Position numbers and translations under genes: made by a program. A stretch of DNA of 64,000 nucleotides, taken from contig NZ_CABPSJ010000006.1 of NCBI RefSeq assembly GCF_902459745.1, forward strand, positions 124,001 through 188,000, written 5' to 3'. The notes under the pieces are model-generated. The model saw only the letters and a program-made list of their open reading frames with translations, had not been told where the DNA came from and ran no database searches. Of this stretch, positions 1 through 64,000 are shown piece by piece. Every line of letters begins with the position of its first letter. Positions within the stretch are counted from its first letter, which is position 1. Origin of the DNA: Pandoraea communis. GTDB taxonomy: Bacteria; Pseudomonadota; Gammaproteobacteria; Burkholderiales; Burkholderiaceae.

Positions 1-10
1 TGTCGTCGAC

Positions 11-2179
11 GTGACGATCCGGGATTATCTCAATACATTCTTCTATTACCGCAAGATTGCGACAACCGTATTTCTCGCAATCGTTGCCATCGGCATTCTC
101 GCCGCCCTGTTCGTGCCCATTCCGTACAAGGCACAAGCCACGCTGCTGGTGCTCAACGCGGGTTATTACGATCAGACCAACAACCCGAATCCCGGCGTAT
201 CGATGCAGCCGCCGCCCGGCCAGTTGAACGGCGTCGAAGCCCAGATTCTGTCGAGCCCGGAACTGCACCGGGATGTGATTCTGTCGAAATTGGGGCCGGG
301 GGCGACCGAAAGCGACATCAATCGCGAATTGCAGAATTTCGAGCGCCGCCTGCACATCGAGCAGAACGACCTCGCCAACACCATCTCGCTGACCTATTCG
401 GACACTGATCCGAAAGTGGCGGCTGACGCCCTGGCGCGTCTGCTCGACAAGTATTTCCGCCAACGCGCGTCGATTTTCACCTCGGGCCGTGTCAATCTGC
501 TGGTCAGCCAGCGCGACGACGTGGGCAAGCAACTCGACAAGGCCGACGCCGATTTGCTCGCGTTCCAGAAAAAGCACGGCATCGTCAAGATCGACGACCA
601 GACATCGCGCGCCGTGCAGCTCGAGGCCGAACTCGTGCAACGCAAGCTGGAAACCGACGCCAAGCTGGCGCAGGACCGCAGCGAACTGAAGTCGTTGCAG
701 ACGTCGACCAAGGACGTGCGCTCGACCATTCCGATTTACGCGGATGATTCCGAATCCAGCCGTGCGATCAACGGCATGCAGGTCACGCTCATGGAGTTGG
801 AGACCAAGCGTGCCGACTTTGCTTCGCGCTATTTGCCGACGTCGCCCTTCGTGCAGCAGCTCGACAAGCAGATTGCCGACATGCGCGCCAATATCGCGAA
901 CCAGAAGCAGCAGATGATGACGGCGACGCGTCTGGGCCACAACAACTACTACGACGTGGTGCAGGAACGTCTGGCGGTTCTCAACGCGAGCATTGCAGGC
1001 GGCCTCGCACAGCAAAGTGCGCTCGACGATCAGATCAAGCAAACGCGATCCAAACTGCAAGGGATGAGCGATGTTTCGAGCCAGTTGAGTCAGTTGCAGG
1101 CACGCCGCGACATTCTTGCCGACAGCTTCAAGGACCGCTCGCGTCAGGTCGAACTCGCGCGCGTGCAGCAAGGGCAGGTGAGCCAGATCAACGGCACGAA
1201 CGTGCGCGTGATTCAGGCACCGTTCCCGCCATCGCAGCGCAGCGTTTCGGCCAGCCTCCTGATTGCCGCATCGATCGTCGCCGGCCTGCTGATTTCCGCG
1301 CTGACGGTGCTGATTATGGCGAGCATGCGTGAGACTTTCCTGAGTCCAGAACAGGTGGAACGCGCGTTGCTTCTGCCGGTCGTCAACGCACCGGTGCTGC
1401 TCGGCGGCGACCGGCGAACCGGCGCGGCGGATGTTGCAGGCACGGCGGGCGCGACAGGGGCGGCAGGTGCCGCTGCCGTGCATCCTGCGAACGCCGCGAG
1501 CGCCGACACCGAACCCGCTTTCGCGCGCCCGGCGCATCTGGCCTACGGCCGCATGATTGCAGCGATCAATAGCGCCACCGACGCACACGCCAAGGTCGTC
1601 ATGGCTCTCTCGTCGGGCAAGAACGACGGTCTGCCGTCCGTCATTCAGGGTCTGACCACGGAGCTCGAACATCGCACGGCCAAGCCGATCCTGATCCTCG
1701 ACATCGCCTCCACACCGGATTCGCCGACGTATGGCAAACCCAATGCGCAGGGCCTCCTGGCATGGCCGTCGAACGGCGGCAGCGGCACGCTCAACGCCGA
1801 CGCTACCGCGCCAGCCGACTCGGCCGCCATCGACGATCTCAAGTTCACGCGGGTGGAAGACCACAACATTGTCGTCGCGCAGCCGCGCAGCGGGGCGATC
1901 CCGTCGTCTTGGCAGCAGGTCAACCGTCTGTTCGAGGCGCTGCGCGAGTCGCACGATTACATCGTCGTCCATGCCCCGCCGTCGAGCCAGTCGTTCACCG
2001 GTATCGAGAACGCCTCGCTGGCCGATGCCACGGTGCTTGTGGTGCGGGCCGAAGTGACGCGCAAACCGGTCGTCGCAGAACTCAAGGCACAAGTCGAAGA
2101 CGCGGGCGGGCGACTGATCGGCGTGGCGCTCACACATCGTCGCGGGTATATCCCGAGCTTCGTCTATCGCTTCTTCTAA
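11..2179 (+). CDS. Wzz/GumC-like polysaccharide co-polymerase with degenerate kinase-like C-terminus
   Basis: Inner-membrane chain-length/export protein of the Wzz-GumC-BY-kinase type. A membrane segment lies near residues 16-37, a long coiled coil spans about 150-390, and a second membrane segment is near 412-437. An Ala/Gly-rich linker around 470-500 joins a Rossmann-like domain (about 515-720) that resembles the cytoplasmic part of bacterial tyrosine kinases. The Walker A position reads SSGKNDG, so a normal P-loop is absent, and there is no C-terminal tyrosine cluster; kinase activity is doubtful. The frame is open to the left edge of the window and no ribosome site is visible before the GTG used here, so the true start may lie outside. 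The next gene begins 20 bases after the stop. Confidence 0.85.
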   Translation: MTIRDYLNTFFYYRKIATTVFLAIVAIGILAALFVPIPYKAQATLLVLNAGYYDQTNNPNPGVSMQPPPGQLNGVEAQILSSPELHRDVILSKLGPGATESDINRELQNFERRLHIEQNDLANTISLTYSDTDPKVAADALARLLDKYFRQRASIFTSGRVNLLVSQRDDVGKQLDKADADLLAFQKKHGIVKIDDQTSRAVQLEAELVQRKLETDAKLAQDRSELKSLQTSTKDVRSTIPIYADDSESSRAINGMQVTLMELETKRADFASRYLPTSPFVQQLDKQIADMRANIANQKQQMMTATRLGHNNYYDVVQERLAVLNASIAGGLAQQSALDDQIKQTRSKLQGMSDVSSQLSQLQARRDILADSFKDRSRQVELARVQQGQVSQINGTNVRVIQAPFPPSQRSVSASLLIAASIVAGLLISALTVLIMASMRETFLSPEQVERALLLPVVNAPVLLGGDRRTGAADVAGTAGATGAAGAAAVHPANAASADTEPAFARPAHLAYGRMIAAINSATDAHAKVVMALSSGKNDGLPSVIQGLTTELEHRTAKPILILDIASTPDSPTYGKPNAQGLLAWPSNGGSGTLNADATAPADSAAIDDLKFTRVEDHNIVVAQPRSGAIPSSWQQVNRLFEALRESHDYIVVHAPPSSQSFTGIENASLADATVLVVRAEVTRKPVVAELKAQVEDAGGRLIGVALTHRRGYIPSFVYRFF

Positions 2180-2199
2180 CCGTCGGCATCAGACCCACC

Positions 2200-3189
2200 A
2201 TGCAACAAATCAGTGCGATTCTGCCGATCAAGACACGGGGACGGCATTACGCCGACAACATCGGCCGCTGCGACATCCTGTTCTCGTCGCTGCGCCACTT
2301 CACGACGCCGGACCTGTTCCATCGCTTCGTGATCATCGTGCCGCACGACGAAGTCGACGAGGTCAGGGGCTATGCCAAGGCCTGGTCCGACTTCCCCATC
2401 GAGGTGATCGACGAATCGCTGTATATGGGGGCGTTTGCCGAGTTCTCGCAACGCCACCAGATCCGCAACTGGCATCGCCAGCAGATCATCAAGATCAACG
2501 CGCCGGAGTGGATCGAGACCGAGTATTTCCTGATCTTCGACCCGGATTGCTTCGCCACGCACGCCTTCGACTTCAATTCGCTGATTGTCGATGGCCGTGC
2601 GGTCACGCACCTCAAGGGGCGCAGCGTCGAGCCGTACTACTGGGAAGCGTCGGCCAAGCTCCTCGACGTCGACCCGCATCTGGACCGCGAGGGTGTCTGG
2701 TGGACGCCCGCGACGTTGTCTCGCTCGCTCTGCCTGTCGTTGCAGCAGCGGCTCGAAGCCGTGAACGGTACCGACTGGAAGCGCGTGCTGCTCGCCAACT
2801 ACGCCATCGACTGGACGGAATACACGCTGTACTGGCTCAATGCCGAGCACGCGGGACTGCTCGATCGGTATCACACGCAGGCAGTGCCGCCGCAGCGCAC
2901 GTTGCACGCGAGCGAGAGCGTGTGGTTCGCCGACAAGATGCAGGAGTGGGACGCCGCGCACTATTTCGCGCCCGAGAGCGATGGCATGTTCGCAGTCGTT
3001 CAGAGCAACACGAAAATTCCGATCGATCAGGTTGTCGCCAAGCTGTCGCCCTACTTCCCGATCACGATTCAGCCGTACGACCGGCATGTCGATCCGTTGC
3101 TCAAGGGCAAAGAGATATACTCTGCAGCCATACGCAAGGGGCTCAAAATGCTGCGAAAACTTCGCGGAGAGAAAGGAATCAAGGGATAA
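2200..3189 (+). CDS. DUF6492-like glycosyltransferase
   Basis: Cytoplasmic protein of 329 residues that begins ISAILPIKTRGRHY, in the manner of DUF6492-type glycosyltransferases. A central FDPDCF (about residue 114) is a plausible metal- and nucleotide-sugar-binding DxD site. No membrane segment is seen. The ATG at 2200 is chosen because the frame upstream only overlaps the previous gene. It sits between the Wzz-like gene and an acyltransferase (5-base gap), so it probably adds a sugar to the glycan made by this locus. Family assignment comes from overall resemblance only; the sugar is unknown. Confidence 0.7.
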   Translation: MQQISAILPIKTRGRHYADNIGRCDILFSSLRHFTTPDLFHRFVIIVPHDEVDEVRGYAKAWSDFPIEVIDESLYMGAFAEFSQRHQIRNWHRQQIIKINAPEWIETEYFLIFDPDCFATHAFDFNSLIVDGRAVTHLKGRSVEPYYWEASAKLLDVDPHLDREGVWWTPATLSRSLCLSLQQRLEAVNGTDWKRVLLANYAIDWTEYTLYWLNAEHAGLLDRYHTQAVPPQRTLHASESVWFADKMQEWDAAHYFAPESDGMFAVVQSNTKIPIDQVVAKLSPYFPITIQPYDRHVDPLLKGKEIYSAAIRKGLKMLRKLRGEKGIKG

Positions 3190-3194
3190 GACCG

Positions 3195-4334
3195 ATGAGC
3201 CGTACCCAAGACCGGTTGGTCGGCATCGAGATCCTGCGATTCTTCAGCGCGTTCGCCGTTCTCATCTGGCATTACCAGCACTTCTTCTTTCAGCCGGCGA
3301 CGGCGTCGATCGACGTCGTACGCAGCACTCAGCCCTTCTACGCCCTGCTCCATCCGTTCTACGACTACGGATGGCTCGGCGTGAATGTCTTCTGGACGAT
3401 CTCCGGCTTCATCTTCTTCAACCGATATCTGGCGAAGATTGCCGCGCGCCGGGTGTCCGGCGGACTGTTCTTCCTGAACCGTTTCTCGCGGCTGTATCCG
3501 TTGCATATCGTCACGCTTGTCGCGGTTGCTGCGCTTCAGGCGGTCTACGTGCGCGAGAATCACGCGTTTTTCGTATACCCGTACAACACGCCCTACGATT
3601 TCTTCGTCAATGTGATCTTCGCATCGGGGTGGCTCACGCCTTACACCGACTCGTTCAACGGGCCAGTGTGGAGTGTGTCGACGGAAATCGTCATCTATCT
3701 CGTGTTCTTCCTGCTGGCGCGTTTTTTCCGCATCGGGCTGGTGTGGACGTTGTCGCTCATGGGCCTGTCGGCCATCGCCGGCGGGCTGTTGATCCACCAC
3801 CAGATCAAGGGCAGCGAATCGAACATCGTTTTCTGCGCCTTCTATTTCTTCATGGGCGGCGGCGTGCATCTGGTGTATGACCGGCTGCGGCGCGTGATTG
3901 AGTCGCGGCGCCTTGCTACGGTGTTGCTATGCTGCGCTGCCTATCTGGGTTTGATCGGCTTTTGCATCGTGTTCGGCGGCACGAAGTATCTGGCGGCCAC
4001 GGTCATTGCGCCCGTGTCGATTGTTCTGCTGCAAGTCGTCGAGCCGTGGATTCCCGAGCGGCTGGCCGGGCCGATTGCCAACCTTGGCAACACGACCTAC
4101 TCAAGCTATCTCATCCACTTCCCGCTTCAGTTGACGACCGTGATCGTGCTGTCACTGTTCGGCATCGGCAGCGCGACGCTCGCCATGAGCCCGTGGTTCC
4201 TCGCGGCCTATCTCGTTGTGGTTTTCGCGCTGGCGCGTCTGGTCTATCGGGCGCTGGAAGCCCCTGCGCAAACCCTCATCCGCCGTCGCATGGCATGGCT
4301 CGGCGGACGCCAGACTGTCAATACCGCTCGCTGA
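3195..4334 (+). CDS. Acyltransferase-3 family membrane protein
   Basis: Integral membrane O-acyltransferase of 379 residues, the usual length for the acyltransferase-3 (OafA/ExoZ) family. The N-terminus carries the family signature, with E12, R15 and H26 in the IEILRF...IWHYQ region, followed by about ten hydrophobic segments. The family moves acetyl or similar groups from the cytoplasm onto sugars of exported glycans. The ATG at 3195 lies 5 bases after the previous stop, so the three rightward genes form one transcription unit. It is a second acylation activity alongside the MBOAT set further right. Confidence 0.88.
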   Translation: MSRTQDRLVGIEILRFFSAFAVLIWHYQHFFFQPATASIDVVRSTQPFYALLHPFYDYGWLGVNVFWTISGFIFFNRYLAKIAARRVSGGLFFLNRFSRLYPLHIVTLVAVAALQAVYVRENHAFFVYPYNTPYDFFVNVIFASGWLTPYTDSFNGPVWSVSTEIVIYLVFFLLARFFRIGLVWTLSLMGLSAIAGGLLIHHQIKGSESNIVFCAFYFFMGGGVHLVYDRLRRVIESRRLATVLLCCAAYLGLIGFCIVFGGTKYLAATVIAPVSIVLLQVVEPWIPERLAGPIANLGNTTYSSYLIHFPLQLTTVIVLSLFGIGSATLAMSPWFLAAYLVVVFALARLVYRALEAPAQTLIRRRMAWLGGRQTVNTAR

Positions 4335-4455
4335 CAGCAACGGCGAACGCTATCGGAAGACGCTCCGTCCCCAGCCACATGGCCCCGCCGGGGGACGGGC
4401 CGGGGACGTGCCGAAGGCACTATGCGGGGATGAGGAGGTGGGCGGAACCGTGCCG

Positions 4456-4680
4456 TCAATGATGGTGATGGTGGTGATGCGACCACAGCGGGTCCATCGA
4501 ATCGACGAACGACGCCACCGCTTGCGTATCACCCGTGGCGTGGCGCATCAATTGGCCGCACTTGCACCATCCCTGATACGGCGTGATATGCGAGCAGGCC
4601 GACGTCTTCTGCAAATACAGCGTGACCGGTTTGGCACACTTGGTGCACTTGAACTTGAGGGTGAGGGCAGGTTTGCTCAT
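4456..4680 (-). CDS. Small zinc-ribbon-like protein with natural C-terminal histidine run
   Basis: Predicted 74-residue cytoplasmic protein. It has a CxxC pair near residues 11-14 and two more cysteines in a WCKCG motif near 43-46, the pattern of a zinc ribbon. The chain ends in seven consecutive histidines encoded by mixed CAT/CAC codons just before the stop. The ATG at 4680 is preferred because the frame upstream of it is not protein-like. The gene points against the acyltransferase gene. I do not recognise a named family; a metal-binding or metal-handling role is inference from the Cys and His residues. Confidence 0.6.
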   Translation of the reverse strand: MSKPALTLKFKCTKCAKPVTLYLQKTSACSHITPYQGWCKCGQLMRHATGDTQAVASFVDSMDPLWSHHHHHHH

Positions 4681-4920
4681 AAGGAAAACGTTCGAAGGGG
4701 ATAACGCTGCCGGAGCCGCCTGAGGGTGGCGCCGTAAGGCACAGTGTCCCGAATTGTACCGGGGATCACCTCGACTTCGCTTGGACGCCGCAACCGCCAA
4801 ACCTTGGCCTCGCGCCCGGCCACGGTAAGATGCCTGCATGACGCCGTTGGCGCTTGCGCCGCAAATGTTCCCTTCACTCCATTCGCCGATTCCGCAATGC
4901 TCGCCCCTCCTGCTTCCCCG

Positions 4921-5883
4921 ATGCGCCGACGTCTGCTGCAAGCGGCCTCGCTCGCTATGTGCCTGCCGCTGGCCGCCTGCGATCGCGCCGTCGGCATCGG
5001 CGGCACGTTCCTGCAACTCTGGCGCGAACATCTGGACTGGGGCCCCGAGCAGTGGCGTGCACGCATTGCCATGACACGCGCGCTCGGGTGCCAGGAAGTC
5101 TTCGTTCAATGGATCGCCCTGTACGGCAATTCGGCGAGCGAATGGCAGGCTTCGGCGGCATTTCTCTCGCGTCTACTCGATGAATGTGCCGCCCAAGGTA
5201 TGGGGGTGCATCTGGGGGTGCCCTACGACGAACGCTGGTGGGCCGTCCTCGGAAGCCCCGACGCCACCGCCCTCGACAGCTATCTGAACGACGCGCACGA
5301 CCGTGTCGCCGCCACCTTGCGCGACTCGGCGTGGCCGCGTCATCCGGCGTTTCGCGGCTGGTATCTGCCCTACGAACTGGAGCAATACAGTTGGTCGGAT
5401 CCGGTGCGACTCGACAAGATCGCCAGTTGGCTTGGCACGCTCTCGCGCCTGTCGCACGATTCCTGCGGACGTGCCCCGTCGATCTCCACGTTCTATAGCC
5501 ATCTCCAGGGGCCGGGCACATTGCAGGACATGTGGCGCACACTGCTGAATCGAACCGACGTCTACCCCATGATTCAGGACGGCGTCGGCGAATGGGGGGT
5601 CGAGAACTACGACGCCCTTGCCCCGCTTCGCGAGCTTTTCCTCTCGGGCGGCACGAAGTTCGATCTGATTCTGGAACTGTTCCAGAGCGCGCCGGACGGC
5701 AAGAAGGATGGCACCGACTTCAAGGCACATGCCGCGAGCTTCTCACGCGTGCAGAAGCAGTGGGATATCGCGCGCGACTATGGCGCGCAACGGGTGATCG
5801 CCTTCGCGGTGGATCCGTGGGTGCTTGGCGACACGCCGCAAGCGCGCACGCTGTTGCGCCGCTGGCAGTCGGCGATGCGCTAG
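4921..5883 (+). CDS. DUF4434 family lipoprotein, glycoside-hydrolase-like
   Basis: Exported lipoprotein of about 320 residues. The N-terminus is MRRRLLQ, a hydrophobic stretch, and a lipobox LAAC with the cysteine near residue 20. The mature part looks like a DUF4434 TIM barrel: GWYLPYELEQ in the middle and DLILELFQ later supply glutamates where a retaining hydrolase would have them. Another ATG 24 bases upstream (4897) is possible, but the start at 4921 gives the cleaner signal. It points towards the end of the leftward polysaccharide operon, and a role in trimming or clearing the glycan in the periplasm is inferred from that position. Confidence 0.72.
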   Translation: MRRRLLQAASLAMCLPLAACDRAVGIGGTFLQLWREHLDWGPEQWRARIAMTRALGCQEVFVQWIALYGNSASEWQASAAFLSRLLDECAAQGMGVHLGVPYDERWWAVLGSPDATALDSYLNDAHDRVAATLRDSAWPRHPAFRGWYLPYELEQYSWSDPVRLDKIASWLGTLSRLSHDSCGRAPSISTFYSHLQGPGTLQDMWRTLLNRTDVYPMIQDGVGEWGVENYDALAPLRELFLSGGTKFDLILELFQSAPDGKKDGTDFKAHAASFSRVQKQWDIARDYGAQRVIAFAVDPWVLGDTPQARTLLRRWQSAMR

Positions 5884-5919
5884 AACGTTCTCAGGCGTCG
5901 TTCAGAGACGCCTGCACGT

Positions 5920-6327
5920 TCAGGCCGCTTCGACGATTTCGATGATGTTCCCGTTAGGCAGGAACAGGAAAACGATGCGGCGGCCGCCGAAGGCAATCGC
6001 CGGCGCGGGCTCCGCCGTACGGCGTGCGCCCGTATCCTCCAGCGCCGCCAGCGTGCGATCGAATTCGCGGGTCTCGAAGGCCTGGTGATACATCTTCGTA
6101 CGACGCTTGAGCACGCCCTCCACGGGCGATCCTTCTGCGCTGGGCGCGAGCAGTTCAAGACGCGGCCCCGGTCCCGTCAGAAAGCGTCCGCGCACGCGCT
6201 GAATCGGGTCTTCGAACTCAGGCGACTCCAACGAATAGCCCAGCACTTCCCAATAGGCCTGTTCGGCATCGAGATCGCGGCAGGCAATGCCGATGTGATG
6301 AAAGGTGCAACCAAGGTCGGTCAACAT
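5920..6327 (-). CDS. VOC (glyoxalase-like) family protein
   Basis: Single-domain vicinal-oxygen-chelate protein of 135 residues. The start TFHHIGIACRDL and end GNIIEIVEAA give the usual metal-ligand region with histidine near residue 11 and glutamate near 131, as in methylmalonyl-CoA epimerase and glyoxalase relatives. It is the last gene of the leftward operon, 9 bases after the MBOAT stop. This proximity to the MBOAT, ACP and FkbH genes suggests it processes the small hydroxyacyl or acyl-thioester donor. The reaction itself cannot be read from the sequence. Confidence 0.75.
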   Translation of the reverse strand: MLTDLGCTFHHIGIACRDLDAEQAYWEVLGYSLESPEFEDPIQRVRGRFLTGPGPRLELLAPSAEGSPVEGVLKRRTKMYHQAFETREFDRTLAALEDTGARRTAEPAPAIAFGGRRIVFLFLPNGNIIEIVEAA

Positions 6328-6336
6328 GATCGGGCG

Positions 6337-7929
6337 TCAGAACTGGAAATATAGGAAGCGGGCCGTCTTGTGCAGATTGAGCGCGGCATAGGCCAGTACG
6401 ACCGTCGACAGCACGGTCCACACCAGCGTCGGGCGCCATTGCAGCCAGCGCGGTGCGCCTGCGGCAGGCCCTTCCAGCGCAGGAGAGTACACGTTCATGA
6501 TCTGATTCGAGTTTGGCGCGCACCAGACCACCACGAGCAGCACTGCGATCAGCAGGCCCTGACTCCAGCGGTCCAGGAACAGACGCAGAATGTCGCCTGC
6601 CGTCCAGCTCGGATCGGCGTGCGTCAACGCCTGCAACGGGTAAAACACCGGAGCGAGCGGCTCAAGGCCGTTCATGCCGAGCAAGTTGCCAACGAGCGTG
6701 AAAGCATCGTGCGTGCTATGCGCGCGGAAGAACAGCAGCGCGAACACCACACACAGGAAGGTAAGCACGACGTACCCTGCGCGTGCGAATCCCGTCGCCG
6801 GTTGCGCACGCTTCGGACCGAACTGGCGCCACGCGTGATTCACGCTCAGATACGTGCCATGCAGCAGACCGAAAATGAGGAACTGCAACCCGGCCCCGTG
6901 CCAGACACCGGCGAGTCCCATCGTGAAGACCGTCGGAAACAAGATCATGCTGCTAAAGCCGCGCGCCGTCCCCGTCGCCTTGCGCCCGACCGACAGCCCC
7001 TTGCGAGCGCGCGCGCGCGTGATGGTCATGGCAACCGGGTTGTAAAGATAGGCCGTCAGATAGCGCGTGAGCGTCATGTGAAAGCGCGTCCAGAACTCGA
7101 TGATGCCGGTCGACTTGTAGGGCGAGTTGAAGTTGAGCGGGAAGCGGATGCCGAACATCTTCGCCAGCCCCATCGCCATATCCGAATAGCCGGAAAAATC
7201 GAAGTACAGTTGCAACGCGTAGGCCAGCGCCGTGCCCCATGCCGCGAAAAATTGCAACTCGCCGGGTGAATTGAAGCCTGCTTCGGCCCACGGCGCGATG
7301 CTGTCCGCGAGCAATACCTTCTTGGCAAGACCGATGATGAACAGCGTGGCGCCGATCGACAGATTCTCGGCCTTGAACCGGTAGCTCTCCCGGTCGGCGA
7401 ACTGCGGCATCATCTCCTTGTGATGCAGAATCGGACCGGCGATCAGGTGCGGGAAGAACGTGACGAACAACACATAGCTCACGAAACCCCGCTCACGGAC
7501 CACACCCGCGCGGCAATCGAGCAGAAAGCCGAGCTGCGTGAACGTGAAGAACGAGATTCCCAGCGGCAGGATCATCTCGCTCACGCTATGCGAGCCGAGG
7601 CCATATCCGGCGAGGAAGTCGAGTAACGCGACGAGATACTTGTAATAGAAGAGCAGCCCGAGATTCGCAACGATGCCCCCCGTCAGAATCCACGATTGGA
7701 GGCGCGGGCGGTTTTCCGTCGACAGAATGGCAAGGCTCACGACATAGTTGAACGCGATCGACCCGAGCAGCAGCGTCACAAATACCGGGTTCCACCAGCT
7801 GTAGAACACCAGCGAGGTGATGCACAGCCATGCGGCGGCCGCGATGGGGCGCAACGCTCCAGCGAGGTAGTACCCGCCCAGCGAAATGGGCAGGAACAGC
7901 AGGAGAAATGGCAGGGAATTGAACAGCAT
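6337..7929 (-). CDS. MBOAT family O-acyltransferase (AlgI-like)
   Basis: Polytopic inner-membrane protein of 530 residues with the MBOAT signature. A WHG near residue 342 is followed by FGLLHG, giving the two histidines of the family, and YFDFSGYSDMA sits upstream. AlgI-type proteins pass acyl groups across the membrane for polysaccharide decoration together with AlgJ/AlgX/AlgF-type partners, all of which are encoded in this locus. Here an acyl carrier protein and an FkbH-like enzyme lie directly upstream, so the donor may be an ACP thioester other than acetyl-CoA. It is 50 bases downstream of the ACP gene in the same direction. Confidence 0.93.
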   Translation of the reverse strand: MLFNSLPFLLLFLPISLGGYYLAGALRPIAAAAWLCITSLVFYSWWNPVFVTLLLGSIAFNYVVSLAILSTENRPRLQSWILTGGIVANLGLLFYYKYLVALLDFLAGYGLGSHSVSEMILPLGISFFTFTQLGFLLDCRAGVVRERGFVSYVLFVTFFPHLIAGPILHHKEMMPQFADRESYRFKAENLSIGATLFIIGLAKKVLLADSIAPWAEAGFNSPGELQFFAAWGTALAYALQLYFDFSGYSDMAMGLAKMFGIRFPLNFNSPYKSTGIIEFWTRFHMTLTRYLTAYLYNPVAMTITRARARKGLSVGRKATGTARGFSSMILFPTVFTMGLAGVWHGAGLQFLIFGLLHGTYLSVNHAWRQFGPKRAQPATGFARAGYVVLTFLCVVFALLFFRAHSTHDAFTLVGNLLGMNGLEPLAPVFYPLQALTHADPSWTAGDILRLFLDRWSQGLLIAVLLVVVWCAPNSNQIMNVYSPALEGPAAGAPRWLQWRPTLVWTVLSTVVLAYAALNLHKTARFLYFQF

Positions 7930-7979
7930 ACCGGGGAATCTGTATCGAATAGTCGCGAGACCTTACGGCTGACGTGCGC

Positions 7980-8231
7980 TCAGCGCTTGGCAGCCAGTTG
8001 TTTCTTGATCAACTCGATGAGTTCACCGACGTTTTTCAGTCCCTCGACTTCCGAAGTCTTGAAACGCACGCCGAAACGCATTTCGGTCGCGACCATGATG
8101 TTGACGTTCGAGAGCGAATCCCAGGCGTCGAAGTCCGCTGCGGACGATTGTGGCGTAATGGTCACGGCGTCGTCGTCGAAAATGTCGCGGAAGATATCGG
8201 TCAGCGCGTCGAGGATTTCGGTGTCGGTCAT
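7980..8231 (-). CDS. Acyl carrier protein
   Basis: Freestanding acyl carrier protein of 83 residues. The phosphopantetheine attachment serine is Ser39 in FDAWDSLSNV, and the chain is acidic and helical as expected. The ATG at 8231 overlaps the FkbH stop by 4 bases (ATGA), which fixes the start and indicates translational coupling. Such ACPs paired with FkbH-like enzymes carry glyceryl or other small hydroxyacyl groups in known natural-product pathways. Here the neighbour on the other side is an MBOAT, so the acyl group is probably handed to a polysaccharide. Confidence 0.93.
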   Translation of the reverse strand: MTDTEILDALTDIFRDIFDDDAVTITPQSSAADFDAWDSLSNVNIMVATEMRFGVRFKTSEVEGLKNVGELIELIKKQLAAKR

Positions 8232-10129
8232 TTCATGCTCCTGATTTCCATGGGTGCACTTTGTGGAGAGAACTCGCCAAGGTCCAGCACCCATTCGGTG
8301 GCGTTCTCGTGTTCTGCAAGCGATGCGAAGCCAAGATTCTGGTAGTGATGCTTGACCATGCCGTTCTTCGCTGTCGGAATATACTCGCCAATCAGCCGTT
8401 TGGCCCCGGCGGCACGCGCCTGCTCGGCCAGCACGCCCAGCGTGGCCCGCTCGACCTCACGGCCGAGCACGCGGCAACTCATCAGCCACGTGTCGATACG
8501 CCAGTCGCCTTCGGCACCGGCTTTCGTGTCCGGCAATGCCGCAATGACCGCGATGATGCCGTTGTCGCCAAAACTGTCTTTCAGACGGAAGTGCAGCAGT
8601 ACGGCGCGCGGATCGCGCATCATCTCCAGGACTTCATCTTCCGTGTGACGGCGCGTTGTCAGATTGAACTGATTCGTCTTGCCCATGAGCTGCACGACGC
8701 GCGGCAGATCGGTGGTGTTGAACGTGTTCCATTCGAGCACCATCTGCAAGCTGGCCAGATAAGACGCCAGATCCTTCTGGCTCGTACGCATCGCTTCACG
8801 CTGCAGGTTCGCCTGATACAGACCGGCACGCTCGCGATCTTCGGCGGTCAGCGTCACGCCTTCAAAGTACCCGCCACGTGCGATCGTCGACGCGTACAAC
8901 GCCGGGTCCTCCGGCATCTCCGGCACGTTCACCATCGGCAGTTCTCGCCGCACCAGATTGCGCTCGAACGGATTGTCGTCGGCGAACACCAGCGCATCGA
9001 GACCGATATTGAGCTGCGAAGCGATCGTGCGCAAATTGCTCGCCTTGTCCTGCCAGTTCGCCACGAAGCATGCGATGTCGTCGCGCTTGAGCACCATCTC
9101 CGGATGAGACGTGAACGGTTGCAGCGCGTTGGCTTCGTCGTTCTTGGAGCACACGGCGAGGATCACACCCCGGCGCGTCAGATCGCGTGCATAGCGCTGG
9201 AACGCCGCGTAAGCTTCGCCTTCGCCGTTACCCTGGCCCAGCACAATACCCGCCAGACCGTCGTCGCCGATCACACCACCCCACAGCGTGTTGTCCAGAT
9301 CGAGCACGAGGCACTTCGCACTCGCACCTCGGCGCGCAGCAATAAGACGCGCCACCAGATCGCCGTAGGCCGGCGCTGCCGCTGGCGTGACGTACTGTTT
9401 CGCGCGCAACCACAGACGCGGATCGTGCCACGCGTTCAGGCCGTCTTGCTCGCATGCGTCGTCGAGTGCAAGGATATCGACACCGGCCTCGTCGGCAGCC
9501 TGACGCATCGCCTTGTTCAAACGGTGCGTAAGCCAGCGCGCAGCGCCCGGCATGCGTTGCTCGTTGTTGCCCATGAGCGCCACCTGCGTCGGCATCAGCG
9601 TTTGCTGGATGACGTGAGCGCCAATATCCTCCCGCAGGCGACGCCACAGCTCACGCAGATTGTCGATCGCGCCCGCCACGATTGCGTCGGCATCGGTGGC
9701 CGTCATTGCCGCCGTCTCATTGCCGATCAGATGCTGCGAATCGAACGCGCACAGCGCCACGTTGGGCGCGAAAGCGTAAAGGCCGGACGACGGGTCCAGA
9801 GTTTCGCGCAGGTACTGGCCGTAGTCGGGCACGTACATCTGCATCCACAGATTGCGACGCAACGCGCCAACGCGCAGCCCTGGCAGCAACTGGTCCATCG
9901 TCGACGAACCGAGCACGGCCAGACGCACCGGCGGTGTCGTCAGCGCCGTAGGCGCCTGCGTGCCATAGGCCTTGATCAGACGCTTGTCGAGCTTCGCAGT
10001 CTGCACAAAGTCCAGGTTCTCGTTGGCGAGCCTCGTCAGCTCGCTCCATGCGGGCGCGACATCCCTCGGCAAGGCATCCACTTGCTGCGCCCAGTCGGGC
10101 GAGCAAGGCAACCAATTCAGTTCCGGCAT
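8228..10129 (-). CDS. FkbH-like HAD-superfamily acyl-loading enzyme
   Basis: Protein of 633 residues in three parts: an N-terminal SGNH-like region (LGSSTMDQ near 74), a HAD phosphatase-type domain whose motif DLDNTLWGG lies at about 277-285, and a C-terminal GNAT-like region from about 490. This is the FkbH/IIIC arrangement. Known relatives take a three-carbon phosphorylated substrate such as 1,3-bisphosphoglycerate, dephosphorylate it and load glyceryl on an ACP. Coupling to the ACP gene by a 4-base overlap supports such a pairing. Whether the group here is glyceryl, lactyl or another is not decided by the sequence. A gap of about 140 bases separates it from the AlgJ-like gene upstream. Confidence 0.9.
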   Translation of the reverse strand: MPELNWLPCSPDWAQQVDALPRDVAPAWSELTRLANENLDFVQTAKLDKRLIKAYGTQAPTALTTPPVRLAVLGSSTMDQLLPGLRVGALRRNLWMQMYVPDYGQYLRETLDPSSGLYAFAPNVALCAFDSQHLIGNETAAMTATDADAIVAGAIDNLRELWRRLREDIGAHVIQQTLMPTQVALMGNNEQRMPGAARWLTHRLNKAMRQAADEAGVDILALDDACEQDGLNAWHDPRLWLRAKQYVTPAAAPAYGDLVARLIAARRGASAKCLVLDLDNTLWGGVIGDDGLAGIVLGQGNGEGEAYAAFQRYARDLTRRGVILAVCSKNDEANALQPFTSHPEMVLKRDDIACFVANWQDKASNLRTIASQLNIGLDALVFADDNPFERNLVRRELPMVNVPEMPEDPALYASTIARGGYFEGVTLTAEDRERAGLYQANLQREAMRTSQKDLASYLASLQMVLEWNTFNTTDLPRVVQLMGKTNQFNLTTRRHTEDEVLEMMRDPRAVLLHFRLKDSFGDNGIIAVIAALPDTKAGAEGDWRIDTWLMSCRVLGREVERATLGVLAEQARAAGAKRLIGEYIPTAKNGMVKHHYQNLGFASLAEHENATEWVLDLGEFSPQSAPMEIRSMK

Positions 10130-10270
10130 GAGCGTATCCAGAGAGAAAAAATGACGGCGTGCAACGCGCGCCTGGCAATCTTTCGGGGCCGATATTCACC
10201 CTATCGGCCGCTATCACAACGTAGGCACGTCTGGCCTTATCCTCGATGTACCCGATGTCGCTCGTGTGCT

Positions 10271-11383
10271 TCAACGGTCATCCAGCAGCGCCTTCTCCTG
10301 CTCCGTCAACGGCTGGAGCAGTGACATCTCCGACATCTCCCAAATCACTAGCTTCAGGCTCTTCGGCCAGCGCTCGCGCTCCTGCATGGCCTGAACGAGC
10401 GCATCGGCAAACTTGCCGCCGTCGCGACTCTGATTCCAGACAGACTGACCGAGCGACTGTCCCAATTGCTCGGCGAAGTTGCTGCGACGCGAATTCGAAC
10501 TGCCGGCCAGCAACACTTCGACGGGTGGGCCATCGTCGAGCAACCCACCGCTGGCGGGTAACGTGAAGGTCTCCGGCACGTAACTATCCGGGGCCGGACG
10601 CCAACCGTCGGGGGCCTTCGCCAATCCGGCCAGCACCAGCAGATCGCCCACGCGCGGCACAGCGCGCGGCGCGCGCGATATGTCGTAGCGCAACTCGCCC
10701 TTCTCCCCCACCAGCGGCAGTGCCGCCTTCGCTACGGCCTGTGCTGCAACGGCCGCACCGGTCTGATTCATGTGCACGTCGGTGCGATAGAAAGCATCGG
10801 GCATGGGTTGCAGAACTTGCGCAAGATCCACATGCGCCACGTGGGCAACGTCGAGTGCCTGCTGCCACTGCGCGAGTCCCATCACGGTGCCGACGGGACG
10901 CGTCATGCCGCAAAGCGCGTTCGCAGCGATACGCGACTTGTCCGGGACGGTCACCACCAGCACCTTGACGTTATCGGCACGCAGTTGCGCGGTGAGCCGG
11001 CGCATCAACGCAATGCGCTTGTCAATCACGGCGCGCACATCCCCAACGGGTGCGCGCACGCCGTCGGTGTAGAACAACCACCCCGGGCACCCCTGCTGAA
11101 CCTGGGTGCCCAGTTGTCCCAGCACTCGGTAGCGCCAGGCGGCGTCTGCCGTTTCCATCGTGTCGCGAAACGGCAGGGCCAGCGAAGCATCGAGGCGTTT
11201 TCCTGCCGTGCCGTCGAGCCACGCTTTCGGCGCAAAATCGCCCAGTCCGGCCTTGGCGGACTCATACACGCCGTAGATCAGGCCGATGACCATCATCAAC
11301 CCGAAGCACCAGGCCGTCAGTCGATGCGAGACCTGCGCGAGCGGTGCTGTTACGGCATCCGGCGAAGAAGTCGACAAGCTCAT
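10271..11383 (-). CDS. AlgJ-like SGNH acyltransferase, membrane-anchored
   Basis: About 370 residues with one N-terminal membrane segment (about 20-42) and a periplasmic SGNH-fold domain. D202 and H204 in YRTDVHMN match the Asp-His pair of AlgJ/AlgX, and GSSNS near 294-298 supplies the nucleophile serine. AlgJ-type proteins accept the acyl group from the MBOAT protein and place it on the glycan. The start at 11383 is chosen because it follows the upstream stop by 7 bases; a longer form from 11434 would overlap the AlgX-like gene by 44 bases. Confidence 0.85.
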   Translation of the reverse strand: MSLSTSSPDAVTAPLAQVSHRLTAWCFGLMMVIGLIYGVYESAKAGLGDFAPKAWLDGTAGKRLDASLALPFRDTMETADAAWRYRVLGQLGTQVQQGCPGWLFYTDGVRAPVGDVRAVIDKRIALMRRLTAQLRADNVKVLVVTVPDKSRIAANALCGMTRPVGTVMGLAQWQQALDVAHVAHVDLAQVLQPMPDAFYRTDVHMNQTGAAVAAQAVAKAALPLVGEKGELRYDISRAPRAVPRVGDLLVLAGLAKAPDGWRPAPDSYVPETFTLPASGGLLDDGPPVEVLLAGSSNSRRSNFAEQLGQSLGQSVWNQSRDGGKFADALVQAMQERERWPKSLKLVIWEMSEMSLLQPLTEQEKALLDDR

Positions 11384-11390
11384 GGGCGCA

Positions 11391-12374
11391 TCACTTGGCG
11401 ATAGCGGCCGCGACACGTTCGCGCCATGCAGCATCAGTCATGAGCGAAGCGGCGTCCCACTGGCCGCTCGTGTTCGGGCCGTACAGCATCTGCACTTCGT
11501 TGAGTTGCCACACCACCACTTGCGGACGCGCCTGCTGGAAAGCCGGCGATTCCAGATACTGCGCAAACACGGCCCACGGCCCGAAATTGCCGTACTTCCA
11601 CGTGAGCCCGACCGGCCGGTCAATATCCGCCGAGAGCGCCTGCGGGAAGCCGAGGTACGGCTGAACGAAACTGTTGCCCACCACGTGAACCGGGGAAGCG
11701 ACATCGTCCAGCAGACCGCCTTCTTCGGCCTTGTTCGAGCGCACGACGTAGATTTCCTGCCCCACCGCCTTACGCTGTGCGGCCGTCATCAAGTCTGCGA
11801 AATCGGCGAAACGACGTTCCTTGATCCAATTGCCCAGTTTCTTGCCGGTGCCCGGTTGGCCGGTCAGCGACCAGTTTTTCTTGATGACGTCGGCGGTCGC
11901 GGCGGCCGCTGCTTCGGCACTCCACGCGGTCCAGTGCGAGTCCTTCTGGAAAAACGCGGTCTGGTTGTCGTGCGCCACACCCTTGAGCACAGGCATCAGA
12001 TCGACCGTCTGAATATCGGCGCGACGCAGGCTGTCGATCATCTGCGCATACCGATCGCGTACCGCCGGCGCCATGGCCGTTCCTGCGGGCAGCTTGTCTT
12101 CGTAGAAACGGGCCTTGAGCGGAGCCACGATCACGACCAGACCGATGCCCTTGGCCTTGAGCGCATCGCGCGCCGAGCGCATGAGATTCACCGAATTATC
12201 GATGCCGGCACGGCCTGCGTCGGTCATGTTGTCCTGCGCATAGAACAGCCAGTCGTCCTTACCGATGAGTACGGCTTGCGCCTGAGCGCTCACGGCGCCA
12301 AAGCAGGCGCAGGCGACCAGCAGGCCAGACACCAGCTTCCGGGCACTTCTCGGGAAATCAGCGTTCAGTTTCAT
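11391..12374 (-). CDS. AlgX/AlgJ-like periplasmic acyltransferase
   Basis: Exported protein of 327 residues with a signal peptide ending near residue 33 (VSAQAQA). The SGNH-type catalytic set is visible: D145, H147 in KDSHW, and S235 in VVGNSF. It is shorter than Pseudomonas AlgX (about 470 residues) and seems to lack the C-terminal carbohydrate-binding module. It lies just upstream of the AlgJ-like gene and 88 bases downstream of the AlgF-like gene. A role in transferring acyl groups to the exported polysaccharide in the periplasm is the natural reading. Confidence 0.86.
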   Translation of the reverse strand: MKLNADFPRSARKLVSGLLVACACFGAVSAQAQAVLIGKDDWLFYAQDNMTDAGRAGIDNSVNLMRSARDALKAKGIGLVVIVAPLKARFYEDKLPAGTAMAPAVRDRYAQMIDSLRRADIQTVDLMPVLKGVAHDNQTAFFQKDSHWTAWSAEAAAAATADVIKKNWSLTGQPGTGKKLGNWIKERRFADFADLMTAAQRKAVGQEIYVVRSNKAEEGGLLDDVASPVHVVGNSFVQPYLGFPQALSADIDRPVGLTWKYGNFGPWAVFAQYLESPAFQQARPQVVVWQLNEVQMLYGPNTSGQWDAASLMTDAAWRERVAAAIAK

Positions 12375-12462
12375 GATGCTTACGATGATGGATTGTCGTG
12401 TTCTGACGATGACACCTGCGCGCGTCGGTTACCGCAACAGGTGCTATAGCTCAGGCCGAACC

Positions 12463-13173
12463 TCAGTTAGCCCGATAGGGCAGCACCCGATTAGTTGCCC
12501 CGACCAGCACGGGCGACTGTGCCGTCCCCACGAGGAACAGGCTGTAGCGGTCACCGCCCTTTAACGGCGGAAGCGCCAGCGGCACAGAGGCGTGTCCCGC
12601 ACATTCGCCCACCAGCGACGCCGAGACGGGATTGATGGCACGCGCAGCGCGTGTGCCGTCGGCCACATTCGGGAAAACGGTCGGACCGTTCGCCACGCCG
12701 ATCTTGGCGGTGCAGCCGGGCACGAGATTGTATATCGCCAACTCCGCCTTCAGACCGTCGACCACGGTGCTCACGTCGGTGATGACCTTGACCGGTGCGC
12801 TCGCTTGCGCGCCGTCCACCACCAGCGTCACGAAGCCGCCCTTCGGGGCCTTGCTCGCCACCTCTACGGTGCGCCCGTTCACCTTGAGGACATACGCCTG
12901 AGCGCCCGGCAGCACGCGGTAGTCGGACACGATCTTGTCGTTCGCTGCGAGCGACTCGGCCTTCGCGCCGGCGCCCAGTTGCACGCCGACGGCCGTGTTG
13001 GCGACGTTGAGCACACGCACGTAGACTGACCCGTCGGGCGGCAACGCGTACAGCTTTGCGATATCGTCGGCAGGGGCGGCGTGCGCCGCTGTGCCGAGGG
13101 CCGCCAGTGCTGCTGCGGCCAGGGCTTTGCCTTCACCCGGCAAACGGTTGAGCAATGCGAACATATTCGTCAT
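12463..13173 (-). CDS. AlgF-like periplasmic protein
   Basis: Exported protein of 236 residues. A signal peptide ends near AAHA (about 32) and is followed by two beta-rich repeats typical of AlgF, the adaptor of alginate O-acetylation. The start is the ATG at 13173, which shares one base with the upstream stop (TGATG), indicating coupling to the NfrA-like gene; a TTG one codon earlier is also possible. Together with the MBOAT, AlgJ- and AlgX-like genes it completes an alginate-type acylation set, although no alginate-specific epimerase or lyase is present. Confidence 0.82.
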   Translation of the reverse strand: MTNMFALLNRLPGEGKALAAAALAALGTAAHAAPADDIAKLYALPPDGSVYVRVLNVANTAVGVQLGAGAKAESLAANDKIVSDYRVLPGAQAYVLKVNGRTVEVASKAPKGGFVTLVVDGAQASAPVKVITDVSTVVDGLKAELAIYNLVPGCTAKIGVANGPTVFPNVADGTRAARAINPVSASLVGECAGHASVPLALPPLKGGDRYSLFLVGTAQSPVLVGATNRVLPYRAN

Positions 13174-15407
13174 CAATAAGAGAAATAGAGGCCGGCAAAG
13201 ATGCCCTGGGAGCGATCGTCGCCTGCGATGCGCACGCGGTACTGCACGTTCAGATCGATGAACGATTGCGGCGCATGATACTTATCTTCACGGAACCACC
13301 AGCGTGCCGTCACGCCCGGACCGACGCCCATCGTGAAGCGCTGCGCGAGCAGGCTGTCGAATCCGGCGGTGGCCCCCAGATACGGGGTGAGCACAAGATT
13401 GCTGTTGATGCTGTCCATGCGGAACGAGCGGCCGTAGCGGGCTTCGGCAGTGCCAAGCGTCTGCGGGTGGTCGATGAAGTAGTCGCCTTCGGCATATAAC
13501 TGCCAGTACTGCCAATTCGACTTGTCGACACGCAGAGCGCCGCCCTCGCCTTCCGACCACGCCGCGCGCAGTAGCCAGTCGGTACGGCTGTTGCTGCCGG
13601 CGGGAATGAATTTTTCAACGGCAAACACGAAGTTCTGGCGACTGAACGGCTTCCAGCGCGCGCCAAGCACCCCCTGGTTCGTCGAGAGCCCGGTCACCCC
13701 TCCCGTGCCGTCGTACAGCGCCTGATTCATGCGTGCGTAGACTTCGAAAGTGCTGCCGTCACGGTTGCCGATCACGGGCGGACGCCAGTAGATCTCTTCC
13801 GAGGACTGCAAGGTCTTGCGTGCGCTCAGCGACGGTGAAAAGGCCGAGTTCATTACGCCGACGGTGCCGTAGCCAAGCGCCGCAACGAAGCCCCAGGTGC
13901 GATCGAGATCCGACACGGCCTGCCGCACGTTCTGCCGTGCCTGCGGTTCGAGTTCGATCTGGCCAGCGTCGGCGGCATCGATCGCACGCGAGAACCAAAA
14001 GCTCGCCTGCTTGTTGTCATAGAGACGCTGGGCGCTGTAAGCCGCGTCGAGCAAGCTCTCCGGCGGCACATCGGTACGCGTGGCGATCGGCGCATAGACC
14101 TCGCGGGCTTCATCCTTGTGCCCGGCCAGGCTAAGGGCGTTGACGAGCAGCAGACGATACGCTTGATTGTCCGGTGCAGCATCGAGCGCCTCACGCGCGG
14201 ACTTTGCCGCTGCATCGTAATCCTTCTTCGCCATCGAGGCATAGGCTTGCGCTGCCGCTTCGTAGCCGGGGCCGCTGCCTGCGAGGCTTGAGCCGGCCGG
14301 CAACAGGTTGCACAGCACGTCCTGCGAGTCCGACGTACAGAAGACGACCGGCGCTTCGTCGGCCGGGCCGCGCACGCGACGCGTGTCGACCGGGCGCAGC
14401 GTGTCGGACGCAATGCGCTTGACCGTCGCGAGTTGCGGCTCTGAGAGCCAGTCCTGTGCAACGGCTTTGTCGAGGTCCTTGCGCGCGTCGTCCGGGCGAT
14501 TGAGTTTCTGCCGCGCAAAGCCGCGCATGGCGAGCGACAGCGCATCCTCACCGTCCTGCGAAAGCGCATCGGACGCGGCGGCGTCGGCCTCCGCATATTG
14601 CCCTTCGCTCAGCAGCGCGCCAGTGAGGAGATAGTGATAGCTCTGCACGTCGGGGGCCTGCCGGACAGCCTGACGCGCCAGACCGACGGCCTTGGTGTAG
14701 TCGCGCTCGCGGTAAGCGTCCCATGCCGCCATCGCGGGAGCCGGCGCGAGCCGCCGGTGCATGCGATCGCGCAACGCCTGAAACGCTTCGTCGTCAGGTG
14801 TGAGACGAAGAGCCGCATCGGCCTCATCGGCAGCAGCCTGCACCTTGTCCTGACGCTCGAGCGAATAGATCAGCAGGCTGCGCATGCCCGAATTGCCAGG
14901 CGCCAGACGAAGCGATTCCCGGGCGTTGCGTTCGGCCTCATCGTAGCGGCCGGCGGCATACGCCTTGTAGGCCGAATCGCCTGCCTTATACGCGGGTGAC
15001 TGCATCGTGCCGCCAACGGCATCGCCCTTGCCTGTCGCCGCTTTCGGTGCGAGCGACGCACGCAGGTTCTCGCGGGCCGCGCTCAGCGCCGGATCGCGGT
15101 GCCCCTGAGCGATGGCCTGTTCTGCCATCTCCAGCGCCTGCTTCGTACGCCCCATGTTCTGCAAGGCGTAGATACGCAGCAACCACAATCTCGTGACGTC
15201 CGGGCGCAAGGCCAGCGCCTTGGCGGCCTGTGCCTCGGCGCCCTTGTAGTCCTTACGGTTGTACGCCTTGAATGCGGCGTCCCCGAATTGCCACGCCGGC
15301 CCTTCAAGCGGGGCTTCAACGGCCGCGCTGGCTGGCGCCGCAAGCGCGCCGGCCGACAGACTGGCCAGCACGGCGGTGTAGCAAAGGGAACGGGTGAAGA
15401 ACATCAT
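13173..15407 (-). CDS. NfrA-like TPR and outer-membrane barrel protein
   Basis: Exported protein of 744 residues. A signal peptide (about 1-25) leads into tetratricopeptide-like repeats from about 35 to 470, including repeated AYKAGD, AYNRKD and AYRERD units. The C-terminal 230 residues look like a beta-barrel ending in LYFSY, with the aromatic last residue of outer-membrane proteins, and match the NfrA C-terminal domain. E. coli NfrA is the outer-membrane partner of the NfrB glycan synthase and a phage N4 receptor component. The same gene pair order here supports an export-pore role. It overlaps the NfrB-like stop. Confidence 0.85.
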   Translation of the reverse strand: MMFFTRSLCYTAVLASLSAGALAAPASAAVEAPLEGPAWQFGDAAFKAYNRKDYKGAEAQAAKALALRPDVTRLWLLRIYALQNMGRTKQALEMAEQAIAQGHRDPALSAARENLRASLAPKAATGKGDAVGGTMQSPAYKAGDSAYKAYAAGRYDEAERNARESLRLAPGNSGMRSLLIYSLERQDKVQAAADEADAALRLTPDDEAFQALRDRMHRRLAPAPAMAAWDAYRERDYTKAVGLARQAVRQAPDVQSYHYLLTGALLSEGQYAEADAAASDALSQDGEDALSLAMRGFARQKLNRPDDARKDLDKAVAQDWLSEPQLATVKRIASDTLRPVDTRRVRGPADEAPVVFCTSDSQDVLCNLLPAGSSLAGSGPGYEAAAQAYASMAKKDYDAAAKSAREALDAAPDNQAYRLLLVNALSLAGHKDEAREVYAPIATRTDVPPESLLDAAYSAQRLYDNKQASFWFSRAIDAADAGQIELEPQARQNVRQAVSDLDRTWGFVAALGYGTVGVMNSAFSPSLSARKTLQSSEEIYWRPPVIGNRDGSTFEVYARMNQALYDGTGGVTGLSTNQGVLGARWKPFSRQNFVFAVEKFIPAGSNSRTDWLLRAAWSEGEGGALRVDKSNWQYWQLYAEGDYFIDHPQTLGTAEARYGRSFRMDSINSNLVLTPYLGATAGFDSLLAQRFTMGVGPGVTARWWFREDKYHAPQSFIDLNVQYRVRIAGDDRSQGIFAGLYFSY

Positions 15408-17161
15408 GTGGCCGTCTTACTCAGTTTAGGGGGTCCTGCTTGCGATGCCGGGACAATCGGCACGCCTTGTTGGAATGAAATCGCCTCGTGCAGCGTTGCC
15501 TCGTCCAGCCAGCCCTGCTCGATGAGAATCTCGCCAAGCTGGCGGCCTTCGCGCTTTTGCACGTCGAGTGCATACGCCAGCTTCGTCTCGTCGATGGCTT
15601 GCCATGACATGAGCAGCTCGCCCAGACGCTGACGCTGTTGCGAGAGCTGGTCGGTAGACGGGAAATCGTGCATCGTCTTGTCCCAGACCAGCCGCTTGCC
15701 CGTCACCAGGTGAACGATGAATAAGCGCCATGCCCGGGCGGCCGCCATCGCGTTGATGAAGTTGCCGATGACCATGCGCGGAAACGCCAGCAACGCGTGC
15801 TCCCAGCCGTACATGTGAAATACGAAGTAGCTGCGCTGAAAAACGCGCAGTGCGAGCGCTGCGGCGTTGATCCCCATGAGCGTCACGAGCCAGCCGTTCG
15901 CCGGGAACACCGAAGGGTAATAAATCTTCCACCAGCCCATCTTGTCCGCGAGCAGGAAGATCAGGAAGTTGAGCAGCAGCACATACGCGAGAATCGCCAC
16001 GAACGATGTCGCCAGACCCTTGCGGTCGCGAAACAGCAGATACTTCGTGGCGAGCGACCCTTCCCAGCCGACCTGCGCCCAGCCCTGTAAGCCGATACCC
16101 AGCGTCCAGCGCGCCTTCTGACGGTAAGCGGTCTTGAACGTGTTGGGGAAGTATTCGCGAATGCCCAGCGGCATGCTGATCGTCGAAATCTTCTCCTTGC
16201 CGAAGCCGAACAGCGAAGTCCGCTTGGTCACATACTCGACCGGAAACTTGCCGAAGATCTGCTTCATGCCGCGCTGCGACAGACGCTGACCGATGTCATA
16301 GTCCTCGGTCAACGTGTCCGTGTTGAACGGCTGGTTGTTTGTCTCTGCCGCGAGTTCTTCGAGCGCTCTGCGGGAGAAGCAAGTTCCCACGCCTGCCGAC
16401 GGCACCATCTTCGACATGCTCTCGCGCACCACCAGATCCTTGGTGTGCCACTCGGCGAACTCGTCCATGTACGTGCCGGCAACGAGTTCATACCACTCGC
16501 GCTCAAGCGATGTCACCGGCAACTGAATGAAGTCGATGCGCGGCATCAGGTAGTTGTAGTACTTCAGCTCCAACGGGTGAAGCACGTCCTCACTGTCATG
16601 CAAAATCACGCCCGCGAACGGCTCGGGCTGCGACTGGTTCTGCTTGAAAATTGCCTGCACGATCCAGTTCAGACAGTCGGCCTTGCAGGTTGGACCGTCG
16701 TGCGGCACCTGCACGTGCACGAGCTGGCGATACCGGCGGCGCATACGCTCAACTTCGGTCTTCGTCTTGTCGTCGTTCTTGTACGTGCCGACGAAGATCA
16801 TGTAGTTTTTGTATTCGAGTGTACCCACCATGCTCTCGAGCATGGCCGCGATCACGTCGTACTCCAGCCACGCGGGCACCATGATCGCGAGCGGCTGCTC
16901 GCGCACCGCACGCAACTGCGACGCCTGCAACGGCGTGTAGCGCCGCCGAATGAACAGCGACCGATAGATCTGGCGCACCCAGTACCAGAGATCGACGAAC
17001 AGGTCGTCGAGACTCGATAGCAAAATGACGACGCCGACTACCGCGCTCACGATTTCGAGCGCGTGGTAGTAGTCGGCGACCAGATACGGCCAATAGAGCG
17101 AAGAGATCACGTCGACCTGCTGCGAGTGCTTAACGATCGTTCTTGTTCTTTCGGCCTGCAC
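15404..17161 (-). CDS. nfrB: NfrB-like family 2 glycosyltransferase with C-terminal MshEN-type domain
   Basis: Membrane glycan synthase of 585 residues. One membrane segment near 28-50 precedes a GT-2 domain with HDSED (about 185), TEDYD (about 283) and QKARW (about 347), the D, DxD, TED and QxxRW pattern of processive synthases. Further membrane segments follow at about 370-460. The last 75 residues carry two tandem MshEN-like motifs, RLGELL...AL..Q (about 510) and QLGEIL...A..FQ (about 540), the fold that binds cyclic di-GMP in MshE and NfrB. E. coli NfrB makes a ManNAc-type glycan with WecB, and wecB heads this operon. The start overlaps the BcsB-like gene by 32 bases; a GTG at 17109 is an alternative. 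Confidence 0.9.
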   Translation of the reverse strand: MQAERTRTIVKHSQQVDVISSLYWPYLVADYYHALEIVSAVVGVVILLSSLDDLFVDLWYWVRQIYRSLFIRRRYTPLQASQLRAVREQPLAIMVPAWLEYDVIAAMLESMVGTLEYKNYMIFVGTYKNDDKTKTEVERMRRRYRQLVHVQVPHDGPTCKADCLNWIVQAIFKQNQSQPEPFAGVILHDSEDVLHPLELKYYNYLMPRIDFIQLPVTSLEREWYELVAGTYMDEFAEWHTKDLVVRESMSKMVPSAGVGTCFSRRALEELAAETNNQPFNTDTLTEDYDIGQRLSQRGMKQIFGKFPVEYVTKRTSLFGFGKEKISTISMPLGIREYFPNTFKTAYRQKARWTLGIGLQGWAQVGWEGSLATKYLLFRDRKGLATSFVAILAYVLLLNFLIFLLADKMGWWKIYYPSVFPANGWLVTLMGINAAALALRVFQRSYFVFHMYGWEHALLAFPRMVIGNFINAMAAARAWRLFIVHLVTGKRLVWDKTMHDFPSTDQLSQQRQRLGELLMSWQAIDETKLAYALDVQKREGRQLGEILIEQGWLDEATLHEAISFQQGVPIVPASQAGPPKLSKTAT

Positions 17162-19496
17162 GCAGCGCCAGCACCAGCAGCGTCAGGAAGATGAGCAGCA
17201 CGATGGCGATCGTCGGCACGCCCCACGAGACGTAACGGCGCCACTCGTAGAACGCACTTTCACCTGCGCCCGGCGGCAAGCTCGCGTCCGGGTTGCTGGT
17301 ATCGATCCATGCCACGGGACCGGCCGGTCCGATGATTGCCAGATTGCCGCGGTTGAGCAGGAACGGCACGCCGACATCGGCCTTCGGTTCACCGATGGCG
17401 TACCACAGCAGACCGTCTTGACCGCCGCCGCGCACGACCTCTGCCGTCGACAGCTGTTGCAGACCCGTGATGTCGAGCCACTTGGCGTCCTTACCGCCGA
17501 TCTCCAGACGCTTGCGATCGGTCACGACCGCAGACGGCTTCGCGCCATCGACCTGCACTTCCATCGCCACGAACGGCTTGCCCGGCTTCACGCTCTTGTC
17601 GGTGGGCGCCACCGTCAATTCGGCACGCGAGGGCGACAGACCGCTCGCCGCTGCGATACCGATCACACGGCGGATATTTTCGGGCGCCGATTGCAGATAG
17701 CGTTCCGGCACGATCAGTTGCGCGTTGCCCGCCATAAGCGGCAACAGGCCGACGAAGGTGCCGTCCGGCTCCGCTTTGCCCGGGCGGACATAGCTGGCAG
17801 CGGGCAGCACATTGACCGGATAAGCCTGCGGAATCTCGTTACAGTCGGCCGAATACGGCTGGCGTTGCACCGAGACCCGCAGATTGTTGGTCACGCCAAG
17901 CGCATAGCCCGGCACGCGAGCCTTGAGTTGTTCCGGACGGCCATTGGCATCCAATTGCTTCGCGGCCAGCAGAATGCCGTTCCAGAACACGGTCGCCACC
18001 GGCTTGGAAGTCGCCGGACCAGGCGCCGCCGACAGATACAGCGAGATCTCGCCGGGCATGCTGCCGCCCGAGGCCACGGCGGAGAGCGGGAAACTCACCA
18101 CCCAGTCGCCGCGCGCCAGTACGTCGAAGCTATCTGCCGAGCCACCGAGGCTCGACAGACGCACGACTTGCTTGTCTTCGATATCCGGCGTGCGAGCGAT
18201 CGGTGCGGTCACATTGCTCGACAGCAACACGCGGCGCAGCGAATCGTCGAACAGACCGGAGGCTTGCGCACCGGCGCCGGCGGCAATGGCGATCACCGAC
18301 CGGTTGCCCATCGACAGCAGACGGATCTGATTCGCGCCCAGCGCATCGGTAGCGAGCGGTGCACGTTGGGCACGCCATGTCTTGAAGGCGTCCGTGGCAT
18401 CGCTGTCGTTGACCAGTTGCCCTTGCAGTGCGTCGAAAGCGGTAGCCAGGCGCGTGCGCATCGCAGCGTCCGAAACGGCGATTTCGCCGCTCACTGCCGG
18501 GGCCCCGACAGCCAGCAGCGCGCCGAGTTCGGCATCGTTGGCCAGCTTGTGCGCCGCATTGTTGTCCTTGATGGCGGCAAACGCAGGCACGCCGGCAAGC
18601 GCGGCGGGCACGACCACATCGCGGGTGTCCACCGTATCTCCCACGGCCGGCAGTGCGCGCACGACCACACGCTTACCGCTGCGCTCAAGCGCGACACCGA
18701 TACGCCATGCGCTGTCGAACGCCTCCTTGCTCAGGGTTTTCGATGCAATGAGCAGCGCGGGCGAGCCCGGCAACGTGCTCCACGCGTCGTCCAGGCTGGT
18801 GACCGACTTCTGGTCAATTCGATAGGTCAGACGCGTTTGCGGCATGATCGTCACCGAATTGGCAAGCGAATGATCCGGCTCGCAGCGATAGGTGCCGGTG
18901 CGCGAATGCCAATTCACACCGAGGCGCACGAAGCCGGTGTCGCGCGGACGCGACGGCACGGCCAGACTGCGCTGAAGCGGCCCGTCGCCATCCGGCACCG
19001 ACTGCGAAGTCAGGGGCTGACCGTCGATCGACAGCACGACCGAAGCCGGGCCCTTCTCCCCCTTCAGATAGCGGCCATCGAAGGTGAGCGAAGCGTCGGC
19101 CAGCGGCAACCCCTTCGGAACGGGAAGATAAAAATCCTGGTTTGCGTCACCAGACAGCACGATCGGCGCCGTGACGCCGAGGTCGGCAAGCGCAATGGTG
19201 CGCGATAGGTTAGCGCCCGCCCCCAACGCCCGGACACCGTCGCCCAGCGCGCTAGCGTGAGATACGGCTGGCAGCATCACGCCGGCAGCCAGCGCGCTAA
19301 GCGCCAGGGTCGAAGTCGCACGGCTCACGGCGCGCTGCGCGCGCGACGGCTGGCGGGAGGAAACGCTGTGGGTGGTCATCCGATTAGGCAACGGCATGGG
19401 TATTCCGTGAGTTGACGTGACGTTGCGCAGACGCGACGGCACGGAGTAGAACGGCACCGGCAAATCCGGCAAATTCGCGTACACGTGATCGGACAC
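17130..19496 (-). CDS. BcsB-like cellulose synthase regulatory-subunit family protein
   Basis: Large periplasmic protein anchored by one C-terminal membrane helix (about 755-778), with the beta-sandwich and jelly-roll organisation of BcsB. A signal-like hydrophobic segment (LALSALAAGVML) lies near residues 63-75, which suggests the real start may be one of the ATGs at 19397 or 19379. The GTG at 19496 has GGGAG about 8 bases upstream and is kept here. BcsB binds the emerging polymer next to its synthase. No BcsA, PilZ domain or BcsZ/BcsC is encoded nearby, so it presumably serves the NfrB-like synthase. Confidence 0.85.
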   Translation of the reverse strand: MSDHVYANLPDLPVPFYSVPSRLRNVTSTHGIPMPLPNRMTTHSVSSRQPSRAQRAVSRATSTLALSALAAGVMLPAVSHASALGDGVRALGAGANLSRTIALADLGVTAPIVLSGDANQDFYLPVPKGLPLADASLTFDGRYLKGEKGPASVVLSIDGQPLTSQSVPDGDGPLQRSLAVPSRPRDTGFVRLGVNWHSRTGTYRCEPDHSLANSVTIMPQTRLTYRIDQKSVTSLDDAWSTLPGSPALLIASKTLSKEAFDSAWRIGVALERSGKRVVVRALPAVGDTVDTRDVVVPAALAGVPAFAAIKDNNAAHKLANDAELGALLAVGAPAVSGEIAVSDAAMRTRLATAFDALQGQLVNDSDATDAFKTWRAQRAPLATDALGANQIRLLSMGNRSVIAIAAGAGAQASGLFDDSLRRVLLSSNVTAPIARTPDIEDKQVVRLSSLGGSADSFDVLARGDWVVSFPLSAVASGGSMPGEISLYLSAAPGPATSKPVATVFWNGILLAAKQLDANGRPEQLKARVPGYALGVTNNLRVSVQRQPYSADCNEIPQAYPVNVLPAASYVRPGKAEPDGTFVGLLPLMAGNAQLIVPERYLQSAPENIRRVIGIAAASGLSPSRAELTVAPTDKSVKPGKPFVAMEVQVDGAKPSAVVTDRKRLEIGGKDAKWLDITGLQQLSTAEVVRGGGQDGLLWYAIGEPKADVGVPFLLNRGNLAIIGPAGPVAWIDTSNPDASLPPGAGESAFYEWRRYVSWGVPTIAIVLLIFLTLLVLALRAGRKNKNDR

Positions 19497-19511
19497 GGTC
19501 GGCGCTCCCGA

Positions 19512-20681
19512 TCAATTGACGCTCGAAGCGTCTGGGCTGCCCATCAGTCCGGGGGCGAACTCTGCCACCGGACGTCCGCACAGTGCGTCGACGATGCGAC
19601 CCGCCGCATGGCCATCGCCATACGGGTTCAGGCGTCGCGAGAACGACGTGTGATATGCCTGATCATCCAGAAGACGCATCACGCCTTCGATGATGCGTCC
19701 CCGGTTTGCACCGACCAGCGCCACCGTGCCGGCCTCGACCGCTTCGGGCCGCTCGGTGACGTCTCGCATCACCAGCACCGGCTTCCCAAGGAACGGCGCT
19801 TCTTCCTGCACGCCCCCCGAGTCGGTGAGGATCACGTAGGCGCGCTGCATGAACCAGACAAAATCGACGTAATCGAGTGGATCGATCAGATGCACGTTGC
19901 CGAAGCCGGCCAGCTCGGTCATCACCACTTCGCGAACCGCCGGGTTCAGATGCACCGGGTAGACGATCTGTACATCGTCGCGCCGTGCGAGTTCGGCAAG
20001 CGCGGCGCAGATGTTGCGGAAACCATCGCCGAAACTCTCGCGACGGTGGCCCGTCACGAGTACCAGACGGCGCGATGCGTCAAGCCACGAATAACGCGCC
20101 GATACGGCAGCGGCGAGCGGCGAGTCATCGCGCAGGCGGGCGGTGAGTGCCGCGAGCGCATCGATCACGGTATTGCCTGTCACGGCAATTCGGCCGTGCA
20201 GGTTTTCACGCAGAAGGTTCTCCCGAGATGTCGCAGTCGGCGCGAACAACCAATCGCCAACACTGTCGACCACGCGGCGATTCATCTCTTCGGGAAACGG
20301 TTTTGACAGGTCGCCAGTACGCAGACCGGCCTCCACATGACCGACCGGAATGCGGCGGTGGAAGGCAGCGAGTGCGCAAGCAGAGGCCGTGCTCGTGTCG
20401 CCGTGAACCAACACGTAATCGGGCTTTTCGGTTTCCAGTACTGCGTCGACCCGTTCGATGGTCCGCGAGAAGAGGCCGTTGAGCGTTTGATTGGGCACCA
20501 TGACCTCAAGGTCGTACTTGGCCTTGAGATCGAATAACGACATCACCTGATCGAGCATCTGCCGATGCTGACCGGTTACACACACCACGCTATCGATACC
20601 GGGTTCGCGATTGAGCGCCGTCACGAGAGGCGCCATCTTGATCGCTTCGGGACGCGTGCCGAAGATAGACAGGACTTTCAT
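19512..20681 (-). CDS. wecB: UDP-N-acetylglucosamine 2-epimerase (non-hydrolysing)
   Basis: Cytoplasmic enzyme of 389 residues that interconverts UDP-GlcNAc and UDP-ManNAc. Family motifs are intact: GTRPEAIKMAP at the N-terminus, HGDTSTA, HVEAGLRT, PEEMNR, TGHRRESFG and DSGGVQEEA. The start MKVLSIFGTRP at 20681 matches the family; upstream in-frame ATGs lead into unlikely basic sequence. It is the first gene of the leftward operon and lies 15 bases before the BcsB-like gene. It is the only sugar-nucleotide enzyme in the operon, so ManNAc (or a derivative) is the likely building block. Confidence 0.96.
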   Translation of the reverse strand: MKVLSIFGTRPEAIKMAPLVTALNREPGIDSVVCVTGQHRQMLDQVMSLFDLKAKYDLEVMVPNQTLNGLFSRTIERVDAVLETEKPDYVLVHGDTSTASACALAAFHRRIPVGHVEAGLRTGDLSKPFPEEMNRRVVDSVGDWLFAPTATSRENLLRENLHGRIAVTGNTVIDALAALTARLRDDSPLAAAVSARYSWLDASRRLVLVTGHRRESFGDGFRNICAALAELARRDDVQIVYPVHLNPAVREVVMTELAGFGNVHLIDPLDYVDFVWFMQRAYVILTDSGGVQEEAPFLGKPVLVMRDVTERPEAVEAGTVALVGANRGRIIEGVMRLLDDQAYHTSFSRRLNPYGDGHAAGRIVDALCGRPVAEFAPGLMGSPDASSVN

Positions 20682-21238
20682 AGTTCTACGTTTTCGTCGG
20701 AGCCTATTCATGCCGTGCGGCACTCAGGCTTCATTTGCCCCTGGAAACTTCAGGCAAGGGCGGTGTGTGGCATGAGGTCGAGCCCCCGCATCGAATCCAA
20801 TTCGATTACATTGGAAGCCGACTTATTTCGATGAATTTGGCCATCTCGACTGGCGATCATCAATGCGCAGGCGAGAATACCTGGATCGATGCGCGCCTCT
20901 TACCACCTGTGTGTTCGCACGGCGCCGTTCCCCTCCCGGCATCCCATGCAAACTCGATGACGGATGGTATAAGCCAATCGTCCCCTTACTGTCCCCCCGA
21001 TATTCGGAAGATTACTCATGTCGCGCAGGCACAACACCTGAAGTCCGGCAGAGGCGGGATCGGAGGGGTAGCGAAAGCGACGAAACCCCCGTGCCGACGC
21101 CGGAATCGACGTCGAGGCGGGGCCCACGCACTGGAAAATAGTCAGGCAGATTTATTGATTTCCCGATCGTCATGAAACCGTCATTGCGCATGACGACTGT
21201 GCGATCGCATAAGGAAATCAATAGGAACGGTAAACGCA
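20682..21238. other. Long non-coding leader region of the polysaccharide operon
   Basis: About 560 bases separate wecB from the tRNA terminator. No reading frame here looks like a protein on either strand. As all genes to the left are transcribed away from it, the operon promoter must lie within it, but I could not pick a convincing -35/-10 pair. The length leaves room for regulator sites or an untranslated leader. Confidence 0.4.
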
Positions 21239-21272
21239 AAAGGCCGGATGTCTTTAAAGACATCCGGCCTTT
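21239..21272 (-). terminator. Perfect-palindrome terminator after the tRNA pair
   Basis: A 34-base perfect palindrome with 17-base arms beginning AAAGGCCGGATG. Read leftward it lies about 65 bases beyond the tRNA-Glu 3' end, and its arm ends in a run of T. It fits a Rho-independent terminator of the tRNA transcript; as a palindrome it could also act from the other side. Confidence 0.75.
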
Positions 21273-21337
21273 CCTATGCATTTTGCCGAATCCGACGCCG
21301 GCCGGTCGCGAAGTGTGAACCCACTGCGACCGATAGA

Positions 21338-21413
21338 TGGCGTCCCCTAGGGGATTCGAACCCCTGTACTCACCGTGAAAGGGTGATGTCCTAGGCCTCT
21401 AGACGAAGGGGAC
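21338..21413 (-). tRNA. tRNA-Glu (UUC)
   Basis: A 76-base cloverleaf with encoded CCA. The acceptor GTCCCCT pairs with AGGGGAC, the anticodon loop CTTTCAC gives UUC, and the T-arm has GGTTCGAATCC. It lies 17 bases downstream of tRNA-Ala and is presumably co-transcribed with it. Confidence 0.97.
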
Positions 21414-21430
21414 GGAAACTGTCATTCGTT

Positions 21431-21506
<76 letters not shown>

Positions 21507-21802
21507 CGCGCGAAGAGGCGTGACTATAGCGCATTTGGCGGGGGCTGACAACCCGCGCCTCGGGCGCTTCGGCGGGCCGCCGTGAAAGACCGCTGATCGC
21601 CCCCCCGGTATCGCCATCGAATTTCCGGCCCCGGCATCCACGCCAAATTACCTGCATCGGACATACAAACAGGCTCTGCCGCCCCCCCCTATCAATTCAT
21701 ATAGGATCAATGCCAATGAATTGACTTGAAATAGTTAGTAGTCCAGTATTCCGCGTCCACGCGCCCATCTTCAATGGGGGCGTACCGGGGGAGCATAACA
21801 AT

Positions 21803-22996
21803 ATGAAAGCCGGCGGATTCTTCTTCCGTCTTGCCATCATCATTTCGATGGCATTCTCGATGGCGTTTGCGGGCCGCGTTCAGGCCCAGGCCGCAGACAA
21901 GACAGTGACATTCGCTGGCGCAGCTTATGGGGGCGACGCCGCCAGCATCGACAAACGATTTCCCTATTCGCGCGCCTATGAAACCGGCCTGAAAGCGGCG
22001 GGCGATTCGCCATACAAACGTCTGCTGGCGGCCGTCAATCAGAATCCGGCCAGACACCTCACGCTCACGACCGGGCCGATCGACCAGTTGAAGGGCCGTG
22101 ACCAAGCGCTCGTCGTATCGCTCGTCATCAATACCGAGACTGTCTCCGTCGAGCGCTTCGGCGCTATCCGCAAGCTGTTTGTCCTGCTGCGCGGCCAAGT
22201 GCTGTTCTTCGACTTCAAGTCGATGACAGTACTGCGCTCCTATCCGGTCAGCTTCGGTTACGTCGACAACCTCGATCACGAGCCGACGCGCGCAGAAGTG
22301 CTGGAACGCGTGCGCATGGTCTATGACGGTGCGAACGGCAAGCCCGGGCTGTACGCCCGCTTTGCCTCGTCCGTCGCACAAGCGCAGTTGCCCGATCAGG
22401 CCCCCCGCTATCTGCAAGTCACCCACGTGGAAGTCACGCCGGAGGCCGCAGCCGTGCTGCCCGATTATCTGAAGGCCACACCCGCCGCTGCGCAGACGTG
22501 GGTCGCCGACATGGCCAGCGAAGCGATCTCCACACGCATCGGCGTGCCCGTTGTGCCTTACTCGAAGGGCTATGCCATTGGCAATGTCATGTCGATGCAG
22601 ATCATGGACGGCACGGTCTTCAATCTCAAGCTGCCGCAGCCGGACTATGAGATCGACGTCGCGCTCAAGAATTTCAAGAAGATCAAGTACAGCGAGAACG
22701 CTGTGGGCACGGCGTACATCTACGGCAGCTACGCGGATGTCGCCATTCGCGAGCCGCTGACCGGTGCGACCTACCTGAACACCTCGCTCAAGAACGGTGA
22801 GGTGAAGCCGGTTCCTGCATCGCAGACGTGGGTCGACGATTTCCCGGCCTATTACGACTCCGTCAACGGTCTGTTCGTGAAGCTTGCCGAGTCGGTGGCG
22901 GGGACGGACACATCATGGGTGAAGTCTGCCGCTTCGGCGCCGGACATTTCGTCGCAAATCGACAAGACGATGGGATTGATGAAGCTATGCAAGTAA
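21803..22996 (+). CDS. Exported protein of unknown function, first gene of CsgG-like operon
   Basis: Predicted 397-residue protein with a signal peptide ending near VQAQA (about 31). The mature part mixes beta-rich stretches with no repeats and no membrane segment, so a periplasmic or surface location is likely. I do not recognise the family. Its stop shares one base with the ATG of the next gene (TAATG), and the four genes from here to 26269 run in the same direction with short gaps. The operon ends in a CsgG-like lipoprotein, suggesting that the products act together at the outer membrane. Confidence 0.75.
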   Translation: MKAGGFFFRLAIIISMAFSMAFAGRVQAQAADKTVTFAGAAYGGDAASIDKRFPYSRAYETGLKAAGDSPYKRLLAAVNQNPARHLTLTTGPIDQLKGRDQALVVSLVINTETVSVERFGAIRKLFVLLRGQVLFFDFKSMTVLRSYPVSFGYVDNLDHEPTRAEVLERVRMVYDGANGKPGLYARFASSVAQAQLPDQAPRYLQVTHVEVTPEAAAVLPDYLKATPAAAQTWVADMASEAISTRIGVPVVPYSKGYAIGNVMSMQIMDGTVFNLKLPQPDYEIDVALKNFKKIKYSENAVGTAYIYGSYADVAIREPLTGATYLNTSLKNGEVKPVPASQTWVDDFPAYYDSVNGLFVKLAESVAGTDTSWVKSAASAPDISSQIDKTMGLMKLCK

Positions 22997-24126
22997 TGAA
23001 GCGATTTTTGTTGTTGTGTGCCGCGGCCTTGTTCGCATCGGGTGCTGCTGCACAGGTGCAGCAGGCGCGCGGCAAAGCGACCGTAACCTACGAGGGCTGG
23101 TCGATCTCGCGCGACGACAAGGCGCGCGCCCTGTCGGCCGCCCAGATGAAGGCCGTGGAGTTCTACTACGCCGAGGCCGGCGAAGCCGAGTCGGAGAACT
23201 TCGACGCGATTCGCCAGAAGATTCTCGCCGAGCCGGATCGCTACATCCTCGACTCGACGATCCTTGCCGAAGAGGAAAACTCGGACAAGAAGCAGTACAC
23301 CGTGGCCGTGCGTGTCTCGCTCAACGTGGCGAATCTGCGCAACGCCGTGAAGCGCAATTCCGTGGTCGCCAAGGGAGGGCCGGCCGGGCGCTCGCCGCTG
23401 GCGTTCATCTTCGTCTCTCGTGAAGTCGGCACCTCGCGGGCGTATGACGACCGCGTGTACAAGCGCATTGACCGCAAAGCCGACGTCAAGGCCCAGGTCA
23501 ATGCGTCAGAGCAAGGCACCGAGGGCGAGAACATTCGCGGCAATCAGATCGGCACGAGTGCGGCGACGAACGCGAAGATGTCCGCATCGATGCAAAGCTC
23601 CGCGTCCGTCGAGACGGGTGGCAGCACCACGCGACGCGCCACCGACAACACGTATCGCCTGATTCCCAGCGCCAATCTGTCGCAAGTCTTCACGTCGACG
23701 TTCGCGAAGGCCGGCTTCAAGGTCAACGAAGCCGCGCTGGTCGAGCCTTATACCGGCGGCCAGTTCAAGGTCGCCAATGTCGAGGACGATTACAAGAACG
23801 GCATGGATCTGAAGCCGGCAACGCTCGCGTCGATGGTCTCGGGCATGCGCGTCGCACGCATGTCCTACATCGCACTAGGCACGCTCGACGTCGGCCTCGC
23901 CGATCGCGATCCGAACTCCGGGCTCATGCGCGTGGCTGTCACCGTCAACGCAAAACTGCTCGACATCGGCCAGACCATTCCGGATACCGTCGCCTCGGTG
24001 GGCCCCGTTCAGTACGCCGGCACCGGTCCGACCGAAGACGAGGCCCGAACCAATGCGCTGCGTCTGGCGGCCAACAACGCCGCGCGCGAGTTGACCAGCC
24101 AGATCACCAATCTCAGTCTGCGTTAA
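22996..24126 (+). CDS. Exported protein of unknown function, second gene of CsgG-like operon
   Basis: Protein of 376 residues starting MKRFLLLCAAALFASGAAAQ, a clear signal peptide. The ATG at 22996 is preferred over the one at 22987 because it overlaps the upstream stop as TAATG and begins the signal peptide directly. The N-terminal part (GKATVTYEGW, then an Ala/Glu-rich helix) recalls the archaeal/bacterial-type domain found beside LPP20 and CsgG-like proteins, but I cannot name the family with certainty. A Ser/Thr/Gln-rich low-complexity stretch occurs around residues 165-215. Confidence 0.75.
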   Translation: MKRFLLLCAAALFASGAAAQVQQARGKATVTYEGWSISRDDKARALSAAQMKAVEFYYAEAGEAESENFDAIRQKILAEPDRYILDSTILAEEENSDKKQYTVAVRVSLNVANLRNAVKRNSVVAKGGPAGRSPLAFIFVSREVGTSRAYDDRVYKRIDRKADVKAQVNASEQGTEGENIRGNQIGTSAATNAKMSASMQSSASVETGGSTTRRATDNTYRLIPSANLSQVFTSTFAKAGFKVNEAALVEPYTGGQFKVANVEDDYKNGMDLKPATLASMVSGMRVARMSYIALGTLDVGLADRDPNSGLMRVAVTVNAKLLDIGQTIPDTVASVGPVQYAGTGPTEDEARTNALRLAANNAARELTSQITNLSLR

Positions 24127-24165
24127 TCAGCGGATTCAACCCTCCCTCTCCTGGAGAAGACGTTC

Positions 24166-24816
24166 ATGAAGAAAATCATCGCTTGCGCCGTTGCGGCCGC
24201 TCTGGTGGGTGCCTCGGGCGCCTCGTATGCTCAACTCGGCGGGCTGACCAGTCTCGTGGGCGGCGGCAGCAAGTCGGATAGCACCGCCGATCTGTCGGGC
24301 CAGCAAGCGGCGCTGGTGAAGAACTACGTCGCCGCCAACGTCGACGTGCTCAACGCCAACGCCAAGATGGGCGAAGCCCTCGGCCTGAAGACGCAAGCCG
24401 AACAAGCAGCCGCCGTCGTGGCGCAACTGTCGTCGGGCTCGACGCAGGACAAGGACTCGGCCTCGAAGGCCGTCAACGCCGTGGGCGACACGAGCGGCGC
24501 CATCGCAGCGAAGCTCAAGGAGAAGCCGGTGCTCGACGATGCTTCGAAGAAGACGTTCACGCAAGGCCTCGGCCACCTCGCTCTGGGTATGGTGCACTAC
24601 GTCGGCATGCGCAACGACGTGACGTCGATGGGCAACAACATGAAGAGCGCCTCACCGATGGCGCTCACCTCGCTGGGCGGCGCCACCTATGTCGTGTCGA
24701 ACTTCCCTGGCTCGGTCACGGAAGCGGGCAAGGCACTGAAGAACGCCATCGACTTCGCACGCAGCAACGGCATCGAAGTCCCGGCGGATGCCACCAAGGC
24801 ACTCGCAGCGCTGTAA
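24166..24816 (+). CDS. Exported alanine-rich helical protein of unknown function
   Basis: Protein of 216 residues with a signal peptide cut near ASYAQ (about 22), then a Gly/Ser-rich start (LGGLTSLVGGGSKSD) and an Ala-rich, mostly helical body. A good ribosome site (TGGAGA) lies 8-10 bases before the ATG. It sits between the second gene and the CsgG-like lipoprotein gene. Function is not recognised. Its small size and composition would suit a structural or secreted substrate-like component, but that is only inference. Confidence 0.75.
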   Translation: MKKIIACAVAAALVGASGASYAQLGGLTSLVGGGSKSDSTADLSGQQAALVKNYVAANVDVLNANAKMGEALGLKTQAEQAAAVVAQLSSGSTQDKDSASKAVNAVGDTSGAIAAKLKEKPVLDDASKKTFTQGLGHLALGMVHYVGMRNDVTSMGNNMKSASPMALTSLGGATYVVSNFPGSVTEAGKALKNAIDFARSNGIEVPADATKALAAL

Positions 24817-24838
24817 GCCAAAGCACCCTACCCACAAC

Positions 24839-26269
24839 ATGATGCGTAACTCGCTCACGGGGGCCCTTGCGGCCCTCTTTTTTATTGCCGGATGCTCCGA
24901 GAAGCCGGCAGACGCGCCTCAGGCCCCCTCCTCCGCACCGAGCGCAGCCGCGCCCGTACCGGACGCCGGTAAGGTCGAGACCGAAAAGACAACGGCAGTT
25001 GGTTTCGGCAACACGGCGGGCGAAGCCATGCTCGAAGCGATGAAGCTCGCGCTGATGCAGGTCAACGGCGCCGTGGTGCAGTCCGACAGCGTGACGGCCA
25101 AGTATGGGCTGGACGTCAGCCTCGATCAGGATTCGGCATCGCTGCGCGCAAACGCATTCGCCGACATCGTGCAGCAGCGTTCGGGGGGTGTTATTCAGCA
25201 TCTGCGCGTGATCAGCCTTGACGAGCCGGGCGTGCTGTCCAAACGCTATAAGGCCAGCATCGAGGCCGATATCGCCAAGTTCAAGCCGTCTGCCGACATG
25301 CGCAAGCTCAAGGTCGTCGTCGGTCCGGTCGTCTTCTCGCAGGCCTCGCTGCCGATGGGCGACACCACCGTTGCGTCTCGCGAAGTCGCGGCAACACTGC
25401 GTCAACGGGTCAGCGATGCCCTCGTGCAGACTGGCCGTTTTGCGGTGCTCGACCGGGAGATGAGCCCCGAGATCGAGCAAGAACTCGACATGATCAAGTC
25501 CGGCGAAGCGCCCAGCGCCGAGTTGGCGAAGCTCTCACAAGCCGCCAGTGCCGATCTGGTGTGGAGTGCACGCGTGAGCGCGTTCAACTACACCCGGCAG
25601 GCACGGCAGTTGCGCACGAGCGATCGGCAACTCGTGAGCTATTCGGGCGGCTGGGCGCTTTCGCAGAAAATGGTGAACGTGGCGACACGCCAGGTCTCGG
25701 CGGCCAGCTCGTTGAGCAATACATTGCCGGCGACCGCGCCGACCACGTTGGGCACCGGCGTCGACGGACAACGCATTCTCGCCGAGATGACCGATCAGGC
25801 CAGCAAGGCCATCGTCAGCGCAATCCTGCAATCGACGTTCCCGATTACGGTACTCGGACGCGACGGCACGAATGTCGTCGTCAGTCAGGGCGGACAGGCG
25901 CTGCGCGAAGGGGGCCGCTACGCGGTCGTCGCGTTGGGCAACGAGTTCAAGGATCCGCAGACGGGGCAAAGCCTCGGACGCACCGAGAACCCGTGCTGCG
26001 AACTGGTTGTGGAACGCGTGACGCAGAACCTGTCGTATGGGCATCTCGAGAACGTGCGCAGCAATCTCAACCTCGACACGCTGCCGATCGCCGGTCTTCA
26101 GGTACGTGGCGAGCTTGCTGGCGGGCAAGGCCGCTCGGCACCTCAGGCCGGGAGCACCGCAGCGCCCGCCGCCGTGGCAGGCAAGGCCGCGACCGGGGAG
26201 AAGGCGGCGAAGAAGGGCTCGACGCCGGCCAGTGCGCAATCAGCACCGGCGCAAGACGATAAGTGGTAA
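24839..26269 (+). CDS. CsgG/HfaB-like outer-membrane lipoprotein
   Basis: Lipoprotein of 476 residues. The signal ends in the lipobox FIAGC (cysteine near residue 19), followed by a Pro/Ala/Ser-rich linker. The central part carries the CsgG-type signature: LKVVVGPVVF, then DALVQTGRFAVLDRE and the helix with the ADLVWSARV strand. CsgG and HfaB form outer-membrane channels or anchors for surface fibres. No curli subunit gene is present, so the exported substrate is unknown. The C-terminus is a low-complexity Ala/Lys/Gly tail ending DDKW. It closes the four-gene operon. Confidence 0.78.
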   Translation: MMRNSLTGALAALFFIAGCSEKPADAPQAPSSAPSAAAPVPDAGKVETEKTTAVGFGNTAGEAMLEAMKLALMQVNGAVVQSDSVTAKYGLDVSLDQDSASLRANAFADIVQQRSGGVIQHLRVISLDEPGVLSKRYKASIEADIAKFKPSADMRKLKVVVGPVVFSQASLPMGDTTVASREVAATLRQRVSDALVQTGRFAVLDREMSPEIEQELDMIKSGEAPSAELAKLSQAASADLVWSARVSAFNYTRQARQLRTSDRQLVSYSGGWALSQKMVNVATRQVSAASSLSNTLPATAPTTLGTGVDGQRILAEMTDQASKAIVSAILQSTFPITVLGRDGTNVVVSQGGQALREGGRYAVVALGNEFKDPQTGQSLGRTENPCCELVVERVTQNLSYGHLENVRSNLNLDTLPIAGLQVRGELAGGQGRSAPQAGSTAAPAAVAGKAATGEKAAKKGSTPASAQSAPAQDDKW

Positions 26270-26307
26270 AGCACCGTAGCAAGTCGTAGCGTACAGTCAA
26301 GCATCAG

Positions 26308-26334
26308 GCCGTCGCCCCTCGCCGGGGCGACGGC
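26308..26334 (+). terminator. GC-rich hairpin after the CsgG-like operon
   Basis: Inverted repeat with 11-base arms (GCCGTCGCCCC and its complement) and a 5-base loop, about 40 bases after the CsgG-like stop. There is no following T run, so it may be a weak or Rho-assisted terminator. Confidence 0.45.
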
Positions 26335-26508
26335 GCTGTCCGCAAATCCATGAGCGGGCTCCGAGGCAGGTTGCCGGGGCCGGCCGCGCGAGGCGAGTAG
26401 AATCCGCGACACAAACAGTTGGCGATTGTCGCCGCTGCCGCAGAATTCGACGGGCCAGACGCATGAGGCATCATCGTGTGTCGCCCCGCCCTCAGCAAGG
26501 TCGACGTC

Positions 26509-28647
26509 ATGAGTGAAACTCCATCCCCTGCGCGCAGCCCACGCTTCGTGCCCAACGGTCCCGCATTGACCGTCGAGCAGATCGCCCTTCAGGTCGCGAA
26601 CGAGCGGATCTGCATCGCCATGGCCAATGCCGGCACCGGCAAGACGACGACACTCGTCGCGCGTATCGGCGAAGCCATCGCCGGCGGCACACCCCCTGAG
26701 CAGATCCTCGCGCTGACCTTCACCGTCACCGCAGCCGACGTGCTGCGCGCCCGCCTGCAACGCTCCGGCATCCACCCCGAGTTGCACAAGCGCGTGCGCG
26801 TCTCGACCTTCGACGACTACAGCCACGAAGTGCTCGAGACCTTGCCCACTGCGAACGAACGCGCCCGGCGCATTCAGCGCGACAGCTTCCTCACGTCCTC
26901 CATCGCCGACGCCATGGAGACATTGCGGGACGACGTCGAACACCGCTACGCACCGGGCGCCTTCGAGGACAATCACATCAATGTGGCGCAAAGTCTCGAA
27001 GCCATGCGAAAGCTCAAAGCGGGCGGCGCGCTATTCGACGACGTCGATGACGAACAGCTTGGCGATTTACTCGAACGTCTGGACGTCACGCCGGCCCAAT
27101 ACGCCATCGCTCAGGCTTATGAACGCATTCGCCTGGGCGCGCTGGACGAGCCGAAGTTCCGGGACCGTTTCGACGCGACGTACGATCTCGCGCAGTTGAT
27201 CGATCGGGAGAGTGTCTTGCCGCAATACTTCGCGCCTTGCCGGTTGATTGTGTGCGACGAGCAACACGACTTCAACGAAGCGTCGTATCGCGTGCTGCGC
27301 CATTTGCTTCGCACGCCGAATTGCCGCTTCGTCGGCGTTGGCGATCGCGATCAGGTCATCCACGGAGAGATGGGCGCGAGCGACGTCTATATGGGCGAGC
27401 GCTTCCAGATGGATTTCTCCGGCGCGACCGCCTACAAACTCACGCGCACGTTCCGTCATGGCCCGCATATCGCCTATCCGGTCGCCGCTTTCAAGCGCAA
27501 GGCCATCGAATCGTATGTCCGGCGTCACACGCCCATTGAGGTCATCACGGCCGACAGCGCGCAAAATGCCGTTGCCGATGTCGTGCTTGCAGACGTGCGT
27601 CGCTGGCTGCAAGAGAGTGATAAGCGTTCGACGTGCGCGGTACTTCTGCGCGACTGGCATCAAAGCGCCGCGATAGAAGAAGCACTGTGGCAGGCCGAGA
27701 TTCCGTTCGAGTCGCCGAACAAGGAGGGTTTTCAGTTCCGGGAAGAGATCCGTTTCGTGCGCGCCGTATTCGCGTTGGCGATGCGCGCACACGAGACAAT
27801 CGACGAGCGCGAGCGCATGTCCGTTGCGGCAGTGCTGGGCATCTTCGCGAGCATTCGCCTCTCGCGCGATCAGTACCAACTGACGGCAAAACACCCGGAA
27901 CTGATCGAACAGATTTACGCGTCGTATTTGCTGGGCGCGCCACCGGGCACACCGGCGGCCAATATCGGGCAGTTGATTCGCGAATTGCGCGCGAGCCTGC
28001 CGACGCTCTCGGCCAGCGACGCCTTCCGCCGCATCCGTCAGAAAATCGATTTTCAGGCAGTAGCCACGCGCCTCTACGCGCGCCCCTACGATGTCGATCT
28101 CGTCGAACGCACGCTGCGCGCGTTTGCGTCGACACTCCCCTCCGACGACACGCCGCTCGCCGACTATTTCTCGTCGATGATGGCGCGCCTGTCTGCCATC
28201 CGGCGCACACGAACGGGCACTCGCGTGAGCGTGGACACTGTTGCGAACCTCAAGGGCAAGGAGTTCGACCACGTCATCATTCCCTTTCTGGAACGCAACG
28301 AGTTCCCGAATCCGTTCGCGCAGATGGAAAGCGAGAAGAACCTGTTCTATGTGGCGCTCACCCGGGCGCGGGAATCGCTGTCGCTGATTACGTCGCGGGA
28401 CGAAACCCGTCAGAGCGGGTTCATCGCCTCGCTCGACCTGCCCCGCACGACTCGCCTCGCCGACGACGCGCTCGTTCGCAACATGGCGACGCCCGTGGAC
28501 ACCGCACCTGCGCGCCGCTATCTGAGCGGCGACACCTATGGCGCAAAAGACGAACTGATGGCCCTCGGCGCCGTCTACGACCCCGCGCGGCGACAGTGGT
28601 ACATCACGCCGGAGAGGGACTCGGCGGCCTTCTCGCAATGGTTGTAA
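26509..28647 (+). CDS. UvrD/Rep-type superfamily 1 helicase with C-terminal DUF5710-like domain
   Basis: ATP-dependent DNA helicase-like protein of 712 residues. Walker A is ANAGTGKTTT near residue 40, motif II is DEQHDF near 249 in place of the usual DExQD, motif III is VGDRDQVIHGE, motif IV TFRHG, motif V LKGKEFDHVIIP and motif VI YVALTRARESL. The last 40 residues (YGAKDELMALGA...RQWYITPE...FSQWL) look like a DUF5710 domain, common on plasmid primases and DNA-processing proteins. The ATG at 26509 is chosen over an earlier one at 26476 because the protein-like part begins there. It is shorter than UvrD itself and is not one of the standard repair helicases. Confidence 0.88.
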   Translation: MSETPSPARSPRFVPNGPALTVEQIALQVANERICIAMANAGTGKTTTLVARIGEAIAGGTPPEQILALTFTVTAADVLRARLQRSGIHPELHKRVRVSTFDDYSHEVLETLPTANERARRIQRDSFLTSSIADAMETLRDDVEHRYAPGAFEDNHINVAQSLEAMRKLKAGGALFDDVDDEQLGDLLERLDVTPAQYAIAQAYERIRLGALDEPKFRDRFDATYDLAQLIDRESVLPQYFAPCRLIVCDEQHDFNEASYRVLRHLLRTPNCRFVGVGDRDQVIHGEMGASDVYMGERFQMDFSGATAYKLTRTFRHGPHIAYPVAAFKRKAIESYVRRHTPIEVITADSAQNAVADVVLADVRRWLQESDKRSTCAVLLRDWHQSAAIEEALWQAEIPFESPNKEGFQFREEIRFVRAVFALAMRAHETIDERERMSVAAVLGIFASIRLSRDQYQLTAKHPELIEQIYASYLLGAPPGTPAANIGQLIRELRASLPTLSASDAFRRIRQKIDFQAVATRLYARPYDVDLVERTLRAFASTLPSDDTPLADYFSSMMARLSAIRRTRTGTRVSVDTVANLKGKEFDHVIIPFLERNEFPNPFAQMESEKNLFYVALTRARESLSLITSRDETRQSGFIASLDLPRTTRLADDALVRNMATPVDTAPARRYLSGDTYGAKDELMALGAVYDPARRQWYITPERDSAAFSQWL

Positions 28648-28741
28648 CGATGCTCACGCGACGCGGGTAGAATCCGCAACGCGCGGCACACATCGCGGGC
28701 GAAGGTCGCTGCTAACGCAACATTTGACGGAACACATCCTC

Positions 28742-29212
28742 ATGAAGAAAGCACTCGGACTGGCACTGGCGCTGACAGCCGCCGCGAATTGGGCACATGC
28801 CGAGAGGATCGGCGACGTGAGCACGGCATTCAAATTGCTGGGCCCGGATCACAAGATTGTCGTGGATGCCTTCGACGATCCGAAGGTGCGCGGCGTCACG
28901 TGCTACGTGTCGCGCGCGAAGACCGGTGGCATGAAGGGCATGGTCGGGCTGGCGGAAGACAAGTCCGAAGCCTCGATTGCCTGCCGCCCCGTGGGACCGA
29001 TTTCGTTCGGCGCGCCGCTGCCGAAGGAAGAAGAGGTCTTCTCGGAAGGGCTGTCCCCGCTCTTCAAGAAGCTGCGTATCGTGCGCATGATCGACAAGAC
29101 GCGCAACACACTCGTTTATCTCACCTACTCCGACAAGCTCATCGACGGCTCCCCGCAGAACAGCGTGACCGCAGTTCCCGTGGACCGGGACACGCCGATT
29201 CCGATGAAGTAA
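28742..29212 (+). CDS. creA: CreA family periplasmic protein
   Basis: Exported protein of 156 residues with a signal peptide ending near WAHAE (about 20). The body matches CreA: IGDVSTAFKLLGPDHKIVV, then DDPKVRGVTCYVSRAKTGG and a C-terminal PVDRDTPIPMK. The family is widespread in proteobacteria and its function is unknown. It follows the helicase gene in the same direction after about 95 bases and is convergent with the sigma-54 regulator. Confidence 0.92.
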   Translation: MKKALGLALALTAAANWAHAERIGDVSTAFKLLGPDHKIVVDAFDDPKVRGVTCYVSRAKTGGMKGMVGLAEDKSEASIACRPVGPISFGAPLPKEEEVFSEGLSPLFKKLRIVRMIDKTRNTLVYLTYSDKLIDGSPQNSVTAVPVDRDTPIPMK

Positions 29213-29242
29213 GCGCTCGGCCTGACGTCTGCGCGGCAAGCC

Positions 29243-31147
29243 TCATCCGCGCAGCAAACCGAATCGCTTCAATTTCCGGTAAAGCGTGTTGCGGCTCACA
29301 CCGAGCTTGCGCGCCGCTGCACTCACTTGCCCCTGACAAGCGTCGAGCGTAGCCCGCAGCGCCTGGCGCTCCGCGGCTTCCAGCGGGGCCTCTGCCCGAG
29401 GTGTTTCGGCCGCCACGCGCTCCACGTCGCGCAACTCGCCGGGCAAGTCGTCGAGCGTGACGACACCGCTCTCGCTCAGCGCGACGAGCGTGCGGATGAC
29501 GCTGCGCATCTGGCGCACGTTGCCCGGCCACGCGTAGGCGCAAAGCCGGTCCTGCGCCGCGTCCGTCACGGTGATCCGGCCTTGTTCGCAGGCCTGTGCC
29601 AATAGCCGTTGAATCAGGTCGATCTTGTCTTCACGCTCGCGCAGCGGCGGCACCCCGACTTCCAGCCCGCTCAGGCGATAGAAGAGATCCTCGCGGAATA
29701 GCCGTTCGGCGATGCGCTCGGAAAGGTCGCGGTGCGTCGCGCTGAGTATGCGAATGTCCAGCGGCACCGGCTCGCCGCCGCCGAGCGGCGACACCATGCG
29801 GTCTTCGAGCACGCGCAGCAGGCGGGTTTGCATGGCGAACGGCATATCGCCAATCTCGTCGAGAAACAGCGTGCCGCCATTCGCTTGCCAAAGCTTGCCG
29901 TTCATCCCCTCTTTGCGCGCCCCGGTGAAGCTGCCGCCCACGTAGCCGAAAAGCTCGCTCTCGATGAGCGACTCGGGAATCGCCGCGCAATTCAGCGCGA
30001 CAAACGGACCGTTTGCTCTCGCACTCGCCGCGTGCACCGCGCGCGCGAAGACTTCCTTGCCGCTCCCGGTTTCGCCGCGAATCAGGACCGGCACATCGTG
30101 AGCGAAGACGCGGCACGCCCGCGAAAACTCGCGCGCCAGCGCCGGATCGGAAAACGGCGGTGCAGACGTTTCCTGCCGGGACATCGGCAGATGGCTAACG
30201 CGCCGCGCTGCGCGGTGCGGCGCCCGCACCATCGCCAGCAGCGATTCGCCGTGATGCGTGCGAATCGGCCAGCACGCGCTCGGCGCGGGATGCCCTTGTG
30301 CCAGCAGCGCGTCGAGGGTTTGCGCAAACCATCGATCCACGCGTGTGCCCACGATCTCGTCGCGCGGCACGCCCAGTCGATTCAACGCGCTTTGGTTGGC
30401 GGCAAGCACGCGGCCGGCGTCGTCGAACGCGATCAATGCCTGCGCGAAGCCGCCGAGATGATCGGCCTGCTCCTGCAATTGCAGCAGCCATTCGTCGCGA
30501 TAGTGCAGGAAGAAATACTCGCTCTCCACCACCTTCGCCGACAGATTCACGAGCGCGAGCGTATGGAATTGGCTCTGCCGGGTGAGGTCGGCGCTCGTCG
30601 ACGACACGTCGATCACGGCCAGCAGTTCGCCTTGCGGAGCAAATACGGGACTTGCCGTACAGGTGAGCGCCGTGTGCAGCGCGCGGAAGTGATCCTGCTG
30701 ACAGATGATGACGGGAGCACGCTCGACCACGCAGGTGCCAATGCCGTTGGTGCCTTCGCACGACTCGCTCCAGTCCGCGCCCGGCCAAAGCCCTGCGCGA
30801 TGGAAATCGTCGCGCTGGCCGTCGTGGAGCCGTGAGTCGACGATCACCCCGTCCGGCGCCGTGAGCAACACCGCCTGATGCGGATTCATCAATTGGCGTT
30901 GCAGACGCTCGAGCACAGGGGTGGATACGCTGCGCAGCCGCTCCATTGCGCTGCGCCGCTCGCGCAACTGTGCCGACTCCAGCACGCGCGGCGCCATCCG
31001 CGCGCCCGGATCGAGCGCGTGGGTATCCAGACAGCGGCGCCAGGAATCGGCGATGTTCGGGTCCGTCGCGGCGGCACCGTGCGGCGAATGACCTTGTACC
31101 GCATTCAGCACACGGCGCGCGTGCGCGGACTCTGTATTGGCTGGCAT
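29243..31147 (-). CDS. Sigma-54-dependent activator of the AcoR type (GAF-PAS-AAA-Fis)
   Basis: Activator of 634 residues. A GAF-type sensor (about 60-200) and a PAS-like region (about 215-315) precede an AAA+ domain with GETGSGKE (about 357), GSFTGA in place of the standard GAFTGA loop, and [13 protein letters not shown] Fis-type helix-turn-helix near the end reads [19 protein letters not shown]. The ATG at 31147 has GGGGAG 8 bases upstream and is better than the ATG at 31195. It is divergent from an aldehyde dehydrogenase gene whose promoter is of the sigma-54 class, so control of alcohol/aldehyde or acetoin oxidation is likely. Confidence 0.93.
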
Positions 31148-31255
31148 TGGTCGTCTCCCCCGTGCCGGATGATCTCGTAGTCGTTCCCGAAGCATGTCCC
31201 ATGCCGGGGTTCATTGCAATGCGCTATGTCAATCGGAAGACGCAAATCGATTGTC

Positions 31256-31317
31256 TGTCACAACGACGAGACAAGGGGTGTCACCGTCAGGGACAAAGGT
31301 GTCACGGATTCGTGACA
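31256..31317. promoter_or_regulatory. Three spaced inverted repeats, probable activator sites
   Basis: Three sites of the form TGTCAC-N6-GTGACA: 31256-31273 (right arm GAGACA), 31279-31295 (five-base spacer, right arm GGGACA) and 31300-31317 (perfect, and extendable to 8-base arms). Centres are about 22 bases apart, close to two helical turns. They sit 55-130 bases upstream of the -24/-12 promoter, where a sigma-54 activator normally binds. Confidence 0.7.
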
Positions 31318-31370
31318 CCCGGCGACCGCCGCACGCCCATGAACCGCGTGGATACGGCATTGGCCGAAGG

Positions 31371-31385
31371 TGGCCCGCGAATTGC
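31371..31385 (+). promoter_or_regulatory. Sigma-54 promoter (-24/-12) of the aldehyde dehydrogenase gene
   Basis: The sequence TGGCCCGCGAATTGC differs from TGGCACG-N4-TTGC at one position. The GG and GC doublets have the required 10-base separation. Transcription would start near 31396, about 45 bases before the ATG at 31441. Confidence 0.78.
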
Positions 31386-31440
31386 TTACTACCCCGCGTG
31401 GCCACAGCGCCACCGACACGACAATATTCGGAGACACAAC

Positions 31441-32961
31441 ATGCGATACGCTCCACCCGGCACGCCCGGTGCCCTGCTGTCTTTGCAAGCGCGGTACGAA
31501 AACTACATCGGCGGCAAGTTCGTCCCGCCCGTGGAAGGACGGTATTTCGTCAACACGTCGCCCGTCACCGGCGGCACCATCGGCGAGTTTCCGCGATCCA
31601 GCGGGGCAGATATCGAGCTTGCGCTCGACGCGGCGCATGCCGCAGCGTCCAAGTGGGGCAAGACGTCGGTACAGGCGCGCTCGCGCATTCTGTTACAAAT
31701 CGCCGACCGCCTCGAAGCGCAGTTGGAGCGGTTCGCCGTCGCCGAGACATGGGACAACGGCAAACCGGTGCGCGAGACGCTCGCCGCCGACCTTCCGCTG
31801 GCCATCGATCACTTCCGCTACTTCGCCGGGTGCATCCGCGCCCAGGAAGGTACGGCTGCGGAGATCGACGAGCACACCGCCGCCTATCACTTCCATGAGC
31901 CGCTGGGCGTCGTCGGCCAGATCATTCCGTGGAACTTCCCGCTGCTGATGGCCGCGTGGAAGCTGGCTCCCGCGCTCGCCGCAGGCAACTGCGTGGTGCT
32001 AAAACCCGCCGAGCAAACGCCGCTTTCGATCACCCTGTTCGCCGAACTGGTCGGCGATCTGCTGCCGCCGGGCGTGCTCAACATCGTTCAGGGTTTCGGC
32101 AAGGAAGCCGGCGAAGCCCTGGCGACCAGCCGCCGCATCGCCAAAATCGCCTTCACCGGATCGACACCCGTGGGCGGCCACATCCTGGCGAAGGCCGCCG
32201 CCAATCTGATTCCGAGCACCGTCGAGTTGGGCGGAAAGTCGCCGAACATCTTCTTCGAAGACATCATGCGCGGCGAGCCGGAGTTCATCGAGAAGGCCGC
32301 CGAAGGCCTCGTGCTGGGCTTCCTGAATCAGGGTGAGGTCTGCACCTGCCCCTCGCGCGCGCTCGTTCAGGAATCGATTTACGAGCCCTTCATGGAAGTC
32401 GTGATGGCACGGGTCGCACGTATCAAGCGCGGCGACCCGCTCGACACGGAAACGGCCGTCGGCGCGCAAGCGTCGCAGCAGCAGTTCGACAAAATCCTCA
32501 CGTACCTCGATCTCGCGCGCAAGGAAGGCGCACAGGTGCTGACGGGCGGCGGCATCGAAATACTGGAGGGCCCGCTGGCGTCGGGCTTCTATATCCAGCC
32601 GACCCTGCTCAAGGGCGATAACCGCATGCGCGTGTTCCAGGAAGAGATCTTCGGTCCGGTGGTCGGCGTGACCACCTTCCGCGACGAGGCGGAAGCGCTG
32701 GCCATCGCCAACGACACCGAGTTCGGTCTGGGCGCCGGTGTGTGGACACGCGACATCAATCGCGCATACCGCATGGGCCGCAGCATTCAGGCAGGACGCG
32801 TGTGGACCAACTGCTATCACCTCTATCCGGCGCATGCCGCGTTCGGCGGGTACAAGAAGTCCGGTATCGGTCGCGAGACGCACAAGATGATGCTCGACCA
32901 CTATCAGCAGACGAAGAATCTGCTGGTGAGCTACGACATCAATCCGCTCGGATTCTTCTGA
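31441..32961 (+). CDS. NAD-dependent aldehyde dehydrogenase (ExaC/AcoD type)
   Basis: Cytoplasmic enzyme of 506 residues that oxidises acetaldehyde or similar aldehydes. Family motifs are present: [14 protein letters not shown] for cofactor binding, [17 protein letters not shown] with the catalytic glutamate, and [11 protein letters not shown] with the catalytic cysteine. The C-terminal [20 protein letters not shown] is typical of the ExaC/AldB branch. It is divergent from the sigma-54 activator and followed by an iron-type alcohol dehydrogenase after a 170-base gap, fitting an ethanol or acetoin catabolic unit. Confidence 0.95.
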
Positions 32962-33133
32962 GCGCTCACGCTAGTCGCCTCTGAGTTTGCAACAGATCAA
33001 AGACGCATCGCGCCATAGGTGCGATGCTGTCTTCAGTGCTTGCAAACGATGATTCTGGACACCATATGCGCGCTCGCGTCGAGAAACCGGCGCGCGTGGT
33101 GTGCCCCTCACAGAACGAATAAGGAGCATGACC

Positions 33134-34282
33134 ATGAGCACGACCTTCTTTATCCCCGCCGTCAACATGATGGGCATTGGCAGCCTCGACGAGGCAATTA
33201 GCGCCCTGCGTCAGTACCATTTCCGCCGTGCACTGATCGTGACCGACGCCGGACTCGCCAAGGCGGGTGTTGCAGACAAGGTAGCGAAGCTGCTGGCGCA
33301 ACAGGACATTCAATCCGTGGTGTTCGACGGCGCGAAGCCGAACCCGACGGTCGGCAATGTGGAAGCCGGACTCGCCGTCCTCAAGCAGAGCCAGTGCGAT
33401 TTTGTGATCTCGCTGGGCGGCGGCTCGCCGCATGACTGTGCAAAGGGCATTGCGCTGTGCGCGTCCAATGGCGGGCAGATTGCCGATTACGAAGGCGTCG
33501 ACCGTTCGAAGAAGCCGCAACTGCCGCTCGTCGCGATCAACACGACGGCAGGCACCGCGAGCGAGATGACGCGGTTCTGCATCATCACGGACGAAAAGCG
33601 TCATGTGAAGATGGCAATCGTCGACCGTAATGTCACGCCGTTGCTATCGGTCAATGATCCGGCGCTGATGGCGGCGATGCCCAAGGGGCTGACGGCCGCG
33701 ACAGGGATGGATGCGCTGACGCACGCGACGGAAGCGTATGTGTCGACCGCGGCCACGCCGATCACTGATGCCTGTGCACTGAAGGCGGTCACGCTGATTT
33801 CGCAGAACCTGCGTCGTGCGGTATCGCATGGCGACGACATGACGGCGCGCGAGAACATGGCGTACGCACAGTTCCTCGCAGGGATGGCGTTCAACAACGC
33901 ATCCCTCGGGTACGTGCACGCGATGGCGCATCAGCTCGGCGGTTTCTATGACTTGCCGCACGGCGTCTGCAACGCGGTACTGCTGCCGCATGTGGAAGAG
34001 TTCAACGCGAGCGTGAGTGCGGGACGGTTGAAGGATATCGCGCAGGCGATGGGTGAGAAGGTGGACGGTCTGAGCGACGAAGAAGGCGCGAAGGCGGCGA
34101 TTGCCGCGATCCGCCGGCTGTCGAAGGACATCGGGATTCCGAACGGGTTGACCGAACTCGGCGCGAAGCTGGAAGACGTCCCGACGCTTGCCGCGAATGC
34201 GATGCAGGACGCCTGCGGATTCACCAACCCGCGACGCGCAGAGCAAGCCGAGATCGAAGAGATCTTCCGCCGGGCGTTCTGA
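33134..34282 (+). CDS. Iron-type (group III) alcohol dehydrogenase
   Basis: Cytoplasmic dehydrogenase of 382 residues. The NAD-binding motif [38 protein letters not shown] and the metal-binding segment [17 protein letters not shown] (histidines and upstream aspartate) all fit the Fe-ADH family. AAGGAG at 33121-33126 lies 7 bases before the ATG at 33134, which decides the start over two earlier ATGs. It follows the aldehyde dehydrogenase and probably supplies or recycles its aldehyde substrate. Confidence 0.95.
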
Positions 34283-34371
34283 GAACGAGTTGCATCGGTT
34301 CGTTGACGCGGCTCCGTGGCGGGCTCGTCAACGTGCCGAATGGAATGCGGTAAATCGGACGTGAGGCAGAA

Positions 34372-34500
34372 CTAGCTGCGCCGTAGGTAGTAACTGGCCT
34401 CGGAGAAGCCGTGCTGGCGGCATAGTTCCTTGACCGGTATTCCCATCTCGGCTTCCCGCAGGAAGCCGATGATTTGCTCGTCGGTGAATCTCTTCTGCAT
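34372..34500 (-). pseudogene. IS3-family (IS407-like) OrfA transposase remnant
   Basis: A 42-codon frame starting MQKRFTDEQIIGFLREAE is the N-terminal helix-turn-helix half of an IS3-type OrfA, normally about 88 residues. It breaks off after GFSEASYYLRRS with a TAG where the family has a lysine, and an expected tryptophan is arginine. No OrfB follows. The bases right of it, to about 34560, resemble the element's terminal region. This is the dead end of an insertion sequence. Confidence 0.75.
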
Positions 34501-34562
34501 GTCCAATCTCCTGACTACGTGATTGGACTCTAAATCGCCGCGCTACTCAAATCAGGGAGACG

Positions 34563-34871
34563 TCAGGCGGCCCCTGTCCCCTCATCCGCTACATTACCTG
34601 CGGCCGCCGCACTTCGGACGGGTCAATCACGATCAGCGAAGTCGCGAAGCGATCGCCAAAGGTGCGCGAAATCGTCACGGAAGGTGTCGGGCAGCGGCGG
34701 TGGGGCACGGGTGCGATGAACCTGGCAGCACCGTTGCGGCTATTAGCCGAGCGACTTCGTCAGCCGCCATCGCAGATATAATTCGGCGAAACTAGCCGCG
34801 TCAAACCATCGCCGCCCCTACCCTGAGCACCGCGCTTCAGCGCACAGCGTTGCGATATCGAGAAACCCACT
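34563..34871. other. Region without a recognisable gene
   Basis: About 310 bases between the insertion-sequence relic and the RpiR gene. Several frames are open for short distances, but none has a ribosome site or a recognisable protein. It should contain the promoter of the RpiR gene. Confidence 0.4.
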
Positions 34872-35714
34872 ATGCAAGCCGCATCGCGATCCTTCGTGGG
34901 GCGAATCCGCTCACAATTGAACGAGTTGCCCGCCGCAGAGCGTCGGCTGGCCGAATTCGTGCTCGATTTTCCCGGCGATCTGGCCAGTTACACGGGCGCC
35001 GAGCTTGCCGAACTCGCCGAGGTCTCCAAGGCCACTGTCAGCCGCTTCGTGCGGCGTCTCGGTTATCCCGGCTACGAAGAAGCGCGGCGTCATGTTCGCG
35101 ACGAGAAACAGACTGGCGCGGCGTTGCTGCTTTCCGACTCGGCCAAAGCTGCCAGCCCCAATGCGGTGGAAGCCCATGCCAACCAGGGCGCGCTGAACCT
35201 GACCGGCACATTCGGGCGTCTGTCGAACACGGAGATCGACAGAATTGCGAAGGCCATCGTGGCCGCGCGACAAGTGTTCGTGTTCGGCTTCCGCAGCAGT
35301 CAACCCTTCGCCAGCTACTTCCGCTGGCAAATTCTTCAGGTCGTGGAGCGCGTCATCGTGTTGCCCGGTCCGGGCGAGACCGTCGGCGAACATCTCGCAA
35401 GCATGGAAGCAAAGGATTTCGTCGTGGTCTTCGGTCTGCGCCGTCGCGTCCCGCAAACGGATGCGATCCTCGATTACGCCGCGTCGGCAGGCACGAAGAC
35501 CCTCTACATCACCGATCAACAGGCGCCAGAACATCAGGGCGCTACCTGGTCGATCAACTGCGAGACCACGGCGCCGGGGCCGCTCGATAATCATGTCGCC
35601 GTGCTCGGTCTGTGCGGGCTGCTCGCGACGAAGGTCCTTGAACATGCGGGAACTCGCGGGCGAAAACGCCTGAGTGCGATCGAGAGCGCACATGATCACA
35701 TGGGAGAACTTTGA
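34872..35714 (+). CDS. MurR/RpiR family transcriptional regulator
   Basis: Regulator of 280 residues. The N-terminal RpiR helix-turn-helix includes LAELAEVSKATVSRFVRRLGYPGY (recognition helix near 50-65). A SIS sugar-phosphate-binding fold follows from about 120 to 260 (FVFGFRSSQPFASYF). The gene is followed in the same direction by an MFS transporter and a racemase-like gene, which it probably controls; two candidate palindromes lie in the gap. The inducing ligand is unknown. Confidence 0.92.
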   Translation: MQAASRSFVGRIRSQLNELPAAERRLAEFVLDFPGDLASYTGAELAELAEVSKATVSRFVRRLGYPGYEEARRHVRDEKQTGAALLLSDSAKAASPNAVEAHANQGALNLTGTFGRLSNTEIDRIAKAIVAARQVFVFGFRSSQPFASYFRWQILQVVERVIVLPGPGETVGEHLASMEAKDFVVVFGLRRRVPQTDAILDYAASAGTKTLYITDQQAPEHQGATWSINCETTAPGPLDNHVAVLGLCGLLATKVLEHAGTRGRKRLSAIESAHDHMGEL

Positions 35715-35764
35715 CGTCAGTCTGTTCGCCGTATGACATTCCGCACGCCGGCGACTGACGGAAC

Positions 35765-35983
35765 TGAAATTTCATGTATCTCCAAAAAGAGAAACATGAA
35801 TTGCACCACCCCGATGCACACCCAAGTGTCACATGCATTAACAAGGGGAGAAACACGCTTTTCGGCCCACTTCCCGCACCCCGAATGTGCACATTCAACC
35901 CAGCAATGATCGACTACGGTGCAGCTTGAAAAGCATTGAAAACACAGTCACTTAGCATCTCACGTACGTGAAATTAATATTTC
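35765..35983. promoter_or_regulatory. Candidate RpiR operators before the MFS gene
   Basis: Two AT-rich palindromes: TGAAATTTCA at 35765-35774 and GAAATTAATATTTC at 35970-35983. Both share GAAAT/ATTTC half sites of the kind bound by RpiR proteins. The second lies about 90 bases before the MFS start, near the likely promoter. Confidence 0.4.
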
Positions 35984-36071
35984 TTGATAAATATAAATTG
36001 AAATCGTAGGATCGCCTCACGGACGAAGCGGTGGCCGCATTCGTCACCGTCAACACCTGAAAGGGGCGATC

Positions 36072-37505
36072 ATGGCCAGCACACCGAATAGCGCGTCTTC
36101 TACGCTCACAAGCTCTGCGCAGCTCGATCAGGCGCTCGACAACATCGGCGTCACACCCGCACACAAGACCATCATCCTGTTGATCCTAATCGGTTGCCTG
36201 TTCGACAGTTTCGAGCAGAACGCCGTCGGCCTTATCGCACCGATGTTGCGAGCACAGTGGGGCCTGAGCGCCACTGACATTGGCCTGCTCAATACCGTGA
36301 CGTTCGCGTCGGCCGCACTCGGTCGGCTGGTCTCGGGCTACATAGCCGACCGATTCGGCCGTCGCATGATGCTGACCGCCGACCTCCTGCTGTTCACGCT
36401 TGGCGCGGTAATCTGTGCGCTGGCGCCGACGTTTGTCGTCCTCTGCGTGGGGCGCGCCATCGTGGGCTTCGGTCTCGGCGGTGAAATCGCAATTGCCGTC
36501 ACCATGCTTGCCGAATTCTGCTCGCAGAAATTTCGCGGCACGGCCGTGGGCCTCGTGAATGTCGGGGCTGGCGGTCTCGGCAACTTTCTCGCACCGGCTT
36601 TCGGCATCGCAGTATTCGCCGTCTTTCCCGGCCCCGACGGCTGGCGCTGGTTATTCGCCTGCCTGGTGGTTCCCGCGATACTCGCCGCGTTTTACCGGCA
36701 TATCATTCCGGAGACGCCTCGCTTTCTCCTCGCCAAAGGCAGGTTCCGTGAGACGAACGTCGTACTTGCCAAGCTGGCCACCGGTAAGCTGACGGGCGAG
36801 CCGGCAGAGGTGAAGATTTACGTGTCGGAAAACATGCCGGCGGCAGCCGGTAACGAAAAAGTGAACGTGCTCGACATTTTCCGCGGCCGTCTTGCGCGTC
36901 GTACGTGTTCCGTTGGCATCGCCATCTGGATGACTTATGGCGCGCAGATTTCCGTGTTGACACTGATGCCGACGATTCTCGTCGCGCAGGGCTACACGAT
37001 CACGCGCAGTCTCGTATTTACGCTGATCATGCAAGGCGGCAGCTTATTCGGCGCCTCTGCGGCAGCGCTGCTCGGCTATCACTTCCCGAGAAAGCGCGTT
37101 TTGACGATCGGTGCGGTGCTCGCTTGTTTCGCCGCGCTTGCTTTTGGCTTCCTCGCGAAGAGTATCTTATTGATCCTCGCATGCGGTGCCCTGTTCCAGT
37201 TCTTTGTCCTGCTGCTCAACACGACGATCTGGATTTACGCGCCCGAACTTTTCCCGACACGGGTGAGAGCGTTCGGCACCTCGTTCATCCTCGCCCTCGG
37301 CACGACGGCGGGCGCGCTGATGCCACTCGTGTCGGGCCGCTTGTTCGACTTGCAAGGGATCGCCGGCGTGTTCGGTTTGATCGCCGTGATGTACGCGATA
37401 TTTACCGCCGTCATCCAGTTCGCTCCCGAAACATATGGACATAAGCTCGATGAATCCGCCGATCTCGACACCCAACCGAACGTAGCAGCAACCGTTCATG
37501 GCTGA
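36072..37505 (+). CDS. MFS transporter
   Basis: Inner-membrane transporter of 477 residues with twelve predicted helices. The loop 2-3 signature is GYIADRFGRRMML and the loop after helix 6 has the family PETPRFLL motif, as in sugar and aromatic-acid porters of the AAHS/SP type. A ribosome site (AAGGGGCG) precedes the ATG. It overlaps the racemase-like gene by 8 bases, so substrate uptake and conversion are coupled. The substrate is not evident. Confidence 0.9.
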   Translation: MASTPNSASSTLTSSAQLDQALDNIGVTPAHKTIILLILIGCLFDSFEQNAVGLIAPMLRAQWGLSATDIGLLNTVTFASAALGRLVSGYIADRFGRRMMLTADLLLFTLGAVICALAPTFVVLCVGRAIVGFGLGGEIAIAVTMLAEFCSQKFRGTAVGLVNVGAGGLGNFLAPAFGIAVFAVFPGPDGWRWLFACLVVPAILAAFYRHIIPETPRFLLAKGRFRETNVVLAKLATGKLTGEPAEVKIYVSENMPAAAGNEKVNVLDIFRGRLARRTCSVGIAIWMTYGAQISVLTLMPTILVAQGYTITRSLVFTLIMQGGSLFGASAAALLGYHFPRKRVLTIGAVLACFAALAFGFLAKSILLILACGALFQFFVLLLNTTIWIYAPELFPTRVRAFGTSFILALGTTAGALMPLVSGRLFDLQGIAGVFGLIAVMYAIFTAVIQFAPETYGHKLDESADLDTQPNVAATVHG

Positions 37506-38178
37506 CCTATCACGCTCTCTCGATATGCGCGAAATCCTGCTGCTCAATCCAAACACCTCGACCGAAACGACCGCAATGATGGTTGCGATCGCCCAGTCCT
37601 GCGCGCCGCCCGGCTACACGGTGAGCGGAGCGACCGCGACACGCGGCGTGCCGATGATTGTCGATGCGCCGCGCCTTCACGCGGCTGCCGGCGAGGTTGT
37701 GGAAGTCTGGAAACGACACACGACGAAGGTATATGGCGTTGTGATCAGCGCGTTCGGAGACCCCGGAATCCACTTGCTGCGCGAACTGACCGACGTGCCC
37801 GTCGTCGGTATCTGCGAGTCGTCGATTCTGGAGGCGGCGCAGGATGGGAGGCGGTTTGGCATCGCGACGGTCACACCGGATTTGGTCGAGTCGATCGACG
37901 CCAGCGTGGACGCACTCGGCTTGAGCAGTGTTTATACCGGCACCCGCCTGACCAGCGGGAATCCGCAAGAACTCACGTCCGATCCGCTTCGCCTTGAGGA
38001 AGCGCTCGCAGCCGTGGTGTCCGCATGTGTCGAACAGGACGGCGCCGAAGCCGTCGTCATCGGCGGTGGCCCGCTCGGGCAAGCGGCAATCGGACTCGCA
38101 CACCGCTTCCAAGTGCCGGTGATCGCGCCGATACCTGCCGCAATGCGTAGGCTCTCGAGAATGCTGAGGCCGGATTGA
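37498..38178 (+). CDS. Asp/Glu/hydantoin racemase superfamily protein lacking both catalytic cysteines
   Basis: Protein of 226 residues with the racemase fold (LLLNPNTSTETTAMM at the start). In hydantoin and Asp/Glu racemases a cysteine precedes the FGDPG loop and another occurs in a GCAG-like loop. Here those read SAFGDPG and IGGGPLGQ, so both are replaced. Activity as a cofactor-free racemase is therefore doubtful; a decarboxylase or isomerase-like role is possible. The ATG at 37498 overlaps the MFS stop; MREILLLNP at 37525 is an alternative start. Confidence 0.8.
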   Translation: MADLSRSLDMREILLLNPNTSTETTAMMVAIAQSCAPPGYTVSGATATRGVPMIVDAPRLHAAAGEVVEVWKRHTTKVYGVVISAFGDPGIHLLRELTDVPVVGICESSILEAAQDGRRFGIATVTPDLVESIDASVDALGLSSVYTGTRLTSGNPQELTSDPLRLEEALAAVVSACVEQDGAEAVVIGGGPLGQAAIGLAHRFQVPVIAPIPAAMRRLSRMLRPD

Positions 38179-38214
38179 TAGCAGGCTCGGGCGCGCCGGG
38201 GGATCGATACCCCC

Positions 38215-39636
38215 TCAGCTAACCATCCGGGCGGCAGGAATGGTCCATGTTCCATTGATGATGGACGGGTCCGTCTCGCTCGGCCAATACATTCTCAACA
38301 TGAGAATGAAGTCCCCGGGAGGCGCCGGAAGCCAGTTCGACTCCTTATCCTTACCAGGCGAATCCTTCTGGATGTAGAGATCGGTCGAGCCGTCTGCGTT
38401 GACCCGCAGATTTTGGCGCGCACTGATCGCATATCGGTTGAGCGCATTGTTCACGAAGAAGTAGCCGTCGTCATACATCGTCAACGACCAGAACCCCTCT
38501 ACAGGCGGCAAACGGCCTTTGGGGAAATGCATGACGTACTTGTTCGACCCGTTGTATTTTCGCCCCTTCACATCCAGGTTCGAGGTCGGATAGAGCGCGT
38601 CCTGCGGGCGGTTTGCCCCGAGCCCGATGGCGGTGACGAGGGCCCGCGTCAGGTAATCGGTGCCGTAGACGCCGGTACGGGTCGTGTACGACCAACCGTT
38701 CTCGTTCTTGAGCGTCTTGTATTGCTGCATGATCCTGTTAAACCCGACCTCCGGAACGCGCTTGACGAAATCCCCTTTGAGCTTGCTCTCGTCAAAGCGC
38801 TTGCCGGGGACAATGCCGATGCGCGCGAACCTCGCGACGTGAGCCGCATCGGCAGCTGACGGCGGGTTCGTCTTCATCAGTTCACAAAGCAGAGAGAAGT
38901 AGGACACCGCATCCATGCGATTGACCTGATCGCGTACCGCCGTCTTCATGTCGATTGACGGGTCGACCTTGCCTGGCGGCGGTGTGTAAGGCTTGCCATA
39001 GGCACTGAGCGGAACAAGCTTGAACTCGTCTTGCAGCCTGTGGACCTCGGCGTAGTCTTCCGGTGTTCCAGTGCAATAGATACGGCCAAGCAGCCACACG
39101 ATACTGGTGGACGACTTGTATTCTTTCACGCCCTCGGGAAGTGTTCCTTTCCAGCCCGGACCGGTGATCGCATACGTCTGCGCGCCAGTGCCCGTCGTGC
39201 GCTTACCCGGAACCTGGAATACTGTTGTCCAGCCATCAAGCATTGGCATCAGGAAATAGCGCCCCTTCATATCGGGGATACTGAGCACCCAAGGCTCGCT
39301 GCCAACGTCGAAGAAGGCGTTTGTGTAGAGCGTGTCGGCGTTCGGCGCTGTGACGTCCCTGAACGCTGCGTCAGGATAGCTGCGCATCTTGATGATGTGC
39401 CCCATCGGTCCGCGCGAGCCCGCTATCTCGGAGACATTGGAGATAATCCGCCGGGTCATCTCCATCGTCACTAATGGGTACCCAAAGACGTAAGCATCGA
39501 TCGCCAGTTGCGAATCCTCGGAACGGTCGCCGGAAGCGTCAAAGGCCCCCTGCGCGGCAAGCGCCGACCGGGTCATTGCGGAGCCGGCGGCCAAGCCCAA
39601 TCCACCTAACAATACAGAACGACGAGTGATCTTCAT
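38215..39636 (-). CDS. DUF1254/DUF1214 exported protein
   Basis: Protein of 473 residues with a Tat-type signal (ITRRSVLLGGLGLAAG) cut near residue 27. The DUF1254 part includes AYVFGYPLV and NADTLYTNAFFDV; the C-terminal DUF1214 part includes GFWSLTMYDDGYFFVNNALNRYAI. These proteins are common in the periplasm of proteobacteria and remain uncharacterised. It is convergent with the racemase-like gene and stands alone; the 278 bases to the AraC gene show nothing recognisable. Confidence 0.92.
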   Translation of the reverse strand: MKITRRSVLLGGLGLAAGSAMTRSALAAQGAFDASGDRSEDSQLAIDAYVFGYPLVTMEMTRRIISNVSEIAGSRGPMGHIIKMRSYPDAAFRDVTAPNADTLYTNAFFDVGSEPWVLSIPDMKGRYFLMPMLDGWTTVFQVPGKRTTGTGAQTYAITGPGWKGTLPEGVKEYKSSTSIVWLLGRIYCTGTPEDYAEVHRLQDEFKLVPLSAYGKPYTPPPGKVDPSIDMKTAVRDQVNRMDAVSYFSLLCELMKTNPPSAADAAHVARFARIGIVPGKRFDESKLKGDFVKRVPEVGFNRIMQQYKTLKNENGWSYTTRTGVYGTDYLTRALVTAIGLGANRPQDALYPTSNLDVKGRKYNGSNKYVMHFPKGRLPPVEGFWSLTMYDDGYFFVNNALNRYAISARQNLRVNADGSTDLYIQKDSPGKDKESNWLPAPPGDFILMLRMYWPSETDPSIINGTWTIPAARMVS

Positions 39637-39914
39637 ACGTGTACCCCTGGGTTGTGAACCACCTGACGTACGGGCGGGATCAGAAACGTGCCGTCGCGCC
39701 GACAGTCAGGCCGTTCGTTCGCATTCCTATTTGTATAAGAAAAATAATTGGATGGCGCATGGATCGCGCGCCGCACAGCCAGTTGGCCTCGTAACTGTTC
39801 TTGCGGACTATATAAGAACGACTCGATGGAAACTTGCCATTTGGCGCCAAAAACGAAGACGCAGAGTCTCTAGCCCTAATTGACGGAGAGACGTCTTTGG
39901 GTGGGCCTTACCAT

Positions 39915-40886
39915 TTATGAGGTGAAGCGATAGCGCGACGGGATGCTCCCGGTCCAGCGTTTGAAGGCGCGAGTAAAGTGTGCTTGATCGCTATAGCCGA
40001 CCATATACGCAATTTCGGTCGCGGAATAATTACCGCGAGAAATTAGCTGGAGCGCCTCAAGTCGACGCGTCTCGTCACGTAAGGCATCGAAGTCGACACC
40101 GCAATAATTGAGGCGGCGTTGCAGCGTTCGGGGAGACAGCCCAACGCTTCTTGAAATAGTGGCAAGTTTTGATTGATCCCGATCCGATATCCGCGTGATG
40201 AGTGTGTTTGCCGTTTCAAGCGTCGATCTGATGGCTTCCGTGATTTTCCTCGCATTATCCCGAGTATGTTGCAGGGGACTGTCGAGCAAATCGCGGTCGA
40301 ACTCGATCATGTTGTACTCCGCGCTCGTTTCGAGGTTCTGGCCCAGGCATTCTTCGAGGGCATCATCCCCTCTCGCTCTTGGCATTTTGATGTGTACGCG
40401 TATGGCGGAAGGCTCACCGGACATGAGGGGAATTTTCCTGAGCACGGCAAGACTACCCAGGATGAAATGCCTCGGATCGGCTTCGCATGGCCCCCTGAAC
40501 TGATGAATCAGTTTCGTCGTGCGGCCTTCGGTGACGATCTTCACTTTGCCCCCTTGATGCAGCAAGGCCGAATTGGAGGCAGCCATCGCACAAGCCTGAG
40601 CAATGTTTTCCGAACCCAATATCGACTCTCCCCATGCGCCGAGTGAGCGTATTTCTGTCAGGAATCCTACATATGCGCCACCGAATGGATCCTGTGTAAT
40701 ATCTGCCATTTCGTTGCCGATACGAAAGCAGGCCGTCTGTGGCAACCAGATATCGGGGTTTTGAAAGAAGTCCGACGAAATACCGAGCCGCCGGAGAAAC
40801 TCCAGCGACGACACCCCCCGCATGGCGAGATAGGGCGCCATTTGCAGAAAGCTTCTGAGCCTGATTGTTGGCACGGCATTCGACAT
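39915..40886 (-). CDS. AraC family regulator with AraC-N (PF12625-type) domain
   Basis: Regulator of about 323 residues. The N-terminal half is the arabinose-binding-type domain of OruR/ArgR-like regulators; the C-terminal 90 residues form two helix-turn-helix motifs (SVGLSPRTLQRRLN and SATEIAYMVGYSDQAHFTRAFKRW). The ATG at 40886 is taken; an upstream TTG at 40901 is weaker. Its target could be the DUF1254 gene downstream, but nothing in the sequence proves it. Confidence 0.9.
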   Translation of the reverse strand: MSNAVPTIRLRSFLQMAPYLAMRGVSSLEFLRRLGISSDFFQNPDIWLPQTACFRIGNEMADITQDPFGGAYVGFLTEIRSLGAWGESILGSENIAQACAMAASNSALLHQGGKVKIVTEGRTTKLIHQFRGPCEADPRHFILGSLAVLRKIPLMSGEPSAIRVHIKMPRARGDDALEECLGQNLETSAEYNMIEFDRDLLDSPLQHTRDNARKITEAIRSTLETANTLITRISDRDQSKLATISRSVGLSPRTLQRRLNYCGVDFDALRDETRRLEALQLISRGNYSATEIAYMVGYSDQAHFTRAFKRWTGSIPSRYRFTS

Positions 40887-41032
40887 AGGCGCTGACACCA
40901 ATTCCCTGAGGCAGTACGGATGGAAATCGTTTGCGTTCGCGAAAATGCAAGTACAAACGATTAGGTAACCTATGTACTTGATAGCAGATTATGCCCGACT
41001 GCGGAGGCAAATGACGCCACACCGTCGTAGGA

Positions 41033-42574
41033 CTATTCGGAGGTGAGCAGGTCAATGCCGAGCAATGCCATCTTTTTGTACAACGTCGCTCGCCCCATGC
41101 CCAACCGGGCAGCCGCCTCGGACACCCGTCCGCCGGCGGCGCGCAGAGACTCGGTGAGGAATTGCCGCTCGAACGCCTTCATCGCGTCATCGTATCGTTT
41201 CCACTCCACCACCCGCTCCGCAGGTGTCGCCTCGGTCACATCGGCGGCCTTGGCGACATCCAGTGCACTGGCTTCGCTCGTCGAACCACGCCCGTCGTCA
41301 ATGAAGCGCGCCAGCGCGAGCGCATCGATGCGCTCGCTCTCGGAGAGCAACGCGACGCGCTCAAGTGTGTTTTGAAGCTCTCGCACATTGCCGGGCCAGT
41401 GATAGGCCATGAGTCGCTTGACAGCCCCCTCGTCCAGTTCCAGATGACCTGCGTCGCGCTGCGAACTCAGCCTGTCCAGAATGGCATAGGACATGGCTTC
41501 GATGTCCGACGGACGGTCGCGCAACGGCGGCACCCGAATCATCAGCACATTGAGCCGATAGTACAAATCCGCACGGAATCGCCCCTGCGCAACGAGCGTC
41601 GGCAAATCGGCCGAGGTGGCGGCAATGATGCGCACATCCATCTGCACCACGCGGTTCGAGCCGATCGGCTCGAACTCCCGCTCCTGCAAGACGCGTAGCA
41701 ACTTGCCTTGCAGCGGCAGCGGCATGTCGCCGATTTCATCGAGGAAGAGCGTTCCTCCCTGCGCCAACTCGAACTTGCCGGTCCGCCCCTTCCGGTCTGC
41801 GCCAGTGTACGCACCGGCTGCCGCGCCGAAGAATTCGACTTCTAGCAACGCGTCGGGAATAGCGGCGACATTGACGCTGACGAGCGGCTTGTCGGCCCGT
41901 GGAGACGCGCCGTGAATCGCGTGCGCCAGCAACTCCTTTCCCGTGCCCGTTTCACCGAGCAGCAACACCGGCGAATCGAGCTGAGCCGCGCGGCGCCCGA
42001 GGCGCTTCGTCTCCAGACTTGCCGCGCTGGTGCCGACGAAACTCGAAAAACTGTATTTTGCCCGCCTCGCCTGTGCGAGCGACTGACGGGTCGCGAGAAG
42101 TTCCGACTGCAGTCGCGAGTACGTGCTGAACATGGGAGTCAGCACCTTCAACTCATCGAACAATGCGAACCCCACCGCGCCCACCGTCTTGCCGTGCGAA
42201 TCCTTGATCGGCAGCCGGGTGACCACCAGAGGCTCCTGCCCCGTCTCGAGAATATCGAGCAGGATTGGCCTGCCGGTCGTGACGACTTCGCGCATCAGGC
42301 TGTTCGGAATCACGACTTCGCAATCGAGCCCGATCACGGCGTCCGGATTGGTGAATCCAAATCGCTCAGCGTAGCTCCGATTGATCCAGACAATTCGCGC
42401 ATCGCTATCCACGACAACGGTGCCTTCGCTGGAAGTGTCGAGCGTCTCGAACAGCGATTGCATCGCCTGCTTGCGAACAAATGCATAGTCGGAGAGCAAC
42501 CCACGTTGCTCGCCCAACGCAATCGGGTCCGGTTTTTCGTCTTCGTACATATTGGAATTGTCGTCAGTCTCCAT
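41033..42574 (-). CDS. Sigma-54-dependent activator with PAS sensor
   Basis: Activator of 513 residues. A PAS domain spans about 40-150, followed by an AAA+ domain with GETGTGKE, a GAYTGA loop (a tolerated variant of GAFTGA) and [13 protein letters not shown] Fis-type helix-turn-helix closes the chain (EAAARLGMGRATLYKKM). It faces a GntP permease and 3-hydroxybutyrate dehydrogenase, so activation of hydroxybutyrate use is the likely role. An inverted repeat covers its own start codon. Confidence 0.93.
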   Translation of the reverse strand: METDDNSNMYEDEKPDPIALGEQRGLLSDYAFVRKQAMQSLFETLDTSSEGTVVVDSDARIVWINRSYAERFGFTNPDAVIGLDCEVVIPNSLMREVVTTGRPILLDILETGQEPLVVTRLPIKDSHGKTVGAVGFALFDELKVLTPMFSTYSRLQSELLATRQSLAQARRAKYSFSSFVGTSAASLETKRLGRRAAQLDSPVLLLGETGTGKELLAHAIHGASPRADKPLVSVNVAAIPDALLEVEFFGAAAGAYTGADRKGRTGKFELAQGGTLFLDEIGDMPLPLQGKLLRVLQEREFEPIGSNRVVQMDVRIIAATSADLPTLVAQGRFRADLYYRLNVLMIRVPPLRDRPSDIEAMSYAILDRLSSQRDAGHLELDEGAVKRLMAYHWPGNVRELQNTLERVALLSESERIDALALARFIDDGRGSTSEASALDVAKAADVTEATPAERVVEWKRYDDAMKAFERQFLTESLRAAGGRVSEAAARLGMGRATLYKKMALLGIDLLTSE

Positions 42575-42703
42575 TTCGAGACGATTATTCCACGAATCGA
42601 GACATGCGCTCCATCAGTGAAAATGCTGGTCTCAGCGAATATTCCCTGATGACTCGCCCCACGGCAGGTGCGGCGCTCACACCACTGTCTCGAAATTGAG
42701 ACA
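42566..42703. promoter_or_regulatory. Two TGTCTC-N6-GAGACA-type inverted repeats in the divergent promoter region
   Basis: Site 42686-42703 is TGTCTC-N6-GAGACA with perfect 6-base arms. Site 42566-42583 has GTCTC/GAGAC arms with the same spacer and covers the regulator's start codon. They are about 110 and 230 bases upstream of the sigma-54 promoter at 42800, suitable for activator binding and self-control. Confidence 0.55.
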
Positions 42704-42799
42704 TTTCGCCGCCATACTGCGGCTTCCCCTTGGCCGACCGACTGCGTAAAGCACGCAATCCATGTCGGAGTCCTTCCCGATCAACGACTTAAGCCATCA

Positions 42800-42814
42800 C
42801 GGCATACTTTTTGC
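42800..42814 (+). promoter_or_regulatory. Probable sigma-54 promoter of the GntP-bdhA unit
   Basis: CGGCATACTTTTTGC keeps the GG and GC doublets at the required 10-base spacing and the TTGC box, with three differences from the full consensus. It lies about 70 bases before the permease ATG and is opposite a sigma-54 activator gene. Confidence 0.55.
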
Positions 42815-42882
42815 GTATGGGCAGCCGGCCTTAAGAACATCAACCTGCACAACGAAGTGCAGGCAAACATACTGGAGACAAG

Positions 42883-44283
42883 ATGTCGTTTCTCATCGTG
42901 CTCGCCGCACTGGCGTTTCTGATGTTGGTCGCATATCGCGGCTATAGCGTGATTCTCTTTGCCCCCATTGCTGCGCTGGGCGCTATCCTGCTGACCAGCC
43001 CCGAAGCCGTCGCCCCCGTTTTTTCCGGCATCTTCATGGAGAAGCTGGTCGGCTTCGTCAAACTCTATCTGCCCGTCTTCCTGCTCGGCGCCGTATTCGG
43101 CAAAGTCATTGAACTGTCCGGCTTCTCGGAGTCCATCGTCGCGGCAGCGATCAAGTACATCGGACGCACACGGGCCAATGCCGTCATCGTCGCGGTGTGT
43201 GCGCTGCTCACCTACGGCGGCGTTTCGTTGTTCGTCGTTGTGTTCGCCGTCTATCCGTTCGCGGCAGAACTCTACCGGCAGAGCAATATTCCGAAACGGT
43301 TGATGCCCGGCGCCATTGCGTTAGGGGCTTTCAGTTTCACGATGGATTCGCTCCCGGGCACGCCGCAAATCCAGAACATCATCCCCACCACATTCTTCAA
43401 GACCACGGCGTGGGCCGCACCGGTGCTCGGCATCGCCGGCGCGCTCTTCATCATCGTGGTCGGGCTGACCTATCTCGAATGGCGCCGCCGGGTTGCCGCG
43501 GCCAATGGCGAAGGCTATGGCACTTCGCTGCTCAATGAACCCGAGCGCGTGAATTCGGACAACTTGCCGAATCCTTTCCTGGCCATTACGCCGTTGATCC
43601 TCGTCGGCGTGGTCAACTATGCGCTCACGAAGGCTATTCCGCATTGGTATGGCGATCGCTTCGATGTGACCCCGGACCTTCTTCCCGGGCTTCATGCGCC
43701 GTTGTCGGTCTCGATCAACAGCGTGGTCGCTATCTGGGCCGTGGAAGGCGCGTTGCTCACCGGTATCCTGCTGGTACTGATTACGGCTTTCAGTAAAGTC
43801 CGCGACCGATTCGCGAATGGCACCAAGGTCGCCGTTTCCGGGGCGTTGCTCGCCACGCTCAATACGGCTTCGGAGTACGGTTTCGGCGGTGTCATCGCCG
43901 CGCTGCCGGGCTTTCTGGTGGTGGCAGACGCCCTGAAGAGCATTCCCAATCCGCTCGTCAACGCTGCCGTGTCGGTCTCGACACTTGCAGGCATTACGGG
44001 CTCGGCTTCAGGTGGTATGAGCATTGCGCTTGCCGCGATGTCCGATACCTTCATCAAGGCCGCGCAGGAGATGCACATTCCGCTCGAGGTGCTGCATCGC
44101 GTTGTTGCGATGGCCAGCGGCGGCATGGACACACTGCCGCACAACGGCGCCGTCATCACGCTGCTCGCCGTCACCGGCTTGACGCACCGCGAATCGTATC
44201 GGGACATTTTCGCCGTGACCGTCATCAAGACGATGGCCGTGTTCTTCGTCATCGCGCTCTACTACGCGACTGGCCTGGTTTGA
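42883..44283 (+). CDS. GntP family permease
   Basis: Inner-membrane symporter of 466 residues with about twelve hydrophobic helices. GntP-type features include LLTYGGVSLFVVVFAVYP, the DSLPGTPQIQNIIPT loop and the C-terminal SGGMDTLPHNGAVITLL. Members carry gluconate or 3-hydroxybutyrate with protons. Because the next gene is 3-hydroxybutyrate dehydrogenase, D-3-hydroxybutyrate is the likely substrate. The stop is about 50 bases before that gene. Confidence 0.9.
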   Translation: MSFLIVLAALAFLMLVAYRGYSVILFAPIAALGAILLTSPEAVAPVFSGIFMEKLVGFVKLYLPVFLLGAVFGKVIELSGFSESIVAAAIKYIGRTRANAVIVAVCALLTYGGVSLFVVVFAVYPFAAELYRQSNIPKRLMPGAIALGAFSFTMDSLPGTPQIQNIIPTTFFKTTAWAAPVLGIAGALFIIVVGLTYLEWRRRVAAANGEGYGTSLLNEPERVNSDNLPNPFLAITPLILVGVVNYALTKAIPHWYGDRFDVTPDLLPGLHAPLSVSINSVVAIWAVEGALLTGILLVLITAFSKVRDRFANGTKVAVSGALLATLNTASEYGFGGVIAALPGFLVVADALKSIPNPLVNAAVSVSTLAGITGSASGGMSIALAAMSDTFIKAAQEMHIPLEVLHRVVAMASGGMDTLPHNGAVITLLAVTGLTHRESYRDIFAVTVIKTMAVFFVIALYYATGLV

Positions 44284-44330
44284 ACATGACAGGCGCGCAC
44301 TCCATCCTCACGCTTTCTTCAGGCGACACC

Positions 44331-45107
44331 ATGACGACTCTCAAGGGAAAAACCGCGCTTGTCACCGGCTCGACCAGTGGCATCGGCCTGGGCATCGCCC
44401 AAGTGCTCGCACACGCGGGCGCAAACCTCGTGCTCAACGGCTTTGGCGATGCAGATGCTGCCGTCTCGGCCATCGAATCGATTGGCGCACAAGTCATCCA
44501 CCATGCAGCGGATATGCGCAGCGCTCATGAGATCGAAGCGATGTTTGCGGCCGCGCAAGCGCGCTTCGGCGGCGTCGACATTCTCGTCAACAATGCCGGC
44601 ATTCAGCATGTCTCCCCCATCGCGACCTTCGATCCGGACAAATGGGACGACATCATTGCGATCAACCTCAGCTCGGCCTTCCATACGACGCGCCTCGCCC
44701 TTCCGGGCATGCGTGAGCGGAACTGGGGGCGGATTATCAACATCGCATCGGTGCATGGCCTGGTCGGCTCCACGAACAAATCGGCCTACGTGGCGGCCAA
44801 GCACGGGCTGGTGGGACTGACGAAGGTCACGGCACTGGAAACTGCGAAGACCGGTGTGACGTGCAACGCCATTTGCCCGGGTTTTGTGCTGACACCGTTG
44901 GTGCAGAAGCAGATCGACGATCTGGCCAAGCGCGAAAACTTGTCTGCCGACGACGCGCGTGCTCGCTTGCTGGGAGAAAAGCAGCCGTCGGGGGAGTTCG
45001 TGACACCCGAAGCTCTCGGAAATGTGGCCCTGACGCTCTGCTCGCCGCTGGCGTCCGAGGTGCGCGGCGCAACGTGGGCCGTCGACGGTGGTTGGACCGC
45101 GCAGTAA
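44331..45107 (+). CDS. bdhA: D-3-hydroxybutyrate dehydrogenase
   Basis: SDR enzyme of 258 residues that oxidises 3-hydroxybutyrate to acetoacetate with NAD. It has GSTSGIGLGIA (cofactor loop), NNAGIQHVSPI, the Ser-Tyr-Lys site in ASVHGLVGS...YVAAK, and the C-terminal VDGGWTAQ. NNAGIQHVSPIATF and the KQPSGEFV segment are typical of 3-hydroxybutyrate dehydrogenases. The ATG at 44331 gives the family N-terminus; an earlier ATG at 44286 adds unrelated residues. Confidence 0.95.
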   Translation: MTTLKGKTALVTGSTSGIGLGIAQVLAHAGANLVLNGFGDADAAVSAIESIGAQVIHHAADMRSAHEIEAMFAAAQARFGGVDILVNNAGIQHVSPIATFDPDKWDDIIAINLSSAFHTTRLALPGMRERNWGRIINIASVHGLVGSTNKSAYVAAKHGLVGLTKVTALETAKTGVTCNAICPGFVLTPLVQKQIDDLAKRENLSADDARARLLGEKQPSGEFVTPEALGNVALTLCSPLASEVRGATWAVDGGWTAQ

Positions 45108-45123
45108 CGCTTAACCAGTAGTC

Positions 45124-45151
45124 CGGACCCTTGCTGACGAGCTTGGGTCCG
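45124..45151 (+). terminator. Possible terminator after bdhA
   Basis: Short inverted repeat with CGGACCC and GGGTCCG arms and a 14-base loop, 17 bases after the bdhA stop. No clear T run follows, so this is tentative. Confidence 0.3.
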
Positions 45152-45230
45152 TCGATGTCAGAACGTTTGTGAAAGATTCCGTGGCGCCATCTTCCTAACC
45201 CCTAGTTTCTTCCGAGCCGGGACATACATC

Positions 45231-45647
45231 ATGAACAGCAACGAAAACAAGTTCTCTCACATCAAGCCGGGCGACACCGCGTTCGTCAGCGGCGGGCTGC
45301 GTGACTTCTTCGTGTACCGAGATCTCGGTATTTCGGACGCTACCGGCGGCAAGGTTATCGCCCATCTGGTTCGCGCCAACAGCGCACCCGAGGCCGGGAC
45401 GGGATGGCATATCCACGGCGCCGACTTCCATATCGTGTACATGCTCAAAGGCTGGGCCAAGTTCATGTACGAGGACAAGGAAACGCTCGTCGAAGCCGGC
45501 GATTGCGTGCACCAGCGCCCCGGCATCCGTCACTTTCTCTTCGACTACTCGCCGGATATGGAATATCTGGAAGTCGTCGGGCCAGCGGATTTTACGAGCG
45601 TTGGCGTTGAAGGGCCATGCGAGGTGCCGGCTCCGGCGAAATGGTGA
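45231..45647 (+). CDS. Cupin-domain protein
   Basis: Small beta-barrel protein of 138 residues. The cupin motifs are WHIHGADFHIVYMLKGWA (metal-ligand histidines and downstream residues) and GIRHFLFDYS with the second-motif histidine. Such single-domain cupins often bind a metal and act as dioxygenases or isomerases, or only bind ligand. It stands alone between bdhA and the TetR gene, with which it is convergent; its pathway is not evident. Confidence 0.88.
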   Translation: MNSNENKFSHIKPGDTAFVSGGLRDFFVYRDLGISDATGGKVIAHLVRANSAPEAGTGWHIHGADFHIVYMLKGWAKFMYEDKETLVEAGDCVHQRPGIRHFLFDYSPDMEYLEVVGPADFTSVGVEGPCEVPAPAKW

Positions 45648-45866
45648 GGCTCATCGCACCTGCGGAACAGGCGATGCGACAGGCCGCTACCGACTCATTT
45701 TTCATCGTCATCCATTGAGATCTGGATTCGGTTGCGGCAATGAACGCGCTCAAGCACGCGCACGCCAGACGCCGGGAGACCGGACAGTTTTGATTTTTCG
45801 CCTTAGCCCTCGGAAATCTCACCCAAGCGACAATCACCACGAGGAGCGTGGCTGCGCTCGCTGGGT

Positions 45867-46547
45867 TTAAGCGGCCTCCGCGCGATTTTTCTGAAAGATG
45901 ACGCCGCGTGGCTCTCGACACTCGGCGAGCGGTGCCCAAGCGATCTTGCGTGCCTCCCGCGCGCTCACACCGAACGCTTGCAACAGCGCGAACATTGCCT
46001 GCTCCGTGTAGTCGGCAGGCGCCTCGCCGGACACCAATGTGGCGATGCCGTACATGATCGATCCCAAGGCGATGTCGCGTGCCACCGTAATGTCCCCGAC
46101 CTTGAATCTTCCGCTCGCGATTGCGGCTTGCAAGTCTCGAGTCAGATATTCATCAAGCAGTCTCCCGCGCGATCCCCGCCGAGCACCGACCCGAGTCACG
46201 AATGCTCCCCACATGGGATAACGCGCGGCCATGCCCATATATAGCCGCGAACCCACTACGACGCGACATGCAGGATCGGATTCGTTCTGCACGACCGGAT
46301 CGATGACGTCCAGGACTTCGTCACTGGTTTCGCCAGCGACGGCGGCAAGCAATTCGTCAGTTGTTTGGAAGTAGTTGTAGAACGTGCCCCGCGCAACACC
46401 CGCGGCAGCAATGAAATCCTCAATCGTCGCAGCGTCCGGCCCTTTTCCGGCAAACACGGCGAGCGCGCTCTCGATCAAACGGTTGCGCGTCTTCTCCCGG
46501 CGCAACGCGCCAACTCGGCTTTGATAGTTCTTGGTCGGTGTATCCAT
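45867..46547 (-). CDS. TetR family transcriptional regulator
   Basis: Regulator of 226 residues. The N-terminal TetR helix-turn-helix reads ATIEDFIAAAGVARGTFYNYF (about residues 40-60); the rest is a helical ligand-binding domain. It is divergent from the aromatic-degradation set starting at 46694, and an inverted repeat lies in between. Repression of that set, released by an aromatic ligand, is the simplest model. Confidence 0.93.
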   Translation of the reverse strand: MDTPTKNYQSRVGALRREKTRNRLIESALAVFAGKGPDAATIEDFIAAAGVARGTFYNYFQTTDELLAAVAGETSDEVLDVIDPVVQNESDPACRVVVGSRLYMGMAARYPMWGAFVTRVGARRGSRGRLLDEYLTRDLQAAIASGRFKVGDITVARDIALGSIMYGIATLVSGEAPADYTEQAMFALLQAFGVSAREARKIAWAPLAECREPRGVIFQKNRAEAA

Positions 46548-46606
46548 CGGTGAATTGTACGCGTTGTTGAGCGCGGGTTTATCGGGTAAGTCCTAGTATT
46601 GACGAT

Positions 46607-46640
46607 TTTGTCAAATCGTAGCCAAATACGTTTTGACAAA
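46607..46640. promoter_or_regulatory. Candidate TetR operator
   Basis: TTTGTCAAA at 46607-46615 and its exact reverse complement TTTGACAAA at 46632-46640, centres 25 bases apart, in the gap between the TetR gene and the FAH-type gene and about 55-85 bases before the latter. Confidence 0.5.
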
Positions 46641-46693
46641 TTCATCAAATCATCGCCGAAGATCCCTATTGCGGCGAGTCATTGGAGACAAAT

Positions 46694-47545
46694 ATGCGAT
46701 TGGTCAGTTTCGAACGTAACGGCAAGGCAGCGCTCGGTGTGCGCGAAGGCGATAAGGTGCGGGTGCTGGGTGAAGAGACGTTGGAGTCGCTGCTTGCGCG
46801 CGGGGTGAATCTTCTGGCCTATGCCAACAGCCAGGGTTCGCAAGAGGAATATGTGGACCCGGCCGGACTGAAATTCCTTCCGCCGCTGAGTCGTCCGCCA
46901 AAGATCATCTGCGTGGGTCTGAACTACGCGGACCACACCGCCGAGAGTCCGTATAAGCAGCCTGAGTATCCGACACTGTTCTTCCGTGTCGCTACGAGTC
47001 TGATTGCGCACGAGCAGCCGATGATCCGTCCACGCGTAACCGACTCCGAGGGGTTGGACTTCGAGGGCGAAATTGCCGCCGTGATCGGCGAGGGTGGCCG
47101 TCATATCGCCAAGGCTGACGCGCTCTCGCATGTGCTCGGCTATTCGGTGTTCAACGACGGTTCGGTACGCGAATACCAGTTCAAGGCGCCGCAATGGACG
47201 GTTGGCAAGAACTTCGACGGTACCGGCGCATTCGGCCCGGATCTCGTGACGGCGGATGAACTGCCACCGGGCATCAAGGGACTGAAACTTGAGACGCGCC
47301 TGAACGGTGAGGTCGTGCAGTCGGCCAGCACGAACGACATGATCTACGATGTGGCGACGCTGATCAGCGTCATTAGCGAGGCGATCACGCTTGAGGCCGG
47401 GGATGTGATCGTGACGGGTACGCCAGCCGGCATCGGCTGGGCACGTGCACCCAAGCTGTTGATGAAAGCCGGCGACGTTTGCGAAGTGACCGTGGAGAAG
47501 ATCGGCACGCTGCGAAACGTCATTGCCGACGAAGCGGTGATCTGA
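46694..47545 (+). CDS. Fumarylacetoacetate hydrolase family protein
   Basis: Enzyme of 283 residues. The C-terminal FAH fold has the metal-binding glutamates in LDFEGEIAAVIG and the VGLNYADHTAE segment, with NDGSVREYQ and TGTPAGIGWA further on. Members hydrolyse or decarboxylate/isomerise products of aromatic ring cleavage. GGAG lies 6 bases before the ATG at 46694; a TTG at 46682 is less likely. It is the first gene of the aromatic set, with an extradiol-like protein next. Confidence 0.93.
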   Translation: MRLVSFERNGKAALGVREGDKVRVLGEETLESLLARGVNLLAYANSQGSQEEYVDPAGLKFLPPLSRPPKIICVGLNYADHTAESPYKQPEYPTLFFRVATSLIAHEQPMIRPRVTDSEGLDFEGEIAAVIGEGGRHIAKADALSHVLGYSVFNDGSVREYQFKAPQWTVGKNFDGTGAFGPDLVTADELPPGIKGLKLETRLNGEVVQSASTNDMIYDVATLISVISEAITLEAGDVIVTGTPAGIGWARAPKLLMKAGDVCEVTVEKIGTLRNVIADEAVI

Positions 47546-47609
47546 AGCGTTTGATCAGGGTACCCGGCCATAGAGCCGGGCCAAATTCCACGGAGGTAGG
47601 AGACGAATC

Positions 47610-48548
47610 ATGGATAGCGTGATTTCCGCAGGCGTGGCCGTGCATTCGATAGACCATTTCGCGCTTAACGTTCCCTCGGTTGACGTGGCCGAGCGGTTTT
47701 TCAGTGCATTCGGACTCAATGTGAGGAGAGTGGGGGCCACGGGTTCGGAGCTTGAGCTTCGTGCTGCCGACGGCCATCGCTGGGCACGTGTGCTGCCCGC
47801 CGAGAAGAAAAGTCTGGCGTGGCTGAGCTTCAATTGTTTCGAGGGGGATCTGGAGGGGCTGCGCGCCCAGGTTCGAGCGGCTGGCGCGACCATCGAAACG
47901 AGCGACGTACCCGACGCGCAGGGTTTCGGGTTCCACGATCCCGACGGCAACCTGATTCAGGTGAAGGTCGGACCGAAAACCAGTCCGTCGGCGAAATCGC
48001 CAAGCAAAGTGGATGTCTGCGCCGCCGACGAGCGCGGCTCCCATACCCGTTCATCGTCCCAGAGCGTGCGGCCGCGACGCTTGTCACATCTGCTTCTGTT
48101 CACGCCCGATGTTTCGCGTGCGCTCGATTTTTACTCGAAGGCCTTGGGCCTTCGATTATCCGATCGCTCGGCCGATGTGATTGCATTCACTCATGCCCCG
48201 CACGGCAGCGATCACCATCTCGTTGCATTCGCGAAGAGCAGCGCGCGCGGCTGGCATCACTCGGCGTGGGACGTGGACAACATCAACGTCGTGGGCGAAG
48301 GTGCGTCGCAAATGGCGGCTGCTGGTTATACGAAAGGGTGGGGCACAGGCCGGCACGTCCTCGGATCGAATTATTTCCATTACGTCGAAGATCCATGGGG
48401 ATCATTCTGCGAATACTCGGCTGACATCGATTTCGTTACCGCTGGGCATCAATGGCCTGCGGGTGATTACCCCCCCGAAGATTCGCTATATCTGTGGGGA
48501 CCGCCGGTTCCGCAGAATTTCATTCATAACACTGAGGCGCCGGTATAA
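47610..48548 (+). CDS. Two-domain VOC protein, type I extradiol-dioxygenase-like
   Basis: Protein of 312 residues with two glyoxalase-type domains (about 10-125 and 155-285). The C-terminal domain carries the likely iron ligands: histidine in SHLLLF, histidine in HHSAWDV and glutamate in FCEYSADID, as in type I extradiol dioxygenases. Those enzymes open catecholic rings in the meta position. An upstream GGAGG precedes the ATG. The position between an FAH-type gene and a flavin monooxygenase gene supports ring cleavage as its role; the substrate is unknown. Confidence 0.87.
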   Translation: MDSVISAGVAVHSIDHFALNVPSVDVAERFFSAFGLNVRRVGATGSELELRAADGHRWARVLPAEKKSLAWLSFNCFEGDLEGLRAQVRAAGATIETSDVPDAQGFGFHDPDGNLIQVKVGPKTSPSAKSPSKVDVCAADERGSHTRSSSQSVRPRRLSHLLLFTPDVSRALDFYSKALGLRLSDRSADVIAFTHAPHGSDHHLVAFAKSSARGWHHSAWDVDNINVVGEGASQMAAAGYTKGWGTGRHVLGSNYFHYVEDPWGSFCEYSADIDFVTAGHQWPAGDYPPEDSLYLWGPPVPQNFIHNTEAPV

Positions 48549-48659
48549 GCGCCCGGGTGTGAAGCCGCAAGGCTAAGCAATCTCATTTCTAGATTTGTGC
48601 CGTATGGCTGCCTATGTTTGGCGCCAGGGAGTCGCACATATTTATTTAGGTATCCTAAT

Positions 48660-50300
48660 ATGTTTGAAGACAAAATTCACGATGTGGCCGTGATCGGCTA
48701 CGGGCCAATCGGACAATCCCTCAGCATCATGCTCGGCGAGCGCGGTTATGACGTCGCGGTTTTCGACCGTTGGCCGTCGCTGTATCCGCTGCCCCGCGCG
48801 GTGGTTCACGATCATGAAATTCGGCGCGTATTTCATGCGATGGGGATAGGCAAAGCGATCGAAGCAGTCTCGCAACCGTCCGCCACGTACCAGTGGTTCA
48901 ACGCCGACTGGAAAACGCTCGTGGAAATCGACTGGTCTGCGGAATCGATCAGTGATGGCCCGAACTGCTATCTCTTCAATCAGCCGAACCTTGAGGCACT
49001 GCTCGACCAAAAGGCGAAGTCGATTCCCGCCATCTCCGTCAATCAAGGGTGGGAGGCCGTGGAACTGCGTCAGCTTCCCGAATACTGCGAAGTGGTTCTT
49101 CAGCGCATTGGCATGGAGAACGGAAAACTCGCAGCAACGGATGAAAAGCGGATTGTCCGGGCACGTTATGTGGTCGGTGCGGACGGAGCCAACAGCTTTG
49201 TGCGCAAAGCCAGCGACATCGAATTCGAGGATTTGGGGTTCCAGGAAGATTGGCTCGTCATCGACCTGAAACCGAACGAGGGCGTAACGCTCGACGTGCC
49301 TGACATCGGCCAATGGTGCAATCCGGCTCGTCCTACGACGATGGTTCCCGGTGGCCCCGGATACCGGCGCTGGGAATTCATGCGCCTGCCGCACGAAACG
49401 TTGGACGAAATGCAGAAGACGGAGAGAGTGTGGGAACTGCTTTCGCCGTGGGTCAGGCCGGATCAGGCAACCCTGGTTCGACATGCCGTCTATACGTTCC
49501 GCTCGTTGATTGCCAAAAACTGGCGCAAAGGGCGTGTCTTGCTTGCCGGCGACGCCGCGCACCAAATGCCGCCATTCATGGGCCAGGGTCTGTGTTCGGG
49601 CATGCGCGACGTTTGGAATCTCGCCTGGCGTTTCGATCTGGTTCTCAAGGGCATCGCTTCGCCCGATCTCTTTGACGGCTACACCCCGGAAAGACGCCCG
49701 CAGGTGCGCGCGATCATCGACGCGTCCATTGCGATGGGACGTCTCGTGTGCATCTCCGACCCGGCAGAAGCGGCAAAGCGCGACGAGGCGTACCTGTCCG
49801 GCCGTGTCCCGCCGCTTCCGCCGTTCCCCGGTCTGACCGACGGCCTGATCCGCGCGGATCAAAGCTCAGCAACGGGTGGCATTGCCGGTCAGTTGAGTGT
49901 GCACGGCCAGATCCGAAACGATAACGAAACGATGCGCTATGACGAAGCGATGCAGAACGGTTTCCACGTCATCGCACTCGATGCCGATCCGGAGATGCTG
50001 ATCGACGCCGATTCGCTTGCGACGATTGCGAGCATCGGGGCGCAGACCGTTGGGATAACTCGAGACGAGAGCAAGGTGGTTGCCGGTCGAGTGCTGTTCG
50101 ACGTCAGCGGCAAGTACAGCGATTTCCTGGCGAGGCACGGCGCGAAGGCAATGATCGTTCGGCCTGATTACTACGTGTTTGGTGCAGTCGAGTCACTGAC
50201 CGAGTTGCCGGCACTGATTAGCCTGCTTGCTTCGGGACTGGAACTGGCATCGCAGAGGGGCACGAAACGGGATGCTTGTGATGCGGTAGCGGCGTTGTGA
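48660..50300 (+). CDS. MhpA-like FAD-dependent aromatic monooxygenase
   Basis: Flavoprotein hydroxylase of 546 residues. The FAD motif GYGPIGQSLS is at the N-terminus, a central VGADGANSFVR fits the DG motif, and GDAAHQMPPFMGQGLCSGMRD fits the second FAD site. The C-terminal thioredoxin-like part is present. MhpA hydroxylates 3-(3-hydroxyphenyl)propionate before extradiol cleavage. The ATG at 48660 gives the family start (MFEDKIHDVAVIG). It lies in the same direction as the extradiol-like gene, with about 110 bases between. Confidence 0.92.
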   Translation: MFEDKIHDVAVIGYGPIGQSLSIMLGERGYDVAVFDRWPSLYPLPRAVVHDHEIRRVFHAMGIGKAIEAVSQPSATYQWFNADWKTLVEIDWSAESISDGPNCYLFNQPNLEALLDQKAKSIPAISVNQGWEAVELRQLPEYCEVVLQRIGMENGKLAATDEKRIVRARYVVGADGANSFVRKASDIEFEDLGFQEDWLVIDLKPNEGVTLDVPDIGQWCNPARPTTMVPGGPGYRRWEFMRLPHETLDEMQKTERVWELLSPWVRPDQATLVRHAVYTFRSLIAKNWRKGRVLLAGDAAHQMPPFMGQGLCSGMRDVWNLAWRFDLVLKGIASPDLFDGYTPERRPQVRAIIDASIAMGRLVCISDPAEAAKRDEAYLSGRVPPLPPFPGLTDGLIRADQSSATGGIAGQLSVHGQIRNDNETMRYDEAMQNGFHVIALDADPEMLIDADSLATIASIGAQTVGITRDESKVVAGRVLFDVSGKYSDFLARHGAKAMIVRPDYYVFGAVESLTELPALISLLASGLELASQRGTKRDACDAVAAL

Positions 50301-50392
50301 AACGAGGAGCGATGAAGAGACGCATCGCTCCCGATCAGCACAGGCGGTGTTGGCAGTCACTAAAAAAATAACGTCATGGAAAGGAGATCTTG

Positions 50393-51493
50393 ATGAGGAA
50401 AGTTTGTTTGTACCTTGCTGCGCCGTTTGTTTTTGCGTCGGCCGCACATGCGCAGAGCAGTGTCACTCTGTACGGAATGATGGATGTCGGCCTGAGCTAC
50501 GTATCGAACGCGGGCGCTGGACATTCATTCAATGCTGAGGATTCGATCTGGACGCCGAGCCTGTGGGGCATCCGCGGTTCAGAAGATCTGGGGGGTGGCT
50601 ACAAAGCCGTTTTCCATTTGGCTTCGCAGTTCTCGGTCAACAACGGGAGCCTGGTTGCCGGCTCAGGCAATCTGTTTTCGCGGCAGGCACTCGTCGGGAT
50701 CGAGAAGAACGGAATCGGGCAAGTTACGTTCGGCCGACAGTACAACCTGATGGCCGATTTTCTGTTCTTTCCTCCTGCCAAGCTCGACGGAACCTTTATG
50801 TACGGCGGCCTATACAACATGCGGCAAGGGCCGTTCTCCGCACTGGGTATCCCGCAGAACCCGACGGGTTCGTTCGACTTCGACCAAACGGCCGGTACGT
50901 CTCAGGTTTCAAATTCCGTCAAGCTCACGAGCGAGAGTTTCGGCGGCTTGCGATTCGGCGTGTTGTACGGCTTCGGCAACACGGCCGGTTCGTTTTCGTC
51001 GAACAACACGGTTGGCTTCGGCGTGAATTACGCGATAGGGAGCTTTGGCATCGGCGCTGCGTATAACGAAACACGCTATGCCTCGATGAGCGATGGTCGC
51101 GACGGCATCCGGAACTTCGGCGTGGGTGTCGGCCAGGCGTTCGACTCCCTGTATCTCAATGTGTTGTACACCAATACGAGAAACACGCTGACAGGCGGCA
51201 TGGTGCAGGTCGGCCAGGTCGGCGGTCTGTATTCCTTCAATTCGTTCTGGCGGCTGGGCCTGAACTATCAGTACATGAAGGGTAACGCCAAGCTCGAGCA
51301 CAACCAGGCTCAGCAGATCACGTCCGCTTTGCAGTACTCGCTGTCCAAGCGCACGACACTGTACGTGGAGGGCGTCTATCAGTGGACGGGCGGCGATGTC
51401 GCAGGACAGCACAACGCCTGGGTCAACGGCGAAGCGCAGTCGAGCAGCACCCGTCAGCTCATCGGTCGAGTTGGCATGCAAACGTTCTTCTGA
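50393..51493 (+). CDS. General porin (OmpC-type, Burkholderiales)
   Basis: Outer-membrane porin of 366 residues. The signal peptide is cut at AHAQSS, followed by VTLYGMMDVGLSY, the typical first strand. GSEDLGGGYKAVF and a C-terminal phenylalanine (QTFF) are family hallmarks. AAGGAG lies 7 bases before the ATG at 50393. It sits between the hydroxylase and an MFS gene, so it probably admits the aromatic substrate. Confidence 0.95.
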   Translation: MRKVCLYLAAPFVFASAAHAQSSVTLYGMMDVGLSYVSNAGAGHSFNAEDSIWTPSLWGIRGSEDLGGGYKAVFHLASQFSVNNGSLVAGSGNLFSRQALVGIEKNGIGQVTFGRQYNLMADFLFFPPAKLDGTFMYGGLYNMRQGPFSALGIPQNPTGSFDFDQTAGTSQVSNSVKLTSESFGGLRFGVLYGFGNTAGSFSSNNTVGFGVNYAIGSFGIGAAYNETRYASMSDGRDGIRNFGVGVGQAFDSLYLNVLYTNTRNTLTGGMVQVGQVGGLYSFNSFWRLGLNYQYMKGNAKLEHNQAQQITSALQYSLSKRTTLYVEGVYQWTGGDVAGQHNAWVNGEAQSSSTRQLIGRVGMQTFF

Positions 51494-51520
51494 CGTGCAA
51501 ATAGAAAACCATCCGGAGAC

Positions 51521-52774
51521 ATGGACATGAACACGAACATCGGTGCCCGCTGGGACACCTCATATGAATGGAAAGCGGTACTGTTGCTTTCACTCGGTTT
51601 CGGGCTGGTGGGTATCGATCGCTTCATGATCATGCCGCTCTTCCCGATCATGATGAAAGACCTTCAGCTCGACTATCAGGATCTCGGATACATCACGGGC
51701 GCGCTGTCGGTCGCCTGGGGGGTGTCCTCGATTTTTATGGGCAATCTTTCCGATCACGTGGGTCATCGTCGCGTGATCATCCCTGCGATCGTGGTGTTTT
51801 CTCTGCTGGCCGGGCTGAGCGGCGTGGCGACTGGTCTGGGTTCGCTGGTCCTTATCCGCGCCTTGATGGGGCTAGCCGAAGGCGCATGCACGCCGACTAG
51901 CATCACGGCAACGCTCGATGCCTCGCATCCGAGCCGTCATGGCCGTAACGTGGGCATTCAGCAGATGGCGCTGCCGCTATTCGGTCTGGGGCTCGCACCG
52001 ATTCTCGTCACTCAACTGCTCAAGATCATGCAGTGGCATTCGATTTTCGCGATCGTGTCGATTCCCGGTCTCGTCGTTGCGTTCCTACTGTGGAAGGTAC
52101 TGCGTGATACGAAAGCATCGAGTGCGGCGGTGCACACGCTGACGCATGACGCCACGGCGCATAAATGGAGCGATGTATTTCGCTACCGGAACATCCGTCT
52201 CAATCTGGTCGGCATGCTCTGCTGGCTGACTTGCCTGGTCGTGCTGACGGCACTGTTCCCAAACTATCTCGTGGACTATCTGCATCTGGACATGCAGCAG
52301 ATGGGCTACGTGCTGTCGGCCATCGGTTTCGGCGGGATGTTGGGCACGGTGACAATGCCGGCACTGTCGGATCGTCTGGGGCGCAAACCGGTCATGGTTC
52401 TCTCGGTGATCGGCTGCGCGATCTTTCTGACGCTTCTTTCGCGAACCGGCGCGAAGCCTACCCAGTTGTTCATCTACCTCATGATGACGCTGTTGTTCGT
52501 ATTCAGCATGATCACACTGACGGTCGGCCCGCTGAGTGCGGAATCCGTTCCGGCCACGCTGATGACGACGGCATCAGGCCTCGTCGTCGGCGTGGGTGAA
52601 ATCTTTGGTGGCGGTGTGGCACCGGCGATTGCCGGATATGTGGCTAAACACTATGGAATCCAGTACATCCTCGTGCTCGGCTTCATTGCCCTGGCGGTCG
52701 GCTTCTTCGTGGCGATCAGTCTGAAAGAAACGGCACCGTCTCTCGTAGAGAAGCGGGCAGCTATTGCGACGTGA
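51521..52774 (+). CDS. MFS transporter, aromatic set
   Basis: Inner-membrane transporter of 417 residues with twelve hydrophobic helices. GNLSDHVGHRRVI and LSDRLGRKPVM are the loop 2-3 and 8-9 signatures. It follows the porin by 27 bases and is probably co-transcribed, taking the aromatic compound across the inner membrane. A second ATG at 51527 has the better spacing from GGAG. Confidence 0.92.
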   Translation: MDMNTNIGARWDTSYEWKAVLLLSLGFGLVGIDRFMIMPLFPIMMKDLQLDYQDLGYITGALSVAWGVSSIFMGNLSDHVGHRRVIIPAIVVFSLLAGLSGVATGLGSLVLIRALMGLAEGACTPTSITATLDASHPSRHGRNVGIQQMALPLFGLGLAPILVTQLLKIMQWHSIFAIVSIPGLVVAFLLWKVLRDTKASSAAVHTLTHDATAHKWSDVFRYRNIRLNLVGMLCWLTCLVVLTALFPNYLVDYLHLDMQQMGYVLSAIGFGGMLGTVTMPALSDRLGRKPVMVLSVIGCAIFLTLLSRTGAKPTQLFIYLMMTLLFVFSMITLTVGPLSAESVPATLMTTASGLVVGVGEIFGGGVAPAIAGYVAKHYGIQYILVLGFIALAVGFFVAISLKETAPSLVEKRAAIAT

Positions 52775-52810
52775 TGTCTGGTCTGTGGAAATTTGAGTGG
52801 GTGGCGCGGC

Positions 52811-53569
52811 TTACACCACAGTGGAAGGTTTGACGTTTTGGTGTGAGCCCCCTCCTGACCCTGTCCCGAGGCGGAGAGTTCGCTGGGGAAATGCGAAGTG
52901 GTGCGCGGTCATGCCAGGGATAGCTGGTGTGACGTACAACGTACGGCCTAGCGTTTTGTTGGGAAAGTTTTTGCCGTGGCCGGCCGGCCGATCTATCGGA
53001 TAACTGCCTTTCAGGGGTGTCTCTATCGCGCCGGGAGCGATCACATTAAAGCGGGTCTTGCGGTCGAGGAACTCGTAGGACCAGCTACGGGCAAGAGAGC
53101 GCACCGCAGCCTTCGCCGCGGCAGTCAGAGAAATGCCATGCTTTCCGGTCTGGTCGACGAACGACGTATTGAGGATGACCGAGGCACCATCTCGTAACAC
53201 CGGCAACATATATTGAAGCGTGAACACAACGCCTTTGACGTTGACGTCCATGATCTCGGCATACAGCGCTTCATCAATGTCGTTGACGGCAGACGGGAAC
53301 GCCCACCCCGCGTTGGCGAATACGACATCCAGACCATCGAATTTCTCTTTCACCTGGGCGGAAATCGTCCGCATGTCCTTGAGCGAACGTACATCGCCCT
53401 TGAGGACGAGCGAGTTCTCGCCAAGCTCAGCCTTTACGCGATCAAACACGGCCTCATCGCGACCGGTTACCACCACTCTGGCACCCTCTCCAATGAAGCG
53501 CTTGCCAGTGGCAAGGCCAATGACACTCCTGCCACTCGTGATCAACGCCGATTTGTTCTCAAGCCTCAT
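52811..53569 (-). pseudogene. Decayed short-chain dehydrogenase
   Basis: An open frame of 252 codons still looks like an SDR up to about residue 195, but key residues have changed. The cofactor loop reads TSGRSVIG instead of a Gly-rich TGGxSGIG. The catalytic Tyr of YxxxK is Thr149, while Ser136 and Lys153 remain. After GSYPIDRP the C-terminal substrate-binding part is replaced by about 55 unrelated residues. It is convergent with the MFS gene. Loss of function is likely; it may still be expressed as a truncated fold. Confidence 0.7.
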
Positions 53570-53789
53570 TTCCGCAGCGCCGCTGCTGCACGAACAGGTG
53601 ACCCAATCCGCCAGCCTCCCGATGCGCTATCTGGAGGGGGATGGATTCGCGCCTGGTTACGCAGCGCCTCAACGAAATCGCACTGGCGCCGCCCGGAAGT
53701 CTGCATTTAGGCATGACGGCCGACGCCCGGCTTCGCGAAGCGATCCGGATCCGTAACGAATGGGTTGACACCTCGTCGGGTTGAGATAT

Positions 53790-53828
53790 ATTTGTACCTG
53801 TTTATTTTGTTTTCGTACCAGTACAAAT
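53790..53828. promoter_or_regulatory. GTACC/GTAC inverted repeat before the PfpI-like gene
   Basis: ATTTGTACC at 53790 and GTACAAAT at 53821-53828 form outer arms, with a GTACCAGTAC core at 53815-53824 just before the ribosome site. The core resembles the larger palindrome at 54728, suggesting one regulator. Confidence 0.4.
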
Positions 53829-53837
53829 GAGGAATTT

Positions 53838-54548
53838 ATGACTATCCCATCGAATGTTCACCTCAAGATCGGCGGCATCATCTTTCCCGGCATGGACCAA
53901 TGCGACTTCACCGGCCCATTCGAGGCCCTCGCCCGAGTCCCCAATTCCACTTTCTTCACGCTCTGGAAAGACAAGAACCCGGTCCGCGACCTCGCGGGCA
54001 TGCTGCTTCTAGCCGACACCACTTTCGACGAAGCGCCCCAACTCGACGTACTGCTCGTCCCGGGCGGCTACGGCCAGGAAGCGCTAATGAACGACGAAAC
54101 CGTTCTCGGCTTTATCCGCAAACAGGCCGACGGCGCCCGTTACGTCTATTCGGTATGCACCGGCGCACTCCTTTGCGGTGCCGCTGGCTTGCTTCACGGA
54201 CGCCAAGCCACCACGCACTGGACCGCGATGGACGTGCTACCGCTATTCGGCGCGACGCCCTGCGATGACCGCGTGGTCATCGACGGCAAGTTCATCAGCG
54301 CTGGCGGCGTCACGTCCGGCATCGACGGCTCGCTGATCGTGGCGTCACTACTACGCGGAGAAACTGCCGCGCAGGAACTTCAGTTGTATATGTCCTACGA
54401 TCCAAAGCCGCCGTTCCAGGCCGGCTCTCCGACCACGGCCCCCGCAGCTGTACTCGCCGCCGTGACCGAACGGGCCCGGGCCATCACCGAAAAGCGCCTG
54501 GCGACCGCACAGGCGTACCAGGCCGCTCAGGCAGGCGCAAACGCCTGA
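53838..54548 (+). CDS. DJ-1/PfpI family protein, isonitrile-hydratase-like
   Basis: Cytoplasmic protein of 236 residues with the class I glutamine amidotransferase-like fold. The nucleophile elbow is SVCTGALLCG (cysteine near 101), with VLLVPGGYGQ before it and TTHWTAMD after it, as in isonitrile hydratase. GAGG lies 5-8 bases before the ATG. A GTACC/GTAC site overlaps its leader. The next gene starts 240 bases further on behind a similar site, so co-regulation is possible. Exact substrate unknown. Confidence 0.87.
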   Translation: MTIPSNVHLKIGGIIFPGMDQCDFTGPFEALARVPNSTFFTLWKDKNPVRDLAGMLLLADTTFDEAPQLDVLLVPGGYGQEALMNDETVLGFIRKQADGARYVYSVCTGALLCGAAGLLHGRQATTHWTAMDVLPLFGATPCDDRVVIDGKFISAGGVTSGIDGSLIVASLLRGETAAQELQLYMSYDPKPPFQAGSPTTAPAAVLAAVTERARAITEKRLATAQAYQAAQAGANA

Positions 54549-54727
54549 CCCGCCTCCGGCGTGCGAGCACAGCCCCGCTCGCACGCCCCCGCCCGAAAAC
54601 CGATGTCCGGATTCGCCCCCCCTTCCCGCCGCACCCCACGCTCAAACCATCGTTTCCACACAGGTTTACCCCGATTTTTTTCCAATTGACCGATCGATCC
54701 GGCCCATCTACATTGAGTGGTACGTAT

Positions 54728-54753
54728 ATTTTTATGTACCGGTACATAAAAAT
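54728..54753. promoter_or_regulatory. 26-base perfect palindrome before the DUF485/symporter operon
   Basis: Perfect palindrome centred on ACCGGT with 13-base arms (ATTTTTATGTACC and complement). It lies 35 bases before the DUF485 start, where a repressor could block transcription, and shares the GTACC-GTAC core with the site at 53815. Confidence 0.6.
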
Positions 54754-54787
54754 GATTTGATCCCTGTCGATCTGGAGAAAGAATGGA

Positions 54788-55129
54788 ATGGACGCGCACA
54801 TGAGACTGTCAGAACCCATCGCCCCGCCGTCAACGGCGGCGTTCCAGCCCGGCACGTTCGAGGCCTGCGTCAAGTCGAAAAATCGTCTGATCATGCGCCT
54901 CACCGCCGCATTTTTTATCTGGTACTTCGCTCTACTGATTGGTGATGGATGGTTTCGTTCGCAACTCGCTACGCCCATTGCCGGCGTGGTGAACGTCGGT
55001 ATGGTGTTCGCGCTATCGCAGTACCTTTTCGGCGCCGGGCTCGCGATTTTCTACGCGCGTCGCATGCGCACCATCGACGCACAAATCACTTCAGCAACGG
55101 CGGGCGGTACAGAAGGAGTGCAACGATGA
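54788..55129 (+). CDS. DUF485 family membrane protein
   Basis: Small membrane protein of 113 residues with two hydrophobic helices (about 37-55 and 66-88). DUF485 proteins (YjcH type) are encoded beside sodium:solute symporters such as ActP and probably assist them. The stop overlaps the symporter start as ATGA. The first ATG at 54788 is used; another lies 12 bases on. Confidence 0.88.
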   Translation: MDAHMRLSEPIAPPSTAAFQPGTFEACVKSKNRLIMRLTAAFFIWYFALLIGDGWFRSQLATPIAGVVNVGMVFALSQYLFGAGLAIFYARRMRTIDAQITSATAGGTEGVQR

Positions 55130-57030
55130 AACGGGACGCATGCTTACGCCTTTTGCCGAGGACTGCCATGTGCACGGCCACTCTTCTTTTCCCGGCGCTC
55201 GCGCCTGCGGCCGAAGTGGTGCCGCACGCCTACCGGCTACACGCCTTTTCCGTTTTCGCCGCGGTGATCGCACTCACGCTGATCGTCACCTGGTTCAGCG
55301 CGAGACGAGGCAAAGGCGTCAGCGAGTTCTACACCGCCGGAGGCGGCATTTCGGGCCGGAAAAACGGACTGGCTATTGCCGGCGACTATCTGTCCGCCGC
55401 CGCGTTCCTCGGTGTGTCCGGCCTGATCGCTCTGTACGGCTACGACGGCATGCTGTATCTGGTCGGCTTCTTCGCCGCGCTCATTCCGGTGCTGCTACTG
55501 GTCGCGGAACCGTGCCGCAATCTCGGGCGTTATACGTTCGGCGACGTTCTCGCCTACCGCCACAGCTTCAGAACCTCCAAGATGCTGGCCGCTTTTTCGA
55601 GCGTGATTATCGCGATCTTCTACATGATCCCGCAGATCGTCGGCGGCGCCGTGCTGCTCTACGCGCTGCTCGGCGTTCCCTACGAAGTATCCGTGCTGGC
55701 CGTCGGCGTCCTGATGCTGTTATACGTCACGTTCGGCGGCATGCGCGCCACCACGTGGGTGCAGATCATCAAGGCGGCACTGCTGCTCAGCATGTGCGGC
55801 CTACTGGCGATATTGTCCGTTGCGCCGTTTGGCTTCAACGTATCGACGCTGCTCGAAACGCTCTCGCACCAGCCCGCGTTGCGCGACTGGCTGCTCGCCT
55901 TGCACCACTTGACAGCCAGCGACAATACGCTCATCACGCGGACATTTTTCGAACCCGGCCTATACCTCAAGGATCCGGTCGAGCTCTTATCGCTGGGTCT
56001 CGCGCTAACGCTCGGCACGGCCGCGATGCCGCATATCCTGATGCGCTTGTTTTCCGTGAAGAACGCGCAGACTGCCCGCCAGTCCGTACTGTGGGCCATG
56101 CTGTGGATCGGCGGTTGTCACCTGCTGATCATCGTGATCGGATTTTCCGCTGCTTACTACGTCGGCGCGGCCGGCATTTCGTCGGCCGAAAAGGGAGGCA
56201 ATCTGGCCGCGCTGCTGCTCGCGCAACACCTTGGCGGCGGCGCATCGACGACTGGCGGCAACATACTGCTTGGCGCCGTGGCCGCGATCGCGTTCGCCAC
56301 AATCGTGGCGGTCGTCGCTGGCCTCACGCTGGCCGCCGCGTCGTCGCTTGCGCACGACGTTTATGTCGGCGTTATGAAGGGTGGCAATGCGTCGGAACAC
56401 GAACAGGTTCGAGCTGGCAAGGTAGCATCGGTCATCGTAGCGTTCATAGCTACAGGCGCAGGTTTGTTCGCCAAGGGCCAGAACGTCGCACATCTCGTCG
56501 GACTCGCCTACGCAGTCGCGGCGTCCGCCAATCTCCCGGCGTTGCTGGCGACGCTCTACTGGAAACGCTGCAACACTGTCGGCGTGATAGCCGGTGTGGT
56601 CGGCGGAGCGCTCGTCGCGATCGCCCTCGTGTTGGTGTCGCCGAACATGCAGTATCCGCTCGCCGTTCGCGCCGAGGCCACGCGCGCGCTCGAGGCATCC
56701 AACGCGCGGTTGGCCGCGCTCGACGCCGGAGGCGCGAACCGGTTTGCGGGGCCGGGCGATTTCTCCACTGCACGCGATGCCGCGCGCGCGAGCCGCGATG
56801 CGGCAAAATCCACGCTCGATGCGCTCGGCTCGCGCACGACCAGCCTTGTTGGCCTTCGGGAGCCGCTCGTATCGCTGCGCAATCCGGGTATCGTATCGGT
56901 ACCGCTCGGCTTCCTGTTCGTGGTGATCGGCTCGCTGCTGGGCCGCCGACGCGGATCGGAGACGAGGTGGAAAGCGCTTGTTCACCGGCGGGACAGCGGA
57001 GTCGGTGTCGCCCATGCCGTCGATCATTAA
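55126..57030 (+). CDS. Sodium:solute symporter (ActP-like)
   Basis: Membrane transporter of 634 residues with a signal-like first segment and about thirteen helices. ActP-type features are SEFYTAGGGISGRKNGLAIAGDY, YTFGDVLAYR and GTAAMPHILMRLFSV. A helical insertion rich in Ala/Arg (about 535-600) lies before the last membrane segment. AAGGAG precedes the ATG, which overlaps the DUF485 stop by 4 bases. It probably imports a short organic or amino acid used by the M20 and DadA-like enzymes to the right. The C-terminal tail after 625 is ordinary. Confidence 0.93.
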   Translation: MKRDACLRLLPRTAMCTATLLFPALAPAAEVVPHAYRLHAFSVFAAVIALTLIVTWFSARRGKGVSEFYTAGGGISGRKNGLAIAGDYLSAAAFLGVSGLIALYGYDGMLYLVGFFAALIPVLLLVAEPCRNLGRYTFGDVLAYRHSFRTSKMLAAFSSVIIAIFYMIPQIVGGAVLLYALLGVPYEVSVLAVGVLMLLYVTFGGMRATTWVQIIKAALLLSMCGLLAILSVAPFGFNVSTLLETLSHQPALRDWLLALHHLTASDNTLITRTFFEPGLYLKDPVELLSLGLALTLGTAAMPHILMRLFSVKNAQTARQSVLWAMLWIGGCHLLIIVIGFSAAYYVGAAGISSAEKGGNLAALLLAQHLGGGASTTGGNILLGAVAAIAFATIVAVVAGLTLAAASSLAHDVYVGVMKGGNASEHEQVRAGKVASVIVAFIATGAGLFAKGQNVAHLVGLAYAVAASANLPALLATLYWKRCNTVGVIAGVVGGALVAIALVLVSPNMQYPLAVRAEATRALEASNARLAALDAGGANRFAGPGDFSTARDAARASRDAAKSTLDALGSRTTSLVGLREPLVSLRNPGIVSVPLGFLFVVIGSLLGRRRGSETRWKALVHRRDSGVGVAHAVDH

Positions 57031-57070
57031 TACGCGCTCGCCGGGTCCTTCGTGGCCCGGCGGCGCCGGT

Positions 57071-58426
57071 TCAGGCCGAAAGCGTGGACGATGTCGTCTG
57101 GCATACCTTGACGAGTGCTTCGACGAAGTCGAGCGTTTCGGCCGGCGTCATTCGAGCAGCTGTCACACGGATACCTTGCCGCCCATCAAGACAGAACTCG
57201 TGCCCAGCCCGGACAAGCCAGCCCGCGGCGAACAACCGCTGCGCCACTTCGAGTTCATTCTGCAGAGGGACCCAAACATTGAGGCCGGCGCCGGGCAGCA
57301 CGTCGAACCCGCGCTTTTTCAGTGCGGCCGTCAGCAATTGGTGACGCTCGCGGTACGCGACGCCCGCCGCCGCGATCTTCTTCTGCACCGAGCCCGTCAT
57401 CACGAGTCCGAGCACGAGGCGCTGCACCAACGTGCTCACCCAGCCCATCCCGACGCTCTGGCGCCCCTCCAGACGCTGAACGGTCTGCGCGTCGCCGGTA
57501 GAAAACGCGATCCGATAGTCCGGCCCGAGCCCCTTCGACAGCGATCGCACCGTCAGCCAGCGCCGCGCGCCGGTGTGCCACGAATGGTAGGGCGCAAGGT
57601 TCAGCAAGTTCGTATGGTCGTCGTCAATGAACAGCACGTCGCTATTGTCGCCGACTGCTTTTCTCAGCTCGGACGCCCGCGTTCGCGACGTCACCACGCC
57701 AGTCGGATTATGGGCACGGCTCGTGGAAATAACAGCTTTGACCCCAGCCTTCAGCGCCTTGCGAAGGCTGGTCGGCACAATGCCTGCATGGTCGAGCGCA
57801 AGCGGCACGGCGTCGATGCCCATCGAACGAACGAGAGCATGCACGCTGATATAACCGGGGTTTTCGACTGCGACCCTGTCTCCCGCCCGGATGCCAGAAG
57901 CAATGAGCGCCCGCTCAATGAGGTCGAGTGCGCCGGCGGACACGAATATTCCGCCAGAAACCTCGATATGATCGTCGACGAACTGCATTCGCGCCCAGTC
58001 GACAAAAGCGTCGTCGTTCCGATGCTCACCATAAAGCCGGGGTTCGACGCTCATGCGCGCCATCGCCTCATGGATTTCGGTCTCGTCAGGAAGAAGAGAC
58101 ACATCGGGATTTCCATCTCTCACGAAGCGGGTCTGTGCAGCGCGGCCGGCCGCGTTGCGCGCGCTGGCCGCCGACGCGTGACGGCGCACGGTCGACCCTT
58201 GCCGCCCCTCCCCCGAGATCAGACCTCCGTCGCGAAGCTGCCGATAGGCGACCGCCACCGTGTTCTTGTTGATGCCGAGGCTCTCCGCGAGCGCGCGAAC
58301 CGTTGGCAGCGTATCGCCGGGTTTCAGACGATCTTCGAGTATCGCGCACTCGATAGCGCGCCTGATTGCGTCGGCTTTTCCCTCGGATGGACTGCCGTTG
58401 TCCAGATCGATGACGAGCGTTTCCAT
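57071..58426 (-). CDS. MocR-type regulator (GntR domain fused to aminotransferase)
   Basis: Regulator of 451 residues. The N-terminal GntR helix-turn-helix (TVRALAESLGINKNTVAVAYRQL) is joined by a linker to an aminotransferase class I/II domain. The PLP pocket looks intact: HNPTG, FIDDDH and the lysine in SLSKGLGPDYR. The start METLVID at 58426 matches the family. An inverted repeat lies 16 bases upstream. It is divergent from the M20 peptidase gene and convergent with the symporter gene; control of amino-acid use is likely. Confidence 0.93.
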   Translation of the reverse strand: METLVIDLDNGSPSEGKADAIRRAIECAILEDRLKPGDTLPTVRALAESLGINKNTVAVAYRQLRDGGLISGEGRQGSTVRRHASAASARNAAGRAAQTRFVRDGNPDVSLLPDETEIHEAMARMSVEPRLYGEHRNDDAFVDWARMQFVDDHIEVSGGIFVSAGALDLIERALIASGIRAGDRVAVENPGYISVHALVRSMGIDAVPLALDHAGIVPTSLRKALKAGVKAVISTSRAHNPTGVVTSRTRASELRKAVGDNSDVLFIDDDHTNLLNLAPYHSWHTGARRWLTVRSLSKGLGPDYRIAFSTGDAQTVQRLEGRQSVGMGWVSTLVQRLVLGLVMTGSVQKKIAAAGVAYRERHQLLTAALKKRGFDVLPGAGLNVWVPLQNELEVAQRLFAAGWLVRAGHEFCLDGRQGIRVTAARMTPAETLDFVEALVKVCQTTSSTLSA

Positions 58427-58441
58427 GAATTCCCCATGCTT

Positions 58442-58459
58442 GATAAGACATATCTTATC
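58442..58459. promoter_or_regulatory. Inverted repeat at the MocR promoter
   Basis: GATAAGA-N4-TCTTATC, perfect 7-base arms, 16 bases before the MocR start and in the gap shared with the M20 peptidase gene. A likely self-control operator; MocR proteins commonly bind their own divergent promoter. Confidence 0.55.
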
Positions 58460-58594
58460 TGACAATGGGACAAGGCCATTGACTTGTTCCAGACGGATTC
58501 CGCGCTTTCCTTGGAAAAGCAGGAGAAGTCAGTATTTCCATGGTACGAACTCCAGTTCATCACCAATACGTAACCCACCCGAGCGGACAGACCC

Positions 58595-59767
58595 ATGATG
58601 GATGACACACTTTTTGACCCGGTTCTCCTCACACAGCGCATGGTACAAACCCAGACCGTCAACCCGCCCGGCGACGAGCTGCTGCTGGCCGTGAAACTTA
58701 AGGACCTGCTGAGCGAATTGGGACTTCACACCCTCGTTCAGGAAATCGCGCCCGGCCGCGCAAACCTGATCGCATGGAGTCTCGGCTCGACCAGCCCCCG
58801 CCTGTGCTTCACCGGGCACCTCGACACCGTTCCGTTCGGCGTCGCCAGTTGGAGGGCTTCGCCGCTGAGCGGGCACATCGACGGCGACCGATTGTACGGA
58901 CGCGGCTCGTCCGACATGAAAGGCGGTATTGCGGCCTTCGTGTCGGCGCTCAAGCGTTATAAGGACCGTCAAGGAGCGCTACCCTGCGTACTGGTGATCC
59001 TGACCGCGGGCGAAGAGACCGGCTGCGAGGGGGCGAAGCGCCTGATCGAACTGTGCGTGCCCGACCTGAACGTTGGTGCGATGATCGTCGGCGAGCCGAC
59101 CTCGAATCAATGCGCGATCGGCCATAAAGGCGCGCTCTGGCTGCATGCCCAAACGTCCGGATGCGCAGCGCACGGCGCAATGCCGGAACTGGGCGACAAC
59201 GCGATCTATCACGCGTCGGACGCGATCCAGCGGCTGCGGATCTTTGACTTCGAGACTCCCGACGATCCGCTGCTCGGCCGCCCGTCGCTGAATGTCGGAA
59301 CGATCGCGGGCGGAACGAACGTCAATTCAGTTCCCGACGCCGCCACGTTTTCGATCGACGTCCGTACAGTCGGTGGCACTTCGCACGACGCGCTGGTCGA
59401 TCGCCTCGGCGCGTATCTCGGGCAGAAGGTACGGCTGTCCGCCGCCGTCGATGTTCCCGCGCTGACCAACGAACTGGAGAATCCGTGGCTCAGCTACGCG
59501 ATTGAAACCACCGAGGCCGCAACCGGCGTTCGAGCGGGACAAACAACCGTCGCCTACTTCAGCGATGGCCCAGTGCTGAGAGACTGGCTCGGCGAAGTAC
59601 CGACCGTGATTCTTGGACCCGGCGAAGCCTCCCAGGCCCATCAAACCGACGAATGGTGCAGCGTGCAGCGCATTCTTCAATGCACCGGGATCTATCTGCA
59701 ACTGATCTCCGGCTGGCAGGCGTCCGCCGGCGCAAGTTCGCAAATGCACGCCGCGACGACGTCATGA
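58595..59767 (+). CDS. M20 family peptidase (ArgE/acetylornithine-deacetylase-like)
   Basis: Zinc metallohydrolase of 390 residues. The M20 metal and catalytic sites are visible: TGHLDTVPFG, GRGSSDMKGG, the general-base glutamate in AGEETGCEGA, and GEPTS. A dimerisation domain lies at about 170-285 and an HQTDEW histidine near the end. Such enzymes release an amino acid from an N-acyl form or a dipeptide. It is divergent from MocR. ATGs at 58595 and 58598 are both possible. Confidence 0.93.
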   Translation: MMDDTLFDPVLLTQRMVQTQTVNPPGDELLLAVKLKDLLSELGLHTLVQEIAPGRANLIAWSLGSTSPRLCFTGHLDTVPFGVASWRASPLSGHIDGDRLYGRGSSDMKGGIAAFVSALKRYKDRQGALPCVLVILTAGEETGCEGAKRLIELCVPDLNVGAMIVGEPTSNQCAIGHKGALWLHAQTSGCAAHGAMPELGDNAIYHASDAIQRLRIFDFETPDDPLLGRPSLNVGTIAGGTNVNSVPDAATFSIDVRTVGGTSHDALVDRLGAYLGQKVRLSAAVDVPALTNELENPWLSYAIETTEAATGVRAGQTTVAYFSDGPVLRDWLGEVPTVILGPGEASQAHQTDEWCSVQRILQCTGIYLQLISGWQASAGASSQMHAATTS

Positions 59768-59831
59768 CTGAATTTTCGTATTGAAAAAGTGGCATCTATC
59801 ATGTAGCGTTTCGTTGTTCTACACATGCAGT

Positions 59832-60012
59832 ACGGGAGAGATCGTTCCTCGAGAACGACGCCGACGGAGCAACCGCCCCGGAAACTCTCAGGCAAAAGGA
59901 CCGTGCTGCCGGAACATCTGGAGAGCGGCGCTTCGTGCGCCCACCGAAGGGGAGCCCCCAGCCGCGAGGCCACCATGCGGGCGAAACTCTCAGGTACATG
60001 GACAGATGGGGC
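59832..60012 (+). promoter_or_regulatory. Tandem glycine riboswitch
   Basis: Two aptamers in a row. The first (59832 to about 59905) has GGGAGAGA, CGCCGACGGAGCAACCGCCC and GAAACTCTCAGGCAAAAGGACCG. The second (about 59919-60012) has GGAGAGCGGC, CACCGAAGGGG and GCGAAACTCTCAGGTACATGGAC. Both share the conserved core of the glycine class. It ends about 58 bases before the DadA-like gene, which it must control; there is no terminator hairpin that I can see. Confidence 0.93.
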
Positions 60013-60070
60013 ATCGGCGCCGGTTTGAATCCACCACGGCCGGCGATGCTCAACTCATCTGGATCATGTC

Positions 60071-61276
60071 ATGCCACGAATCGCCATCATCGGCGCCGGC
60101 ATTACCGGCGTCACCACTGCGTATGCGCTCATGCAGCGCGGTTATCAGGTCACCGTTTTCGAGCGGCATCGCTATGCCGCGATGGAGACATCGTTCGCGA
60201 ACGGTGGGCAATTGTCCGCGAGCAATGCGGAAGTCTGGAACAGCCGCGCGACCGTATTCAAGGGGCTGCGCTGGATGTTCACGCGCAATGCACCGCTGCT
60301 GCTCAATCCCCGGCCGAGTTGGCACAAGTACAGCTGGATCGGCGAATTTCTGCGCCAGATTCCGAACTACCGCAATAACACGATCGAAACCGTACGTCTC
60401 GCGATTGCGGCGCGCGAGCGCCTGTTTGACATCGCGGAACGCGAGGGTATTCAGTTCGATCATGAGCGGCGCGGCATCCTGCATTTTTACGCCACGCGCA
60501 AGGAGCACGAGGCAGCGGCGCGCGTCAACGAACTGCTGCGTGCCGGGGGACTCGACCGGCGATCCGTTACGCCGGAGGAGATCAAAACCATCGAGCCAGC
60601 CCTGAATGGTAGTTTCTTCGGCGGATTCTTTACGGAGTCCGATTCGACCGGTGACATCCACAAGTTCACGCGTGGCCTTTCGGCCGCATGCGAACGGCTT
60701 GGCACAAAGTTCCATTACGACACGGACGTGCAAGCGATCGATTCGCTCGGCGGCGGCCGTATCGCGATTACCCGCACCGCAGGTCGCGATACGTTCGATG
60801 GCGTAGTGATCTGCGCAGGCGTAGGAAGCCGGTCGCTCGCGGCGATGGTTGGCGACCACGTGAATGTCTATCCTGTGAAGGGATATTCGATAACCGTGCA
60901 TCTCGACGATGAGGCGAGCCGTCGAAGCGCGCCGTGGGTCAGCCTGCTCGACGATCACGCGAAAATCGTAACGAGCCGGCTTGGCGTCGACCGCTTCCGC
61001 GTCGCGGGCACTGCGGAATTCAATGGCGTGAACCGCGATATTCGTGCGGATCGGGTGGAGCCTCTGGTCCAATGGACGCGCCGATACTTTCCGGGCGCTT
61101 CGACCGAACGGGTAGTTCCATGGACCGGCCTGCGCCCCATGCTCCCGAGCATGCTGCCGCGCATTGGGCGTGGCAAACGCCCGGGGATTTTCTATAACAC
61201 GGGGCACGGACATCTTGGTTGGACGCTCTCTGCCGCAACGGCGGAGGCCGTGTCGTCCTTGATAGATAACCGCTAA
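60071..61276 (+). CDS. dadA: FAD-dependent D-amino-acid dehydrogenase-like (DadA/glycine-oxidase-like)
   Basis: Flavoenzyme of 401 residues. It has the FAD motif IIGAGITGVTTAYALMQRGY at the start, ASFANGGQLSAS-like DadA signature (SFANGGQLSAS), VNVYPVKGYSI and the C-terminal TGHGHLGWTLSAATAE. DadA oxidises D-amino acids; related enzymes oxidise glycine. The glycine riboswitch in its leader indicates that glycine is the signal and perhaps the substrate. The ribosome site is weak, as often with riboswitch-controlled genes. Confidence 0.93.
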   Translation: MPRIAIIGAGITGVTTAYALMQRGYQVTVFERHRYAAMETSFANGGQLSASNAEVWNSRATVFKGLRWMFTRNAPLLLNPRPSWHKYSWIGEFLRQIPNYRNNTIETVRLAIAARERLFDIAEREGIQFDHERRGILHFYATRKEHEAAARVNELLRAGGLDRRSVTPEEIKTIEPALNGSFFGGFFTESDSTGDIHKFTRGLSAACERLGTKFHYDTDVQAIDSLGGGRIAITRTAGRDTFDGVVICAGVGSRSLAAMVGDHVNVYPVKGYSITVHLDDEASRRSAPWVSLLDDHAKIVTSRLGVDRFRVAGTAEFNGVNRDIRADRVEPLVQWTRRYFPGASTERVVPWTGLRPMLPSMLPRIGRGKRPGIFYNTGHGHLGWTLSAATAEAVSSLIDNR

Positions 61277-61350
61277 TCCTCGGGCAATGAGTTCTGTGGA
61301 CACATTCGGCCCACATTCGTGACTGCTCGCTTCGACAAACGCCGGACCAC

Positions 61351-61800
61351 ATGGCCTGGACTCATCGCCATGTGGTCTGGCGCGCTCCCTCCGATAATCG
61401 GCCAGCCAACCGTTTCCGCGCGTCTGCGGGATTCGACCAACGCGCCGCTGCGTTCTGCGACGTCGATATCAGGCGAGACCTTGCGAGGCTACCCGTGCGA
61501 CTGGCAAATAGGAAGATTGAACACAACCCGAGATCCACTCGATTGATCGTAGACGAACGCGGCCGGCCTTTGGGGCATGCGGCGCTCCGCTTCAGGTTCG
61601 ACCGCGCCCGGGAAGCAGCAGGGATCGCAAGGGACGAATTTCAGTTTCGCGACCTCAGGGCAAAAGCGGGGACGGACAGGGAATCGAAATCAGATTTGCG
61701 CGAAGCGCAATCACGCCTCGGCCATACCAGTGTCGGCACGACCGAGCACTACGTTAGAAGGAGGGGTAAAGCCGTCAAACCGAACGTATGCCGTTTGTAG
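61351..61800 (+). pseudogene. Tyrosine recombinase (phage integrase) C-terminal relic
   Basis: Only the C-terminal part of an integrase is readable: LIVDERGRPLGHAALRFRFDRAR, then FQFRDLRAKAGTD with the conserved arginine, LGHTSVGTTEHYVRRR with the HxxR-like box and the tyrosine, and VKPNV. The sequence before it (from about 61430) matches poorly and a long central part is missing. It lies directly left of a tRNA-Thr fragment, as integrases usually lie next to their attachment site. Confidence 0.8.
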
Positions 61801-61832
61801 AAGATTGATCTAAACGTAGAACAAAAAGAAAA

Positions 61833-61854
61833 CGGGTCCCATCTCTGGGACCCG
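61833..61854 (-). terminator. Terminator beyond the tRNA-Thr fragment
   Basis: Hairpin with 8-base arms CGGGTCCC/GGGACCCG and a 6-base loop. Read leftward it follows the tRNA fragment's 3' end by 9 bases and is followed by TTTTCTTTTTG, a good Rho-independent terminator. Confidence 0.75.
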
Positions 61855-61863
61855 CTTCAATAT

Positions 61864-61908
61864 TGGTGCGGCTGCAGGACTCGAACCCGCCACCTGATGA
61901 TGACAAAG
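61864..61908 (-). other. 3' half of a tRNA-Thr (UGU) gene, probable attachment-site remnant
   Basis: The last 45 bases of a tRNA-Thr: from the anticodon loop with TGT, through CATCAGGTGG and the T-arm GGGTTCGAGTCC, to the CCA end. The acceptor arm is one base short and no 5' half lies to the right. Elements that insert in tRNA genes leave such a copy at one end. Confidence 0.75.
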
Positions 61909-62218
61909 CCCTAGAAATTTCGTGATGCATCAAGGTCATGCATGAGAATTTTATCTACAACTCTCCGGACGATGCTTTCCCGGAAACCAAGCCGGCTGGT
62001 GCGTCAAAAGTCGTTTGTAGAACGGGCACCTGCGCCGAGCTTTGTTCGTTATTGCCCACCATACGTCACAAACGTTTTCGCCGCGCGTCGAAACGTTTCG
62101 AGTGTCGACGCATAGGCTGGGATATTCGGAAGTTGCTGAAACGCAAGGCTCAGCACTCCTGCGATGATGGATTCAGTCGTTAGCGCGGCTAAATCCATCA
62201 ACATCTCAGGAGACTCTG

Positions 62219-62527
62219 ATGAGTGATTCAAACAGGAGCGACGGGAAGGACGAAGGAAACGGTGGTCAAGGCGATGGCGGCTTCGACCTCCCCAAGTCGT
62301 TGACGCGTGAAGGGCATGTTGTCTGGTTCCACGAATACAGGAAGTACCTCGGTTACGCTTGGGACGAGACCGCGGGAGAAATCAGGCGAGCGCATGTGTC
62401 CGACCCTGAGCACGCGATTTACTTCGATACGTTCGCGGAGGCGATGGTAGCGACGGATAGGTTGATGGGGCCTCACGTCATTCTTCACGCGTCGAAGCAA
62501 GGCGAGAAACCGCGATTGGTGCGGTAA
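62219..62527 (+). CDS. Hypothetical protein of the right-hand island
   Basis: Predicted 102-residue soluble protein. The first 25 residues are Gly/Asp-rich and disordered; the rest (VWFHEYRKYLGYAWDETAG...DPEHAIYFDTFAEAMVATDRL) looks folded. AGGAGA lies 7 bases before the ATG, which supports translation. I do not recognise the family. It is in the stretch between two integrase relics and so is probably mobile cargo. Confidence 0.6.
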   Translation: MSDSNRSDGKDEGNGGQGDGGFDLPKSLTREGHVVWFHEYRKYLGYAWDETAGEIRRAHVSDPEHAIYFDTFAEAMVATDRLMGPHVILHASKQGEKPRLVR

Positions 62528-62609
62528 CCGTTGTTGCGGCCCATCCGATGCGGTGGGCCGTTATCCGCTACCTCCGGCCCCACCCCGCATTTCGTCAAGC
62601 CACTACCGG

Positions 62610-62768
62610 CTAATATCTCTTATGTTCGTTTTCGGCGGTTGCTTGTACTTCAAATTCGGATAGACAGCGATTGGCGTCAAAACGGATGAGACGCACGCTG
62701 TTGGCCTTCATCACCGCATTTTTCTCGTCGCGCAATGCCTGTTCGGACGTAGCTGGCGTCGGCGTCGC
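62610..62768 (-). pseudogene. Possible coding relic, C-terminal end of an unknown protein
   Basis: A 52-codon open stretch bounded by an in-frame stop on its 5' side reads protein-like: ALRDEKNAVMKANSVRLIRF, then DANRCLSEFEVQATAENEHK. A start could only be an internal TTG, GTG or ATG. It may be the end of a gene cut by rearrangement. The rest of the 350-base gap between the two island genes shows nothing. Confidence 0.3.
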
Positions 62769-62878
62769 CTATCACGGAAAAGTTTAACTCTGCTTTCAAG
62801 GGCTTTACGCGTCTCCCTAACGCGTACTCTTTGCCTCAGAGGAGGCCCCCCGGTTACCTACAGCAAGGAGGGCACAAC

Positions 62879-63586
62879 GTGGCAAAATTCTTAAATACCA
62901 GCGCGACGAACTACTTTCTCGAAGAGTTGATCAAAGGAGCGGTTGACCGCCTCATTTTGATAAGCCCATTCCTGAAGCTGAATGACCGTATCAAGGAGCT
63001 TCTATCGGACAAGAATCGTCTGAAAATTGACGTCAGGCTGATATACGGAAAGAGTGAGTTGCAACCGCAGGAAATCGAATGGCTTCGAGGTCTGACCTAC
63101 GTTCGTACCAGCTACTGCAAGAACTTGCACGCCAAGTGTTATATGAGCGAGGAGTTGTGCGTGGTTACAAGCCTGAATCTTTATGAGTTTAGTCAGGTTA
63201 ATAACAACGAGATGGGGATGCTCGTTCGAAGATCTGAGGATGCGGAGTTGTATCGAGATGTCTACGAAGAAGCCCAACGCATTATTCGTATCAGCGAAGA
63301 AGTCCGCATTTCGTTGGAACGTCCTGTCGAAAGTTGCGCAGAAGTGGTGGCGAAGGAGGATCGCGCTGCTAGCCTGACAATTGAAAAGCTCACGTCGTCA
63401 AAGCTTGGTAGACGTCTTGGCATGCGCACGAACGAACTTCTGGAACGTGCTGTCGCTGCCGGGTATTTAGCGTTACAACACGGCGAATATGTCCTCTCGA
63501 CTCAAGGGGCAAGTGCGGGCATCGAGTTTGTCGCGAAGTCCCGGCATGGCGCTTATTATCTGTGGCCCGAGAACATCTCACTCTGA
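62879..63586 (+). CDS. PLD-like domain protein of the right-hand island
   Basis: Protein of 235 residues. The first 150 resemble a phospholipase-D-like nuclease domain: LILISPFLKLNDRIKELL, then the HKD-type motif HAKCYMSEELCVVTSLNL followed by NNEMG. Only one HKD motif is present, so a dimer would form the active site. The last 60 residues (LGRRLGMRTNELLERAVAAGY) look like a separate winged-helix-like domain. AAGGAGG 8 bases before the GTG at 62879 fixes the start. The position between integrase relics suggests mobile cargo, perhaps a nuclease with a defence role. Confidence 0.78.
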   Translation: MAKFLNTSATNYFLEELIKGAVDRLILISPFLKLNDRIKELLSDKNRLKIDVRLIYGKSELQPQEIEWLRGLTYVRTSYCKNLHAKCYMSEELCVVTSLNLYEFSQVNNNEMGMLVRRSEDAELYRDVYEEAQRIIRISEEVRISLERPVESCAEVVAKEDRAASLTIEKLTSSKLGRRLGMRTNELLERAVAAGYLALQHGEYVLSTQGASAGIEFVAKSRHGAYYLWPENISL

Positions 63587-63639
63587 CAACCGGACAGCAA
63601 ATGACGACGAGGTTTTACCTGCGTCTCGTCGTCTTCCCT

Positions 63640-63698
63640 CCACCATGACTGAGCATTACGTTCGAAGGCGAGGCGTCAAAGTTACGCCAACCAAGTAG
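63640..63698 (+). pseudogene. Second integrase C-terminal relic
   Basis: A 17-codon tail reading MTEHYVRRRGVKVTPTK repeats the last residues of tyrosine recombinases, including the catalytic tyrosine. It is nearly the same as the end of the relic at 61745-61790. Nothing upstream in its frame resembles an integrase, so only the extreme end has survived. Confidence 0.65.
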
Positions 63699-63888
63699 AT
63701 TCGGCAGGCGTTTAGATTTCCTATTTCGGAAAACTTGTCCGGACGACTGCCGTTTCACTTCATGCCGCTCATCGGCTTCACACCACGCGGCGCCCAACCA
63801 AAAGCACCAATATGGTGCAATTATGGAACTATGCGCCCATGTGATGGCCATTTATTGCAGATATTGCACTTATTGCATTTGAAAGAAT

Positions 63889-63929
63889 CCTCAGCTAAGC
63901 CGGCTCACAAGAAGCCAGCTTAGCTGAGG
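63889..63929. terminator. Long hairpin near the right edge
   Basis: Perfect 12-base arms CCTCAGCTAAGC/GCTTAGCTGAGG, with four more pairs inside (GGCT/AGCC) after one mismatch. On the plus strand a T-rich run (TTGTTTTTT) follows after about 8 bases, so it can be a Rho-independent terminator. No gene with a clear start runs into it within the window. Confidence 0.5.
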
Positions 63930-64000
63930 CATCAGATTGTTTTTTCGGGAAGAAAAATTATGCGAACCCGTAGATCGATTCCGCGAAGTGACGCCTCCGC

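Follow-up and report, generated by a model that had tools for sequence, protein, structure and literature searches.

The window, a 64,000-nucleotide stretch of Pandoraea communis DNA, contains a polysaccharide locus of the Nfr type (NfrB-NfrA-WecB) that also encodes a BcsB-like protein, MBOAT, AlgX and AlgF proteins, an acyl carrier protein (ACP) and an FkbH-like carrier loader. The explanation that we favor as a whole, at a probability of roughly 0.6, is that this locus directs an Nfr-type, c-di-GMP-controlled polymer, which would be acylated from the carrier protein by enzymes encoded on a swappable cassette.

The island and its Nfr core

The island is delimited, at about 4684-21233, by five empty insertion sites found in other Pandoraea genomes: these sites align to the window up to 4680-4683 and again from 21234-21236, with 12-31 bases between. 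The limits are wider than those of the earlier note (5920-20681), which had described a leftward series of wecB, BcsB-like, NfrB-like, NfrA-like and AlgF/AlgX/AlgJ/MBOAT genes. All of these lie on the minus strand, in a close-packed series of 11 genes that includes three which the note had overlooked (FkbH, ACP and a VOC protein); a fourth overlooked gene, for a YbcH homolog, lies on the plus strand. Of the four, FkbH and ACP carry the argument about acylation.

4684..21233, no strand: island (YbcH homolog, the 11 minus-strand genes and the intergenic region 5' of them), from the empty sites
4744..5883, plus (opposite) strand: YbcH homolog (DUF4434), PF14488 8.1e-55
5920..6327, minus: VOC (glyoxalase / methylmalonyl-CoA epimerase superfamily) protein, PF13669 7e-17
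6337..7929, minus: MBOAT acyltransferase, PF03062 1.5e-19
7980..8231, minus: ACP with Ser in DSL, PF00550 24.7 bits (cut-off 20.8)
8228..10129, minus: FkbH-like carrier loader, TIGR01686 309 bits (cut-off 147), PF21211 1.2e-7
10271..11383, minus: AlgX/AlgJ-like SGNH protein 2, PF16822 2.9e-60, ATG at 11383
11391..12374, minus: AlgX/AlgJ-like SGNH protein 1, PF16822 2.5e-65
12463..13173, minus: AlgF-like protein, PF11182 3.5e-14
13173..15407, minus: NfrA-like TPR / outer-membrane protein, 744 aa, PF13283 (NfrA_C) 8.5e-57, TPR repeats
15404..17110, minus: NfrB-like synthase with MshEN c-di-GMP domain, NF012033 and NF053729
17130..19496, minus: BcsB-like protein, start uncertain, orthologs L032-L036 pass PF03170
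19512..20681, minus: WecB, UDP-GlcNAc 2-epimerase, TIGR00236 473 bits (cut-off 210)

Gene overlaps had been cited in favor of a single unit; the four-base overlaps of nfrB/nfrA (15404-15407) and fkbH/acp (8228-8231) are real, whereas that of bcsB/nfrB probably is not, because the nfrB frame opens at 17161 and comparison with the L018 open reading frame puts the conserved start near 17110.

The synthase scores 935 bits against NF012033 (cut-off 537), and its residues 512-564 match the c-di-GMP MshEN motif model NF053729 (58 bits, cut-off 38); it shares 42% identity with E. coli NfrB across 539 aa and contains the processive GT2 signatures DSED, TED and QKARW. NfrA resembles its E. coli counterpart in the latter's C-terminal part (27%, E 1e-12) and, searched alone, had no match among PDB sequences. 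The YbcH homolog shows 27% identity over 188 aa to E. coli YbcH (E 5e-12), both being PF14488 proteins. The locus thus has the make-up of an Nfr (NGR) system, namely an NfrB with MshEN, an outer-membrane TPR protein of the NfrA type, and linked WecB and YbcH homologs. It shares these components with E. coli NfrB-NfrA-YbcH and WecB (NGR glycan, N4 receptor), the ManNAc polymer of which is itself postulated (PMC8669472), and differs in its shorter NfrB (585 vs. 745 aa), its BcsB-like protein and its acylation set with a carrier protein.

The BcsB label, a tentative call by homology, is the weakest of the family assignments in the locus. The window protein has no Pfam match; its orthologs L032, L033, L034, L035 and L036 pass the Pfam BcsB (PF03170) cut-off and L019 and L031 fail it. 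Compared profile to profile with two true BcsB proteins, the family aligned over the N-terminal part only (E 0.0012, probability 19%), and searches of PDB sequences, whether with the single protein or with a profile, returned nothing or chance-level matches. Family profile searches found neither BcsA nor PilZ among the island genes, in agreement with the earlier report that BcsA is absent from the locus; the bacterial cellulose synthase (Bcs) combination of a PilZ-bearing BcsA with BcsB is therefore not present, and the BcsB-like protein appears to be a distant relative only. A separate cellulose BcsB is encoded elsewhere in the same genome.

We have dropped the suggestion that this composition belongs to no described system. 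In Achromobacter xylosoxidans, nfrA, nfrB and wecB cluster with homologs of BcsB and of periplasmic O-acetyltransferases (PMC8669472), and the nfr cluster of Simplicispira suum holds alginate-type acetyltransferase genes (PMC8669469). Going by the main texts of the two papers, the core composition of these clusters is like that of the window locus, and those texts do not name an acyl carrier, Dlt or DltA.

Carrier protein and loader in acylating nfr loci

The ACP and FkbH genes sit between the AlgX-like and MBOAT genes. The MBOAT protein ends in the acyl-shuttle motif FLYFQF (Tyr527), found at the C-terminus in all 10 acylating loci that were checked for it, and has His344 in GVWHG; its nearest NCBIfam model is DltB (171 bits, under the cut-off of 375), and it matches solved DltB chains at E 5e-25. 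The meaning of the C-terminal shuttle motif and the use of a carrier protein by DltB are described in PMC12148441. FkbH consists of FkbH_N, HAD and a C-terminal acyltransferase-like region, with motifs LDLDNTLW and SCRVLGR, and it matches 3slr_A (2e-69); an FkbH domain with the HAD motif and a partner ACP, which together characterize a glyceryl-ACP loader, are thus both present. SGNH protein 1 contains DSHW and GNS, and SGNH protein 2 contains DVHM and GSS, the GSS string being missing from the latter protein in L032 and L033.

In all, 34 nfr loci were read. The acylation set (MBOAT, AlgX, AlgF) occurs in 17 of the 34, and every one of these has an ACP and exactly one loader, which is FkbH in 4 and a DltA-like ligase in 13, with no locus having both or neither; MBOAT, AlgX, AlgF, ACP and loader are all absent from the remaining loci (0/17). 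A carrier with a single loader in 17/17 favors acylation fed by a carrier, in the manner of Dlt, over acetylation from acetyl-CoA, so that the "alginate-style" acylation proposed earlier gives way to Dlt logic. On the same one-loader pattern we reject the idea that FkbH is a chance neighbor. The DltA-like ligase of the sister cassette scores under the DltA equivalog cut-off and has FGAE where five aligned solved DltA chains have FCGE or FDGE, and for this reason no amino acid can be named for it.

AlgI uses acetyl-CoA as its donor and is not known to have a dedicated carrier protein and loader. Such donor use has been shown for PatA (PMC12148441). Plain alginate-type O-acetylation from acetyl-CoA, in which FkbH, ACP and VOC would serve another pathway and merely have the operon in common, would fit the MBOAT, AlgF and two ALGX-domain proteins that the locus shares with alginate O-acetylation (AlgI, AlgJ, AlgF, AlgX), and it is what PMC8669472 and PMC8669469, which term the enzymes acetyltransferases, suggest for their own clusters. 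However, unlike the alginate system, from which the locus also differs in its Nfr-type synthase and porin, the window operon includes a dedicated carrier and loader (ACP and FkbH); an ACP with one loader accompanies the acylation genes in all 17 acylating loci read and occurs in none of the other 17; and on a change of cassette the FkbH-ACP pair is swapped for a DltA-like pair rather than lost. We regard plain O-acetylation as quite improbable.

Carrier-fed acylation would resemble the Dlt pathway (DltA, DltB, DltC, DltD, DltX), with which the nfr loci share an MBOAT gene, a gene for a carrier protein that may feed it, the shuttle tyrosine motif, an SGNH partner and, in the sister cassette, a DltA-like loader. 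The window locus differs in that its loader is FkbH, with no DltA; in that the shuttle motif lies within the MBOAT itself, as in PatA-type enzymes; and in that the polymer would be an exported glycan instead of the teichoic acid of D-alanylation.

The presence of FkbH suggests glyceryl esters. FkbH with a stand-alone ACP has been put forward as a glyceryl-ACP maker in a homology-based proposal (PMC7489565), and PMC13122637 likewise offers this role for FkbH as a proposal only. The window shares the FkbH and stand-alone ACP of PMC7489565 and differs from the polyketide/peptide pathways of both papers in having an MBOAT and SGNH proteins and no synthetase, family profile searches having found neither a polyketide nor a peptide synthetase among the island genes. 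Four of 32 Pandoraea genomes encode FkbH, always inside the nfr locus. The FkbH-ACP-MBOAT grouping is also met with outside nfr: among 14 FkbH loci fetched from there, ACP is present in 11, MBOAT in 5 and VOC in 4; an FkbH-ACP pair need not feed an MBOAT, since 9 of these 14 lack one. In the main texts covered, with few subscription papers among them, neither FkbH nor a carrier protein was reported for any nfr or exopolysaccharide acylation cluster, which is weak evidence of novelty.

The FkbH substrate might instead be lactyl or a different acid, and the carrier might deliver either lactyl or a glyceryl group altered by VOC (e.g., epimerized). A VOC gene is found in 4/4 FkbH-form and 0/13 DltA-form nfr loci, as well as in 4 of the 14 FkbH loci elsewhere, and among solved chains the VOC protein of the window comes nearest to those of glyoxalase type, as lactyl would favor (Glyoxalase-I 1e-16, lactoylglutathione lyase 1.4e-16, methylmalonyl-CoA epimerase 1.2e-7; 51 bits against TIGR03081, under the cut-off of 115). 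On the other hand, VOC is missing from 10 of the 14 FkbH loci outside nfr, and both FkbH papers propose 1,3-bisphosphoglycerate as the source (PMC7489565, PMC13122637). We consider an acid other than unmodified glycerate unlikely, and glyceryl loading from 1,3-bisphosphoglycerate, as predicted from homology, is the reading that we favor.

Exchange of the cassette within Pandoraea

Pandoraea loci have a conserved wecB-bcsB-nfrB segment, whereas two deep alleles exist for nfrA, the acylation genes and the YbcH homolog, those of the YbcH homolog tracking the cassette form. The window nfrB is 87-91% identical to FkbH-form and 85-92% to DltA-form Pandoraea loci; the corresponding values are 85-90% vs. 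34-37% for nfrA and 92-94% (within the FkbH form) vs. 59-61% for MBOAT. Gene order and loader also differ between the two forms. A single FkbH-form clade is rejected by the core tree (AU p 8.6e-7) and has 100/100 support in the cassette tree, these being LG+G4 tests without a mixture model, with a long-branch warning for the cassette tree. GC content does not distinguish the cassette (63.1%) from the core (62.7%), so exchange rests on the trees, identities and alignments.

These data bear on whether the two forms could be one fast-diverging lineage without exchange, as their common NfrA, AlgX, AlgF, MBOAT and ACP families might allow. Within the FkbH form, however, nfrA and MBOAT are as conserved as nfrB, and they fall to the low values above only against DltA-form loci; together with the differing gene order and loader, the identities and the tree conflict argue against a single fast lineage, which we reject as extremely improbable. 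Instead, the genes for decoration and export seem to pass between species as one block. As to direction, the FkbH cassette may have replaced, or been replaced by, a homologous cassette with a DltA-like ligase as loader.

Proposed pathway and its implications

An acylated, probably ManNAc-based, c-di-GMP-controlled polymer is still the best reading of the product, in line with the acylated, ManNAc-containing polymer of the earlier note. We propose that the island encodes an Nfr (NGR) type of system for a surface polysaccharide, synthase-dependent and under c-di-GMP control, for which we infer the sugar, the acyl group, the order of transfer and the control itself. WecB would supply UDP-ManNAc, which NfrB would polymerize once c-di-GMP occupies its MshEN domain; the BcsB-like protein may guide the periplasmic chain, and NfrA would be the exporter. 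Acylation from the carrier protein would precede export. FkbH is predicted to load a three-carbon acid onto ACP, for which the glyceryl group of 1,3-bisphosphoglycerate is the likeliest candidate. The MBOAT would pass the acyl group through the membrane to the tyrosine in the FLYFQF motif at its C-terminus, and from there the pair of AlgX/AlgJ-like SGNH proteins may place it on the sugar with the help of AlgF. The nfrA gene, the acylation set and the YbcH homolog act as a single cassette, and wecB-bcsB-nfrB stays in place.

With this scheme, the loose label "acetylated" becomes a testable chemical prediction: strains of the FkbH form should have glyceryl esters (or those of a related hydroxy acid), and strains of the DltA form aminoacyl esters. 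If it is true, envelope decoration in a Gram-negative bacterium draws on a glycolytic intermediate by way of a carrier protein, and the pairing of nearly identical synthases with either of two acylation heads offers a natural comparison for the role of polymer acylation.

More tentatively, at somewhat less than even odds, a glycan of the N4-receptor kind may have its ester chemistry and outer-membrane portal switched jointly by one cassette (nfrA, algF, the algX pair, MBOAT, carrier, loader and ybcH-like gene), the loader being either a glycolysis-fed FkbH (glyceryl esters) or a DltA-like ligase (aminoacyl esters). For phage N4 on E. coli, the proposed primary receptor is the glycan and the proposed terminal one NfrA (PMC8669472), so both receptors would change at once with the synthase kept, which suggests a switch akin to that of serotypes and of relevance to N4-like phages. 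By analogy with the AlgK-AlgX complex of alginate (PMC9734138), the travelling of NfrA with the acylation genes suggests that portal and acylation enzymes may form one complex.

Gene content of the nfr locus and its place in the chromosome

The genes named in the earlier note, which had described glycan synthesis genes combined with an alginate-style acylation set, are all present as a compact minus-strand series. In profile searches, NfrB passes NF012033 (935 bits, cut-off 537) and contains an MshEN c-di-GMP motif; it shares 42% identity with E. coli NfrB over 539 aa, and NfrA carries an NfrA_C domain (8.5e-57). The note had overlooked four genes. Two of them stand between the MBOAT gene and the second AlgX-like gene and overlap by four bases: one for an FkbH protein (309 bits, cut-off 147), the other for an acyl carrier protein (ACP) of 83 residues. 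A VOC protein, for which epimerase, glyoxalase or any other role would be a guess, is encoded by the last gene of the series. The fourth gene encodes a homologue of YbcH, whose own gene is third in the E. coli nfr operon:

4744-5883, plus strand: DUF4434 gene, homologue of YbcH

The BcsB-like label is weaker than the others. Five orthologues (in nfr loci L032 and L033-L036) pass the BcsB cut-off and those in L019 and L031 fall below it; the window protein itself has no match in a Pfam profile search, and comparison of its profile with two true BcsB proteins reaches only E 0.0012 at 19% probability. Its signal-like N-terminus and hydrophobic C-terminal segment, judged by eye, are compatible with BcsB. 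Used as query, it matched 13 loci of named genomes: nine in Pandoraea, one in Burkholderia (lig30), one in Trinickia, and two in Delftia. The window's own genome encodes a separate cellulose-type BcsB (L057, C2:86898-88730; 730 bits).

In five other Pandoraea genomes (G001, G002, G004, G009, and G027), chosen for having the genes that flank the nfr locus <1 kb apart, the site is empty: 12-31 bases separate the equivalents of window 4680-4683 and 21234-21236 (flanks 4466-4683 and 21234-21538). These limits put the unit at about 4684-21233, with the YbcH homologue inside it. Four of these genomes lack nfrB, and the fifth, G009, has an nfr locus on another contig. A tRNA-Glu/tRNA-Ala pair (21338-21506) adjoins the island, and profile searches of its 12 genes matched no integrase. 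Also adjoining is an acyltransferase-3 family gene (2508-4334, plus strand; PF01757, 4.1e-24), whose true start probably lies further in, since nine of 20 matching Pandoraea genomes align only from about residue 195-230 onward and others show upstream stops. A CsgG-domain protein is encoded nearby (24788-26269, plus strand; 28.9 bits, cut-off 20.8).

Two predicted carrier-protein loaders among acylating nfr loci

With the window's genome counted each time, nfrB occurs at E 1e-60 in 14 of the 32 genomes searched within the genus and 16 of the 399 within the order, and at E 1e-100 in 6 of the 369 within the class. Every nfrB found, the window included, gave 34 nfr loci; up to 20 kb around each was examined, and gene presence was scored by tblastn at 1e-4 with proteins of the window and of L016, a locus with a DltA-like gene, as queries. 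MBOAT, AlgX, and AlgF genes are present in 17/34 loci, all 17 with a BcsB-like gene. Each of these acylating loci also has an ACP and exactly one loader, either FkbH (four loci, all Pandoraea: the window, L018, L020, and L024) or a DltA-like ligase (13 loci: ten Pandoraea, L031, L032, and L033). The VOC gene is present in 4/4 FkbH-form versus 0/13 DltA-form loci. In the remaining 17, no MBOAT, AlgX, AlgF, ACP, or loader gene was detected at this threshold, which strongly diverged copies could escape, and the stretches of L037, L045, L074, and L075 stop at contig ends; four nfr loci (L034, L035, L036, and L072) have the BcsB-like gene without acylation genes.

On TIGR01734, the DltA-like ligase of L016 reaches 336 bits, under the model's cut-off of 560; among solved structures it matches gramicidin synthase adenylation domains best and DltA chains next (3e7w, 5.7e-71), and for its stretch 200-300 DltA chains rank first. 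In L033 (13197-15475, DltA form), the ACP and DltA-like genes run in the opposite direction to MBOAT and AlgF.

The claim that this composition is undescribed does not hold as worded. According to the main texts of two papers, nfrA, nfrB, and wecB of Achromobacter xylosoxidans cluster with genes for a homologue of BcsB and for homologues of periplasmic O-acetyltransferases (PMC8669472), and the Simplicispira suum nfr cluster contains alginate-type acetyltransferase genes (PMC8669469). The same main texts contain neither "acyl carrier" nor "DltA" or "Dlt", and a literature search found no paper on NfrB together with DltA or FkbH, nor on FkbH with MBOAT, acyl carrier protein, and polysaccharide. 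The locus is a variant with probable carrier-protein acylation and an FkbH loader, a feature absent from the earlier note.

Exchange of the acylation cassette

The FkbH block alternates with a DltA-type block, and the outer-membrane protein travels along. The window's wecB, bcsB, and nfrB share 76-93% identity with their counterparts in the 13 other Pandoraea loci, whichever the form; for the cassette (nfrA, the acylation genes, and the YbcH homologue), identity to the window is 85-90% in FkbH-form versus 34-37% in DltA-form Pandoraea loci for nfrA, 76-83 versus 40-44% for AlgF, 92-94 versus 59-61% for MBOAT, 87-93 versus 29-35% for ACP, and 76-81 versus 54-58% for DUF4434. In DNA alignments with Pandoraea loci of the DltA form, similarity stops at 15440-15463, within the final 60 bases of nfrB.

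The trees of the two parts conflict. In that of the core (wecB, bcsB, and nfrB; 17 rows, 1739 columns), the window joins the DltA-form P. horticolens and the FkbH-form P. commovens with support of 99/98, and the FkbH-form P. capi pairs with the DltA-form L021 at 99/99. The tree of the cassette (nfrA, both algX genes, and MBOAT), which drew a long-branch warning, unites the four FkbH-form rows in a single clade (100/100). Under LG+G4, without a mixture model, forcing these four rows together in the core tree carries a penalty of 188 log units (AU p 8.6e-7), and forcing the window together with P. horticolens in the cassette tree is rejected (p 1e-53); the groups were set by gene content, and FastTree versions had been inspected before the tests.

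Among the Pandoraea DltA cassettes, that of P. horticolens is divergent (nfrA 60-61% identity to the others), but a single clade of all ten is not rejected (p 0.087). Because P. horticolens (L005) matches the window at 96% DNA identity in the right flank (21238-26000) and at only 84% in the core (15463-20681), the whole island may have been exchanged too, with the entire locus replaced in one or the other.

Acylation motifs and FkbH loci away from nfr

As set out in PMC12148441, DltB is supplied with D-alanine by the carrier DltC; in other MBOATs the acyl group resides on the tyrosine of a C-terminal FXYXXF motif until an SGNH partner transfers it to the polymer. FLYFQF is the C-terminal motif of the window MBOAT and of the MBOATs in 10/10 acylating loci checked; the first AlgX protein keeps D.HW and GNS/GHS in all ten, and the second keeps DVHM in all ten and GSS in eight. 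FkbH with a stand-alone ACP has been proposed, from homology, to make glyceryl-ACP from 1,3-bisphosphoglycerate (PMC7489565), and a similar proposal concerns an FkbH domain borne on an NRPS (PMC13122637). In the simplest reading, a glyceryl group would be passed from the carrier protein onto the polymer. Gene composition, motifs, and the conflict between trees are observed directly; we infer this acyl group, as we do the sugar and the control of the polymer.

Fourteen FkbH loci away from nfr were examined, comprising the 10 best of 14 non-window places and all four places new in a further search. FkbH thus recurs paired with ACP and, less often, in a trio with ACP and MBOAT: ACP lies near FkbH in 11/14 and MBOAT in 5/14 (L046, L048, L050, L052, and L068). 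Four of the five MBOATs end with F.Y..F, which is missing in L048; a VOC gene is present in 4/14 loci, and the string LD.DNT.W was seen in six of the first 10, in aligned pieces only. FkbH may acylate flagellar glycans too, because the neighbours of the FkbH-ACP pairs in L049 and L054, judged by eye from the ORF list, resemble what we take to be flagellar hook and basal-body genes. FkbH-ACP-MBOAT sets occur at L046:5739-11018 and L068:8748-12487; in L046, a MaoC/short-chain dehydrogenase protein stands between MBOAT and ACP, and sugar-nucleotide genes adjoin.
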